Of a stretch of DNA of 64,000 nucleotides, positions 1-64,000 are shown one piece after another; within the stretch, counting starts at the first letter, position 1; every line of letters begins with the position of its first letter. Position numbers and translations under genes: made by a program. Source of the DNA: Coniferiporia sulphurascens (Eukaryota; Basidiomycota; Agaricomycetes; Hymenochaetales; Hymenochaetaceae); contig NBBA01000004.1 in assembly GCA_002794785.1 (NCBI GenBank), positions 744,001 through 808,000 on the forward strand, written 5' to 3'. The notes below the pieces were generated by a model. It had not been told where the DNA came from. It worked only from the letters and a program-made list of their open reading frames with translations, and searched no databases.

Positions 1-961
1 TTAGTCCTCTCAAGCCAACAGAGGGAACTATCCCCTGCCACTACAGCCCGCTCAGCACACTGAGTTTCCCATGCCCTGGCACGTGCTTCAGAACCCACAT
101 CAGCATCAGGTGTTACCCCAACACACTCCGTGGGGAATACTCGGGGCCCGCATTTAAGGGTTTTCCTGCTTCTGGATCCGCAGCGTACCAGAATCTCTGT
201 GTCGCAGAGGGGTGGACCCCAACACTTTTTACAGCCACCAGGGAGTGCCTCTTACTAACCACCTCAAGGGGGCCCGTCCCACCCGAGAGGCCCATGGTGT
301 CCTGTCGCATTTCTGCATCGGATGGTTATTACCGCCACACCATGTGTTATGAGACCCCTATCTCCTTTTAGCAACTAGTGCCATCATCAGAGACCCTTTT
401 GGGAATTTGGGGAGCAGTTTTTGGTATGACATGCCGGTCATCATGGCCTCAATGCAAGTGCATCAATCCTGGAGGATTAGACCCGACTTTCGCTGAACCC
501 GAGGTTTCCCAGTTTTCACCGACTGCTAGTGGGCAGAGGGTTTCCCGACTCCCATGGGAATGTTATCGTTGTGTTCCCCCCCAACTGGCGCACTTTGCAC
601 CTTGCCCCACTGACCGGGCCTGAGGGCATGACCAGCAGACCAGTCGAGGCACCGCACCCCAAGAGGGTGCAGCAGACGTGAGAAGGAATCATCCTCACCA
701 AGTCATCCCCCCAATGCAACGTTAATGATGGGTTGCATACCCTCTGGCGAGCCCTAGAGCCCCTTTCGCATCTTCGAAACCACCGTTACAGTGGCTGGAC
801 GACCAGTGAGCACGCACTCCGGAGAACCGGTGTGCAGTCGGTAGCCTTCTCTCATATCAACCCAGCAGAGTACCAGACCAGAGTATGGGTTGCTGCGACA
901 AACCCCCAGATGACCCCCAGTGAAAACCAGAGATGGTGGCGGTAAGAGGACAAGAAGGATG
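1..961 (-). mobile_element. W element copy 1, inverted 5' part
   Basis: On the reverse strand this is the 5' part of the non-coding W sequence. Its 5' terminus (CATCCTTCTTG) lies at 961 and it runs leftwards off the window. It matches W copy 2 (4283-5243) closely along its length. At 962 the sequence switches to the remaining 3' part of W in forward orientation. The two parts meet in W coordinates near the motif GGACTAA. This layout (5' segment inverted, then 3' segment direct, then LINE tail) is what twin priming during LINE reverse transcription gives. Short ORFs here are not conserved in W copy 3, so I treat the segment as non-coding. The left target-site duplication is outside the window. 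Confidence 0.8.
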
Positions 962-1253
962 AGGAGTAAGTCCTATTGTGTGCTTAAGTTGATTCCCAGA
1001 AACTAGTGGTGCTCTACAATGGAAAGCGGGGTAAGGGGGGGAATGTGTAGGGTAGGGGGGGCACCCAATGGGTGGGGTAGTGCCTATGGCACTGCAACCC
1101 TCACTCGGAATGTCCTCCTGGCGCGGCATGCCCTTCCCAATCCAGCGCGTCATAGAGGACAGCATGTCGGGTATAAGTCCTTTGGTCAGGCATCTATGTC
1201 ACGAGGAAGGTGTACGTGTAGTGGGGCCCCGCAAGGGCACTCTTTAATTCTGG
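962..1253 (+). mobile_element. W element copy 1, direct 3' part
   Basis: This is the 3' part of W in forward orientation. It aligns with 5227-5543 of copy 2 and 33318-33638 of copy 3. Shared landmarks are GCTTAAGTTGATTCC near 985, the GTGTAGGGTAGGGG run near 1044, GGGGTAGTGCCTA near 1074 and the 3' end CCCGCAAGGG...TAATTCTGG at 1228-1253. W stops there and LINE ORF2 sequence begins. The end point matches the other two copies although the LINE sequence that follows differs. Confidence 0.8.
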
Positions 1254-2116
1254 AGAAAGCTCCTCATACACTCGGTCGACCACCCACGCAATGAGCTATC
1301 AGCAGTAGCACAAGTCCTCTGTTGCACGGGTCCCTATGGGGGCTACTGGCTGAGTTTTGACTCAGCCTACTGGAGCAGGCATGGCCTGATTTCACACTGC
1401 AGATGGCACAACCACCCCCCATGGCCTGCGCAGTCGACCACCCACATTTTAGGCGGCTGCAGCACTTTCTGATCATGGATACAATGCGTGTGGCCACCAT
1501 GTGACCCTCTCCCAGCCCACCACTCAGAGTGGGCCGATGAAAACTGCCTCCCGGTTCTACACTGTTGGCTCAAACTAACAGGGCATCTGAACCGCCCTTC
1601 TAACCGCACTGCGGGCGCCATTCGGCTCTCCTTTGCCACGATGGACCTTGACGGTCACCCCACCGATGAGGATATGGACCTGGACCTCCTATGGGATTAC
1701 ATGTGTCATATGCTCGGACCAAGAACCCTGGACTCGGACCCGGCCCTTTTGGAGTTAGCAGGTACACTCCCCCCCTTTCCTTCTGATTAGCGCCAGCCTT
1801 TCGAATTCCTACAAATACGTCTCAACCGGCGCCCTCGCCCTCCCTTTCCAGTTCTAAACTTCTTACTTAACCTGCCCTCACCCGCTTGGTTTGTTCGTAG
1901 TGATATGTATCCCTCCTTCTTGTGTTCTTTCTTCTTCATTTTCTAAATAGGGACTCTTCACACTTTGGCGCCCCCAGGGGAGCAGAGCCCCCGCCCAGTT
2001 TTGTGCAATGCGCAATGACGGGCACCTCCGTTGTTATGTAGTTAGGGCCCCCCCTCTGGGGGGGCAGCTTGTAATTATGTAATACTGCAGGAATAATAAT
2101 TTAAAAAAAAAAAAAA
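1254..2116 (+). mobile_element. LINE-A1 3' portion fused to W copy 1
   Basis: This is the last part of LINE-A1 ORF2 plus the 3' UTR. Broken reading frames encode the Cys/His-rich C-terminal region (GPYGGYWLSFDSAY, HNHPPW) and the clean C-terminal end (residues ending LPPFPSD at 1788). The 3' UTR carries the conserved GATATGTAT motif near 1911, the GC hairpin at about 2048-2065 and the end CTGCAGGAATAATAAT, followed by an A-tail to 2116. The fusion to W lies within ORF2, just after the RNase H region. An in-frame stop at 1471-1473 and further frame breaks make it non-functional. Confidence 0.85.
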
Positions 2117-2309
2117 GGACCAATGAGTGCACAAATTCATGTACTACAGTGGAACGCCGCCTGCTCACTTGCAGCGATTCATTCCCTAATTCCCATCCTT
2201 ACTGATGAACCTTCCCCCCCTCACCTGATTCTGATCCAGGAGCCACTGTGGTATCAAATCGGGCTACAGCCCTCCCTCACTAACCCAGACAGGGAAGCAG
2301 TATTCAACA
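2117..2309 (+). pseudogene. LINE ORF2 N-terminus (APE domain), truncated
   Basis: The fragment starts at the ORF2 ATG (2123) and covers about 62 residues of an APE-type endonuclease. It reads MSAQIHVLQWNAACSL and then LILIQEPLWYQIGLQPSL, where the E of QEP is the usual metal-binding glutamate. It resembles the start of LINE-B ORF2 at 38555. It is cut at about 2309 by the 3' tail of a reverse A2 element. A further piece of the same coding region, in the same orientation and about 0.3 kb further along ORF2, appears at 4250-4282, so some target sequence seems to be lost. Confidence 0.8.
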
Positions 2310-4249
2310 TTTTTTTAAAAATTATTCCTGCAGTATTACATAATTACAAGCTGCCCCCCTGAAGGGGGGCCCTAACTACATAACAACAGAGGCGCCTGTC
2401 ATCGCACAACACACAAAACTGGGTGGGGACCCTGCTCCCCAAAGGGTGCCAAGGTGGGTAGGGTCCCTATTAGTAAAGGAGAAGAGCAGGAGAGGAATAC
2501 ATATTGCTATGACGAGACCAAGTGGGTGAAGGCAGGTAAAGGGGGTAGCTTAGAATAGGGAAGGGAGGGCGAGAGTGCTGGCCGGGACATATGAGGGAGA
2601 GTCCAAAAGGCAGTCACTGAGCAGAGGAAAAGGGGGGGAGCATACCTGAAAGCTCCAAGAGAGCCGGGTCCAGGTCCTGGGGTCGGGGTCCAAGCATACA
2701 ACTCATGTATTCCCAAAGGAGGTCCAAGTCCATATCTTCGTCAGTGGGGTGCCCTTCTAGGTCCATCGCTGCGAAAGCCAGGCAGATGGTAGCAGAGGTG
2801 CGGTCGGATAGGCGGTTCAGGTGCCCAGTCAGTTTCAGCCAATGGCGCAGAACCTGGAGGCGGTCTTCATCGGCCCACTCTGTGTGATGGGTCGGAAGTG
2901 GGTCATGGGGGGGCCAGACCTTATGGATCCATGGCCGGAAGGTGCGGCACCTGCCCAGGACATGGGCGGTGGATTGGGCTGGCCAGGGGGGGTGGTTGTG
3001 CCATCTGCAATGCGATATCAGGCCGTGTCTGCACCAGTAGACTGAGTCGAAGCTCAGCCAGTAGCCCCCATAGGGACCGCCACAGCAGAGGACCTGGGCG
3101 ACTGCCGAGAGCTCTTGGCGGGGGTGGTCGACTGATTGGTTAAGTAACTTCCGCGGTCTGCAGGAGGGGATGCCGTTGACAGCCAAGTACTTGTCAGCTG
3201 TCGAGGCGAGGGGGCAGGTGAGAGAGAGGGACCATTGCTCCATTAGGGTTTTGATAGCGGCCTCCTTCAGCGCAGAGGTAGAGGGGGCAAGGGAGGATGG
3301 GGGGAGATTCATCGCAAACTTGGCCTCGTGGTCGGCCCATTCATTCCCTGGTATATCGGAGTGGCCTGGGCACCATACAAAATGCACGGAGAGATCCGGG
3401 TACGAGTCCAAGAGAGTCTGGACCCCAGCCTTCCATTGATGAAGGAGATGTGCGCCTGGGACTGGCGCCCATGTGCGTATGAGGTGGAGTGCTGTCAGCG
3501 AATCTGACAGAAAGAAGATGTCAGATGCGACAGGCAGAAGCTCCCGGAGGTGGTGTGCCACCCATGTAGGCACAGAGGTGAGTGAGAAGATCTCCACATC
3601 CGTTGCTGTGGCACATGTGGGGGAGGCAAGTCGGCACAATTTTAGGCGTGTGAGGCCCATCATGGTGCAGACAGCAGAACCAGACTTCGTGCCCATGCAG
3701 GAGCCATCGGTGAAGACCTGGAGGTGGGGGAGGGTGCTCAGGGAGTGCGCAGCTTCCATGAATTCCTCACAGGTGTCCTTGCTGACCGGAGTGATAGGAG
3801 AGGCAAATGAAACTCGACCATTCATAAATGCCAGAGGATCCATCCATGGGGGATGAGTGTATGCAGGGACCGGTTGAACCCAAGGGACCCGGACCTGCAG
3901 AGACGTGGAAAAGGGGCGGTTAGTTACTGTTTTATAAAAATGTTTTCTACCGACAGAGTGCAGGGTGCACCATAGGCGCAGAGAATGGAGAGTCTTAGTG
4001 TATTCGAAATAATAAGAAAGGGGGGGAAGGGAACAAAGGAAATTTGTAGAGAAAGGGGAGGCGCCTTTGTAGATGCCGAGAATCCATCTGCATGCCGTGT
4101 TTTGCACAGCCTGCAGGCAGCTTACTAAGGTTTTTTGGCGTCGGCCATGGTACCAAACCGGCGCGCCCCATGTGAGTACTGAGCGGATGCAGGCGATATA
4201 TAGGCGACGTAGGAGAAGGGCCGAGATGCCGTGTTCGGTGTTGCCGAGG
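2310..4249 (-). mobile_element. LINE-A2, 5'-truncated copy
   Basis: This reverse-strand A2 element has its 3' end at 2310 (tail of T's on the + strand, then CTGCAGGAATAAT read on the minus strand) and a 5' truncation at about 4249 inside the RT-to-RNase H spacer. It carries the A-type 3' UTR hairpin near 2356-2376. It lies between two pieces of forward LINE ORF2 (2117-2309 and 4250-4282). I find no matching TSD, and roughly 0.3 kb of the target is missing. Confidence 0.85.
2614..4107 (-). pseudogene. LINE-A2 ORF2 C-terminal part (RNase H and tail domain)
   Basis: An uninterrupted 497-residue frame from the truncated A2 copy. It begins in the connection domain (QNTACRWILGIYKGASPFSTNF) and continues into an RNase H with VFTDGS (first Asp), a glutamate in TDVEIFSL, FLSDSLTAL (third acidic residue) and WCPGHSDIPGNEWAD (His and last Asp). 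It ends with the Cys/His-rich region (HCRWHNHPPWP...HVLGRC) and the natural C-terminus LPPFSSAQ. In the intact protein RNase H would remove RNA from the cDNA hybrid during target-primed reverse transcription. The fragment lacks APE and RT, so it cannot act alone. Confidence 0.88.
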
Positions 4250-4282
4250 GGTCAGAACTCGACTCCACCCAAGAAGAAGATC
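4250..4282 (+). mobile_element. Short LINE ORF2 (APE) remnant
   Basis: About 33 bases matching the APE region that encodes SELDSTQEE (compare STLDSTQEEN in the LINE-B ORF2 on the minus strand near 38020-38050). It lies between the 5' end of a reverse A2 copy and the 5' end of W copy 2, and is probably the continuation of the ORF2 fragment at 2117-2309. Confidence 0.65.
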
Positions 4283-5543
4283 CATCCTTCTTGTCCTCTT
4301 ACCACCACCATCTCTGGTTCTCACTGGGGGTCATCTGGGGGTTCATCGCAGCAACCTGTACTCTGGTCTGGTATACTACTGGGTTGATATGAGAGAAGGC
4401 TACCGACTGCACACCAGTCCTCCAGAGTGCACGCTCGCTGGTCGTCCAGTCACTGTAATGGCGGTTTCGAAGATGCAAAAGGGGCTCTAGGGCTCACCAG
4501 AGGGTATGCAACCCGTCGTTAACATTGCATTGGGGGGATGACTCGGTGAGGATGATTCCTTTTCACATCTGCTGCGCCCTCTTGGGGTGTGGTGCCTTGA
4601 CTGGTCTGCTGGTCGTGCCCTCGGGCCCGGTCAGTGGGGCAAGGCGCAAAGTGCGCCAGTTGGGGGGGAACACAATGATAATGTTTCCATGGGAGTTGGG
4701 AAACCCTCTGCCCACTAGCGGTCGGTGAAAACCGGGAAACCTCGGGCTCGGTGAAAGTCGGGTCTAATCCTCCGGGATTGATGCAGTTGCATTGAGACTG
4801 TGATGACCGGCATGTCATATCAAAAACTGCTCCCCAAATTCCCAAAAGGGTCTCTGATGATGGCACTAGTTGCTAAAAGGAGATAGGGGTCTCATAACAC
4901 ATGGTGTGGCGGTAATAACCATCCGATGCAGAAATGCGACAGGACACCATGGGCCTCTCGGGTGGGACGGGCCCCCTTGAGGTGGTTAGTAAGAGGCACT
5001 CCCTGGTGGCTGTAAAAAGTGTTGGGGTCCACCCCTCTGTGACACAGAGATTCTGGTATGCTGCAGATCCAGAAGCGGGAAAACCCTTAAATGCGGGCCC
5101 CGAGTATTCCCTGCAGAGCGTGTTGGGGTAACACCTGATGCTGATGTGGGTTCTGAAGCGCATGCCAGGGCATGGGAAACTCAGTGTGCTGAGCAGGCCG
5201 TAGTGGCAGGGGATAGTTCCCTCTGTTGGCTTGAGAGGACTAAATCCTCTGTGGGTTCTAATGGGGGTAATTCCCATTTGGGCTTAAGTTGATTCCTTGA
5301 CATGCAGCGGCACTTCACATCACCAATCAGGTACGGGGGGGGCGTGAGTCCAGGCGGCTGGGGGTGGTGGGGTAGTGCCTACGGCACCGTGACCCTCACA
5401 CTACACCTTTGGTGCATCGGGTAGCTCTAATCTCACCTTTAGGCCTGTGCGGCGTGAAGGACAGCAGGAGGGGTTTGTCGGGCCCCATATCCTGAGGAAG
5501 GTGCATGCATATGTTGGGCCCCGCAAGGGCATCCTTTAGTCAG
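4283..5543 (+). mobile_element. W element copy 2 (non-coding, composite retrotransposon)
   Basis: This complete W sequence of 1261 bp starts with CATCCTTCTTG and ends at GCAAGGGCATCCTTTAG. Its first 30 bases resemble the 5' ends of LINE-A and LINE-B (CCTTCTTG..., then ACCACCACCAT). The remaining ~1.2 kb has no LINE match and no ORF conserved between copies. The best-conserved stretch against copy 3 is about 4845-4990 (TCTCTGATGA, GCTAAAAGGAGATAGGG, CTCATAACACATGG, GACAGG.CACCATGGGCCTC). It is followed directly by LINE-A1 ORF2 sequence at 5544. The layout matches what was reported for WEIRD within MINE in Magnaporthe, but I have no sequence comparison to it. Confidence 0.82.
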
Positions 5544-7366
5544 GCCCTCCGCATCCTAGGCAACACCCAACACAGCATCTCGGCCCTTCTCCTCCGCTGC
5601 CTGTACACCTCCTGCATCCGATCAGTCCTGTCATGGGGTGTGCTGGTATGGTACCATGGCCACTGACAAAAAACCTTGGTAAACCGCCTCCAGACCATGC
5701 AAAACACAGCCTGCCAAGTGGATTCTTGGCATCTTTAAGGGCACTTCCCCCCATTCCACAAATTTTCTTTGTTCTGTTCCCCCTCTCTCTTTCTATTTTG
5801 AGTATATAAAGACAACCCATTCCCTGCACCTATGGCGCACCCCTCACTCTATTGGCCGAAAATTATTTAAAAACATCACTAATAGACCTTTTTCACTTTC
5901 TTTGCAGGTCTGAGCCCCCTGGGTTCAACAGGTCCCTGCATACACACATCCCCCATGGACAGACCCCCTGGCTTTCACCAAAGGCCAAGTCAGCTTCACC
6001 ACCCCCATCACACTGGTCAGCTCTGACACGCGCAAACAATTCATGAACATGGCAATGGCCCTAGGCTCCACAACACATGTCCAGGTATTCATGGATGGCT
6101 CCCACATAGACAATAAGTCGGGCTCGGCCATCTGTGCCATGCTGGGCACCACCCGCCTCTGGTCACAACAACTGGAGTCCCCCACCTGCACCACAGCCAT
6201 GGACACCAAGGAGTTCTCCCTCGCCACGGCCCCTGGCTGGGTAGCACACCACCTCCTGGCACAACTGCATGTCGCATCAGACATTCTTTCTATCTGATTC
6301 ACTGACCGCACTCCACCTCCTCTGCTCTTGGGCAGCTGCCCCCGGCGCCCACCTCCTACACATCTGGAAAGCGGGTGTGGAGACACTGCTGGACTTGTAC
6401 CCCCAGCTCACTGTTCATTTCATATGGTGCCCTGGCCACTTGGACATCCCCAGCAATGAATGGGCTGACACAGAAGTGAAACTGGCTACAGAGCTCCCCC
6501 CATCTGACCTCAAACCCTCCACCTCTGCACTAAAAGAAGTCGCCATCCACACCCTTATGGAGTGATGGACACTCTCGCTAGCCCACCCCCTGGCCTCAAC
6601 TGCTGACAAGTATCTGGCAGTCCAGGGCCTCCCCTCACGCCGACCATGAAAGTTGCCCATGCATTCAGTCGACCACCCATGCAACGAGCTATCTGCAGTT
6701 GCACAGGTCCTCTGTCGTGCCGGTCCCTACGGGGGATACTGGCTGAGTTTTGACTCGGCCTACCGATGCAGGCACGGCCTGATTTCGCACTGCAGGTGGC
6801 ACAACCACCCCCCCTGGCCCGTGCAGTCGACCGCCCACATTTTAGGCGGCTGCAGTACCTTCCACCCATGGATACAATGCATGTGGCCACCTCGGGACCC
6901 TCTCCCAACCCACCACACAGAGTGGGCTGACGAAAACTGCCTCCTGGTTTTGCGCCGATGGCTAAAGCTAATGGGGCACCTAAACCACCTCTCAGAATGC
7001 ACCGCAGGTGCCATATGGCTGTCCTTCGCCACTATGGACCTCAACGGACACCCCACCGACGAGGATATGGACCTGGACCTCCTACAGGACTACATGTGTC
7101 ATATGCTTGGACCCTGAACCCAGGACTCAGACCCAGCCCTTTTGGAGCTATCAGGTACGCTCCCTCCCTTTCCACTCGAATAAAAGCCTGCCTTTCAGAT
7201 GCCCACAAGATATGTCTCGGCCAGCGCTCTTGCCCTCCCTTTCCACTTCTAAGCTCCTTACCTTAACCTGCCCTCATCCACGTGGTTGGCCCATAGCGAT
7301 ATGTAGCCCTCCCTCTCGAGCTTTTTCTTACTAAATAGGGGCTCTTCACACTTGGGCACCCCTCAG
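5544..7366 (+). mobile_element. LINE-A1 part fused to W copy 2; left palindrome arm
   Basis: LINE-A1 sequence starts abruptly after the RT motifs (ALRILGNTQH region) and runs through the connection domain, RNase H (VFMDGS near 6085, WCPGHLDIPSNEWAD near 6427-6471), the Cys/His region (6770-6870) and the C-terminus, into the 3' UTR (GATATGTAG near 7298). It stops near 7366, before the 3' hairpin, where the second arm of the palindrome begins. Frames are broken by stops at 6294, 6563 and 6647 (TGA) and by an inserted CAAG-like duplication near 5717. The Asp in VFMDGS is kept. Confidence 0.85.
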
Positions 7367-9043
7367 CTGAGACATATCTTGTGGGCATCCGAAAGGCAGG
7401 CTTTTATTCGAGTGGAAAGGGAGGGAGCGTACCTGATAGCTCCAAAAGGGCTGGGTCTGAGTCCTGGGTTCAGGGTCCAAGCATATGACACATGTAGTCC
7501 TGTAGGAGGTCCAGGTCCATATCCTCGTCGGTGGGGTGTCCGTTGAGGTCCATAGTGGCGAAGGACAGCCATATGGCACCTGCGGTGCATTCTGAGAGGT
7601 GGTTTAGGTGCCCCATTAGCTTTAGCCATCGGCGCAAAACCAGGAGGCAGTTTTCGTCAGCCCACTCTGTGTGGTGGGTTGGGAGAGGGTCCCGAGGTGG
7701 CCACATGCATTGTATCCATGGGTGGAAGGTACTGCAGCCGCCTAAAATGTGGGCGGTCGACTGCACGGGCCAGGGGGGGTGGTTGTGCCACCTGCAGTGC
7801 GAAATCAGGCCGTGCCTGCATCGGTAGGCCGAGTCAAAACTCAGCCAGTATCCCCCGTAGGGACCGGCACGACAGAGGACCTGTGCAACTGCAGATAGCT
7901 CGTTGCATGGGTGGTCGACTGAATGCATGGGCAACTTTCATGGTCGGCGTGAGGGGAGGCCCTGGACTGCCAGATACTTGTCAGCAGTTGAGGCCAGGGG
8001 GTGGGCTAGCGAGAGTGTCCATCACTCCATAAGGGTGTGGATGGCGACTTCTTTTAGTGCAGAGGTGGAGGGTTTGAGGTCAGATGGGGGGAGCTCTGTA
8101 GCCAGTTTCACTTCTGTGTCAGCCCATTCATTGCTGGGGATGTCCAAGTGGCCAGGGCACCATATGAAATGAACAGTGAGCTGGGGGTACAAGTCCAGCA
8201 GTGTCTCCACACCCGCTTTCCAGATGTGTAGGAGGTGGGCGCCGGGGGCAGCTGCCCAAGAGCAGAGGAGGTGGAGTGCGGTCAGTGAATCAGATAGAAA
8301 GAATGTCTGATGCGACATGCAGTTGTGCCAGGAGGTGGTGTGCTACCCAGCCAGGGGCCGTGGCGAGGGAGAACTCCTTGGTGTCCATGGCTGTGGTGCA
8401 GGTGGGGGACTCCAGTTGTTGTGACCAGAGGCGGGTGGTGCCCAGCATGGCACAGATGGCCGAGCCCGACTTATTGTCTATGTGGGAGCCATCCATGAAT
8501 ACCTGGACATGTGTTGTGGAGCCTAGGGCCATTGCCATGTTCATGAATTGTTTGCGCGTGTCAGAGCTGACCAGTGTGATGGGGGTGGTGAAGCTGACTT
8601 GGCCTTTGGTGAAAGCCAGGGGGTCTGTCCATGGGGGATGTGTGTATGCAGGGACCTGTTGAACCCAGGGGGCTCAGACCTGCAAAGAAAGTGAAAAAGG
8701 TCTATTAGTGATGTTTTTAAATAATTTTCGGCCAATAGAGTGAGGGGTGCGCCATAGGTGCAGGGAATGGGTTGTCTTTATATACTCAAAATAGAAAGAG
8801 AGAGGGGGAACAGAACAAAGAAAATTTGTGGAATGGGGGGAAGTGCCCTTAAAGATGCCAAGAATCCACTTGGCAGGCTGTGTTTTGCATGGTCTGGAGG
8901 CGGTTTACCAAGGTTTTTTGTCAGTGGCCATGGTACCATACCAGCACACCCCATGACAGGACTGATCGGATGCAGGAGGTGTACAGGCGGCGGAGGAGAA
9001 GGGCCGAGATGCTGTGTTGGGTGTTGCCTAGGATGCGGAGGGC
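5544..9043. repeat. Large near-perfect palindrome (1675 bp arms, 150 bp spacer)
   Basis: The left arm 5544-7218 and right arm 7369-9043 are reverse complements around a centre at 7293.5, with a 150 bp spacer at 7219-7368. Translations of the arms agree over long stretches (for example 6653-7117 against 7470-7934, and 5925-6386 against 8201-8662). The one difference I found is T at 5599 against a C in the other arm, a CpG transition. Both arms are LINE-A1 and share private errors such as the inserted bases near 5717. The spacer's right border holds a small perfect palindrome, CTCAGCTGAG (7362-7371). The left arm ends where W begins, whereas the right arm continues into LINE sequence. A fold-back assembly error cannot be excluded. 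Confidence 0.9.
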
Positions 9044-9533
9044 GGCAAGGGTGGAGAGCCCCCTGGAGCACATTCGCTCGACATGGGGCTTAAAGGAGAG
9101 GCCTGGGTCCCACCAGATCCCTAACCATCAGAGGGGGATTGAGGGGCGGATCAGTGTGTTCAGGTCGACCTGTACGCCAGCAGTGTCCCAGCCGTCGTAG
9201 CCAGTTCATCGCCAAGGGGGGTGGAAGTGGAGGCACTCCATCTTTGCAGCTTCGATGTTGAGACCAATGGTGCCGAAGAGGGTGTCGAGTTGTTGGTATG
9301 CTTGGGTGAGGGTGCAGCAGTTGTATGCTACTGAGGGGCCTACACATATTAGGAGGTGGTCATCGACGTATGCTAGGGCAGTGGTGCCGGCTTGGTGGAA
9401 GCGCCGGAGAACCACCCCTGCAAAGATCGTTGACAGGATGGGAGATACCAGCGATCCTTGGGGGGTGCCGAAATCGGGTTTGGGGGCGGTAGGGAGGGTG
9501 GTGCCATCGAAGGCGACGGCAACCTGCCGATCC
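7369..9533 (-). mobile_element. LINE-A1 host copy, 3' portion (right palindrome arm)
   Basis: Reverse-strand A1 ORF2 from the RT core (start of the motif B region, near 9500) to the 3' UTR, where it stops at 7369 without its hairpin or tail. It carries the RT motif C (YVDDHL near 9355-9372), motif E and RNase H (8095-8490). The element continues upstream at 11877-13046. Between the two lies a forward LINE-B copy flanked by the TSD AACCTGCCRATCC (9521-9533 and 11877-11889, one G/A difference at a CpG). Confidence 0.85.
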
Positions 9534-11876
9534 AACGTTTTCAGCAACATGGCTCCCAACTGCTTGCATATGTTGACGACCACCTCATCGCCTGTGTGGG
9601 CACATTGGTGACAGCTAACTGCCGATCTCTTGCACAGGCCTACCATCAGCTCGACCTCCTCTTCCGCCAAATCAGTCTCAACATCGAGCCAGCAAAGACA
9701 GAGGCCCTCCACTTCCATCCGCCCAGACGGTGAACTGGCTACCATCGCTGGGACACCACCAGGATTCAAATAGACGCCGCAACCCTGGTTCGACCCACCA
9801 ACCCCTTGCACTGGCTAGGGATTTGGTGGGATGTGGGCCTCACCTTCAAACCTCATGTGGAACGCATGCGCTCCAAGGGGCTATCAACATTGGCGGCCCT
9901 ATGCATTCTCAGCAACACCGAGAGGGGCCTCTCAGCCATCCACCTCCGCCGACTCTACACCGCCTGCATGCACACCATCCTAACCTGGGGTGCACCAGTA
10001 TGGTACCATGGATGTCGACAAAAAACCCTAGTCAACCAACTACAGGCCGTGCAGAACACTGCTTGCCATTGGATATTGGGTGTCTATAAGGGTGCATCTC
10101 CTCAGTCTACAAATTTTCTTTGTTCCACCCCCCCTTTTTTTGCTTATTTCGAGTATTTAAAAACCAACCATGCACTGCGCCTATGGTGCACCCCTCACCG
10201 GGTAGGGCAGAAAAAGTTCAACCCTAATGCTAATACCCCTTTTTCCCTTTCATTGCAGGTCCACATCCCCCGAGTCCAACAGATCCCAGCGTACATGCAC
10301 CCCCCCTGGACGGACCCCCTTGCCTTCGGTAAAGGGCGCATCGTCTTCTCAGTCCCAAGGCAGCCAGTCTCTGAGAACCTACGCGACCACTACGTCGCCC
10401 AGGCCAGGATCTGCTGCACCGACACCTCCCTGCAAGTCTTCACCAACAGCTTATGCATCGGAAACGCCTCAGGGTCAGCCATCTGTGGCATGAAGGGGAC
10501 TCTCCAAATTAGCTCCCTCAAGCTCGCCTCCCCCACCTGCGCCACAGCAACAGACGCCGAGATTTTCTCACTGGCAACTGCACCAGGCTGGGCAGCAAGA
10601 CGACTCCACCACCTGCTGCCAGACATCCAGGAGATCTACTTTCTCTCGGACTCCCTGACAGCACTCAGACTCTTCCACACCTGGCCCTCCGCTTCGGGGG
10701 CCCAGCTCATCCCCCTCTGGAAGGCGGGGGTCGAGACCCTACTCAACTCATTTCCAAATCTAACCATTCACTTCCGATGGTGCCCGGGACATGAGGACAT
10801 CCCCGGGAATGAATGGGCGGACTCCAAGGCGAAGCTAGCAACCGAGCTTCCCCCATCTTCCCTCGCCCCCTCTATCTCCGCTCTGAAGGAAGTGGCGACA
10901 CGCACACTAAGTGAATGCTGGTCCCTTCAGCTGGCCCACCCCCTAGCCTCCACTGCTGACAAATACCTGGCGGTGACAGGACCCCCTTCATGAAGACCAA
11001 GAAAGCTCATCACAATCTCGGTTGACCACCCTTGTGCAGAACTCACTGCGGTGGCACAGGTCCTCTGCCGCGCCAGTCCCTATGGGGGCTACTGGCTGAG
11101 CCTCGACTCAGCCTACCGGCACAGACACAGCCTGATCTCCCACTGCAGGTGGCACAACCACCCTCCCTGGCCAGCACAGTCAACCTCCCATATCCTAGGC
11201 GGATGTGAAACATTCCAGCCCTGGATATGACATGTCTGGCCCAAGAGCGACCCCCTCCCTGTCCACCATACTGAATGGGTGGACAAAAACCACATTCTGG
11301 TCTTAAGGCGCTGGCTATGCCTTACAGGCCACCTCAATCGGATGTCTAACTGCACAGCTGGGGTGATTTGCCTTGCCTTTGTGGCCATGGACCTAGACAA
11401 ACTCCTGACCGATAACAACCTCGACTTGGATACCCTCCGGGGCTACATGCACAGGTTGCTTGGATCCAGGACTCAGGATGCAGACCCGGCCCTTTTGGAG
11501 CTATCAGGTATGCTCCCCCCATTTCCCTCTAACTTGTGACTGTCATTCGGATTCCCCTTGGTCTCTTCTATGGCAATCGCAGCCACTCCTTTCCGCTTCT
11601 AAGGGACTCTCTCTTCCTGATCTTGTCTCAAAAACGGATCCGGTTTTCAGTAGTCATGATATGTATTCCTCCCCCTCCCTCCCCTATTTATCCCTAATAG
11701 GATGCATAAGTACACTAGGCCTCCTTGGAGGCACACGTCCCGCCCAGTTTCACTCGATGAGCGATGACGGGTGCCTCAGTAGTTAGGTAGTTTACAGGCG
11801 GCCCCTCCGGGGCTGCAGGTGTATTACATAGCACAGCAGGAATAATAATTAAAATTTTTAAAATTTTTTTAAAAAA
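9534..11876 (+). mobile_element. LINE-B, 5'-truncated copy with TSD
   Basis: A forward B element that begins in the RT just before YVDDHL (9573) and reaches a complete 3' end (AGCAGGAATAATAATT, about 11835-11850) with a tail of mixed A and T to 11876. It has the B-type 3' UTR: GATATGTAT near 11659, a pair of GGCCTCC/GGAGGC arms near 11720, and the hairpin GGCCCC-TCC-GGGGC near 11800. It is inserted into the reverse A1 copy, with a 13 bp TSD. Stop codons at 9730, 10991 and 11227 break the frame. Confidence 0.9.
9806..10993 (+). pseudogene. LINE-B ORF2 fragment: RT end, connection, RNase H
   Basis: This 395-residue frame starts at RT motif E (WLGIWWDVGLTFKPHVERM). It passes the connection domain (QNTACHWILGVYKGAS) and a complete RNase H: VFTNSL near 10440 (the first Asp appears changed to Asn, where other copies have VFTDGS), TDAEIFSLAT, FLSDSLTAL and WCPGHEDIPGNEWAD. 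It stops at TGA 10991, where other copies read a CGA-type arginine. The changed first RNase H residue is a second reason to think it inactive. B-specific wording in the RNase H tail is APSISALKEVATRTLSE, against A's PSTSALKEAA. Confidence 0.85.
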
Positions 11877-13046
11877 ACCTGCCAATCCGTCATGAAGGCC
11901 AAGCACCAGTCCGCCATGTCTGGTGTGCAACCGAGGTCCAACAGTTGTCGGTGAAGGAGTTGGGGGTGCACTGAGTCGAAGAAGCCCTGAATGTCAACTG
12001 CTAAGATCAAACAGATGAGGCCCTCTGCATGGGTGCATTCCACAATCTGTAAGAGATGTTGGGCAGCATCATAGACCGAATGTCCTTGATGCCCCCCATA
12101 CTGGTTCGGTGGCAGCCAGTCCCTCGTGTTAGCGAGGTACTGTAGCCAGTTAGCAATTATCTTTTCAAGGAGTTTCCCTAGGGTCTCCTTGAGGGTGATG
12201 GGCCAGTATGAACGTGGTGAGAAGGGGTCCTTCTTGTTGGGCTTCCGGAGCATCACCACTTTTGCCGCCTGCCAGCACTCAGGGTGGTGCCCTAAGCGCA
12301 AGCAGTCATTGAAAAGTGAGAGGATCTCGTTGGGGTAAGCGTCCACCACCCATTTCAGGGGGTGGTAACCTACTCCTAAGAGGCCCAGTGCCGACAAGTT
12401 GGATGTGTCGGACAGTGCCCCTGTAAGCTCAGTTAGGAGGATCGGTGGGACAGCTGGTTGGTGTGGTGGCGGCGGGGTGTTGGCCTCTGCCTGAGGTGGG
12501 GGGGGCATGAAGAAAGTTTCGTGGAAGAGCTCACCTTTTTCATCATCTGTTTGGGTGAAGGACCCGTCTCGTCATTTAAGCGATGGGATGGGGGTGGGTC
12601 GGTTGCCCAGGCCTCGCTTGGCCCAGTTCCAGATGTTGGAGGCGTCCGCTTCCGATGCCTGGTCGGTGTAGAACTGCCGCTTGGCTGTCCTGACGCTGTG
12701 CTTGAAGGCGTGTCGAGCTGTTGATCGCTGGAGGGGGGTGGTGGCCATCTTGATGGCAGAAAGGAGGGTCTTGCAGTGGGGTGACCACCATGGTACTTCC
12801 GCTTTCGACGGCTTGGTGAGACGGGTGAACGGCTGGAGGGTGGTGACCATAGAGTCGATAACCGCCTTGGCTTTGATGTCCAGGGTGTGGGTGTCGAGCC
12901 CTGGTAGTCGGAAGGCTGCTTTGAGGAGAGGGAAGGCAATGTCGGTCCATTCCTCCTTGTCAGCTGGTAGCAGCTGGCATGTCTTTAGGACAGGAGGGGG
13001 GGGGCCGAAAGGGCAGTGACCAATGTAAGATAGCATGGTCAGACAG
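11877..13046 (-). mobile_element. LINE-A1 host copy, upstream portion (APE end to RT)
   Basis: The continuation of the reverse A1 copy at 7369-9533. On the minus strand it encodes the end of the APE/linker region (12572-13036: KEEWTDIAFPLLKAAFRLPG, EVPWWSPHCKTLL, NIWNWAKRGLGNRPTPIPS) and the RT N-terminus (11877-12508: GYHPLKWVVDAYPNEIL, MLRKPNKKDPFSPRSYWPITL, QYGGHQGHSVYDAAQHLL, LAVDIQGFFDSVH with the motif A Asp). A frameshift near 12570 separates the two frames. Its 5' side is cut at 13046 by the tail of another reverse element. Confidence 0.87.
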
Positions 13047-15419
13047 GGGTTTTTATTATTATTATTATTCCTGCAGTATTACATAATTACAAGCTGCCCC
13101 CCCGAAGGGGGGGCCCTAACTACATAACAACGGAGGTGCCCATCATCGCGCAACGCACGAAACTGGGCGGGGGCCCTGCTCCCCAAGGGGAGCCAAAGTG
13201 GGGAGGGCCCCTATTAGTGAGGTGTCAGAAAGAGAGGGGGATACATATCACTACAGCCAAGCCAAACGGACGATATCAGGCAAAAGGGGGTAGCTTAGAA
13301 ATGGAAAGGGGGGGTGAGAGCGCCAGCCAGGACATATGCGGGAGAGTCCGAAAGGCATTCACAGAGCAGAGGAAAAGGGAGGAAGCGCACCTGAAAGCTC
13401 CAAGAGAGCCGGGTCCGGGTCCTGGGTATGGGTTCCAAGCATACGACTCATGTGTTCCCGGAGGAGGTCCAAGTCCATATCTTCATCGGTCGGGTGCCCC
13501 TCGAGTTCCATCGTGGTGAAGGCCAGGTGGATGGAGGTGGAGGTGCGGTCAGAAAGGCGGTTAAGATGTCCTGTTAGCTTAAGCCAGTGGTGCAGAACCT
13601 GGAGGCAGTTTTCATCGGCCCATTCAGCATGGTGGGTCGGAAGTGGGTCACGGGGGGGCCAGACCCTACAGATCCAAGGGTGGAAAGTTCAACATCCACC
13701 CAATACATGGGCGGTCAACTGGGCTGGCCAGGGGGGGTGGTTATGCCATCGGCAGTGCGAGATCAGGCCATGCCTGTGTCGGTAGGCTGAGTCGAAGCTC
13801 AGCCAGTAACCCCCATAGGGACCGGCACGACATAGAACCTGGGCGACTGCTGAGAGCTCCCAGCAGGGGTGGTCCACTGACTGCGTGATGAGCTTTCAAG
13901 GACGGTGGGAGGGGACACCGCTGACAGCTAGGTATTTGTTGGCTGTCGAGGTGAGGGGACGGGCGAGAGAAAGGGTCCATTGCTCCATGGGGGTTTTGAC
14001 AGCGGCCTCTTTCAGTGCGGAGGTGGAGGGTGCGAGGGGAGACGGGGGGAGATTCGTTGTGAACTTCGCCTTGTGGTCTGCCCATTCATTCCCCGGGATG
14101 TCCGAGTGACCTGGGCACCAGACAAAATGAATGGAAAGATCCAGGTATGAGTCCAAGAGAGTCTGGACCCCTGCCTTCCATTGGTGGAGGAGATGCACGC
14201 CTGGAACTGGCGCCCATGTTCGGATCAGGTGGAGTGCCGTCAGCGAATCCGACAGAAAGAAGATGTCAGATGCGACCAGCAGGTGCTCCTGGAGATGGTG
14301 TGCGGCCCAGCTAGGCGCAGAGGTGAGAGAGATGATTTCTGCATCTGTAGCTGTGGCACAGATGGGGGAAGCAAGCTGGCGAGACTTGAGGTGGGTAAGG
14401 CCTTCCATGGCGCAGACTGCTGAACCAGATTTTGAACCGATGCGGGAGCCATCAGTGAAAACCTGGAGATGGGGGAGGGTGCTCAGGGAGCATGCGGCAC
14501 CCACAAATTCCTTGCAGGTGTCTTTGCTAACTGGAGTGATAGGAGTGGCAAACGAAACTCGACCATTCGTAAATGCCAGGGGATCCGTCCATGGGGGATG
14601 AGTGTATGCAGGGACCAGTTGTACCTGAGGGACCCGGACCTGCAGAGAAGTGGAAAAGGGGCAGTTAGTTACTGATTTATTATATTGTTTTCTACCGATG
14701 GAGTGTGGGGTGCGCCAGAGGCGCAGAGAATGGAGAGTCTTAGCATATTCAAAGTAATAAGAGAGAGGGGGGAGGGAACAAAGAAAGTTTGTTGAGAAAG
14801 GGGAGGCGCCTTTATAGACGCCCAGAATCCATCTGCAGGCCATGTTTTGCACCGCCTGCAGGCAGCTTACTAGTGTTTTTTGGTGCCAGCCATGGTACCA
14901 AACTGGGGTGCCCCATGTGAGGATGGAGCGGACACAGGCGATATACAGTCGATGGAGGAGAAGGGCCGAGATTCTGTGTTCTGTGTTGCCAAGGATGTGG
15001 AGGGTGGCTAGGGTGGAGAGGCCCTTGGAGCGCATGCGTTCCATGTGGGCCTTAAACGTGAGGGTGGGATCCCACCATATTCCCAGCCAGTGGAGCGGGA
15101 TGGAGGGTCGGATTAGCATGTTGGGGGCGACCCAGACCCCCGTGGTATCCCAGTCGGTGTAAGTGGCTGATCGGCGTTGGGGTGGGTGAAAGTGTTGGCA
15201 CTCCATTTTGGCGGCTTCAATGTTGAGACTGATGGTGCCAAAATGGGTGTTGAGTTGGTGGTATGCGTTGGACATTTGCTGGCAGTTGGATGCCACGCTG
15301 GGTCCGACACATACAAGGAGATGGTTGTCGATGTATGCCAGTGCAGTGGTGCCGGTTTGATGAAATTTCTGGAGGACCACGCCCATGAAAATCGTTGAGA
15401 GGATCGGGGATACCGGCAC
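13047..15419 (-). mobile_element. LINE-A2, 3' portion joined to gag by internal deletion
   Basis: A reverse A2 copy with a complete 3' end at 13047 (tail of AAT repeats, hairpin near 13096-13115). It runs back to RT motif B at 15419, where it joins gag sequence directly (15420 onwards). In intact copies gag and RT motif B are about 2.7 kb apart, so ORF1's end, APE and the first RT motifs are missing. A few shared bases (TGCC) at the join suggest deletion or a template jump. Confidence 0.85.
13896..15419 (-). pseudogene. LINE-A2 ORF2 fragment: RT motifs B-E, RNase H
   Basis: A 507-residue open frame. It starts at SPILSTIFMGVVL (motif B end), then AYIDNHLL, where the usual YVDD is YIDN, so the second catalytic Asp is lost. 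Motif E (WLGIWWDPTLTFKAHMERM), the connection domain and RNase H follow (VFTDGSRIGSKSGSAV; FLSDSLTAL; WCPGHSDIPGNEWAD). It ends at a TGA (13896-13898) in the spacer before the Cys/His domain, which continues in another frame at 13689-13877. The YIDN change alone would be expected to disable polymerisation. Confidence 0.85.
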
Positions 15420-15943
15420 TCAGTGCACATATGGGATGTGTAGGCTGTGGAGTGGCGATCGATGATCGTCTCCGTGGTTGGGTTAGCTAAGGATGGGCGC
15501 ACCACGAACATGGTCACAATGTTCCCCTTTACGTTGTAGGAAGAGGACAAGACCGGGACTTGGTCTGTGGTGGGGAGGGAGGCGAAGAACTCACAGGACG
15601 TTTTTGTCAGAGCCATTGCTGACTTCTGATTTTCGGCCCGAATGCCTACTGTGGGGGTGAGGACCAAGGTTGGGTCCTTGGCGTACATTGTGGGTGGTGG
15701 GGGCACCTTCCTCTGGCATTTCTTCTTCTTCATTGCCGGGTTGATGACCGCTCTGGTGGCCGGGGCCACTGGGGCTGGGTTGGTGGCTGTTGGGGGGGCC
15801 GCTGCTGCAGCGACCTGTGCATAGGAGGTGGGGGCGGCCTGGACGGGGGCCTGGGGGGTGGGTTGCTGTTGTCGGGGGGCAGGCCTAGAGCTGATGGAAG
15901 CCATCTGACATGAAATAGAAGCTACGTCAGTTGTCAGGTGCTT
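15420..15943 (-). pseudogene. LINE-A1 gag (ORF1) central fragment
   Basis: Reverse-strand gag coding sequence covering the Ala/Pro/Gln-rich region and the conserved block that follows (VPPPPTMYAKDPTLVLTP, GIRAENQKSAMALTKTS, DQVPVLSSSYNVKGNIV). It ends at the join to RT at 15420, so the zinc knuckles are missing. The frame is open from 15904 to the join and runs on out of the normal RT frame. The remaining N-terminal gag lies at 17290-17971, separated by a forward LINE-B insertion. Confidence 0.85.
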
Positions 15944-17289
15944 TCACCTCCCCCACCTGCGCCACAGCAACAGATGCCGAGATTTTTTCACTGGTGACTG
16001 CTCCAAGCTGGGCAGCAAGACGACTACACCACCTGCTGCCAGACGTCCAGGAGATCTTCTTCCTCTCGGACTCCCTGACAGCACTCGGACTCTTCCGCAC
16101 CTGGCCCTCCGCTTTGGGGGCCCAGCTCCTCCCCCACTGGAAGGCAGGGGTCGAGACTCTACTCTACTCATTTCCGAATCTAACCGTTCATTTCCGATGG
16201 TGCCCGGGGCATGAGGACATCCCCAGGAATGAGTGGGCGGACTCTGAGGCGAAGCTAGCAACCAAGCTTCCCCCATCTTCCCTCGCCCCCTCTATCTCCG
16301 CTCTGAAGGAAGTGGCGACACGCACGCTTAGTGAACGCTGGTCCCTTCAGTTGGCCCGCCCCATGGCCTCCACTACCAACAAATACTTGGCAGTGACAGG
16401 GCCCCCCACATGAAGACCAAGAAAACTCATCACAATCTCGGTTGACCACCCCCGTGCAGAACTTACTGCGGTGGCACAGGTCCTCTGCCATGCTGGTCCC
16501 TATGGGGGCTACTGGCTGAGCTTCGACTCAGCCTACCGGCACAGACACGGCCTGATCTCCCACTGCAGGTGGCACAACCATCCTCCCTGGCCAGCACAGT
16601 CAACCTCACATATCCTCGGCAGATGCGAAACCTTCCAGCCTTGGATATGACGAGTCTGGCCCAAGAGCGACCCCCTCCCTGTCCACCACACTGAATGGGC
16701 AGATGAAAACCGCCTCCTGGTCTTAAGGCACTGGCTACACCTCACAGGCCACCTCAATCGGATGTCTAACTGCACAGCTGGGGCGATCCGCCTTGCCTTC
16801 ATGGCCATGGAAATAGACCAACTCCCCACAGATAACAACCTCGACTTGGACACCCTCTGGGGCTATGTGCGCAGGCTGCTTGGATCCAGGACTCAGGATG
16901 CGGACCTGGCCCTTTTGGAGCTTTCAGGTACGCTCCCCCCATTTCCCTCTGACTTGTGACTGCCATTTGGATTCCACTTGGTTTCATCTATGGCAACTGC
17001 AGCCACTCCTCTTCACTTCTAAGGGACTCTCTTTTCCTGACCACTTTTAAACGGTTTGGTCTCCTGTAGTCACGATATGTATCCCTCCCTATCCACTCCC
17101 TATTTATCCTTAATAGGACGTGTAAGTACACTAGGCCTCCTCGGAGGCACACGTCCTGCCCAGTTTCACTCGATGAGCAATGACGGGCGCCTCAGTAGCT
17201 AGGTAGTTTACAGGTGGCCCCTCTGGGGCTGCAGGTGTATTACATAGTACAGCAGGAATAATAAATTTAAAAAAAATAAAAAATAAAAA
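15944..17289 (+). mobile_element. LINE-B, 5'-truncated copy with TSD
   Basis: A forward B element starting inside RNase H at TCACCTCCCCCACCTG and running to a B-type 3' end with an A/T tail (17255-17289). The TSD TTGTCAGGYRCTT flanks it (15931-15943 TG form, 17290-17302 CA form). The two bases that differ form one dinucleotide that is TG on one side and CA on the other, so the ancestral site was most simply CG. The coding remnant (15931-16413) includes the second half of RNase H (FLSDSLTAL, WCPGHEDIPRNEWAD). The frame is broken by TGA at 16411 and 16648. The 3' UTR hairpin GTGGCCCC-TCT-GGGGCTGC is near 17214-17233. Confidence 0.9.
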
Positions 17290-17971
17290 TTGTCAGGCAC
17301 TTGACTGCATCTGTCAGCGCCCTCATTTCTGGGGTCATGGGGGCGGTGCTGGGGGTCTCAGTGGTGGCCAGGGCCCTTTGGGGGGGGGGAGCTGGGGTGA
17401 AGGGTGCCGGGAGGGAAATTACTGCCCCCTCCCTCACAAAGTTGTAGGCCATCACCATGTTGCGGTAGATGATGTCTTGGGGGTAGGTCCTATCCTGCTG
17501 TATTTTGGCAATGGTTTGTTGGATGTTCCAGAGGAGGTCGCCTACAAACTGTGCCACCTTGACATCTATTGTCTCGGTGGTGGCATCCCTGGTTTGCTGG
17601 TCAAAGTCGTCCAGGGCGTGGGTGAGGGAGTACATGAACCCTGCCATGTGGGGTTCGTGTTGTTGGGCGGGGGGTCCCCTCGGTGTGAGGGGTGACATGG
17701 CGGCTGTGGAGCGTTTCCGCCCAAGGCTTGCGCCTCCCACCTGTTGCAGGGGGGTATGGGGGTCGACCACCATTTCTGGGGCCGTTTCACTGAATTCGTT
17801 GGAGCCATGTATCGACCCTGCTGGGGTTGCTGGGGAGCCTGCGTGGGATGCCTGCCTTGACTCTGCATGTGCTTGGGTGGTGAAGTCGTAGGTGGATATC
17901 AGCTGGGAGTCGCCAATAGCTGGGGAGGGTGCCAGGGCATCCGGGGAGGATGTCTCGGCCTGGAGAGGGCA
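17290..17971 (-). pseudogene. LINE-A1 gag N-terminal fragment
   Basis: Reverse-strand gag of A1 type: FTTQAHAESRQASHAGSP-like sequence, then VVDPHTPLQQVGGASLGRKRS, MSPLTPRGPPAQQ, FMYSLTHALDDFDQQTRDATTETIDVK and AQFVGDLLWNIQQTIAKI. It corresponds to 43440-44450 of the full-length A1 copy. A short A/T frame break occurs at the insertion point. At 17972 it meets forward A1 RT sequence without a recognisable TSD, so this border may be a rearrangement. Confidence 0.85.
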
Positions 17972-18032
17972 CCAGTATGGGGGGCGTCAAGGCCATTTGG
18001 TCTACAATGCCGCCCAACACCTCCTACAGATT
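17972..18032 (+). mobile_element. LINE-A1 forward copy, first piece (RT)
   Basis: A short piece of RT coding sequence (QYGGRQGHLVYNAAQHLLQI) ending in the TSD ACCTCCTACAGATT (18019-18032). The same copy resumes at 20143 with an identical TSD. Its start at 17972 abuts reverse gag. Confidence 0.8.
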
Positions 18033-20142
18033 GGGACACTGCCAGGGTACAGGTTGACCCCAATACCCTTATCCGCCCCTCAATCCCACTTAGATGGTTA
18101 GGGATATGGTGGGACCCCGGCCTCTCCTTTAAGCCCCATGTTGAGCGGATGCGCTCCAAGGGGCTCTCCACCCTTGCTGCACTCCACATCCTGGGCAACA
18201 CCCAACGTGGCATATCGACCCTACTACTCTACCGCCTATACACCTCCTGCGTTCGCTCCGTCTTGTCATGGGGAGCACCGGTATGGTATCATGGCCACTG
18301 CCAAAAAACCCTGGTAAACCGCCTCCAGGCTGTGGAAAACACGGCCTGCCAATGGATCTTGGGCGTCTACAAAGGCGCCTCCCCCCATTCCACTAACTTC
18401 CTATGCTCCGTTCCCCCTCTTTCTTTCTATTTCGAATATATAAAGACTACCCATTCCCTCCGCCTCTGGTGCACCCCCCACTCTATTGGACATAAACTTT
18501 TTAAAAACGTAGCTAACAGACCCTTCTCCCTTTCTCTGCAGGTCCGAGCCCCCCGGGTTCAACAGGTCCCTGCATACACGCATCCCCCATGGACGGACCC
18601 ACTGGCTTTCACAAAGGGCCGAGTCCGCTTCACCACCCCCATCACCCCAGTTAGCGCCGACACCCGGAAATCTTTCGTAGCCACAGCGTGCCAACTAGGC
18701 TCCACCCCCCATGTCCAGGTCTTTACCGATGGCTCCCACATTGACAATAAGTCGGGCTCGGCCATCTGTGCAATGCTGGGCAACACCCATCTCCGGTCAC
18801 GCTGACTGGAGTCCCCCACCTGTGCTACAGCCACGGACACCGAGGAGTTCTCACTCGCCACAGCCCCGGGCTGGGTAGCACGCCGCCTCCCAGCGCAACT
18901 GCGTGTCACATCGGATATCTTCTTTCTATCCGATTCGCTGACTGCCCTACACCTTCTCCGAACGTGGGCCGCCGCCCCTGGTGCCCACCTCCTCCACATT
19001 TGGAAAGCGGGTGTGGAGACTCTGCTGGATTCGCACCCCCAGCTCACCATCCATTTTGTATGGTGCCCCGGACACTCGGACATACCCAGAAATGAATGGG
19101 CTGACTCGGAAGCAAAGCTGGCAACTGAGCTCCCCCCATCTGATCTCAAACCTTCCACCTCTGCCCTAAAAGAAGCGGCTGTCTGCACCCTCATGGAATG
19201 ATGGACACTCTCACTAGCCCGCCCCCTAGCCTCGACCACCGACAAATACCTGGCAGTCCACGGCCTACCATCCCACCGACCTCGAAAGCTCCTCATGCAT
19301 TCAGTTGACCACCCATGAAGCGAACTATCCACAGTCACGCAGGTCCTCTGCCACGCCGGTCCCTACGGGGGTTACTGGCTGAGCTTCGACTCGGCCTACC
19401 ACCGCAGGCATGGCCTGATCTCGCACTGCAGATGGCACAACCACCCCCCCTGGCCAGCCCAGTCGACCGCCCATATCCTAGGCGGCTGCAGCACCTTCCA
19501 CTCATGGATACGATGCGTTTGGCCACCTCGGGACCCTCTCCCAGTCCACCACTCAGAGTGGGCTGCCGAAAACCGCCTCCCGGTTTTGCGCCGCTGGCTT
19601 AAGCTAACAGGGCACCTTAACCGCCTCTCTGACCACGCTGCAGGCGCCATCCGACTATCATTTGCTGCGATGGACCTGGATGGACACCCTACCGACGAGG
19701 ATATGGACTTGGACTTCCTACAGGAATACATGCATCGTATGCTCGGACCACAAACCCCGGACTCGGACCCAGCCCTTTTGGAGCTTTCAGGTACGCTCCC
19801 TACCTTCCCGCTCGAGTAAAGCCTGCCTTTCGGAATCCCACTTGATACGTCTCGGCCGGTGCTCTCGCCCTCCCTTTCCACTTCTAAGCTTCCTACTTTA
19901 ACCTGCCCCCAACTGCTTGGTTTGTTCATAGTGATATGTATCCCTCCCTCTCTCAGGTTTTTTCTCTACTAAATAGGGGCTCTTCACACTTCAGCACCCC
20001 TTGGGGAGCAGAGCCCCTGCCCAGTTTGGTGCAATGCACCATGACAGGCGCCTCCGTTGTTATGTAGTTAGGGCCCCCCCTTCGGGGGGCAGCTTGTAAT
20101 TATGTAATACTGCAGGAATAATTTAAAAAAAAAAAAAAAAAG
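18033..20142 (+). mobile_element. LINE-A1, 5'-truncated insertion with perfect TSD
   Basis: This insertion starts at the end of the RT region (GVQVDPNTLI equivalents) and ends with an A-type 3' UTR and a poly-A tail (20122-20142). A perfect 14 bp TSD (18019-18032, 20143-20156) marks it as one of the younger events. Coding remnants include motif E (WLGIWWDPGLSFKPHVERM, about 18090), the connection domain (ENTACQWILGVYKGAS), RNase H (VFTDGSHIDNKSGSA near 18719, WCPGHSDIPRNEWAD near 19060) and the C-terminus (to 19819). Stops at 18803, 19199 and 19316 (TGA) break the frame; at 18803 and 19199 other copies have CGA or a related codon. Confidence 0.9.
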
Positions 20143-20692
20143 ACCTCCTACAGATTGCAGAATGCACCCACTCAGAAGGCCATGTCTGTTCGGTCCTCAC
20201 AGTCAACATTCAGGGCTTCTTCAACTCGGTGCACCCCCAACTCCTCCACCAACAGCTGTTGGACCTCGGTTGTGCGCCAGAAATGGCCAACTGGTGCTTG
20301 TCCTTCATGACAGACTGGCAGGTTGCCATTGCCTTTGACGGCACCACCCTCCCTACCGCCCCCAAACCCGACTTCGGCACCCCCCAGGGATCGCCAGTCT
20401 CCCCCATCTTGTCAACTATATTTGCAGGGGTGGTCCTCTGGTGCTTTCACCAAGCCAGCACCACTGCCCTGGCATATGTTGATGACCATTTACTTATCTG
20501 CATAGGTCCCTCAGTGGCATCCAACTGCCACGCCTTAGCCCGCGCCTACCAACAACTCGACACTCTCTTCGGCACCATCAGTCTCAACATCGAAGCTGCC
20601 AAGACAGAGTGCCTCCACTTCCACCCCCCTCGGCAACGCACCGGCTATGAAGGCTGGGACACAGCCGGGGTACAGGTCGACCCCAACACCCT
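20143..20692 (+). pseudogene. LINE-A1 RT fragment, motifs A to D
   Basis: Continuation of the forward copy begun at 17972. It encodes VQ..GFFNSVHPQLLHQQLLDL (the motif A region), MADWCLSF-like sequence, FGTPQGSPVSPILSTIFAGVV (motif B), AYVDDHLLICIGPSVASNC (motif C with both Asp kept) and LNIEAAKTECLHFHPP (motif D). It is cut at 20692 by a minimal reverse insertion and resumes at 20848 exactly where it left off. Confidence 0.88.
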
Positions 20693-20833
20693 TTTTTTTT
20701 TTTTTAATTATTATTCCTGCAGTATTACATAATTACAAGCTGCCCCCCCGAAGGGGGGGCCCTAACTACATAACAACAGAGGCACCTGTCATCGCACAAT
20801 GCATGAAACTGGGCGGGGACCCTGCTCCCTGAA
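20693..20833 (-). mobile_element. Minimal LINE-A 3'-end insertion (141 bp) with perfect TSD
   Basis: This insertion holds only the last ~125 bases of LINE-A, including the GC hairpin (about 20743-20760) and the CTGCAGGAATAAT end, plus a tail of A's on the minus strand. The TSD GACCCCAACACCCT is perfect (20679-20692, 20834-20847). It shows that the 3' terminal segment alone marks an insertion. Confidence 0.93.
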
Positions 20834-20847
20834 GACCCCAACACCCT

Positions 20848-22908
20848 GATCCGCCCCTCAATCCCACTTTGGTGGCTGGGGATATGGTGGGACCCGGGCC
20901 TCTCCTTCAAGCCCCACGTGGAGTGTATGCACTCCAAAGGGCTGTCCACCCTCGCTGCCCTCCACATACTGGGTAACACCCAACACAGAATCTCAGCCCT
21001 CCTCCTTCGCCGCCTTTACACCTCCTGTGTCTGCTCTGTCCTCGCATGGGGGGCACCAGTGTGGTACCATGGCCACTGCCAAAAAAACCTTGGTAAACTG
21101 CCTCCAGACCATACAAAACACGGCCTGCCGCTGGATATTGGGTGTCTTTAAGGGCGCCTCCCCCCATTCTACAAACTTTCTTTGCTCCATCCCTCCTCTT
21201 TCTTTTTACTTTGAATATATTAAAACGACCCATTCCCTGTGCCTGTGGTGAACCCCCCACTCTATTGGCCGAAAATTATTTAAAAACATAGCTAACAGAC
21301 CTTTCTCCCTTTCTCTGCAGGTCCGAGCCCCCCGGGTTCAACAAGTCCCCGCATACATGCATCCCCCATGGACGGACCCCCTAGCCTTCACTAAAGGACA
21401 GGTCCATTTCACCACCCCCGTCACCCCGGTGAGCGCAGACACGTGAAAGTCCTTCGCAACGGCTGCATGCCTACTTGGCACCACCCCCCACATTCAGGTC
21501 TTCACAGACAGCTCCCGCATTGACAATAAGTCAGGTTCAGCCATCTGTGCCATGCTCGGCCCCACCCAACTCCGGTCCTGCTGACTGGAATCCCCCACCT
21601 GCGCCACAGCCACAGATGCCGAGGAATTCTCCCTCGCTACGGCCCCAGGCTGGGTAGCATGCCGCCTCCTGGCACAACTGCATGTCGCATCGGACATCTT
21701 CTTTCTATCCGATTCACTGACTGCCCTCAACCTTTTCTGCACATGGGCTGCCACCCCCGGCGCCCACCTCCTCCACATTTGGAAAGTGGGTGTGGAAACC
21801 CTGCTGGACTCATACCCACAGCTCACCATTCATTTTGTATGGTGCCCTGGCCACTCGGACATCCCCAGCAATGAATGGGCTGACATGGAAGTGAAGCTAG
21901 CGACAGAGCTCCCCCCATCTGACCTCAAACCCTCCACCTCCGCACTAAAAGAAGTAGCTGTCCACACCCTCATGGAGCAGTGGACACTCTCGCTAGCCCG
22001 CCCCCTCGCCTCCACTGCAGACAAGTACCTCACAGTTCATGGCCTCCCCACACGCCAACCCCGAAAACTACTCATACACTCAGTCGACCACCCCTGCAGC
22101 GAGCTCTCTGCAGTTGCACAAGTCCTCTGCTGCACCAGTCCCTACAGGGGCTACTGGCTGAGCTTTGACTCAACCTACCGGCACAGACATGGCCTGATTT
22201 CGCATTGCAGGTGGCACAACCACCCCCCATGGCCCACACAGTCGACCGCCCACATCCTTGGCAGCTGCAGCACCTTCCACTCGTGGATACAATGCATGTG
22301 GCCACCTAGGGACCCTCTCCCAGTCCACCACTCAGAGTGGGCTGATGAAAACCGCCTCCCAGTTCTCTACCATTGGCTCAAGCTGACAGGACACCTGAAC
22401 CGCCTCTCAGACCACGCCACAGGCGCCATCCGGCTGTCATTTGCCGCGATGGACCTGGACAGCCACCCCACCGACAAGGTTATGGACCTGGACCTCCTAA
22501 GGGATTACATGCGTCGTATGCTCGGACCTCAAACTCGGGACTCGGACCCAGCCCTTTTGGAGCTGTCAGGTATGCTCCCTCCTTTTCCATCTGATTAGCA
22601 CCTGTCTTTCGAATTCCTATGGATACGTCCCGGCCGGTGCTCTCGCCCCCCCTTTCCAGTTCTAAGCTTCCTTCTTAACCTGCCCTCATCCGCTTGGTTT
22701 GTTCATAGCGATATGTATCCCTCCTTCTCACGTTTCTTCTTACTAAATAGGGGATCTTCACACTTTGGCACCCCACGGGGAGCAGAGCCCCCACCCAGTT
22801 TTGTGCGATGCACAATGATGGGTGCCTCTGTTGTTATGTAGTTAGGGCCCCCCCTTTGGGGGGGCAGCTTGTAATTATGTAATACTGCAGGAATAATAAT
22901 AATAAAAG
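20848..22908 (+). mobile_element. LINE-A1 forward copy, 3' part
   Basis: Last piece of the copy begun at 17972. It runs from RT motif E through RNase H and the C-terminus to the A-type 3' UTR and a short AAT tail (22890-22908). Breaks include an extra A at about 21081-21087, TGA at 21250, TGA at 21446 and TGA at 21582. On its right it meets reverse A2 gag sequence at 22909. Confidence 0.88.
21786..22598 (+). pseudogene. LINE-A1 ORF2 C-terminal frame
   Basis: A 270-residue frame holding the end of RNase H (WCPGHSDIPSNEWADMEVK), the linker PSTSALKEVAVHTLMEQW, the Cys/His-rich region (CCTSPYRGYW, HCRWHNHPPWP, HILGSC) and the natural C-terminus (ALLELSGMLPPFPSD). It is a good example of the intact A1 C-terminus. 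The upstream RNase H motifs are in other frames, so the protein is broken. Confidence 0.85.
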
Positions 22909-22988
22909 TTGGTGGCGGCCCTGTCGGCATCAGTGCTAGCCGATGAGGGAGGTGGGAGGGGTGGTCAAGTAGAACATAGAGCATTCCT
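22909..22988 (-). pseudogene. LINE-A2 gag N-terminal piece
   Basis: On the minus strand this encodes TGMLYVLLDHPSHLPHRLALMPTGPP-like sequence, the start of A2 gag (compare 57012 and 63350). The first 70 or so bases of the same copy are at 27789-27867. Between them sits the long A2 insertion, with the TSD CATAGAGCATTCCT at 22975-22988 and 27775-27788. Confidence 0.8.
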
Positions 22989-23298
22989 TTTTTTTTTTTT
23001 TTAAATTATTCCTGCAGTATTACATAATTACAAGCTGCCCCCCCAAAGGGGGGGCCCTAACTACATAACAACAGAGGCGCCCGTCATTGCACAACACACA
23101 AAACTGGGTGGGGACCCTGCTCCCCGAAGGGTGCCAAGGTGGGAAGGGTCCCTATTAGTGGAGGCAAAGCAAGGGAGAGGAATACATATCGCTATGACAA
23201 AACTGAGTGGATGAGGGCAGGTAACGGGGGTAACTTAGAATTGGTAAGGGAGGGCAAGAGCACCGGCCAGGACATATGTGGGAGAGTCCGAAGGGCAG

Positions 23299-26058
23299 TC
23301 ACTGAGTAGAGGAAAAGGGAGGAAGCATACCTGAAAGCTCCAAGAGAGCCGGGTCCAGGTCCTGGGTTCGGGGTCCAAGCATACAACTCATGTATCCCCT
23401 GAGGAGGTCCAAGTCCATATCTTCATTGGTAGGGTGCCCCTCTAAGTCCATCACAGCGAAGGCCAGGCAGATGGTGGCAGAGGTGTGGTCGGAGAGGCGG
23501 TTCAGGTGCCCAGTCAGTTTCAGCCAGCAGCGCAGAACCTGGAGATGGTTTTTGTCAGCCCACTTGGTGTGGTGGGTCGGAAGTGGGTTGCGGGGGGGCC
23601 AGACCTTTTGGATCCATGGCCGGAATGTATGGCACCCACCCAGGACATGGGCGGTGGATTGGGCTGGCCAGGGGGGGTGGTTGTGCCACCTGCAGTGCAA
23701 GATCAGGCCGTGTCTGCACCGGTAGACTGAGTCGAAGCTCAGCCAGTAGCCCCCATAGGGACCGGCATGACAGAGGACCTGGGCGACTGCCGCTAGTTCC
23801 TGGCAGGGATGGTCGACTGACTGGTTGAGTAGCTTCCGTGGTCTGCGGGAGGGGATGCCATTGACAGCCAGATACTTGTCGGCTGTCGAGGCCAGTGGGC
23901 GGGCAAGAGAGAGAGACCACCGTTCCATTAGTGTGTTGACGGTGGCTTCCCTCAGAGCGGAGGTAGAGGGGGTGAGGGAGGACGGGGGGAGATTTGTTGT
24001 GAACTTTGCCTCGTGGTCAGCCCATTCATTCCCTGGTATGTTGGAGTGACCCGGGCACCATACGAAATGCACGGAAAGTTCCGGATACGAGTCCAAGAGA
24101 GTCTGGACCCCAGCCTTCCATTGATGAAGGAGATGGGCACCTGGGACTGGCGCCCATGTGCAGATAAGGTGGAGTGCCATCAGCAAATCTGACAGAAAGA
24201 AGATGTCAGATGTGACAGGCAGTAGTTCCCAGAGGTGGTGTGCGGCCCACATAGGCGCGGAGGTGAGGGAGAAAATCTCCATGTCCGTTGCTGTGGCACA
24301 TGTAGGGGAGGCGAGTCGGCGAGATTTTAGGTGGGTGAGGCCCATCATGGCGCAGACGGCGGAACCAGACTTCGTCCCCATGTGGGAGCCATCGGTGAAG
24401 ACCTGGAGGTGTGGGAGGGTGCTCAGGGAGTGCACGGCTTCCACGAATTGTTCGTGGGTGTCCTTGCTAACCGGAGTGATGGGGGAGGTGAATGATACTT
24501 GGCCATTCATAAATGCCAGAGGATCCGTCCACAGGGGGTGAGTGTATGCAGGAACCGGTTGAACCCGGGGGACCTGGACCTGCAGAGAAGTGGAGAAGGG
24601 ACAGTTAGCTACGGTTTTATAATAATGTTTTCTACTGATGGAGTGTGGGGTGCACCAGAGACGCAGAGAGTGTAGGGTCTTAGCATACTCAAAATAATAC
24701 AAGAGAGGGGGAAGGGAACAAAGGAAATTTGTGGAGAATGGAGAGGTGCCTTTATAGATGCTGAGGATCCATCTGCATGCCGTGTTTTGCACAGCCTGCA
24801 GGTGGCTTACTAAGGTTTTTTGGCATTGCCCGTGGTACCAGACCGGCACCCCCCATGTTAGGACAGAGCGGATGCAGGCGATGTATAGGCAACAAAGGAG
24901 GAGGGCCGAGATGCTGCGTTCGGTGTTGCCAAGAATGTGGAGGGCAGCGAGGGTGGAGAGGCCTTTGGAGCGCATTCGCTCGACATGGGCCTTGAAGGTG
25001 AGGGTGGGGTCCCACCAGATCCCCAGCCAGCGGAGGGGGATAGAAGGTCGGATAAGCGTGGTAGGGTCGACCTGGACCCCGGCCGAGTCCCAGTTGGTGT
25101 AAGCTGAGGAGCGACGTTGGGGTGGGTGGAAGTGTAGGCACTCTGTCTTGGTGGCCTCGATGTTGAGGCCGATGTCGCCAAAGAGGGCATCGAGTTGGTG
25201 GTAGGCGGCAGCGAGTTGCTGGCAGTTGGATGCCATGCTGGGGCCGACACGCACAAGGAGGTGATCGTCAACATATGCAAGGGCGGTGGTGCCAGTTTGG
25301 TGAAATTTCCAGAGGACCACACCCACAAATATGGTGGAGAGGATAGGGGATACTGGCGAACCCTGAGGGGTGCCGAGGTCGGGTTTCTGGGTGGTTGGGA
25401 GGGTGGTGCCATTGAAGGCGATGGCGACCTGCCGATCCGTCATGAAGGACAGGCACCAGTCCGCCATGTTGGGCAGGCACTGGAGGTCCAGCAGTTGTCG
25501 GTGGAGGAGTTGCAGGTGCACTGAGTCGAAGAAACCCTGTATGTCGACTGTGAGGACTGAACATACAAGTCCCTCTGCATGGGCGTGTTCTGCAATTTGT
25601 AGGAGGTGCTGGGCGGTGTCATAGACTGAGTGTCCCTGATGCCCCCCATATTGGTTAGGTGGCAACCAGTCCCACGTGTTAGCGAGGAACTGGAGCCAGT
25701 TAGCTATGATCTTTTCGAGGAGTTTCCCTAAGGTCTCCTCAAGGGTGATGGGCTGATATGATTTCGGCGAGAACGGGTTCTTCTTGTTAGGCTTCCGCAG
25801 CATTACCACTTTTGCCGCCCGCCAGCACTTGGGGTGGTGCCCCATGCACAGGCAGTCGTTGAAAAGGGTAAGTATCTCATCCAGGTAAGCGTCTACTACC
25901 CATTTGAGTGGGCGATAGCCGATCCCTGAGAGGCCTGGAGCCGACAAGTTGGAGGTGTCGGCCAGTGCCCCCATAAGCTCCACAAGGAGTATAGGCGGGG
26001 CAGCTGGTTGGGGGGGGGGTGGTGGGGTAATGCCTGCTGCCTGGGGTGGGGGGGGCAT
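23299..26058 (-). pseudogene. LINE-A2 ORF2: RT, RNase H and C-terminal domain (919 aa frame)
   Basis: The longest frame in the window, 919 residues with no stop. RT: KPNKKNPFSPKSYQPITLEE at 89-108, motif A with Asp172 (VDIQGFFDSV), motif B at 228-240 (LGTPQGSPVSPIL), motif C YVDD at 262-265, motif D (LNIEATKTECLHF) and motif E (WLGIWWDPTL). RNase H: first Asp near 556 (VFTDGS), Glu in TDMEIFSL, then FLSD and WCPGHSNIPGNEWAD ending near 681. A Cys/His-rich region lies near 780-808 (HCRWHNHPPW...HVLGGC), followed by the natural end. The protein would copy LINE RNA into nicked DNA. The APE half is upstream in other frames, and the LTR splits the gene, so this copy is dead. Confidence 0.92.
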
Positions 26059-26291
26059 GAAGAAGGTCGTGCGAAAAAGCTCACCTTTCTCATTGTCTGA
26101 TTGGGTGAAGGTGCCATCACCCTTTTTTAGCGATGGTATAGGTGTGGGTCGGTTGCCGAGGCTGCGTTTGGCCCAGCTCCAGATATTGGAGGTGTCTGCA
26201 GTGTCAGCTTGGTCGGCGTAGAAATGCTGCTTGGCTGCTCATACACCACGCTTGAAAGCGGGGCAGGCTGCTGATCGCTGAAGGGGGGTGG

Positions 26292-26850
26292 TGTTAAGCT
26301 CAATGGTTACACGGTGATCGACGTCAGGGCTTCCTGATTGTCGGGACTGATGGTATGGCAACGGGGCTTCCTAGATGTTGTAAGTCGAAGATGATCGTTG
26401 ATGGGGCTTCCTGATCAATGATGTGGACGCGGTAGGCTTCTGAGGTGAGTCGGGTTACGATGAAGCGACTTGTGGCACACGGGCGCACAGTAGACTGGTG
26501 GTAGCAGATAATGGGCTTGTATGAACAAAGAGCACAAGCTTAGGGCTTGTGCTACTGAAGTTACATGCTTATATGCTACTCTATGTGTTTGCTACTGTAG
26601 GGTCGTGTATTAGGTCGTTTACATGACTATGGAAGGTCATGGAAACCCAAGGAAGGTCTTGGTAATACAAGTGAAAGTATCAGTAAGCAAAGCACGTCAT
26701 GATGGTGCAATAAGGTGTCATCATGGCATCTTATGGCGCAAGGCGAATAAGGATGAGTAAGGCAGAGGAATGGGGGAGTTGCGCTGACTGATGATGACGA
26801 AGAGGAAGTGAGTCAGCGCAGTAAGGGAAAAGTAAAGGAAAATTGTAACA
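26292..26850. mobile_element. Solo LTR of an LTR retrotransposon (559 bp)
   Basis: This insertion interrupts the A2 ORF2. It begins TGTTA and ends TAACA (TG...CA with a 5-base terminal inverted repeat) and is flanked by a perfect 5 bp duplication, GGTGG (26287-26291, 26851-26855). These are the hallmarks of an LTR left by recombination between two LTRs. Inside are three copies of GGGCTTCCT (near 26327, 26363, 26403) and a 9 bp inverted repeat AGCACAAGC/GCTTGTGCT (26531-26553). There is no coding sequence. The superfamily and orientation cannot be told from the LTR alone. Confidence 0.9.
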
Positions 26851-26855
26851 GGTGG

Positions 26856-27774
26856 TGGCCGTCGATATCGCCTGGAGGAGCGATTTGCATGTCGGGGTCC
26901 ACCAGGGGACCTCGGTTTTGCACGGCTTGGTGAGTCGGGTGAAGGGGGTGAGGGCGGCAATCATGGAGTCGACCACTGCCTGCACTTTGATGTCTAGGGT
27001 GAGGGTGTCGCCCACTGGGAGGCGGAAAGCGGTTTCAAGTAATGGAAAGGCGATATTGGTCCAAGTTTCTCTGTCATCCAGAAGGAGCTGGTGTGTTTTA
27101 GTGACAGGGGGTGGGGGTCGAGACGGCAAGGACCAGCATAGCATAGCGTGGTCGGACAGTGGGGAGGTGGTTGAAGAGCCCGAATCTATGATGGAGTCGG
27201 GGTTGATGGCGGGTGGGGCCCAGATCATGTCAATAGGGCACCACCGACAATTGTCAATGGGCCATGAGTCAGAGTCCGGGAGGTGAGCTGGTGCGAGGCC
27301 GCGCTCTCGGAAGAAGTCATTGAGGGGTTGCACCCTCAAATCCTCCTGCTGGGCAGCGAGGAGTTCGGACCATGAGTGGTGGCGATGGTTGAAGTCGCCT
27401 GCCACTAGGAGGGTGGAGGCCAAGGCTGGTGGGATCATATAGAGGAACAACTCACCTGGGTATTGTGGGGTGGTGGTGGCGCAGTCTGGTGCATGCATCC
27501 CATAGAAGTTGCACAGGCAGATCATCAGGTGGGTGTGGATTTCGATAGTGAGGACATTGGTGCCGGATGAGGCGGCCCCGAGGACAGACCATGAGGTGGT
27601 GGGGATGGCATGGGAAACATAGGTGACCACCCGGGGCCAAGTGGCTGGGGGTAGGACTGCTATGTACCCGGGGAGGGAGGGTACATTGAGGACCGGCATT
27701 CCGGTGGGGTCGGTAAGGGATGGCTGGAGGCCGATTTGGTACCAGGGGGGTTCCTGAATCAAAATGACGGTGGG
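26856..27774 (-). pseudogene. LINE-A2 ORF2 APE endonuclease domain
   Basis: The minus-strand frame from 27774 down to the LTR encodes most of the APE-type endonuclease. Features: LIQEPPWYQIGLQPSLTDP (catalytic Glu in QEP), RVVTYVSHAIP, VAGDFNHRHHSWSELL (GDFN), CRWCPIDMIWAPPAINP, and SDHAMLCW (the SDH motif with catalytic His), then the linker (REPWT-like, EVPWWTPTCKSLLQAI). In the intact protein it nicks the target DNA to prime reverse transcription. The first ~28 codons, including the start, are missing because of 5' truncation. The downstream part of the gene lies beyond the LTR. Confidence 0.88.
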
Positions 27775-27867
27775 CATAGAGCATTCCTGTATCCACTGGG
27801 GTTCGACATGGGGGAGTTTTAGCTGCCCACACTAGTCGATGGTGGTGGTTACTGGTCAAGAAGGATG
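27775..27867 (-). mobile_element. LINE-A2 5' terminus
   Basis: The 5' end of a reverse A2 copy. The minus strand starts CATCCTTCTTG at 27867, then ACCACCACCAT, a 5' UTR of about 58 bases and the gag ATG in CCCCCATGTCGAAC near 27809. It continues at 22988. Directly upstream, at 27868, forward LINE-B RNase H sequence begins; no TSD is visible. Confidence 0.82.
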
Positions 27868-28456
27868 GCCTCCCCCACCTGTGCCACAGCAACAGACGCC
27901 GAGATCTTCTCGCTGGCGACTGCCCCAGGCTGGGCTGCACGCCGACTACAACACCTACTGATGGACATCCAGGAAATTTATTTCCTCTCCAACTCTCTGA
28001 CAGCCCTTGGCCTCTTCCGCACTTGGCCCTCAGCATTGGGGGCCCAGCTCCTCCCTCTCTGAAAGGTGGGGGTCGAGACTCTTCTCGACTCTTTTCCAAA
28101 CCTGACCATTCATTTCCGATGGTGCCTGGGACATGAGGCCATCACTGGGAATGAATGGGCAGACTCTGAGGCGAAGCTCGCCACCAAGCTTCCCCCGTTG
28201 ACCCTAGCTCCCTCTATCTCCGCTCTGAAGGAAGTGGCGACTCACACCCTACGTGAGCACTGGTCCTTACAGCTGGCCTGCCCCCTCGCCTCAACTGCAG
28301 ACAAATACCTCGCAGTCACCGGCCCCCCAACCTGCCGACCACAGAAGATCCTCACGGTCTCGGTAGACCACCCCCGCTCTGAGCTCACTGCTGTGGCACA
28401 GGTCCTCTGTTGTGCCGGTCCCTATGGGGGCTACTGGCTGAGCTTCAACTCAGCCT
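27868..28456 (+). pseudogene. LINE-B RNase H fragment (left part of outer B copy)
   Basis: Forward B-type sequence from inside RNase H: TDAEIFSLATAPGWAARRL, FLSNSLTAL (Asp of FLSD changed to Asn), WCLGHEAITGNEWAD, PSISALKEVATHTLREHW and GPYGGYWLSFN. A TGA at 28060 breaks it. The same copy appears to continue at 50727, with about 120 bases missing between the two parts. Everything from 28457 to 50726 is the nest inserted into it. It starts within 2 bases of the start point of the B copy at 15944. Confidence 0.82.
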
Positions 28457-28766
28457 TTTTTTATTATTTTATTATTATTTTATTATTATTATTCCTGCAG
28501 TATTACATAATTACAAGCTGCCCCCCCAAAGGGGGGGCCCTAACTACATAACAACAGAGGCGCCTGTCATCGCACATTGCATGAAACTGGGCGGGGACCC
28601 TGCTCCCCGAAGGGTGCCAAGGTGGGAAGGGTCCCTATTAGAGAAGGAAACGAATGGGAGAGGAATACATATCGCTATGACGAAACCAAACAGATGAGGG
28701 CAGGTAACGGGGGTAGCTTAGAATAGGAAAGGGAGGGTGAGAGCGCTGGCCGGGACATGCAGGGGA
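28457..28766 (-). mobile_element. LINE-A2 outer reverse copy, 3' end
   Basis: The 3' UTR and tail of the large reverse A2 copy that holds most of the central nest. The tail is a mixture of AAT and AAAT units, with the hairpin near 28520-28540. It is cut at 28766 by a forward A2 fragment flanked by the perfect TSD GGGACATGCAGGGGA (28752-28766, 30555-30569). Confidence 0.88.
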
Positions 28767-30554
28767 ATGGATTCTTGGCGTCTACAAAGGGGCCTCCCCA
28801 TTCTCTACAAATTTCCTTTGCTCCCTTCCCCCCCTCTCTTATTATTTTGAATATGCTAAGACTCTCCATTCTCTGCACCTATGGCGCACCCTGCACTCCA
28901 TCAGTAGAAAATGTTTTTATAAAACAGTAACTAACTGCCCCTTTTCCACTTCTCTGCAGGTCCGGGTCCCTTGGGTTCAACCGGTCCCTGCATACACTCA
29001 TCCCCCATGGACAGATCCTCTGGCATTTATGAATGGTCAAGTTTTGTTTGCCTCTCCTATCACTCCAGTCAGCAAAGACACCCGTGAGGAATTCGCAGAA
29101 GCCGTGCGCACCCTGAGCAACCTCCCCCACCTCCAGGTCTTCACCAATGGCTCATGCATGGGCAAGAAGTCTGGTTCAGCGGTCTGCACCATGCAGGGCC
29201 TCACCCGCCTCAAATTGCGCCGACTGGCCTCCCCCACTTGTGCCACTGCCATGGACACAGAGATTTTCTCCCTCACCTCCGCCCCAATGTGGGCCGCACA
29301 CCACCTCCGGGAGCTACTGCCTGTCGCATCAGACATATTCTTTTTGTCTGATTCGCTGACAGCCCTCCACCTTATCCGCACATGGGCGCCGGTCCCAGGC
29401 GCCCACCTCCTTCATCAATGGAAGGCTGGGGTCCAGACCCTCTTGGACTCCTACCCAGATCTGTCCATTCACTTCGTATGGTGCCCGGGTCACTCGGACA
29501 TCCCTGGGAATGAATGGGCCAACAGCGAGGCCAAGTTTGCCACAAACCTACCCCTGTCTTCTCTCACACCCTCCACCTCCACACTGAAAGAGGCCACCAT
29601 CAACACTCTGATGGAACGATGGTCACTCTCACTCGCCCGCCCCCTGGCCTCGACTGCCGATAAATATCTCGCAGTCAACGGGGCACCCTCTCGCCGACCA
29701 CATAAGCTGCTAACGCACTTGGTTGACCACCCATGAAAAGAACTCTCAGTGGTTGCCCAGATCCTCTGCCATGCCGGTCCCTACGGGGGTTACTGGCTGA
29801 GCTTCGACTCAGTCTACCGACACAGACATGGTCTGATCTCGCACTGCCGATGGCACAACCACCCCCTCTGGCCTGCTCAATCCACCACCCACGTCTTGGG
29901 CGGCTGCCGTACTTTCCGGCCATGGATCTGTAAGGTCTGGCCACCACGTGACCCTCTCCCGACCCATCACACCGAATGGGCCGACGAAAACCGCCTCCAG
30001 GCTCTGCGTCGCTGGCTAAAGCTGACAGGACACATGACCCGCCTCTCAGACCGTACCTCCGCCACTATCCGCTTGGCCTTTGCTGCGATGGAGCTGGAGG
30101 GACACCCAACCGACAAAGATATGGAGCTGGACCTCCTCCGGGATTACATGAGTCGTATGCTTGGACCCCGTTCCCAGGACCCGGACCTGGCTCTCTTGGA
30201 GCTTTCAGGTGCGCTTCCCCCCCTTCCCTCTACTCTGTGACCGCCTTTCGGACTCTCCCACATATGTTCCGGCCAGTGCTCTTGCCCTCCCTTTCCAATT
30301 CTAAGTTACCCCATTGCCTGCCCTCATCCACTTGGTTTTTGTTGTAGTGATATGTATTCCTCTCTCCTTCTCCTCCTTTTCTTCTAATAGGGGCCCTTCC
30401 CACCTTGGCACCCTTTGGGGAGCAGGGCCCCCACCCAGTTTCATGCGCTGTGCGATGACGGGCGCCTCTGTTGTTATGTAGTTAGGGCCCCCCCTCCGGG
30501 GGGGCAGCTTGTAATTATGTAATACTGCAGGAATAATAAATAAATAAATAAAAA
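28767..30554 (+). mobile_element. LINE-A2, 5'-truncated insertion with perfect TSD
   Basis: A forward A2 fragment from the connection domain (WILGVYKGASPFSTNF region) to the 3' end, with a TAAA-repeat tail (30530-30554). A perfect 15 bp TSD flanks it. Two frames cover most of ORF2's end: 29029-29736 (RNase H: VFTNGS near 29139 with the first Asp changed to Asn, FLSDSLTAL, WCPGHSDIPGNEWAN with the last Asp changed) and 29749-30240 (Cys/His region and C-terminus). Two altered RNase H residues plus a TGA at 29734 argue that it was already decayed. Confidence 0.92.
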
Positions 30555-30569
30555 GGGACATGCAGGGGA

Positions 30570-32119
30570 GAGTCCAAAAGGCAGTCACTGAGTAGAGGAA
30601 AAGGGGGGGCGCGTACCTGAAAGCTCCAAGAGAGCCAGGTCCGGGTCCTGGGGTCGGGGTCCAAGCATACGACTCATGTATTCCCTGAGGAGGTCCAAGT
30701 CCATATCTTCGTCAGTAGGGTGCCCCTCTAAGTCCATCACGGCAAAGGCCAAGCGGATGGTGGCGGAGGTGCAGTCGGAGAGGTGGTTTAAGTGCCCTGT
30801 TAATTTCAGCCAGCGGCGCAGAACCTGGAGATGGTTTTCATTGGCCCATTCCGTGTGGTGGGTCAGGAGTGGGTCACGGGGGGGCCAGACCTTTCGGATC
30901 CATGGCCGGAATGTACGGCACCCGCCCAGGACATGGGCAGTGGATTGAGCTGGTCAGGGGGGGTGGTTGTGCCACCTGCAGTGCAAGATCAGGCCATGTC
31001 GGCACCGGTAGACTGAATCAAAGCTCAGCCAGTAGCCCCCATAGGGACCGGCATGACAGAGGACCTGGGCAACTGCCGATAGCTCCTGACAGGGATGGTC
31101 GACTGACTGGTTGAGTAGCTTCCGTGGTCTGCGTGAGGGGACGCCATTGACGGCCAAGTATTTGTCAGCTGTTGAGGCCAGGGGGTGGGCAAGAGAGAGG
31201 GACCATTGTTCCATTAGGGTGTTGATGGCGGCTTCCTTCAGGGCGGAGGTGGAGGGGGCGAGGGAGGACGGGGGGAGATTCATCGCGAACTTGGCCTTGT
31301 GATCGGCCCATTCATTCCCTGGTATGTCGGAGTGACCCGGACACCATACAAAATGGACGGAAAGTTCCAGATACGAGTCCAAGAGAGTCTGGACCCCAGC
31401 CTTCCATTGATGAAGGAGATGGGCGCCTGGGACTGGCACCCATGTGCGGATAAGGTGGAGTGCCGTCAGCAAATCTGACAGAAAGAAGATGTCAGATGTG
31501 ACAGGCAGTAGCTCCCGGAGGTGGTGTGCAGCCCACGTAGGCGTGGAGGTGAGGGAGAAGATCTCCGTGTCCATTGCTGTGGTGCATGTGGGGGAGGTGA
31601 GTCGGCGAGATTTTAGGCGGGTGAGGCCCATCATGGCGCAGATGGCAGAACCGGACTTCAACCCCATGTGGGAGTCATCGGTGAAGACCTGGAGATGGGG
31701 GAGGGTGCTCAGGGAGCGCACAGCTTCCACAAATTGTTCGCAGGTGTCTTTGCTGACCGGAGTAATAGGAGAGGCAAATGATACTCGGCCATTCGTAAAT
31801 GCCAGAGGATCCATCCAAGGGGGATGAGTGTATGCAGGAACCGGTTGAACCTGAGGGACCCAGACCTGCAGAGAAGTGGAAAAGGGATGGTTAGCTACTG
31901 TTTTATAATAACATTTTCTACTGACAGAGTGCGGGGTGTGCCAGAGACACAGAGAGTGAAGGGTCTTTGCATATTCAAAATAATATGAGAGAGGGGGAAG
32001 GGAACAAAGGAAATTTGTGGAAAATGGAGAGGTGCCTTTATAGACACCAAGAATCCATCTGCATGCCGTGTTTTGCACAGCCTGCAGGCAGCTTACTAAG
32101 GTTTTTTGGCACCGCCCAT
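30570..32119 (-). pseudogene. LINE-A2 outer copy: connection, RNase H, C-terminus
   Basis: Continuation of the outer reverse A2 copy. The 374-residue frame (30954-32078) contains QNTACRWILGVYKGTSPF, RNase H with VFTDDS near 31680, FLSDLLTAL, WCPGHSDIPGNEWAD, and the start of the Cys/His region (HCRWHNHPP), stopping at TGA 30954. The C-terminus continues in another frame to about 30615. The copy is cut at 32119 by the full-length LINE-B insertion, with the TSD TTTGGCRCYGCCCAT at 32105-32119 and 41653-41667. Confidence 0.9.
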
Positions 32120-32171
32120 TTTTATTTTATTTTTTAAATTTATTATTCCTGCTGTGCTATGTAATACACCT

Positions 32172-32190
32172 GCGGCCCCGTAGGGGCCGC
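32172..32190 (-). promoter_or_regulatory. LINE-B 3' UTR hairpin
   Basis: A perfect 8 bp stem, GCGGCCCC / GGGGCCGC, with a 3-base loop. It lies about 25 bases before the element's 3' end (CAGCAGGAATAATAAA on the minus strand). LINE-A has a hairpin at the same place built from a C run and a G run. The pairing is kept while the sequence differs, which is what an RT recognition structure would show. Function is inferred from LINEs with known 3' stem-loops. Confidence 0.7.
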
Positions 32191-32367
32191 CTGTAAACTA
32201 CCTAACTACTGAGGTGCCTGTCATCGCTCATCGAGTGAAACTGGGCAGGGTGCATGCCTTCAAGGAGGCCTAGTGTACTTACATGCCCTATTAGGGATAA
32301 ATAAGAGAGGGGGAGAGAGAGGTATACATATCGCGACTATGGAGAACCCGAGCAAGTCAAAATGAGG

Positions 32368-33638
32368 CATCCTTCTTGTCCTCTTACCACCACCATCTCG
32401 GTTTTGCGACTGGGGTCGGTCAGGGGGAAGTCGCAGCTACCTGACCTTGTCTGGACTCTCTGGGACTGGGCATTGTATGAGAGAAGGTTCCGACTCACCC
32501 TGGTGCACCGGGGTTGGTCATCGGTCGCCGTAACACGGCGGGGAATGGGTGCGGAGCTCGCTGGCGGTCTTGGCAACCCGTCGAAAATGTTGCTTCTGGT
32601 TGGATTCTCGGTGAGCTTGCATCCTTCTGGCGTCTGCGCTGTCCTCTCGGGGTGGCGTGCTCGTTGGGCCTGCATTGTATGTGGACTCGGCAGGGGGGGG
32701 GGGACACGACGTTAACGTCCTCACAGGGGGGGGGGAAACCCCCTGCCTCGCAGCAGGCGACTTCGGTCAGGTGATCTTGGTTCGGGGCAACTCGGATCAT
32801 GCCTTCGGGTGCTGAGCAATGCCCTTCTGGGTACCTCGGGGCCCGTGTTGTCCCTGGCATGACAAATCAAAAACTGCCCCCCCAAATTCCTGAAAGGGTC
32901 TCTGATGACAGCACTGCGTGCTAAAAGGAGATAGGGGGCTCATAACACATGGCGTGGCGGTAAGAACCACCCGACACTGAAAGGCGACAGGGCACCATGG
33001 GCCTCTTGGGTGGGTTGGACCCCCTTGAGGTGGTTAGTATCCTCTACTCCCTGGGATGGCTTTGCCACCGGGGTCGAGTATGCGAGACGGAGATCCTGGT
33101 ATGATCGCAGATCCAGAAGTGGGGGCTGGGGGTTGACTGGGTGCTTGTCCCATGACCTCGGTTCCTGAGTATTCCGGCTGTAATGGCTGTTTCTGAAGCG
33201 CATGCCAGGGCATGGGAAAGGGCCTGCATGGAGTGTGTGTTGGCATTCCGGCATGCTGAAGTGTAGTGTCTCGGGCCGTAGTGCTGTGGGAGAGTTCCCC
33301 CCAGTGGCTCCAGAGGACTAAATCCTCCATTGGTTCATGTGGGGGTAATTCCCACTACAGGCTTAAGTTGATTCCCAGAAGCACAGTGGTACTCTACAGG
33401 ACCTCTATAGTCAGGGAGGGAATGTGTAGGGTAGGGGGGTTGTTCCATATGGGTGGGGTAGTGCCTACAGCACCGCAACCCTCACTCGGGATGGCCCCCT
33501 GGCACGGCACGCCTTACCCTAGTGCTCCAATATAGCGCCCATATGTCGTAGAGGACAGCAGGAGCAGTTTTGGTCACTGCATATCCCGAGGAAGGTACAC
33601 GCATTGTCTGAGTCCCGCAAGGGTGCTCTTAATTCTAG
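32368..33638 (+). mobile_element. W element copy 3 (complete, with TSD)
   Basis: Complete W of 1271 bp starting at CATCCTTCTTG and ending at GCAAGGG...AATTCTAG, joined at 33639 to LINE-A 3' UTR. It is the most diverged of the three copies, but the central block at about 32888-33040 stays close to copy 2 while the surrounding parts differ more. The whole composite (32368-33832) is flanked by AAGTCAAAAYRAGG (32354-32367 TG form, 33833-33846 CA form), a LINE-type TSD. This is the direct evidence that W moved by LINE-style target-primed insertion. No conserved ORF is seen. Confidence 0.87.
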
Positions 33639-33798
33639 CTCTTCTCCTTTACTAATAGGGACCCTTCCCACCTTGGCACCCTTCGGGGAGCAGGGTCCCC
33701 GCCCAGTTTCATGTGATGTGCGATGACGGGCGCCTCTGTTGTTATGTAGTTAGGGCCCCCCCTTCGGGGGGGCAGCTTGTAATTATGTAGTACTGCAG

Positions 33799-33832
<34 letters not shown>
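33639..33832 (+). mobile_element. LINE-A 3' UTR tail of W copy 3
   Basis: Only about 194 bases of LINE-A: the CTAATAGGGACCC region, GCCCAGTTTC, the hairpin (about 33758-33776) and the CTGCAGGAATAAT end, followed by a tail of about eleven AAT units and A's (33800-33832). Of the three W composites this has the shortest LINE part. Confidence 0.9.
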
Positions 33833-33834
<2 letters not shown>

Positions 33835-33928
33835 GTCAAAACAAGGTCAGGAAAAGAGAGTCCCTTAGAAGCGGCAAGGAGTGGCTGCGATTGCCATAGA
33901 CGAAACCGGTGGGGAATTCGAAGGGCAG

Positions 33929-35974
33929 TCACAAGTCAGAGGGAAATGGGGGGAGCGTACCTGAGAGCTCCAAAAGGGCCTGGTCCGCATCCTGAGTCCT
34001 GGATCCAAGCAACCTGCACACGTAGCCCCGGAGGGTATCCAAGTCGAGGTTGTTATCTGTGGGGAGTCCGTCTAGGTCCATAGCCGCAAAGGCGAGGTGA
34101 ATCGCCCCAGCTGTGTGGTTAGACATCCGGTTGAGGTGGCCTGTCAGACGTAGCCAGCGTCGTAAGACCAGGAGGTGGTTTTCGTCCGCCCATTCAGTAT
34201 GGTGGACAGGGGGGGGGGGTCGCTCTTGGGCCAGACACGGTGTATCCAAGGCTGGAAGGTTTCGCATCTGCCAAGGATATGAGAGGTTGACTGTGCTGGC
34301 CAGGGTGGGTGGTTGTGCCACCTGCAGTGAGAGATCAGGCCATGTCTGTGCCGGTAGGCTGAGTCTAAGCTTAACCAGTAGCCCCTGTAGGGACTGGCGC
34401 AACAGAGGACCTGCGCTACTGTGGTGAGTTCTGCTCAAGGGTGGTCAACCGAGATTGTAATGAGCTTTCTTGGTCATCATGTGGGGGGCCCCATTACCGC
34501 CAAGTATTTGTCGGTGGTGGAGGCCAGGGGGCGGGCCAGCTGAAGGGACCAGCGCTCACTGAGTGTGCATGTCGCCACTTCCTTCAGGGTGGAGATAGAG
34601 GGGGCGAGGGAAGATGGGGGAGGCTCGGTTGCCAGCTTCGCCTCGGAGTCCGCCCATTCGTTCCCAGGGATGTCCTTGTGGCCCGGGCACCATTGGAAAT
34701 GAACAGTTAGATTCGGAAATGAGTCGAGAAGGGTCTCGACCCCTGCCTTCCAAAGGGGGAGGAGCTGGGCCCCCGAAGCGGGGGGCCAGGTGCAGAAAAG
34801 GCCGAGTGCCGTCAGAGAGTCCGAGAGGAAGAAGATCTCCTGGACGTCTGGCAGTAGGTGGTGGAGACGTCTTGCCGCCCAGCCCAGGGCAGTTGCCAAT
34901 GAGAAAATTTCGGCGTCTGTTGCTGTGGCACAAGTGGGTGAGGCGAGCCTGAGGGAGCAGATGTGAAGTGTCCCCTTCATGCCGCAGATGGCTGATCCTG
35001 AGGTGTTACCAATGTGGGAGCCATCTGTGAAGACCTGCAGGGAGGTGTTGGTGCAGCATATCCTGGCCTGGGCTATGTAGTGGTCATGTAGGTTCGCAGA
35101 GACAGGCTGCCTTGGGACTGAGAAGACGATGCGCCCTCTACCGAAGGCAAGGGGGTCCGTCCAGGGGGGGTGCGTGTACGCTGGGATCCGTTGGACTCGT
35201 GGGACATGGACCTGCAATGAAAGGGAAAAAGGGGTTTTAGCATTAGGATTAAACTTTTTCTGCCCTACATGGTGGGGGGTGCGCCAAAGGCGCAGTGCAT
35301 GGGTGGTTTTTAAATACTCAAAGTAAGCATGAAAAGGGGGGGTGGAACAAAGAAAATTTGTAGAATGGGGAGACGTGCCCTTATATACGCCCAATATCCA
35401 ACGGCAAGCAGTATTCTGCACGGCCTGTAGTCGGTTGACTAGAGTTTTTTGTCGATGTCCATGATACCATACTGGTGTGCCCCAGGATAGAACCATGTGC
35501 ACACAGGCAGTGTAGAGTCGGCAGAGGTGGATGGCTGATAGGCCCCTCTCGGTGTTGCCGAGAATGCAGAGGGCCGCCAGTGTTGATAGTCCCTTGGAAC
35601 GCATGCATTCCACATGTGGTTTGAAGGTGAGGCCTGCGTCCCACCATATCCCTAGCCAGCGCAGGGGGTTGGTGGGTCGGACCAGGGTTGCGGCGTCAAT
35701 TTGAATCCCGGCAGTGTCCCAGCGGTGGTAGCCAGTTCGTCGCCTGGGCAGGTGGAAATGGAGGGCCTCTGTCTTTGCTGGCTCGATGTTGAGACCGATT
35801 TGGCGGAAGAGGAGGTCGAGTTGTTGGTAGGCCTGTGCAAGGGATCGGCAGTTAGCTGTAACCGAGGTGCCTATGCAGGCAATAAGGTGGTCATCGACAT
35901 ATGCTAGCAGTTGGGAGCCATGCTGTTGGAAGCGCTGCATCACAATGCCTGCGAAAATTGTCAATAGGATAGGT
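33929..35974 (-). pseudogene. LINE-B ORF2: RT end, RNase H, C-terminus
   Basis: Two minus-strand frames. 34477-35964 (495 residues) starts in the RT at YVDDHLIACIG (motif C intact) and includes motif D (LNIEPAKTEALHFHLP), motif E (WLGIWWDAGLTFKPHVECM), the connection domain and a complete RNase H (VFTDGSHIGNTSGSA, TDAEIFSL, FLSDSLTAL, WCPGHKDIPGNEWAD). It stops at TGA 34477 in the spacer. 33929-34438 carries the Cys/His-rich region and the C-terminal end (GSRTQDADQALLELSGTLPPFPSDL). The copy is interrupted upstream at 35974 by an AT-rich insertion. Confidence 0.9.
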
Positions 35975-36230
35975 ATTAAATAAATATAACAAACATGCTA
36001 AATATAAAGGTGGTCATAAGACTAACCACCTTACTAAGTAAATGATAATGCAATGATAATGCCATACAAATAGGAGCTATGATAGTTATAGTATAAGTAG
36101 CTCATGGTAGATGTATATAAGGAGAGCTGGTCTCTACCATGAAATACATCGGTTTACGCTGATAACCCACCTTTGCCTCAATCTCACCACTGCACCTCAT
36201 CGTCTACCACAACGTGCATAGATTTTAAGA
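35975..36230. mobile_element. AT-rich 256 bp insertion, class unknown
   Basis: Non-LINE sequence that splits the RT of the full-length B copy. It is flanked by ATAGGT on both sides (35969-35974, 36231-36236), a 5-6 bp duplication. Base composition is far more AT-rich than the surroundings. It starts TATTAAAT and ends TTTTAAGA; the ends are only loosely inverted (TATTAAA against TCTTAAA). It contains a 9 bp inverted repeat, CATGGTAGA/TCTACCATG (36103-36111, 36133-36141), around a TATATAAGG box. It could be a solo LTR or a small non-autonomous DNA element. It lacks TG...CA ends. Confidence 0.65.
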
Positions 36231-36606
36231 ATAGGTGAGACTGGTGACCCTTGTGGGGTTCCAAGGTCGGGCTTTGGTGCAGTCGGTAGGGTTGTGCCAT
36301 CGAATGAGACGGCCACTTCCCTGTTCATCATGAAGGAGAGACACCACTCCGCCATGTTTGGCGGGCATCCCATCTCCAAAAGCTGGTGGTGGAGTCATCT
36401 TGGGTGCACCGAGTCGAAAAAGCCCTGGATGTCTACCACTAGGATAGAGCATATGAGGCCTTTTGCATGTGCACCTTCGACGATCTGTAAAAGATGCTGG
36501 GCAGCATTGTAGACCGAGTGGCCCTGACGTCCTCCATACTGGTTTGGTGGCAGCCAGTTCCTCGCATTTGCGAGGTACTGGAGCCGGTTAGCGATCATCT
36601 TTTCGA
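36231..36606 (-). pseudogene. LINE-B RT core (motifs A and B)
   Basis: Between the AT-rich insertion and an A1 fragment. On the minus strand it encodes MIANRLQYLANARNWLPPNQYGGRQGHSVYNAAQHLLQI, ILVVDIQGFFDSVHPR (motif A Asp present), a frameshift near 36400, then MAEWCLSFMMNREVAVSFDGTTLPTAPKPDLGTPQGSPVSPI (motif B). It joins the frames at 35964 and 36951 once the insertions are disregarded. Confidence 0.85.
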
Positions 36607-36950
36607 CCCTCCCTTCCCACTCGAGTAAAGCCAGCCTTTCAGTATCCCACATGACATGTCTCGGCCGGTGCTCTCGCCCTCCCTTTCCACTTCTAAGCTT
36701 CCTACTTTAACCTGCCCTCAACCACTTGGTTCTGTTCATAGTGATATGTATCCCTCCCTCTCCTTGTCTCTTAGCTAAATAGGGGCTCTTCACATAACAG
36801 CACCCTTTGGGGAGCAGAGCCCCCGCCCAGTTTTGCATGATGCACAATGACAGGCGCCTCCGTTGTTATGTAGTTAGGGCCCCCCCTCCGGGGGGGCAGC
36901 TTGTAATTATGTAATACTGCAGGAATAATTTAAAAAAAAAAAAAAAAAAA
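36607..36950 (+). mobile_element. LINE-A1 3' fragment with TSD
   Basis: A forward insertion of the last few codons and the 3' UTR of A1 (from CCCTCCCTTCCCACTCGAG), with a poly-A tail to 36950. The TSD GATCATCTTTTYGA (36593-36606, 36951-36964) differs at one C/T, within CpG. Confidence 0.92.
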
Positions 36951-38555
36951 GATCATCTTTTTGAGTAACTTGCCCATGGTTTCCTCAAGGGTGATGGGGT
37001 GATAGGACTGGGGTGAGAATGGGTCCTTCTTGTTCGGCTTCCGAAGCATCACAACTTTTGCTGTCTGCCAGCAGGCTGGGTGGTGGCCCAGTTGCAGACA
37101 GTCGTTGAAAAGCGTTAGTACCTCCTCTGGGAAGGCATCAACCACCCATTTCAGGGGGTGATACCCGATCCCCGAGGGGCCTGGAGCCAACAAGTTGGAG
37201 GTATCGGCCAGTGCGCCTGTAAGCTCGGAGAAGAGTAGCGGCGGCACAGCTGGGTTAGGGGGGGGCAGGGGGCCAAGGCCCACAGCCAGGAGTGGGGGGG
37301 GCAGTGGGAAGAAAGTGGATCTGAAAAGCTCACCTTTCTCGTCATCCGACTGGGTGAAGGTGCTGTCTCCGCGTTTAAGCGAAGGTACTTGGGTTGGACG
37401 GATGCCTAGGCCGCATTTGGCCCATGACCAGATGTTGGAGGGGTCAGCCTCTGACGCCTGTTCTGAGTAGTATGTCCGTTTCACAGCTCGCACCCCTCGT
37501 TTGAATGAGCGTCTTGCTGCCGCTTTCACAGTTGGTGTTTGGGCACTGTGGATTGCATTCAGTAAATCCTGGCAGTTGGATGACCACCAGGGGACAGCTG
37601 TTTTTGACAGAGTGCAGATCTTGGTGAATGGCTGTAGCACATCTGTCATGGCTTTAAGGATGGCACTCGCTTTCAGATCGAGGGAGTTAGCATCCACTAC
37701 TGGTATGGTGAAAGCATTTGTGAGGGCTGGGAATGCGGCCTCTGTCCAACTGTCCTTATCCTCATTGCTGAGTTTCCGGGTCGTAGGTGTCGGCTGGGGT
37801 ATTGAATTTGGTATTGACCATCGCAGGATTTGGTGGTCAGATAGTGGTGATGGGGTTGCATTGAAGGAGTCCATGATGGACTCTGGATTGATTGATGGTG
37901 GGGCCCATACCATGTCAATTGGGCATCTCTGACATCCTGGGAGGGGTCGGGTGTTGCAGTCAGGTGGGTGGGCTGGTTCATGGCCGTTTTCCCTAAAGAA
38001 GTCGTCCAGAGGTTGCACTCTGCGATTTTCTTCTTGGGTGGAGTCGAGGGTTGACCATGAGTGGTGGCGACAGTTGAAGTCACCAGCAATCATGAGGGTG
38101 GAGGCGAGGACCGAGGGGAGAGAGCTGAGGAATGTCTCACCTGGGTACCCTTGTCTGGCTTCCACCCTTTCTGGGGGCAGCATACTGTAGTAGTTGCACA
38201 CCCTGATGGGGCGGTTTCCTTGGATCTCCACTGTCACCATGTTGGTACCGCTTGAGGCTGGGCCAATGACTGACCATGAAGATTGGGGGAGGGTCCTTGA
38301 GATGTAGGTCACCACCCTGGGTCGGGTGGTCGGCGGGAGTACTGGTACAAATCTGGGGATTGCTGGTACATTGAGTACCAGTTCCCAGTTTGGGTTGGTG
38401 AGTGAGGGTTGCAGTCCAATTTGATACCACGGTGGCTCCTGGATCAGAATCAGGTGGGGGGGAGAAGGTTCATTAGTGAGGATGGGAATTAGGGAATGAA
38501 TCGCCACGAGTGAGCAGGTGGCGTTCCACTGGAGTACACGGATTTGTGCACTCAT
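36951..38555 (-). pseudogene. LINE-B ORF2 N-terminal half: APE and RT start
   Basis: A 535-residue frame from the ORF2 ATG (38555) to the A1 insertion. APE: LQWNATCSLVAIHSL, LIQEPPWYQIGLQPSL, RVVTYISRTL, IAGDFNCRHHSWS (GDFN), CQRCPIDMVWAPPSINP, SDHQILRW (SDH His). Linker: AVPWWSSNCQDLL, NIWSWAKCGLG. RT start: GIGYHPLKWVVDAFPEEVL, MLRKPNKKDPFSPQSYHPITLEETMGKLL. The start codon overlaps the gag stop in ATGA (38552-38555). This is the best-preserved APE domain in the window; the gene is broken further on by insertions and stops. Confidence 0.92.
38552..38555 (-). promoter_or_regulatory. ORF1/ORF2 stop-start overlap (ATGA), LINE-B
   Basis: On the minus strand the last gag codons (EEDI) end ATA TGA, and ORF2 starts at the ATG inside ATGA. 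The 4-base overlap shifts the frame by one and suggests termination-reinitiation for making ORF2 protein. The same arrangement is found in LINE-A1 at 45639-45642. Confidence 0.8.
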
Positions 38556-39899
38556 ATGTCCTCCTCCATGAAGGCATCAGTGTCCTCTTCTACCTGTAGG
38601 GTGGAGTCGATGGCACGGAAACACTTCTTCTTCGGGCAGGTGGGAAGGGTGGCGGGGTGGTCGCCCTGGCAGTTGGCGCAGTGGCGGGGGTGGGGGCAGG
38701 CGTCTCCTTCGACTGCGTCATTTGCACAGTAAGTGCACGACTTGCGATGGTTGGCCGTCAAGTGCTGTCCAGCACATTCGGCACAACGGGCCTGGGCTTG
38801 GCAGCCCTTCTTTCCGTGCCCCAGTCCTTGGCAGCGCTCACACTGGGTGAGGCCGGGCCGGACCAGTGGGACCGAAAGGTGGAGGGAGGTTCCGAATAGG
38901 TATACCCTGTTTCTCTTGAGGAGGCGAGCTCGGGTTTGCCCATCTGGGTCGACGAAGGTGAAGGATACTGGGCAAGCTTCCAGTTGAGGGAGCTTCTCCA
39001 TTACCGTTGTGTAGTGGGGGGGGACCACAAAATCGAGGTGTTTGAGGGAGGGGTTCTGGCGGACCTCCACAAGGAGAGCCGCTTCAGTGATGGGGTGTGG
39101 GTTTTGCCCGAAGAAGACGTCCTGGCAGGGCACCATTGAGATGCATAATGTCGATCTGGGTCGTACTCTGGAAGGGGTCAGTTGGAACCAGTCTGATATG
39201 GGCCAGTCCACTGGGAGGGCTAGGCAGCGGTCACGCATATACTTTGTGAATGTGTCTGCATGGCGATCCATGATTGCCGATGTGGTTGGTGTGGATGAGG
39301 CGGGTCTTTCTGCAAAGGTGGTCACCAGGTTGCCTTTAGCGTTGAACTTAGAGGACAACATGGTGACCGTGTCAGCAGTAGGCAGGGCCCGGAAGAAACC
39401 CCGGGCCATTTCGGTGAGGGAGGCGCCTGACTTATGCATGGCTGCAGGAGCGACTAGGTCCCGTGGTGTTAATACCAAGGTGGGTTCCTTGGCATACATT
39501 TTGGGGGGAGGTGGGGGTTGCCGGACTTTCTTCGCTTTCTTTGCTGGGGCCGTCTGGGTTGCTGGGGGCTGGGGGAGGTTAGCTGCAATCGCTGCTAACT
39601 GGGTGTACATCATTGGGGCTCCTGCCAGCATGACTTTTGCCATGGCCTCGAGTTGAGCTGGGGTAATGGTAGTGGCTACTGTTGCCACGGTGGTGGGAGC
39701 AGGGGTGTTTCCTCCCATGTTGGTGGGAGTCTGCTGTGGGGCCTGTTGCGGCCGCGGAGCAGGGTGTGAGGCCATGGAGGAGACCTGGTGAGTGAGGTTC
39801 CCCACATCGACTGAGAGCCGCTTGACAACGTCCGCCAGTGCTGTTATCTGTGTGTCGGGGGGGGGTAGGTTGGGCTTGGGCCTGCTGGTTAGTCCTTGT
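38552..39899 (-). pseudogene. LINE-B gag (ORF1), C-terminal part with zinc knuckles
   Basis: The open frame at 38552-39805 (417 residues) covers the Pro/Ala/Gln-rich middle, the conserved block (PPPPPKMYAKEPTLVLTP, MLSSKFNAKGNLVTTFAERP, ISMVPCQDVFFGQNPHPITEAAL) and three Cys/His knuckles: CERCQGLGHGKKGC (CX2CX4HX4C), CAECAGQHLTANHRKSC and CANCQGDHPATLPTC. It ends EEDTDAFMEEDI with the stop overlapping the ORF2 start. The protein would bind element RNA. The N-terminal part lies beyond the A1 insertion at 39915-40909. Confidence 0.9.
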
Positions 39900-39914
39900 G
39901 TTAAAGGTAAACGG

Positions 39915-40909
39915 ATCTTAAACCTTCCACCTCCACACTAAAAGAGGTCGCTGTCCGCACCCTCATGGAACGATGGACGCTCTCACTAGCCTGCCCCCTC
40001 GCCTTGACCGCCGACAAATACTTGGCGGTCCATGGCCTACCATCACGCCGACCCTGAAAGCTCCTCATGCACTTGGTCGACCACCCATGCAATGAGCTAG
40101 CTGCAGTAGCTCAGGTCCTCTGCCACGCCGGTCCCTACGGGGGATACTGGTTGAGTTTCGACTCAGCCTACTGCCGCAGGCATGGCCTGATCTCACACTG
40201 CCAATGGCACAACCACCCCCCCTGGCCCGCACAGTCGACCGCCCACATCCTTGGCGGCTGTAGCACCTTCCACCCGTGGATACGACATGTGTGGCCACTG
40301 CATGACCCTCTCCCAGTCCACCATTCCGAGTGGACTAACGAAAACCGCCTCCCGGTTCTGCGATGTTGGCTAAAGCTGATGGGGCACCTCAACCGCCTTT
40401 CGGAACACGCCGCGGGCACCATCCGGCTATCTTTCGCCACGATGGACCTTGACGGGCACCCCACCGATGAGGATAGGGACTTGGACCTCCTACGGGATTA
40501 CATGCATCATATGCTCGGACCCCGAACCCAGGACTCGGACCCAGCCCTTTTGGAGCTTTCAGGTACACTCCCTCCCTTCCTGCTCAAGTAAAGCCTGCCT
40601 TTCAGTATCCCCCATGATACGTCTCGGCCAGTGCTCTCGCCCTCCCTTTCCACTTCTAAGCTTCCTACTTTAACCTGCCCCCAACTGCTTGGTTTGTTCA
40701 TAGTGATATGTATCCCTCCTTCTCTCAGTTTCACTACTAAATAGGGGCTCTCCACACACCAGCACCCCTCAGGGAGCAGAGCCCCTGCCCAGTTTTGTGC
40801 GATGCGCAATGATGGGCACCTCCGTTGTTATGTAGTTAGGGCCCCCCCTTTGGGGGGCAGCTTGTAATTATGTAATACTGCAGGAATAATTTAAAAAAAA
40901 AAAAAAAAA
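39915..40909 (+). mobile_element. LINE-A1, 5'-truncated insertion with TSD
   Basis: A forward A1 insertion from the end of RNase H (LKPSTSTLKEVA-like) to the 3' end with poly-A. It encodes the Cys/His region and C-terminus in the frame 40067-40591 (GPYGGYWLSFDSAY, NHPPWPAQSTAHILGGC, ALLELSGTLPPFLLK), with TGA at 40056 in place of CGA. TSD GTTAAAGGTAAAYGG (39900-39914, 40910-40924), one C/T difference at CpG. Confidence 0.92.
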
Positions 40910-40924
40910 GTTAAAGGTAAATGG

Positions 40925-41590
40925 GGCCCTCATGGCAGAGGAGAAGGGTGCTCCGAGTGAGATCCTCGCTCCCATCGTGGCTTGGGCGTATTCCTGCTCC
41001 ACTGCATGGGTGGCTACATGTTCCAGATCATCCCTGTCTTGCATCCGGTACATTGTTGACAGAGCTTTGTGACTGAGGGCTGTTAGTTTCCCCAGGAATG
41101 CTGCTGTCGCTTGTACAACCGCTGTGGAGTTGGCGGCCTGTTCGATTCCAGCCTTGAGGATGTCGAGTGCCCTTTCCACGTTTGGCGCGAAGTCTGTCAG
41201 GGCTCGTATGAACTCTGAAGTGACTGGCCGGTTGCAGGGGGTCTCGGGGGAGAGGATGTCGGCAGTGCGTTTGCCTGTCGACTGGGGGGGCGTCTGCGGT
41301 TCATCCCGCATCTGGTCGTCCTGCTGCTGCCCTGATGAGGTCTGGGCTCGGGCAACGTCGAGGGCGGTCTGTGTGCCCTGCTGAAGCCACTGGTTGAGGT
41401 CGCCTAGCAGGGTTTCGCCCATGAGGGCGTCATAATTGGGGGGGGTGAGTTGCGGCAGTGGGGACAGTGAGCGGCTTCAGGGGGCGGTTGGCAACTGACG
41501 GCAGCCAGGGTTGGTCGCTCCAGATGCTGTAGAGCTAGCTGTTGTGAGGCCTGTAGGTCATAGGGGATGACCACCGAACTGATCTGCCAT
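40925..41590 (-). pseudogene. LINE-B gag N-terminal part
   Basis: On the minus strand gag would start at the ATG near 41590 (CCCCCATGGCAGATCAG), after a 5' UTR of about 60 bases. A frame change near 41420-41560 separates the start from the main frame (41422 down to 40925). That frame encodes MGETLLGDLNQWLQQGTQTALD, TGKRTADILSPETP, SEFIRALTDFAPNVERALDILKAG and a helical-looking stretch, HATHAVEQEYAQATMGAR-like. It differs from A1 and A2 gag, in line with B being a separate family. No known domain is recognised in this N-terminal region. Confidence 0.75.
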
Positions 41591-41667
41591 GGGGGAGTTT
41601 GAGCTTCCTGCACTAGGGAGATGGTGGTGGTTAGAAGTCAAGAAGGGGTCATTTGGCGCTGCCCATG

Positions 41668-43146
41668 GTACCAGACCGGCACCCCCCATGTAAGGACAGA
41701 GCGGATGCAGGCGATGTATAGGCGGCAGAGGAGGAGGGCCGAGATGCTGCGCTCGGTGTTGCCGAGGATGCGGAGGGCAGCAAGGGTGGAGAGGCCTTTG
41801 GAGCGCATTCGCTCTACATGGGCCTTGAAGGTGAGGGCAGGGTCCCACCAAATCCCCAGCCAGTGGAGGGGGATCGAGGGTCAGATAAGTGCGGTAGGGT
41901 CAACCTGAACCCCGGCTGAGTCCCAGTTGGTGTATGCTGAGGAACAGCACTGGGGCAGGTGGAAGTGGAGGCACTCTGTCTTGGTGGCCTCGATGTTGAG
42001 ACCGATGCCGCCAAAGAGAGCATCGAGTTGGTGGTAGGCAGCGGCAAGTTGCTGGCAGTTGGATGCCACACTGGGGCCAATGCACACAAGGAGGTGGTCG
42101 TTGACATATGTGAGGGTGGTGGTGCTGGTTTGGTGGAATTTCTGGAGGACCATGCCTGCGAATATGGTGGAGAGAATAGGGGATACTGGCGATCCTTGAG
42201 GGGTGCCGAGATCGGATTTTTGGGCGGTTGGGAGGGTGGTGCTGTCGAAAGCGATGGCGACCTGCCGGTCTGTCATGAAGGACAGGCACCAGTCCGCCAT
42301 GTTGGGCGGGCACTGGAGGTCCAGCAGTTGTCGGTGGAGGAGTTGCAGGTGCACTGAGTTGAAGAAGCCCTGTATGTTGACTGTGAGGACCGAACATACA
42401 AGGCCCTCTGCATGGGCGCGTTCTGCAATCTGTAAGAGGTGCTGGGTGGCGTCGTAGACTGAATGTCCCTGGCACCTCCCATATTGGTTGGGTGGCAACC
42501 AGTCCTGCATGTTAGCGAGGAACTGGAGCCGGTTAGCTATGATCTTTTCGAGGAGTTTCCCTAGGGTCTCTTCGAGGGTGATGGGCCAATAAGATCTCGG
42601 TGAGAATGGGTCCTTCTTGTTGGGCTTTCATAGCATTACCACCTTTGCCACCTGCCAGCACTTGGGGTGGTGCCCCATGCGCAGGCAGTTGTTGAAAAGG
42701 GTAAGTATCTCTTCCAGGTAGGCATCTACCACCCATTTTAGTGGGCGATAGCCGATCCCTGAAAGGCCTGGAGCTGACAAGTTGGAGGTGTTGGCCAGTG
42801 CCTCCGTAAGCTCCGTAAGGAGTATGGGCGGGGCAGCTGGTTGGGTTGGAGGTAGTGGAGTGTCAGTCACTGCCTGGGGTGGGGGGGGCATAAAGAAGGT
42901 TTCTTGGAAGAGCTCACCTTTCTCGGCGTCTGACTGAGTGAAGGATCCGTCTCATCGTTTAAGCGAGGGGATAGGGGTGGGTCGGTTGCCAAGGCCGCGT
43001 TTGGCCCAGCTCCAGATGTTGGAGGCGTCCACAGTGTCAGCTTGGTCGGCATAGAAGCACCGCTTGGCCGCTCGTACACCGCGTTTGAAGGCATGGCGAG
43101 CTGCTGATCGTTGAAGGGGGGTGGTGGCCGTCGCTATTGCCTGGAG
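41668..43146 (-). pseudogene. LINE-A2 outer copy: RT domain
   Basis: Part of the outer reverse A2 copy between the full-length B and full-length A1 insertions. The minus strand encodes the end of the linker (NIWSWAKRGLGNRPTPIPS), the RT start (LSGIGYRPLKWVVDAYLEEIL), then after a break MQDWLPPNQYGRCQGHSVYDATQHLLQI, VNIQGFFNSVH (the motif A region with its Asp changed to Asn), LGTPQGSPVSPILSTIFAGMVL, TYVNDHLLVCIG (YVDD changed to YVND) and motifs D and E. Altered catalytic residues and a stop at 42628 make it dead. The TSD GCTATYGCCTGGAG of the A1 insertion ends it at 43146. Confidence 0.88.
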
Positions 43147-43147
43147 G

Positions 43148-43176
43148 CATCCTTCTTGACCAGTAACCACCACCAT
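43148..43176 (+). promoter_or_regulatory. Conserved LINE/W 5'-terminal motif
   Basis: The first ~29 bases (CATCCTTCTTG, then a variable 6-7 bases, then TAACCACCACCAT) recur at every 5' end seen: A2 (27867 minus, 56938, 63273), B (near 41652 minus, as CCCCTTCTTG...ACCACCACCAT) and W (961 minus, 4283, 32368). Because LINEs carry their promoter downstream of the start site, a conserved 5' terminus shared with a non-coding passenger suggests an initiator or internal promoter, or an RNA 5' end signal. The role is inferred. Confidence 0.7.
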
Positions 43177-43594
43177 CGACTAGTGCGGGCAGCTAAAACT
43201 CCCCCATGTCGAACCCAGGCGATTACAGGAACACTCTCTGTCGGACAACCCGAACCAACCCCCCACCTGCCCCACCAGCCAACACCGACCCCGACCGGGT
43301 CGCCAGGATGGCCGCCAATTGGGCCTCCGCAGGCGCAGCTGCTGCCGCGAGGCACAGCACCGCTGCCCCCACCACCCCCCAACAGGCACCCCTGACCAAC
43401 TTCCCACCATTGACCTCCTCCCCGGATGTCCTGGCACCCTCCCCAGCCATTGGCGACTCGCAACTGATCTCAGCCTACAACTTCACCACCCAAGCGCGCA
43501 TGGAATCCAGGGCAGCATCCTGAGCCGGCTCCCCAGCCGCCTCGGTAGGGTCGATCCATAGCTCCATCGAAACCGGTGAGACAGCCCCAGCAAT

Positions 43595-43952
43595 TTTTTA
43601 TTTTATTTTATTTTATTTTATTTTATTCCTGCAGTATTACCTAATTACAAGCTGCCCCCCCGAAGGGGGGGCCCTAACTACATAACAATGGAGGCGCCCG
43701 TCATTGCGCATCGCACAAAACTGGGCGGGGGCTCTGCTCCCTGAGGGGTGCCAATGTGTGAAGAGCCCCTACTTGGTGGTGAGAATGAGAGAGGGAGGGA
43801 TACATATCGCTACAAACAGACCAGGCGGTTGAGGGCAGGTTAAAGTAGGAAGCTTAGAAGTGGAAAGGGGGGGCGAGAGTGCCAGCTGGGACATATCATG
43901 GGGGATACCGAAAGGCAGGCTTTACTCGAGTGGAAAAGGAGGGAGCGTACCT
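43595..43952 (-). mobile_element. LINE-A 3' fragment in gag, perfect TSD
   Basis: A reverse 358 bp insertion holding only the A-type 3' UTR and tail. The tail is a clean TAAAA repeat (T-rich on the + strand, 43595-43627). The perfect 15 bp TSD GACAGCCCCAGCAAT (43580-43594, 43953-43967) makes it the youngest layer of this nest. Confidence 0.93.
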
Positions 43953-45638
43953 GACAGCCCCAGCAATGGCGGTTGACCCCCATACCCCCCCGCAACAGGT
44001 GGGAGGCGCAAGCCTCGGGCGGAAACACTCCTCGGCCGCCATGTCGCCTCTCACACTGAGAGGACCCCCTGCCCAACAACATGACCAGCATATGGCAGGG
44101 TTCATGTACTCCCTCACCTGCGCCCTGGACGACTTCGACCAGCAAACCAGGGATGCCACCACCGAGACGATCAATGTCAAGGCTGCACAGTTTGTGGGCA
44201 ACCTCCTATGGAACGTCCAACGGACGCTGGCCAACATAGAGCAAGACAGGACATACCCACAGAACATCATCTACCGCAATGCAGTGATGGCCTACAGTTT
44301 CGCGAGGGAGGGGGCGGTAATCGCCCTCCCGGAACCTTTCGCCCCAGCTCGCCCCCCCCAAAGGGCCCCGGCCACCACCGGGACCCCCGGCACCGCCCCT
44401 GTGACCCCAGAAATGAAGGTGCTGACTGAGGCAGTCAAGCGTCTGACTACTGACGTGGCTTCTATTTCACGGCAGATGTCTTCCATCAGCTCTAGGCCTG
44501 CCCAGCACCAACAGCAACAACAACCGCAACAACCGGCCCCCCAAGCCACCGTCCAGGCCGCCCCCACCTCCTATGCCCAAGTGGCCGCAGCAGCGGCCCC
44601 CCCAACGACCGCCAACCCATCCCCAGTGGCTCCAACCACTGGGGCAGTCATCAACCCGGGGCAAAAGAAGAAGAAGCGCCAGAGGAAGGTACCCCCGCCA
44701 CCTATGATGTATGCCAAGGACCCAACCTTGGTCCTCACCCCCACAGTCGGCATATGGGCCGAGAACCAGAAGTCAGCAATGGCCCTGACAAAAACGTCCC
44801 ATGAGTTTTTTGCCTCCCTCCCCACTGCAGACCAAGTCCCAGTCTTGTCCTCTTCCTACAATGTAAAGGGGAACATCGTGACCACATTTGCGGCACGCGC
44901 ATCCTCGGCTAACCCGACCATGGAAATGATCATTGATCGGCACTCCGTGGCCTATGCCTCCCATATGCGCACAGAGTGCATCGTGACAGGAATTAACGTC
45001 CCAGCTGCCTTCTCCCTAACCCCCTCCAGAGTCCGCCCCCAGTCCGCATTGCGCATCTCCATGGTGCCCTGCAAGGACTTTTTGTTCAGCCAAAATGGAC
45101 ACACCATAAACAAGAAGGCCCTCATGGCCGAAATCCGGCATAACCCGGCACTCCACAACCTTGACTTTGTAGTCACCCCCCACTTTGCCGCCACCGAAGA
45201 CCACCTGCCGACACTCAACAGATGCCCAGTGGTATTCTCCTTTGTCGACCCCAACAGCTCCATCCGCGAGTGCCTCCTCAAGAGGCCACACATCTGGATG
45301 TTCGGATCCGCCCTCCGCCTCTCAGTCCCACCTGTCCGCCCCACCCTCACTCAATGTGAATGGTGCCAGGGCCTCGGTCATGGAACCAAGGGCTGCCGAG
45401 CCCAACCCTGTTGCACCGATTGCACAGGTGCCCACCTGACCCGCAATCACCGCAAATCATGCGCCCACTGCACAACTGACGCAGTGCCAGAAGGCGACAC
45501 CTGCCCTCACCCCCGCCTCTGCAACAACTGCAAGGGCGACCACCCCGCCACCCTGCCGGCCTGCCCTAAGAAGAGGCGATACCGCCAAATCGAAGAGGCC
45601 CTCGCCGCTGACCCTACCAATGACCAGATGGAGGAAAT

Positions 45639-45642
45639 ATGA
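45639..45642 (+). promoter_or_regulatory. ORF1/ORF2 stop-start overlap (ATGA), LINE-A1
   Basis: Gag ends GAA ATA TGA, and ORF2 begins at the ATG of the same ATGA. The overlap matches LINE-B at 38552-38555, so it predates the split of the two families. It suggests coupled reinitiation rather than independent translation of ORF2. Confidence 0.8.
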
Positions 45643-48600
45643 TAGAGACAATCTCTGTCTTGCAGTGGAACGCCGCCTGCTCTCTAGTGGCGATACATTC
45701 CCTAATCCCTGTCCTTACAACTGACCCCTCCCCCCCACACCTAATTCTCATACAGGAACCCCCCTGGTATCAAATAGGCCTGCAACCATCACTCACCGAC
45801 CCGACCGGCACCCCAGTCCTCAACGTCCCCACCATCCCAGGCTACATCCCCGTCCTACCACCAGAGGTTCGCCCTCGGGTAGTTACGTATGTATCCAGGG
45901 CCCTCCCTCCCACCTCCTGGTCGATCCTCGGAGCCGCATCTTATGGCACCGATGTACTGATGGTGGAAGTACGATCCCAACTCACCCTCCGGGTGTGCAA
46001 CCACTACAGCATGCACCCCCTGGATCAAGAGAACGCCTCCCCCCAGTACCCCGGTGAGTCCTTTTTATTCTCACTCCCCTCGGCGCTAGCCACCACACAT
46101 GGTCCGATTTCTCTGTCCCACGGTGGGAGGACTTGGGGGCACAACCCCTTGACAACTTCTTCCATGGGCATGGCCTGGCGCCTGCTCACCTCCCTGACTC
46201 TGACTTGCAACCTGACGGTAACTGCTGCCGGTGTCCCATTGACATGATCTGGGCCCCACCCGCGGTCAACCCAGACTCTATTTTAGACTCGGGCTCCTCC
46301 GACCCCTCACCACTGTCCGACCACACCATGTTGCATTGGATGGTGCCATCTCGACCCCCCCCTCCTGTCCTAAAGACATGCCGGCTACTTCCAGCTGACA
46401 AGGAGAAATGGACCGAAATAGCCTTCCCTCTCCTCAAAACAGCCTTTGGTCTTCTGGGGCACAACACCCATGCCCTGGACACCAAAGCGAAAGCGGTCCT
46501 CGACTCCATGGTTGCCGCCCTACAGCCGTTCACCTGCATCTCAAAGCCGTCGAAAACGGAAGTCCCATGGTGGTCACCCCACTGCAAGACCCTCTTATCC
46601 ACCATTACAATGGCAACCACCCCCCTCCAGCGTGCATCAGCAAGAAGAGCCTTTAAAAGGGGCGTTAGGACAGCCAAATGGCAGTTTTACGCCAACCAGG
46701 CATTGGAAGCAGACGCCTCCAACATCTGGAACTGGGCCAAGCACGGTCTAGGCAACAGACCCACTCCCATCCCATCGCTGAAACAGTGAGATGGCACCTT
46801 CACCCAAACGGATGAGGAGAAAGGTGAGCTCTTCTGCGAAACTTTCTTCATGCCCCCCCCCCCCAGGCAGCAGCCAACACCCCACCGCCACCACCCCAAC
46901 CAGCTGCCCTGCTAATACTCCTTTCAGAGCTTATGGGGGCACTGTCCGACACATCCAACTTGTCAGCACCGGGCCTCTTGGGAATAGGTTACTGCCCCCT
47001 GAAATGGGTGGTGGACGCCTACCCCGATGAGATTCTTACACTTTTCAACAACTGCATGTGTTTGGGGCACCACCCCGAATGCTGGTGGGTGGCAAAGGTG
47101 GTAATGCTCCAGAAGCCAAACAAGAAGGATCCCTTCTCGCCACGGTCATACCGGCCCATCACCCTTGAGGAGACCCTAGGGAAACTCCTCGAAAAAGTCA
47201 TCACTAACAGGCTCCAGTACCTCGTGAACACAAGGGACTGGCTGCCACCCAACCAATATGGGGGACGTCAGGGCCATTCGGTCTACAACACCGCCCAACA
47301 CCTTTTACAGATCGCGGAACACGCCCACTCAGAGGGCCTTGTGTGCTCGGTCCTTGCGGTCGACATTCAGGGCTTCTTCGATTTGGTGCACCCATGGCTC
47401 CTCCACCGACAATTGCTGGACCTCGGCTGCACCCCAGACATGGCCAACTGGTGCCTGTCCTTCATGACAGACCAGCAGGTAGCCGTCGCCTTTGATGGCA
47501 CCACCCTCCCAACTGCCCCGAAACCCGACCTCGGCACCCCCCAGGGATCGCCAGTCTCCCCCATCCTGTCAACGATATTCACAGGGGTGGTCCTCCAGCG
47601 CTTTCACCAAGCTGGCACCACCGCCCTAGCATACATTGACGACCACTTACTTATCTGCATAGGACCTTCAGTAGCATCCAACTGCCACAAGCTCGCACAC
47701 ACCTACCAACAACTCGACACACTTTTCGGCACCATTGGTCTCAACATTGAAGCCACCAAGACAGAGTGTCTCCACTTTCACCCCCCTCAGCGACGCATCG
47801 GCTATAACGGCTGGGACACCGCCGGGGTACAGGTTGACCCCAATACCCTTATCTGCCCCTCAATCCCACTTAGATGGTTAGGGATATGGTGGGACCCTGG
47901 CCTCTCCTTTAAGCCCCATGTTGAGCGGATGCGCTCCAAGGGGCTCTCCACCCTTGCCGCACTCCGCATCCTGGGCAACACCCAACACAGCATATTGGCC
48001 CTACTACTCCGCCACCTATACACCTCCTGCGTTCACTCTGTCCTGTCATGGGGAGCGCCGGTATGGTACCATGGCCACCGCCAAAAAAACCCTGGTAAAC
48101 TGCCTCCAGGCTGTGCAAAACACAGCCTGCTGATGGATCTTGGGCATCTTCAAAGGTGCCTCCCCCCATTCCACTAATTTTCTATGCTCCGTTCCCCCTC
48201 TCTCTTTCTATTTTGAATATATAAAGACTACCCATTCCCTTCACCTCTGGTGCACCCCTCACTCTATTGGCTGTAAAATTTTTAAAAACATAGCTAACAG
48301 ACCCTTCTCCCTTTCTCTGCAGGTCCGAGCCCCCCGGGTTCAACAGGTCCCTGCATACATGCATCCCCCATGAACAGACCCACTGGCTTTCACGAAGGGC
48401 CGAGTCCGGTTCACCACCCCCGTCACCCCGGTTAGCGCTGACACCCGGAAATCATTCATAATGGTGGTGCACCAACTAGGCTCCACCCCCCATGTCCAGG
48501 TCTTTACCGACGGCTCCCGCATTGACAATAAGTTGGGCTCGGCCATCTGCGCAATGCTGGGCAACACCCGTCTCTGGTCACGCCAACTGGAGTCCCCCAC

Positions 48601-49600
48601 CTGTGCTACAGCCATGGACACCAAGGAGTTCTCACTCGCCACAGCCCCGGGCTGGGTAGCACGCCGTCTCCCAGTGCAACTGTGTGTCGCATCGGATATC
48701 TTCTTTCTATCCGATTCACTGACTGCTCTACACCTTTTCTGAACCTGGGCCGCTGCCCCCAGCACCCACCTCCTCCACATTTGGAAAGTGGGTGTGGAGA
48801 CTCTGCTGGATTCGTACCCCCAGCTCACCATCCATTTCGTATGGTGCCCCGGACACTTGGACATCCCCAGAAATGAATGGGCTGACACAGAGGCAAAGCT
48901 GGCAACTGAGCTCCCCCCATCTGATCTCAAACCTTCCACCTCCACCCTAAAAGAAGCTGCTGTCCGCACCCTCATGGAATGATGGATGCTCTCACTAGCC
49001 TGCCCCCTCGCCTCGACCGCCAATAAATACCTGGCAGTCCATGGCCTACCATCATGCCGACCTCGAAAGCTCCTCATGCATTTGGTCGACCACCCGTGCA
49101 GCGAACTATCCGCAGTCGCACAGGTCCTCTGCCATGCCGGTCCCTATGGGGGTTACTGGCTGAGTTTTGACTCGGCCTACCGCCACAGGCACAGCCTGAT
49201 CTCGCACTGCAGATGGCACAACCACCCCCCCTGGCCAGCCCAGTCGACCGCCCACATCCTAGGTGGCTGCAGCACCTTCCACTTGTGGATACGACGTGTT
49301 TGGCCACCTCGGGACCCTCTCCCAGTCCACCACTCAGAGTGGGCTGACGAAAACCACCTCCTGGTTTTGCGCCACTGGCTTAAGCTAACAGGGCACCTTA
49401 ACCGCCTCTCTGACCGCGCCACAGGCGCCATCCGACTGTCCTTTGCCGCAATGGACCTGGATGGACACCCCACCGATGAGGATATGGACTTGGACCTCCT
49501 ACGGGACTACATGCATCCTATGCTCGGACCACGAACCCTGGACTCGGACCCAGCCCTTTTGGAGCTTTCAGGTATGCTCCCTCCCTTCCCGCTCGAGTAA
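45639..49600 (+). pseudogene. LINE-A1 ORF2 (APE, RT, RNase H), broken
   Basis: Domains in order: APE from MIETISVLQWNAACSL (45639), LIQEPPWYQIGL and RVVTYVSRALP, with a deletion near 46087 that removes the GDFN motif and shifts the frame; CRCPIDMIWAPPAVNP and SDHTMLHW (46318); linker EVPWWSPHCKTLL; RT 46933-48100 with VDIQGFFDLVH, GTPQGSPVSPIL, AYIDDHLLICIG (motif C near 47630) and motif E; RNase H from VFTDGSRIDNK (48500) to WCPGHLDIPRNEWAD (48885); Cys/His region and C-terminus, ending LPPFPLE at 49600. Breaks: TGA 46788, a frame change in the C-run near 46858, an extra A near 48086, and TGA at 48133, 48372, 48740 and 48980. Confidence 0.9.
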
Positions 49601-49849
49601 AGCCTGCCTTTCGGAATCCCACATGATACGTCCCAGCCGGTGCTCTTGCCCTCCCTTTCCACTTCTAAGCTTCCTACTTTAACCTGCTCTCAACCGCTCA
49701 GTTTGTTCATAGCGATATGTATCCCTCCCTCTCTCAGTTTCTCTACTAAATAGGGGCTCTTCACATGTCGGCTCCCTTTGGGGAGCAGAGCCCCTGCCCA
49801 GTTTGGTGCGATGCGCCATGACAGGCGCCTCTGTTGTTATGTAGTTAGG

Positions 49850-49868
49850 GCCCCCCCTTTGGGGGGGC
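49850..49868 (+). promoter_or_regulatory. LINE-A 3' UTR hairpin
   Basis: A GCCCCCCC / GGGGGGGC stem with a TTT loop (TTC, TCC or CTC in other copies), about 25 bases before the element's 3' end. It is present in every A-type 3' end in the window. In position and form it matches the B hairpin at 32172-32190. Confidence 0.7.
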
Positions 49869-49908
49869 AGCTTGTAATTATGTAATACTGCAGGAATAGA
49901 AAAAAAAA

Positions 49909-50726
49909 GCTATCGCCTGGAGGAGCAATTTGCAAGTTGGGGTCCACCAGGGGACCTCGGTTTTGCACAGCTTGGCGAGTCGGGTGAAAGGGGCGAGGGC
50001 GGCTATCATGGAGTCGACCACTGCCTGTGCTTTGATGTCTATGGTGAGGGTGTCATCTGCTGGAAGGTGGAAAGTGGCTTCAAGTAATGGAAAGGCAATA
50101 TCAGTCCACGTTTCTCTGTCATCTGGGAGGAGCCGGCATGTTTTCATGACAGGGGGTGGGGGTCGAGACGGCAAGGACCAGCGTAGCATAGCATGGTCAG
50201 ACAGTGGGAGGTGGTTGACAAGCCCGAGTCTATAATGGAGTCGGGGTTGATGGCAGGTGGGGCCCAGATCATGTCAATAGGGCACCACCAGCGATTGTCG
50301 ATGGGCCGTGAGTCAGAATCCGGAAGGTGGGCTGGTGCGAGGCCATGCTCTTGGAAGAAGTCATTGAGGGGTTGCACCCTCAAATCCTCCTGCCGAGTGG
50401 TGAGGAGTTCGGACCATGAGTGGTGGCAACAGTTGAAGTCACCCGCCACTAGGAGGGTGGAGGCCAAAGCTGGCAGGATCATATAGAGGAACGACTCACC
50501 TGGGTATTGTGGGGTGGTGGTGGTGCAGTCCAGTGCATGCATCCCATAGAAGTTGCACAGGCAGATCATCAGATGGGCGTGGATTTCGATAGTGAGGACA
50601 TCGGTGCTGGAGGAGGCAGCCCCAAGGACTGACCATGAGGTGATAGGGATGGTGTAGGAAACATAGGTGACCACCCGGGGCCGAGTGGCTGGGGGTAGGA
50701 CTGCTATGTACCTGGGGAGGGAGGGT
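49909..50726 (-). pseudogene. LINE-A2 outer copy: APE domain
   Basis: The most upstream part of the outer reverse A2 copy. Two minus-strand frames encode RVVTYVSYTIPITSWSV, VAGDFNCCHHSWSELL, WWCPIDMIWAPPAINPDS (50144-50700) and, after a frame change near 50205, MLRWSLPSRPPPPVMKTCRLLPDDRETWTDIAFPLLEATFHL and EVPWWTPTCKLLLQAI (49909-50189). It is 5'-truncated at 50726, where forward LINE-B sequence resumes. Confidence 0.87.
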
Positions 50727-51376
50727 CCTTGGATATGCCGTATCTGGCCCAAGAGCGACCCCCTCCCTGCCCACCATTCCGAATGGGCAGACAAAAACCA
50801 CCTCCTGGTCTTAAGGCGATGGCTTCACCTGACAGGCCACCTCAACCGGATGTCCAACCGCACCACAGGGGCTATTCGCCTTGCCTTCGCAGCCATGGAA
50901 CTGGACAGACCCTCGACTGATAATGACCTCAACTTGGACACCCTCTGGGGCTACATGCGCAGGTTGCTCGGATCCAGGACTCAGGACACAGACCCAGCTC
51001 TTTTGGAGCTTGCAGGTACACTCCCACCATTTCCCTCTGACTCTTGATTGCCCTTTGGACTCCACATCGGTTTCTTCTATGGCACTTGCAGCCACTCCTT
51101 TCCTCTTCTAAGGGACTCCTCTTTCCTGATCTCGCTCCTGCCAGGTTTGGCTTTTCGTAGTCGTGATATGTACGCCTCCCTCTCCCTTCCTCTATTTATC
51201 CCTAATAGGGTGCGTAAGTACACTAGGCCTCCCATGGGAGGCACGTGCCCCGCCCAGTTTCACTCGATGAGTGATGACGGGCACCTCAGTAGTTAGGTAG
51301 TTTTACAGGCGGCCCCTTCGGGGCCACAGGTGTATTGCATAACTCAGTAGGAATAAAAAAATTAAATTTAAAAAAA
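50727..51376 (+). mobile_element. LINE-B outer copy, 3' end
   Basis: The right part of the forward B copy whose left part is 27868-28456. It encodes the C-terminus (WADKNHLLVLRRWLHLTGHLNRMSN to LAGTLPPFPSDS, 50667-51047 frame). It has the B-type 3' UTR with GGCCTCC/GGAGGC arms near 51226, the hairpin GCGGCCCC-TTC-GGGGCC (about 51309-51327) and an A/T tail to 51376. About 120 bases of B are missing between 28456 and 50727, so the A2 insertion was accompanied by target loss. Confidence 0.87.
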
Positions 51377-52241
51377 GCGTGCATCAGCAAGAAGAGCCTT
51401 TAAACGGGGCATCAGGACGGCCAAACAGCAGTACTACGTGGACCAGGCATCAGAAGCGGACGCCTCCAATATATGGAACTGGGCCAAACGTGGCCTTGGC
51501 AACCGACCCACCCCCATCCCCTAGCTGAAATGGCGAGATGGCACCTTCACCCAAACGGATGATGAGAAAGGTGAGCTATTTCATGAAACTTTCTTCATGC
51601 CTCCCCCACCACAGGCAGCGGCCAACACCCCGCCACCACCACCCCAACCAGCTGCCCTGCCCATACTCCTTGCGGAGCTCATGGGGGCACTGGCCGACAC
51701 ATCTAACTTGTCAGCTCCAGGCCTCTCAGGAATAGGATACCACCCCCTGAAATGGGTGGTGGATGCCTACCCTGATGAGATTCTTACACTTTTCAATGAC
51801 TGTCTGCGCTTGGGGCACCACCCTGAGTGCTGGCGGGCGGCAAAGGTCGTAATGCTTAGGAAGCCAAACAAGGGGGACCCCTTCTCACCATGCTCATACT
51901 GGCCCATCACCCTTGAGGAGACCCTAGGGAAACTCCTCAAAAAGATAATTGCTAACCGGCTCCAGTACCTCACGAACACAAGGAACTGGCTGCCACCTAA
52001 CCAATATGGGGGGCGTCAAGGCCATTCAGTCTATGACGCCACCCAACACCTTTTACAGATAGCGGAACGTGCCCACTCAGAGGGCCGTGTGTTCGGTCCT
52101 TGCAGTTGACATTCAGGGTTTTTTCGACTCGGTACATCTGCAACTCCTACACAGACAATTGTTGGACCTTGGTTGCATGCCAGATATGGCCGACTGGTGC
52201 TTGTCCTTCATGACAGACTGGCAGGTCGCCATCACTTTCGA
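51377..52241 (+). pseudogene. LINE-A1 linker and RT N-terminal fragment
   Basis: Forward A1 ORF2 starting at ASARRAFKRGIRTAKQQYY and NIWNWAKRGLGNRPTPIP, then a TAG at 51523 and the RT start in the frame 51597-52109 (GIGYHPLKWVVDAYPDEIL, MLRKPNKGDPFSPCSYWPITLEETLGKLLKKIIANRLQYL, QYGGRQGHSVYDATQHLL). A frame change near 52085 is followed by LAVDIQGFFDSVHLQ. It is cut at 52241 by the tail of the next reverse A2 copy. Confidence 0.87.
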
Positions 52242-55200
52242 TTTTTATTTTATTTTATTTTAAATTATTCCTGCAGTATTACATAATTACAAGCTGCCCC
52301 CCCGAAGGGGGGGCCCTAACTACATAACAACAGAGGCGCCTGTCATCACACAATGCACGAAACTGGGTGGGGACCCTGCTCCCCAAAGGGTGCCAAGGTG
52401 GGAAGGGTCCCTATTAGTAAAGGAAAATAAAGGGAGAGGAATACATATCACTATGACAAAACCAAGTGGATGAGGGCAGGTAACAGGGGTAACTTAGAAT
52501 TGGAAAGGGAGGGTGAGAGCGCTGGCCGGGACATATGAGGGAGAGTCCGAAAGGCAGTAACTGAGTAGAGGAAAAGGGAGGAAGCACACCTGAAAGCTCC
52601 AAGAGAGCTGGGTCCAAGTCCTGGGGTCGGGGTCCAAGCATACGACTCATGTATCCCCTGAGGAGGTCCAAGTCCATATCTTCATCGGTAGGGTGCCCCT
52701 CTAAGTCCATCGTGGCAAAGGCCAGGCGGATGGTGGCAGAGGTGCGGTCGGAAAGGCAGTTCAGGTGCCTGGTCAATTTCAGCCAGCAGCACAGAACCTG
52801 GAGGCAGTTTTCATCGGCCCACTCAGTGTGGTGGGTTGGAAGTGGATCGCAGGGAGGCCAGACCTTACGGATCCATGGTCGGAAAGTACGACACCTGCCC
52901 AGAACATGGGCGGTGGATTGGGCTGGCCAGGGGGGGTGGTTGTGCCACCGGCAGTGCGAGATCAGGCCATGTCTGCGCCGGTAGACTGAGTTGAAGCTCA
53001 GCCAGTAGCCCCCATAGGGACCGGCATGGCAGAGGACCTGGGTGACTGCCAAGAGCTCATGGCAGGGATGGTCGACCGACTGGGTGAGAAGCTTCCATGG
53101 TTAGTGGGAGGGGATGCCATTGACAGCCAAGTACTTGTTGGCTGTCGAGGCCAGAGGGCAGGCGAGAGAAAGGGACCACCGTTCCATTAAGGTTTTGATG
53201 GCGACCTCCTTCAGGGCGGAGGTAGAGGGGGCGAGGGAGGACGAGGGGAGATTCATTGCGAACTTGGCCTCTTGGTTGGCCCATTCATTCCCTGGAATGT
53301 CGGAGTGACCCGGGCACCAGACGAAATGGACGGAGAGTTCCAGATATGAGTCCAAGAGAGTCTGGACCCCAGCCTTCCATTGATGAAGGAGATGGGCGCC
53401 TGGGACCGGCACCCATGTGCAGATAAGGTGGAGTGCTGTCAGTGAATCTGACAGGAAGAAGATGTCAGATGCGACAGGCAGTAGCTCCTGGAGGTGGTGT
53501 GCAGCCCATGTGGGCACAGAGGTGAGGGAGAAAATTTCCGCATCCATTGCTGTAGCACATGTGGGGGAGGCAAGTCGGCAAGATTTGAGGCGGGTGAGGC
53601 CCGTCATGGCGCAGACAGCGGAGCCAGACTTCGTCCCCATGTGGGAGCCATTGGTGAAGACCTGGAGGTGGGGGAGGGTGCTCAGGGAGTGCATGGCTTC
53701 CACGAATTCCTCGCGGGTGTCTTTGCTGACCAGAGTGATAGGAGAGGCAAATGATACTCGACCATTTGTAAATTCCAGAGGATCCGTCCAAGGGGGATGA
53801 GTGTATGCTGGAACCAGTTGAACCCGAGGGACCCGGACCTGCAGAGAAGTGGAGAAGGGGCAGTTAGTTACAGTTTTATAATATCGTTTTCTACTGACAG
53901 AGTGTGGGGTGCACCAGAGATGCAGAGAGTGAAGGGTCTTTGCATATTCCAAATAATAAGAAAGAGGGGGAAGGGAACAAAGGAAATTTGTAGAAAAGGG
54001 AGAGGCGCCTTTGTAGACACCGAGAATCCATCTGCATGCCGTGTTTTGCACAGCCTGCAGGCGGCTTACTAAGGTTTTTTGGCGCTGCCCGTGATACCAT
54101 ACCGGTGCCCCCCATGTGAGGACAGAGCAGACGCAGGTGATGTACAGGCGACGTAGGAGGAGGGCCGAGATGCCGTGTTCAGTGTTGCCGAGGATGCGGA
54201 GGGCGGCAAGGGTGGAGAGGCCTTTGGAATGCATTCGCTTGATGTGGGCCTTGAAGATGAGGGCGGGATCCCACCAGATCCCCAGCCAGTGGAGGGGGAT
54301 AGAAGGTCGGATAAGTGTGGTCGGGTCGACCTGGACCCCGGCCAAGTCCCAGTTGGTGTAAGCTGAGGAGTGACGTCGGGGCGGGTGGAAGTGTAGGCAC
54401 TCTGTCTTGGTGGCCTCAATGTTGAGGCCGATGTTGCCAAAGAGGGTGTCGAGTTGGTGGTAGGCGGCGGTGAGTTGCTGGCAGTTGGATGCCATGCTGG
54501 GGCTGATGTGCACGAGGAGGTGATTGTTGACATATGCAAGGGCGGTGGTGCTGGTTTGGTGAAATTTCCGGAGGACCACACCTGCGAATATGGTGGAGAG
54601 GATAGGGGATACTGGCGATCCTTGGGGGGTGCCGAGGTCGGGTTTTTGGGCAGTTGGGAGGGTGGTGCTGTTGAAGGTGATGGCGACCTGCCGATCCATC
54701 ATGAAGGACAAACACCAGTCTGCCATGTCCAGTGGGCACTGGAGGTCCAACAGTTGTCGATGTAGGCATTGCGGGTGTACTGAGTCGAAGAAACCCTGTA
54801 TGTCGACCGCTAGGACCGAACATACTAGGCCCTCTGCATGGGTGCGCTCTGCAATCTGTAAGAGGTGCTGGGCGGCATCGTAGACTGAGTGTCCTTGACA
54901 CCCCCTGTATTGGTTTGGTGGCAGCCAGTCCTGCATGTTAGCAAGGAACTGGAGCTGGTTAGCTATGATCTTTTTGAGGAGTTTCCCTAAGGTCTCCTCG
55001 AGGGTGATGGGCCGATATGATCTCAGCGAGAACGGGTCCTTCTTGTTAGGCTTCCACAGCATTACCACTTTTGCTGCCCGCCAGCACTTGGGGTGGTGCC
55101 CCATGCGCAGGCAGTCATTGAAAAGGGTAAGGATCTCATCGGGGTAGGCGTCTACTGCCCATTTGAGTGGGCGGTAGCCGATCCCCGAGAGGCCTGGGGC

Positions 55201-55876
55201 CGACAAGTTGGAGGTATCAGCCAGTGCCCCTGTAAGCTCTGAGAGGAGTATGGGCAGGGCAGCTGGTTGGGGGGGGGGCAGTGGACTCACGGCCACCATT
55301 TGGGGTGGAGGAGACATGAAGAAAGTCGTGTGGAAAAGCTCACCTTTCTCATTGTCTGACTGGGTGAAGGTGCCATCGCATTTCTTGAGCAAGGGGATTG
55401 GTGTAGGTCGGTTACCGAGGCCTCTCTTGGCCCAGCTCCAGATGTTGGAGGCGTCCGCCTGGTCGGCTTGTTCGGTGTAAAAGTGCCGTTTAGCCACCTG
55501 AACGCCGCATTTGAAGGCGCGGTGGGCGGCAGATCACTGGAGGGGGGTGGTGGCTGTCGAGATCGCCTGGAGGAGTGATTTGTAAGTCGGGGTCCACCAG
55601 GGGACCTCGGTTTTGGATGGCTTGGCGAGTCTGGTAAACGAGGCGAGGGCGGTAGTCATGGAGTCGACCACCGCCTGCGCTTTAACATCGAGGTTGTCAG
55701 TGTTGTCCACTGGTAAGAGGAAGGCGGATTCGAGTAGTGGGAAGGCTATCTCGGTCCATTCCTCTCTATCTGCCGGAAGAAGATGGCGTGTTTTGAGGGT
55801 TGGGGGTGGGGGCCGGGACGGCAGGGACCAGCGCAGCAGGGCATGGTCAGACAGTGGGGAGGTGGTTGATGAGCCC
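52242..55876 (-). mobile_element. LINE-A2, 5'-truncated copy
   Basis: A reverse A2 element from the end of the APE domain (SDHALLRW-like near 55835) to a complete 3' end at 52242 with a TAAAA-type tail. The hairpin is near 52300-52318. It is inserted in forward A1 sequence. At its upstream side (55876) it is cut by another reverse element's tail, so its 5' end is not seen. Confidence 0.88.
53101..55497 (-). pseudogene. LINE-A2 ORF2 frame: RT and RNase H (798 aa)
   Basis: A 798-residue frame. It starts in the linker (NIWSWAKRGLGNRPTPIPLLKK), followed by RT with LAVDIQGFFDSVHPQ (motif A), LGTPQGSPVSPILSTIFAGVVL (motif B) and AYVNNHLLVHI, where YVDD is changed to YVNN, so both catalytic aspartates are lost. 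Motifs D and E, the connection domain and RNase H follow (VFTNGS with the first Asp changed; FLSDSLTAL; WCPGHSDIPGNEWAN with the last Asp changed). It ends at TAA 53101 where other copies have Arg. The Asp-to-Asn changes are G-to-A on the coding strand, like the TSD differences. Confidence 0.9.
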
Positions 55877-56937
55877 TTTTTTTTATTTTTTTATTTTATT
55901 TTTTATTTTATTTTAATTATTCCTGCAGTATTACATAATTACAAGCTGCCCCCCCAAAGGGGGGGCCCTAACTACATAACAACAGAGGCGCCCATCATTG
56001 CACAACACACAAAACTGGGTGGGGGCCCTGCTCCCCGAAGGGTGCCAAGGTGTGGAGGGCCCCTATTAGGACAGAGGAAGAAAGAGGGAGGAATATGTAT
56101 AACTACAGCAAAGCCAAGCAGCTGAGGACAGGCAAAGGGGGTAGCTTAGAATTGGAAAGGGAGGGCGAGAGTGCCAGCCGGGACGTACATAGGAGAGTCT
56201 GAAAGGCAGTCACAGAGGAAAAGAAATGGGGGGAAGCACACCTGATAGCTCCAAGAGAGCCGGGTCTGGGTCCTGGGAACAGGGTCCAAGCATACGACTC
56301 ATGTAATCCTGTAGGAGGTCCAAGTCCATATCTTTGTTGGTCGGGTGTCCCTCCAACTCCATCACCACAAAGGCTAGGCAGATGGTGTCCAAGGTACGGT
56401 CAGAGAGGCGGTTCAGGTGCCCTGTCAGCTTTAGCCAGCGGCGTAGAACCTGGAGGCGGTTTTCATCGGCCCACTCTGTGTGGTGGGTCGGAAGGGGGTC
56501 GTGGGGGGGCCAAACCTTGTGAATCCAAGGTTGGAAAGTACAACATCCACCCAAGACATGGGCAGTGGACTGGGCTGGCCAAGGGGGGTGGTTGTGCCAT
56601 CAGCAGTGCGAGATCAGGCCGTGTCTGTGCCAGTAGACTGAGTCAAAGCTCAGCCAGTAACCCCCATAGGGACCGGCACAGCAGAGGACCTGCACTACTG
56701 CAGTGAGCTCTGGGCAGGGGTGGTCAACTGAGATGGTGATAATTTTTCTTGGTCGCCAGGTGGGGGGGCCAGTAACTGCCAAGTACTTATCAGCAGTGGA
56801 GGCGAGAGGGCAGGCCAGCTGGAGGGACCAGTGCTCACTAAGAGTGCGAGTCGCTACTTCCTTCAGTGCGGAGATAGAGGGGGCTAGGGTCGACAGAGGA
56901 AGCTCTGTAGCAAGCTTCACCTTGGAGTCCACCCATT
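55877..56937 (-). mobile_element. LINE A2/B chimeric 3' fragment
   Basis: A reverse fragment with an A-type 3' UTR and tail (55877-56230) and an A2-like C-terminus (56210-56554: SRMLGPCSQDPDPALLELSG). Upstream, however, its coding sequence is B-like (56600-56932: LAPSISALKEVATRTLSEHWSLQLA, ADKYLAVTGPPT, ITISVDHPCPELTAVVQVLC). The switch lies in or near the highly conserved GPYGGYWLSFDS stretch (56600-56690). It could be a template-switch product or a distinct subfamily. A TGA at 56600 separates the two frames. Confidence 0.8.
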
Positions 56938-57158
56938 CATCCTTCTTGACCAGTAACCACCACCATTGACTAGTGCAGGCAGCTAAAACTCCCCCATGTC
57001 GAACCCCAGTGGCTACAGGAATGCTCTACATTCGACTCGACCATCCCTCCCACCCCCCACATTGGCCAGCGCCAATGCTGACAGGGCTGCCAGGGCTGCC
57101 ACCAACTGGGTGGCCACTGGCAACGCCACTGCCGCATTACATGGCACGACCCCCACCC

Positions 57159-57410
57159 TCTTTTTTTAATTTAATTTTTTAATTTAATTTATTATTCCTG
57201 CAGTATTACATAATTACAAGCTGCCCCCCTGAAGGGGGGGCCCTAACTACATAACAACAGAGGCGCCCGTCATTGTGCATCGCACAAAACTGGGTGGGGG
57301 CTCTGCTCCCCAGGGGGTGCCGAAGTGTGAAGAGTCCCTATTTAGTACAAAAGACTGGAGTGGGAGGGATACATATCGCTACGAACCAACCAGGCGGGTG
57401 AGGGCAGGTT
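57159..57410 (-). mobile_element. LINE-A 3' fragment in A2 gag, perfect TSD
   Basis: A reverse 252 bp insertion of the A-type 3' UTR with a TTAAA-repeat tail. The perfect 13 bp TSD ACGACCCCCACCC is at 57146-57158 and 57411-57423. Confidence 0.92.
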
Positions 57411-57985
57411 ACGACCCCCACCCCTGCCCAAATCGACACAGGCCTCCCAGTGTCGTCTCCAGACACTCTCCGTCTCGCCCCGTCCCCCGTCATTGGAGTC
57501 TCGAACACCGAGTTCACTTGCACGTTCAAACACGTAAGTCGTCCCCCCTCCGTAGGTACAAACCCCCCTGCCGGCTCCAACGAGTTCAGCGAGATGGAAG
57601 ATATCCTTGAGAACCCACACACTCCATCACCACTGCTCACCCATAAGCAATCCTCGGAAGCCCTCTCCCCACACACCCCCCGACCACACCCTCAAGGCCA
57701 GTTCGAGCGACACACGTCGAGCTTTATGTACTCCATCTCCCGAGCACTAGAGGACTTCGACCAGAAGACCCACCACTCCAGCACCGCAGAGACCAACCAT
57801 GCAGCCGCTCAGTTTGTGGGCGACCTCCTTTGGAATGTCCAACAGACCATCGCCGGCGTTTTTAGGGACGAGAAGGACCCCCAGCACATCGTCTCCTGCA
57901 ACATGGAGATGGCCTACAACATTGCAAGGGGGGGGTGGAAGCCTCCCTGCCAGCACCCTTCACCCCAGCTCCCCCCCTGCACAAC
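57411..57985 (+). pseudogene. LINE-A2 gag N-terminal region
   Basis: The A2-type gag frame (57450-57992) encodes SNTEFTCTFKHVSRPPSVGTN, EFSEMEDILENPHTP, FMYSISRALEDFDQKTHHSST and AAAQFVGDLLWNVQQTIAGVFRDEKDPQHI. The FMYS...EDFD and AQFVGDLLWN blocks are shared with A1 gag, while the first ~120 residues differ, so A1 and A2 have different gag N-termini. The start of the gene is at 56996, before the nested insertion. The frame ends in ORF2 sequence through the internal deletion. Confidence 0.85.
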
Positions 57986-57989
57986 TCTA

Positions 57990-59373
57990 TGATCGTTGCC
58001 CTCACTCCTTTCACTAGGCTCGCAAAGCTGTCCAAGTCCGAAGTCCCCTGGTGGACCCCAACATGCAAGTCACTCCTCCAGGTGATCTCGACAGCCACCA
58101 CCCCCCTCCAGCAATCAGCAGCCTGCTGCACATTCAAACGCAGCGTACAGATGGCCAAACAGCATTTTTATGCTGAACAGGCCAACCAAGCCGACACCTC
58201 CAACATCTGGAGCTGGGCCAAGCGTGGCCTTGGCAACTGACCTACCCCAATCCCCTCGCTCAAAAAGCGCAATGGCACCTTCACCCAATCGGACAATGAG
58301 AAAGGTGAGCTTTTCTGCACCACTTTCTTTATGCCCCCTCCACCCCAACCAGCAGCCGACACACCGCTGCCTCCTCCCCAACCTGATGCCCCGCCAATAC
58401 TCCTCACGGAGCTTATGGGGGCACTGGCCGACACTTCCAACTCATCAGCTCCGGGCCTCTTGGGGATCGGCTATCGCCCACTTAAATGGGTGGTAGATGC
58501 CTACCATGATGAGATCCTCACCCTTTTCAACAACTGTCTGTGCATGGAGCACCACCCCAAGTGCTGGCGGGTGGCAAAAGTGGTGATGCTCAGGAAGCCA
58601 AACAAGAAGGATCCCTTTTCACCGTGTTCCTACTGGCCCATCACCCTTGAGGAGACCTTAGGGAAACTCCTTGAAAAGATTATCGCTAACCAGCTCCAGT
58701 TCCTTGCTAACATGAGAGACTGGCTGCCACCAAACCAATACAGGGGGCATCAAGGACATTCCGTCTATGACACTGCCCAGCACCTCTTACAGATTGTGGA
58801 ACGAGCCCATGCCGAGGGTCGTGTATGTTCGGTCCTAGTGGTTGACATACAGGGCTTCTTTGATTCGGTACACCCGCAACTCCTCCACTGGCAACTTTTG
58901 GATCTCCAGTGCCCACCCAACATGGCGGACTGGTGCCTGTCCTTCATGACAGACCGGCAGGTCGCCATCGCTTTCGACAGCACCACCCTCCCAACCGCCC
59001 AAAAACCCGACCTCGGCACCCCTCAAGGGTCCCCAGTATCCCCAATCCTCTCGACTATATTTACAGGTGTGGTCCTCCGGAAGTTTCACCAAACCGGCAC
59101 CACCGCCCTCGCATATGTTGACGACCACCTCCTCATGTGCGTCGGACCCAGCGTGGCATCCAACTGCCAGCAATTGTCTAACACCTACCACCAACTCAAC
59201 ACCCACTTCAGTGCCATCGGTCTCAACATTGAAGCGGCCAAAACGGAGTGCCTACACTTCCACCCACCCCAACGACATTCAGCCACCTATACCGACTGGG
59301 ATACCACTGGGGTTTGGGTTGCCCCCACCATGCTTATCCGACCCTCTATCCCGCTTTGCTGGCTGGGAATATG
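57990..59373 (+). pseudogene. LINE-A2 ORF2 linker and RT fragment
   Basis: This fragment encodes the linker (EVPWWTPTCKSLLQVISTATTPLQ, NIWSWAKRGLGN), then a TGA at 58238, then RT in the frame 58331-59373: GIGYRPLKWVVDAYHDEIL, MLRKPNKKDPFSPCSYWPITLEE, VLVVDIQGFFDSVHPQ (motif A), LGTPQGSPVSPILSTIFTGVVL (motif B), AYVDDHLLMCVG (motif C intact) and LNIEAAKTECLHF (motif D). It stops at WLGIW (motif E), where the reverse A2 sequence begins. Confidence 0.88.
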
Positions 59374-60933
59374 GTTGGTGGTAGGCATTGGACAGTTGCT
59401 GGCAGTTGGATGCCATGCTGGGTCCGACGCACACCAGGAGGTGGTCATCGATGTATGCAAGGGCGGTGGTGCCAGTTTGGTGAAATTTCCGGAGGACCAC
59501 ACCCACGAATATAGTCAAGAGGATAGGGGAGACTGGTGACCCTTGGGGGGTGCCGAGGTTGGGTTTCGGGGCAGTTGGGAGGGTGGTGCCATCAAGTGTG
59601 ATGGCGACTTGCCGATCCATCATGAAGGACAAACACCAGTTCACCATGTCAGGCGGACACTGGAGGTCCAGCAGTTGTTGGTGGAGGAGTTGTGGATGTA
59701 CCGAATCAAAGAAGCCCTGTATGTCAACCGCTAGGACCGAACATACACGACCCTCGGCATGGGCTCGTTCCGCAATCTGTAAGAGGTGCTGGGCAGCGTC
59801 ATAGACGGAATGTCCTTGATGCCCCCTGTATTGGTTAGGTGGCAACCAGTCCCTCGTGTTTGCAAGGAACTGGAGCCGGTTAGCAATGATCTTTTCGAGG
59901 AGTTTCCCTAGGGTCTCCTCAAGGGTAATGGGCCAGTAGGATCGCAGCAAAAAGGGGTCCTTCTTGTTGGGCTTCTGAAGCATCACGACTTTTGCCGCCC
60001 GCCAGCACTTGGGGTGGTGCCCCATGTGCAGGCAGTCATTGAAAAGGGTGAGAATCTCGTCAGGGTAGGCGTCCACCACCCATTTCAGGGGGCAGTAGCC
60101 AATGCCTGAGAGGCCTGGCACTGACAAATTGGAGGTGTCGGACAGTGCCCCCATGAGCTCTGAAAGGAGTATGGGCAGGGCAACTGGTTGGAGGGGAGGT
60201 GGCGGGGTATCGGCCGCTTGGTGGGGTGGTGGGGGTGTAAAGAAAGTATTGCAGAAAAGCTCACCTTTCTCATCATCCATTTGGGTGAAGGTGCCGTCGC
60301 ATTTCTTGAGCAAGGGGATTGGGGTAGGACAGTTGCTGAGGCCACGCTTGGCCCAGCTCCATATGTTGGAGGCATCAGCCTGGTCGGCTTGGTTGGTGTA
60401 GAACTGCCGCTTGGCCGCCCGAACCCTGCATTTGAATGCGTGGCGGACTGCTGACCGCTGAAGGGGGGTGGTGGCCATCGAGATCCCCTGGAGGAGAGCC
60501 TTACATGTCGGAGTCCACCAAGGGACCTCAGTTTTAGATGGCTTGGCGAGTTGGGTGAAGGGTGTGAGGGTGGCGATCATAGAGTCGACCACTGCCTGTG
60601 CTTTAACATTGAGGGTGAGGGTGCTGTCCACCATTAGGTGAAAGGCAGATTCAAGTAATGGAAAGGCAATGTCGGTCCACTCTTCCCTGTCAGCCGGGAG
60701 TAGCTGGCGCATTTTGATGACTGGGGTTGGGGGCTGAAAAGGCAGGGACCAGCACAGCATTGCATGGTCAGACAAAGGGGAGGTGGCTGAAGTGCCCAAA
60801 TCTAAAATTGTGTTGGGGTTTATCACTGGAGGGGACCAGATCATGTCAATTGGGCACCATTGATGATTGTCGATGGGCCATGAGTCAGAATCCGGGAGGT
60901 GAGCTGGCACAAGGCTGTGCTCCCGGAAGAAGT
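59374..60933 (-). pseudogene. LINE-A2 ORF2 fragment: APE end, linker, RT
   Basis: A reverse-strand frame (59279-60910, 543 residues). It includes CPIDMIWSPPVINPN and SDHAMLCW (APE His), EVPWWTPTCKALLQGI, RT start GIGYCPLKWVVDAYPDEIL, PNKKDPFLLRSYWPITL, LAVDIQGFFDSVHPQ, LGTPQGSPVSPILLTIFVGVVL and AYIDDHLLVCVG (a YIDD variant with both Asp kept). At 59374 it runs out of LINE frame into the inverted neighbour. At 60933 it is cut by forward A1 sequence. The junction at 59373 shares TTGGTGG between the two strands' sequences. Confidence 0.87.
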
Positions 60934-62104
60934 ACCTCCTTCACATCTGGAAAGCAGGTGTGGAGACTCTGCTGGACTCATACCCCCAGCTCACCATTCA
61001 TTTTGTATGGTGCCCCGGTCACTCAGACATCCCCGGCAATGAATGGGCTGACACGGAAGTGAAACTGGTGACGGAGCTCCCTCCATCCGAACTAAAGCCC
61101 TCCACCTCCACACTAAAAGAAGCCGCCATCTGCACCCTCATGGATCGGTGGACACTCTCACTTGCCCGCCCACTCGCCTCCACCACTGACAAATATTTGG
61201 TGGTTCATGGCCTCCCTTCCCACTGACCTAGAAAGCTGCTCATGCATTCAGTCGACCACCCATGCAGCAAGCTATCTGCAGTTGCTCAGGTCCTCTGTCA
61301 TGCCGGTCCCTACAGGGGCTACTGGCTGAGCTCTGACTCAGCCTACCAGCACAGGCACGGCCTGATTTCGCATTGCAGATGGCACAACCACCCCCCCTGG
61401 CCCACACAGTCAACCGCCCACATTCTAGGTGGCTGTAGCACTTTCCAATCATGGATATGACGTGTTTGGCCACCTCGGGACCCTCTCCCAGTCCACCACT
61501 CAGAGTGGGCTGACGAAAACCACCTCCCAGTTTTGCGCTGCTGGCTAAAGCTGATGGGGCACCTAAACCACCTTTCCGACTGCACTGCAGGCACCATCCA
61601 GCTTTCCTTTGCTGCGATGGACCTAGATGGCCACCCAACTGATGAGGATATGGACTTGGACCTCCTAAGGGACTACATGTGGCGTATGCTCGGACCATGA
61701 ACTCGGGACTCGGACCCAGCCCTTTTGGAGCTCTCAGGTATGCTCCCTCCCTTTCCCTCTGATTAAGCACCCATCCTTCAAATTCCCACCAATACATCTT
61801 GGCCGGCACTCTCGCCTCCCCATTCCCACTTCTAAGCTTCCTACTTTAACCTGCCCTCACCAGTTTGGTTTGTTCGTAGCAATATGTATCCCTCCTTCTC
61901 GGGTTCCCTCTTTCTCACTCAATAGGGGCTCTCCACACTTTGGCACCCTTTGGGGAGCAGAGCCCCCACCCAGTTTTGTGTGATGCACAATGATGGGCAC
62001 CTCCATTGTTATGTAGTTAGGGCCCCCCCTTTGGGGGGGCAGCTTGTAATTATGTAATACTGCAGGAATAATAAATTAAATTAAATTAAATTAAATTAAA
62101 AAAA
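60934..62104 (+). mobile_element. LINE-A1, 5'-truncated copy
   Basis: A forward A1 fragment from inside RNase H (LLHIWKAGVETLL-like) to the 3' end with a TTAAA-repeat tail (62070-62104). It encodes WCPGHSDIPGNEWADTEVK (frame 60960-61226), then after TGA 61224 the Cys/His region and C-terminus in broken frames (TGA 61458 and 61698). The 3' UTR hairpin is near 62020-62040. The left flank is reverse ORF2 and the right flank is forward gag, with no TSD seen. Confidence 0.87.
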
Positions 62105-63270
62105 GGCCTACAACTTCACCACCCAAGTGTGCAATGAATCGAGGCATGCATCCCAAGCAGGCTCACCAGCTACCTCGGCAGGGTCGATCCACAGTTCCAA
62201 CGAGTTCGGCGAGACAGCCCCAGAGATGGTGGTCGACCCCCACACCCCCCCACAACAGGCGGGAGGCACAAGCCTCGGGCGGAAGTGCTCCTCAGCTGCT
62301 ATGTCACCTCTCACACCGAGAGGACCCCTGGCCCAAGCTCAGTTTGAACCCCACACCTTGGGGTTCATGTACACCCTATCCTGCACACTGGAGGACTTTG
62401 ACAAAGAAACCCAGAACACCTCCATCATTGAGACTGACAAGAAAGCGGCACAGTTTGTAGGGGACCTCTTCTGGCAGGCCCAACTAACGATTGCCCACCT
62501 ATGGGAGGAAAAGAAGGACCCCCACTTCATCATCTACTGTAACATGCAGATGGCCTACAACTTTGCGAAGGGGGGGCAGAAATTGCTCTCCCAGAACCCT
62601 TCGTCCCAGGTAACCCCCAACAGGAGCCCCCAGCCACCACCAGGACTCCTGCCACCACCCCAGTGACTCCGGAAATGAAGGCGCTGACTGATGCAGTCAA
62701 ACGCCTGACCACTGACGTTGCTTCTATTTCTTGTCAGATGGCCTCCATCAGCTCTAGACCCACACTGCGCCAACAGCAACAACAATAACAACAACAACAA
62801 ACCACAGCCCAGGCTGCCATCACAGCAGCCCCCACCTCCTATGCACAAGTGGCCGCAGCAGCAGCCCCCCCAACATCTGCTAACTCATTTCCAGTGGCCC
62901 CGGCCACTGGAGCAGTCATCAACCCAGTGCAGAAGAAGAAGCGCCAGCAGAAGGTGCCCCCACCACCCACCATGTATGCCAAGGACCCAACCTTGGTCCT
63001 CACCCCGACAGTTGGCATACGGGCCGAGAACCAGAAGTCAGCAATGGCCCTGACAAAAATGTCCCATGAGTTCTTCACTTCCCTCCCCACTGCAGACCAA
63101 GTCCCGGTCCTGTCCTCTTCCTACAACATAAAGGGGAACATCATGGCCACATTTGTGGCACGCCCGTCCTCGGCTAACCCGACCATGGAAACGATCATTG
63201 ATCATCACTCTGCAGCCTATGCCTCCCACATGCACACAGAGTGCATTGCAGTGGGGATTAACATCCATTA
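62105..63270 (+). pseudogene. LINE-A1 gag fragment
   Basis: Forward gag from the AYNFTTQ region. Frame 62127-62666: VVDPHTPPQQAGGTSLGRKCSS, FMYTLSCTLEDFDKETQNTS, AAQFVGDLFWQAQLTI. After a break in the Pro-rich part and a CAG/CAA-rich stretch (62770-62805, with TAA at 62787) comes frame 62849-63271: VPPPPTMYAKDPTLVLTP, GIRAENQKSAMALTKMS, VLSSSYNIKGNI. The zinc knuckles are missing, because a new A2 5' end begins at 63273. Confidence 0.87.
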
Positions 63271-63272
63271 AA

Positions 63273-64000
63273 CATCCTTCTTGACCAGTAACCACCACCA
63301 TTGACTAGTGCAGGCAGCTAAAACTCCCCCATGTCGAACCCCAGTGGATACAGGAATGCTCTACGTTCGACTCGACCACCCCTCCCACCCCCCTCATCGG
63401 CCAGCGCCGATGCCAACAGGGCCGCCAGGGCTGCTGCCAACTGGGTGGCTGCTGGCAATACCACTGCTGCATTACATGGCACGACCCCCACCCCCGCCCA
63501 AATCGACCCAGGCCTCCCGGCGTCGTCTCCAGACGCTCTCTGTCTCGCCCTGTCCCCCATCATCAAAGTCTCAAACACCGAGTTCACTCACACATTCAAG
63601 CATGTCAGCTGTCCCCCCTCCATAGGTACAAACCCCCCACCAGCTCCAATGAGTTCGGCAAGATGGAAGACATCCTCAAGAACCCACACATGCCCTCACC
63701 ACCACTCACCCACAAGCAATTGTCTGAAGCCCTCTCCCTGCACACCCCCTGACCCCACCCTCGAGGCCAGTTTGAGCGACACACGTCAAGCTTCATGTAC
63801 TCCATCTCCCGAGCACTAGAGGACTTCGACCGGAAGACCCACCACTCCAGCACCGCAGAGACCAACCACACAGCCGCTCAATTTGTGGGCGACCTCCTAT
63901 GGAACGTCCAACAGACCATCGCCGGCATTTTTAGGGATGAGAAGGACCCCCAGCACATCATCTCCCGCAACTTGGAGATGGCCTACAACATTGCAAGGGG
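63273..64000 (+). mobile_element. LINE-A2 5' end, runs off the window
   Basis: Starts CATCCTTCTTG, ACCACCACCAT, with the gag ATG at 63331 (MSNPSGYRNALRSTRPPLPP). The A2-specific N-terminus continues to about 63640 (SNTEFTHTFKHVSCPPSIGTN). A small deletion near 63640 then shifts the frame relative to the copy at 57540. The later blocks (FMYSISRALEDFDRKTHHSS, AAQFVGDLLWNVQQTIAGI) follow in another frame up to the window end. This is the longest view of the A2 gag N-terminus without an insertion. Confidence 0.88.

Follow-up and report, generated by a model that had tools for sequence, protein, structure and literature searches.

Introduction

The closest described counterpart of the element analyzed here is MINE of Magnaporthe, in which a non-coding sequence of ~1.1 kb called WEIRD, full-length at its 5' side, is joined to LINE 3' ends of 230-5461 nt (PMC2104539; the WEIRD-MGL architecture is also covered in PMC3978060). 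As far as the sections of PMC2104539 used here go, 31 MINE copies are described, with 10-20 bp duplications, joint hot spots with the motif GCC^A/U, no solo WEIRD and one tripartite element. WEIRD was called a possible housekeeping RNA in 2007, and these sections give neither a source gene nor relatives for it (PMC2104539). Mammals provide a second counterpart. In U6/LINE-1 and other snRNA-L1 chimeras, a full-length RNA likewise lies 5' of a truncated L1 in the same orientation and within duplications, an arrangement that the consulted parts of PMC13174262 attribute to template switch or ligation.

A preliminary description of one locus in Coniferiporia sulphurascens had compared it with MINE, and our analysis upholds the comparison: a full-length non-coding sequence, W, lies 5' of a truncated LINE, with variable joints and with duplications. 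Compared by description and not by sequence, W and MINE are alike in architecture, duplications, many joints with a motif, and lack of solo copies, as far as MINE is covered by PMC2104539. The differences lie in a count of 239 W-type 5' ends against the 31 MINEs described there, in at least five W families, in a 5' end that W shares with the LINE (such sharing is not reported for WEIRD in the consulted parts of PMC2104539), in a further set of LINE partners, and in the host, a basidiomycete here and an ascomycete there. No basidiomycete case of MINE-type elements was found in the open-access literature searched. New with respect to MINE are therefore the scale, the presence of several families, a 5' end in common with the LINE, additional LINE partners and the statistics of the joint sites. 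In contrast to the U6 chimeras, which the portions of PMC13174262 used here present as independent captures of host RNA that usually do not spread further, W forms a repeat of several families whose 5' end derives from the LINE.

Results and Discussion

Organization of the W-LINE composite

The window, i.e., the whole stretch of 64,000 nucleotides that was analyzed (G000:C4:744001-808000), belongs to a genome of 39.35 Mb in 31 contigs. The composite from which our analysis starts is built as follows:

32354..32367, + strand: left target-site duplication AAGTCAAAATGAGG, read directly
32368..33638, + strand: full-length W of family A, which begins CATCCTTCTTGTCC.. and ends ..TTAATTCTAG
32368..32399, + strand: 32-nt 5' hallmark of W, identical in the representatives of families A-D
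33639..33799, + strand: 5'-truncated LINE 3' end, from reference LINE coordinate ~5292 onward
33800..33832, + strand: (AAT)n tail of the LINE, read directly
33833..33846, + strand: right target-site duplication AAGTCAAAACAAGG, read directly

Both lengths given in the preliminary description, 1271 bp for the W segment and ~194 bases for the LINE end, are correct on direct reading, and the 14 bp duplication noted there does enclose the pair of W and LINE. Its two copies, AAGTCAAAATGAGG and AAGTCAAAACAAGG, match at 12 of 14 positions, both mismatches being transitions, and its score of 8 is the lowest among the 11 positive loci described below. The joint near 33639 is ambiguous by a 4-nt overlap, AGCT, and the W end ..TTAATTCTAG of this copy stands where most other copies have GG. 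Elsewhere in the window, the LINE 3' part of the composite matches 21 places at 76-95%, with values above 81% for 17 of these. For its W, 46 matching pieces were found genome-wide, the best other copy at 92%, when the best 40 of 285 candidates were scored; a family B query gave 53 pieces (best 40 of 281 candidates scored).

Further copies of W and of the LINE are present in the window:

4283..5543, + strand: full-length W of family B
5544..7364, + strand: LINE part joined to this family B W, with the joint at reference coordinate ~3517
1..961, - strand: 5' part of another family B W, the whole copy being G000:C4:743702-744961
~962..1251, + strand: 3' part of a family D W, which runs into a LINE 3' part (1257-2097)
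43148..49909, + strand: full-length LINE of ~6.76 kb with an imperfect duplication, CTATYGCCTGGAGG (13/14)
23005..27866, - strand: long LINE copy with endonuclease (EN), reverse transcriptase (RT) and RNase H domains and its 5' hallmark at ~27866

The family B composite at G000:C4:743702-744961 sits inside a family D W and is flanked by a 16-bp duplication, AATAGGACTTACTCCT; because of this duplication, the arrangement at window 961/962 is a nested insertion and not an inversion. Family B composites stand head-to-head with pieces of family A or D at window 961/962, G000:C29:1189/1217, C10:1745490/1745518 and C12:373119/373147. The full-length LINE (start CATCCTTCTTGACC.. / CATCCTTCTTGACCAGTAACCACCACCATCGA) has a 58-nt leader before the ORF1 ATG at 43206, and a small LINE insert is nested in it at ~43600-43960. 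In the case of the LINE RT ORF, 11 of the 12 best protein matches come from Coniferiporia weirii, with 55-68% identity. For a mitochondrial chaperonin fragment, Rickenella mellea is the best match that bears a name, at 91% identity (an unnamed one reaches 93%), and both results would place the host among basidiomycetes near Hymenochaetales.

Two side observations concern the LINE sequence of the window. Positions 5544-7221 and 7366-9043 form 100% complementary arms of 1678 nt each with 144 nt between them, amid decayed LINE sequence, and represent either an inverted duplication of very recent date or a fold-back of the assembly. In addition, a repeat of ~560 bp, apparently another mobile element, occurs at varied places of the LINE (window ~26290-26850 on the - strand, L027, L029, L030, L038 and L049).

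Abundance and families of W

The preliminary description had named a single fixed locus as an outcome that would speak against its reading, and W is not confined to one locus. Genome-wide, 239 W-type 5' ends were found (24-mer, at most 2 mismatches; reversed control 0), though some of these ends may belong to a LINE subfamily whose sequence deviates at a single position. The same genome contains 933 LINE 3' ends (28-mer, at most 3 mismatches; control 0) and 260 matches to the commoner LINE 5' end; this last figure is used instead of a LINE 5'-end pattern with 509 matches, which W fits with one mismatch. A search for W across the genome, proposed at the outset, brought up at least four families that are joined to the LINE (A-D) and a fifth family, E.

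Among the first 100 places listed per query, W 5' ends lie on C1-C17 and LINE 3' ends on C1-C3. The listed places of the LINE and of families A-D are mostly concentrated in one block per large contig, very roughly 0.2-0.5 Mb in size, or near contig ends (e.g., C1 1.33-1.58 Mb and C2 1.49-1.73 Mb; also C3, C4, C6-C8, C11, C12 and others). Judged from the distribution of these listed places only, the blocks look like centromeres.

The representatives of families A-D are 66-77% identical and have the same first 32 nt. Their 3' ends, TTAATTCTGG (A), TTTAGTCAGG (B), TTAATCGTGG (C) and TTTAATTCTGG (D), carry GG at the equal place. Of 51 copies of families A and B whose 3' end is complete, 42 begin at most 4 nt from the W 5' end, a share that is biased by a search which puts long matches first. 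In a tree of 71 W copies, every family forms one side of a branch with a support of 99-100 and is star-like inside; the probable segmental duplicates L052/L053 and L050/L057 were kept in this tree and in the counts. The members of both pairs are W copies on different contigs with common flanks, which correspond to block parts duplicated between contigs or to assembly copies.

Pairwise differences within families amount to 7.5-10.3% transitions per site, with 0.4-0.9% transversions in A, B and C and 2.7% in D, and in A, B and C the density of transitions is 16-20 times higher at columns derived from CpG. Since transversions are few and transitions concentrate at CpG, the copies of families A-C were near-identical at insertion and decayed at CpG later. 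The divergence pattern of these three families resembles that of cytosine methylation of the blocks.

Insertion of W and LINE as one unit

Duplications were examined in 24 testable loci, which start no more than 4 nt from the 5' end of W and have a LINE tail at a distance of up to 1.5 kb. A duplication with a score of at least 8 is present in 11 of them, each 14-16 bp long, compared to 2 of 552 mismatched flank pairings, which corroborates the early proposal that W and the LINE end were inserted as one unit by LINE-type insertion. Examples are AGTCAGAGAGGCGG (L002), AGCACCGGTCTGGT (L011), AGCCAAGTACTTGTC (L034) and AATAGGACTTACTCCT (L035). In the other 13 loci, no duplication within the scanned stretch reaches this score, and some carry nested insertions; nested insertions and decay are the likely explanation for these 13.

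Insertion of W into resident LINE copies at the joint motif (YYR^CY, see below) is rejected, as the duplications enclose W plus LINE and not W alone, and it is also ruled out by 5' flanks that differ from the LINE sequence upstream of the joint. No solo W was found among 83 3' ends of families A-D: 80 are followed by the LINE, and the others are L047, where W joins a piece of family D, L038, which by eye joins the LINE, and L056, an unassigned case with a nested LINE at once. Among the copies read, there is no W source gene that can be separated from a LINE context.

Variable joints and their motif

The joint set consists of 83 W copies whose 3' end is complete (28 of family A, 23 of B, 13 of C and 19 of D), 3'-truncated copies being excluded, and joint coordinates refer to window 23000-28460, reverse complement, as the reference LINE. 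On this reference, 73 joints were placed by script (A 26, B 16, C 12, D 19); they span coordinates 1299 to 5292 and hence EN, RT, RNase H and the 3' UTR. Joints in ORF1 are found among the copies that the script left unplaced (L046, L052, L053), and L066, included in the family C count, was assigned by hand to site 4582. The donor sequence upstream of the joint is readable in 82 of the 83 copies; the sole exception, L038, by eye has the 4688 site, interrupted by another repeat. Mapping of the joints over the copies, as had been suggested together with the mapping of duplications, thus gave 60 distinct sites among 82 readable joints (L047 and L056 counted), and the single fixed joint that would point to one founder element was not found. 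For placed copies only, the families differ: 26 A copies occupy 21 sites, 16 B copies 13, 13 C copies 4 and 19 D copies 18. In family C, six copies are joined at 5035, three each at 5112 and at 4582, and one at 3298.

On the LINE side, the joints follow the motif YYR^CY, all five positions of which are present in 25 of the 60 sites, against a background of 3.3%. YY at positions -3,-2 occurs in 52/60 sites (background 36.5%), G at -1 in 35/60 (21%) and C at +1 in 44/60 (36.5%). The overlap at the joint is exactly one base in 50 of 82 cases, none in 30 and more in 2; as W ends in G, the G at -1 corresponds to this one-base overlap. The letters differ from those of the MINE motif GCC^A/U, while pyrimidines just 5' of the joint are seen in both, as far as the motif is presented in the sections of PMC2104539 used. 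With ~80 readable joints, there are enough sites to study the natural template change of a LINE RT by its motif and one-base overlap. Such a change is otherwise studied with mammalian U6-L1 chimeras or with the R2 protein in vitro.

A W exon spliced to LINE acceptors was considered and rejected: the LINE side ends in YYR, with C at -2 in 46/60 sites, and not in AG. The joints show no clear preference with respect to the ORF2 reading frame (20/14/10 of 44).

Proposed mechanism

We consider it fairly probable that W represents the RNA of a parasite that is non-autonomous, depends on the LINE and has repeatedly been captured onto LINE 3' ends. The W RNA would have a length of ~1.27 kb, would be non-coding and probably structured, and would end in ..GG without poly(A) or a LINE tail; that such a separate RNA with a ..GG 3' end exists is what we infer from the sequence. 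Its first ~30 nt would be the LINE's own start or promoter signal. The LINE endonuclease and RT would begin target-primed reverse transcription (TPRT) on LINE RNA, and the RT would copy a variable stretch of the LINE that ends by preference at a YYR^CY site. Synthesis would then go on from the 3' end of the W RNA, often with the one-base G overlap, to its 5' end, and the cDNA of W plus LINE would integrate as a single unit with a 14-16 bp duplication. According to this scheme, most insertions would be new joinings of W to LINE and a minority would be copied as a unit, and at any given time each family would draw its W RNA from a single source or from very few.

The main rival places the joining before reverse transcription: LINE RNA cut at YYR^CY would be ligated to the W RNA at its 3' end, and the chimera would then serve as the TPRT template. 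A site of RNA cleavage would fit a LINE-side motif that is mostly missing at ordinary truncations. Indeed, ordinary LINE 5' truncations with duplications have YY in 2/10 cases compared to 52/60 joints (Fisher P = 5e-5; n = 10, one site counted twice, contexts taken from the reference LINE). Ligation is also given as an alternative for U6/LINE-1 chimeras in the consulted part of PMC13174262. Yet, the G at -1 in 35/60 sites and a 7-nt overlap at a joint between families B and C (L059, see below) are better in line with a cDNA end that pairs with an acceptor, and no ligase or nuclease has been identified. We thus prefer a template jump and hold ligation to be unlikely.

Repeated joining versus copying as a unit

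A second rival assumes a small number of W-LINE elements whose transcription starts at the 5' hallmark and which are then retrotransposed in full, so that the joints would represent old founders. Some copies behave in this way. In the family B pairs L033/L042 (site 3277) and L041/L045 (site 3659), no transversion is seen in either part and the two members group as sisters in the tree of W, and each pair may have been copied as a unit; unit copying may also apply to family C, with its 13 copies at 4 joints. In families A and D, however, joints are nearly as many as copies (26 copies on 21 sites and 19 on 18, respectively), and none of the three repeated family A sites groups in the W tree.

Copies that have the family and the joint in common differ unequally in their two parts. 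In 31 such pairs, transversions amount to 0.57% in W versus 3.6% in the first 110 bp of the LINE. The LINE value exceeds that of W in 28 of the 31 pairs, which are not independent since 15 stem from one six-copy site, and at 7 of 8 sites when averaged per site. A version with 230 bp of LINE gives 5.6% and 30/31, inflated for L041/L045 because the LINE match of L045 ends after 119 bp. In addition, different families coincide at five exact joint positions: A and B meet at 3659 and 4688, A and D at 4672, and B and D at 4522 and 5166. Only 0.47 such positions would be expected at random (P = 0.00015; joint positions below 3200 were left out of this test). Therefore, founder copying cannot explain the cross-family positions, whereas repeated joining to the same W can. 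Taken as the general route, retrotransposition of whole composites is quite improbable, and repeated joining is preferred for most insertions.

The shared 5' end and the nature of W

Eighty-five different hallmark-like 5' ends in the sequence examined consist of 70 W, one W variant and 14 LINE ends. At the loci L005 and L017, the LINE agrees with W over nt 4-32 in 28 of 29 bases, the LINE-type end at G000:C3:2130137 matches W nt 1-29 at 28 of 29 bases, and the commoner LINE matches the W 5' end at 26 of 32. Past base ~30, no similarity was found on comparison of the 5' regions of W and LINE. The preliminary description had suggested that W is a passenger RNA that uses the LINE machinery; the use of this machinery is supported, while a simply unrelated passenger is not, as the 5' end of W is that of the full-length LINE. 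Given first letters that are nearly the same as those of the LINE, the comparison suggests an evolved parasite and not a chance passenger. Since the most conserved stretch of W is the LINE's own start, a promoter-like role is suggested, and by analogy the shared ~30 nt may act as promoter or as another 5'-end signal.

This analogy is provided by trypanosomatids. Their Pr77-bearing non-autonomous elements have an A-rich 3' tail of their own, whereas W is tail-less and relies on a borrowed LINE 3' end whose length varies. Similar to W, these elements have a short 5' hallmark in common with their LINE (L1Tc/ingi), and this hallmark activates transcription in trypanosomatids according to the parts consulted of PMC4748587, PMC8190864 and PMC4035085. 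From this likeness, a function of the shared 5' end of W as promoter may be inferred.

The 5' end also bears on a view that Gogvadze et al. put forward for WEIRD and that, applied to W, would make it a host non-coding RNA with a function of its own that the LINE has caught. A near-invariant source per family, conserved blocks, some compensated helices and the lack of a self-sufficient tail would all suit a host RNA. Against this, the 5' end of W belongs to the LINE, at least five divergent families exist in one genome, and 0 of 83 W 3' ends are solo, 80 being followed by the LINE. A host RNA is accordingly a quite improbable identity for W; judged by the shared 5' end, by the families and by copies among which no separable source gene was found, W appears to be a parasite. 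That W is merely an alternative 5' untranslated region of the LINE, with composites as internal deletions of one long RNA, is very improbable: the shared ~30 nt and the position of W 5' of the LINE in the copies read would agree with it, but the full-length LINE has a 58-nt leader without W, and W joins ORF1, EN, RT/RNase H and the 3' UTR with no preferred full-length form.

As a LINE-dependent parasite, W is also distinct from SINEs. Elements such as Mg-SINE depend, like W, on LINE protein in trans, yet SINE RNA itself carries a LINE-like 3' end (Mg-SINE, in the portion used of PMC2104539) and W ends before the LINE end. A LINE-recognised 3' end of its own, as a SINE has, is not what we found: in the copies read, W ends in ..GG, and the LINE part is variable and comes mostly from different templates. 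We tentatively propose, as a possibility somewhat short of probable, that W is a tail-less RNA replicon and hence a third non-autonomous way, in which the LINE recognition end is never its own and a LINE-derived 5' start signal was acquired. Its multiplication would depend mainly on a LINE RT that arrives at a YYR^CY site and goes on to the 3' end of W, and this way of life would have lasted long enough for at least five families to split on more than one set of LINEs. On this reading, WEIRD would be another replicon of the same type instead of a housekeeping RNA. A second system, with a LINE-derived 5' end, makes the nature of the WEIRD RNA testable.

Coding potential and structure of W

In all four families, the median of the longest open frames in W does not exceed that in shuffled sequence, and W as a protein-coding sequence is rejected for this reason. 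Rfam gave no match in the window at gathering score, and at E<=1 none in four W-bearing loci or six family E pieces. A known RNA or a head derived from tRNA, 5S or 7SL was thus rejected as well, and no Rfam ribozyme matches W.

Several hairpins stay paired through double changes between families (alignment columns 1265-1338, 1394-1437 and 1173-1189, among others). A permutation test for double-changed pairs that remain paired gave P = 0.012, <0.001 and <0.001 when trained on B, C and D, and 0.68 when trained on A. The complementary strand was significant in 3 of 4 cases, with a smaller share of changed pairs kept. Folding z-scores in windows average -2.2 on both strands, the strongest being -12 on the plus strand, with one of -11 on the minus strand. 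In controls with sliding partners, pairing is 71-79% versus 37-49% after sliding, yet double changes are no more frequent; because the sliding controls show no excess of double changes, the case for structure rests on the permutation test and on individual helices. After the strand and family A controls, this proof of structure is graded as moderate, and W is probably a constrained, structured RNA.

Serial joints and a further set of LINE partners

W can also be joined to W. In L059, a family B W meets a complete family C W at the 5' end of the latter, with the 7-nt overlap CATCCTT, and the family C W is itself joined to the LINE. This organization matches the tripartite element of Magnaporthe as presented in the part of PMC2104539 used; the outer duplication of L059 is unreadable. 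L047 contains a joint between families B and D, where only 63 bp of family D are followed by nested insertions, and with just these 63 bp readable it was not accepted as proof that composites serve as templates.

Family E came to light through a 15-mer from the 3' third of W with exact matches far outside the LINE/W blocks, where six matches of 231 bp each define one further family. At least 26 copies are present at >=90% identity, one of them partial, all outside the listed blocks, although one (C8:1395089) is only ~35 kb from a block. In 10 of the 26 copies, a LINE endonuclease domain follows 505-2064 bp downstream on the same strand, whereas no copy (0/26) has one within 4 kb upstream, or downstream on the opposite strand. 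Chance would give 0.0076 per copy (P = 3e-15). The scan scored the best 150 of 601 candidates, and the other 16 copies are to be read as unplaced and not as negative. The varying distance between E and endonuclease fits varying joints. W families thus occur on at least two sets of LINE copies, which are defined here by location.

Several LINEs that adjoin family E have long open frames. Outside the blocks, LINEs with open frames of ~1160-1460 codons and no stop in the domain are found at G000:C1:4967592, C7:609913, C8:1393302, C3:1402322 and other places, and judged by these frames they are possibly active.
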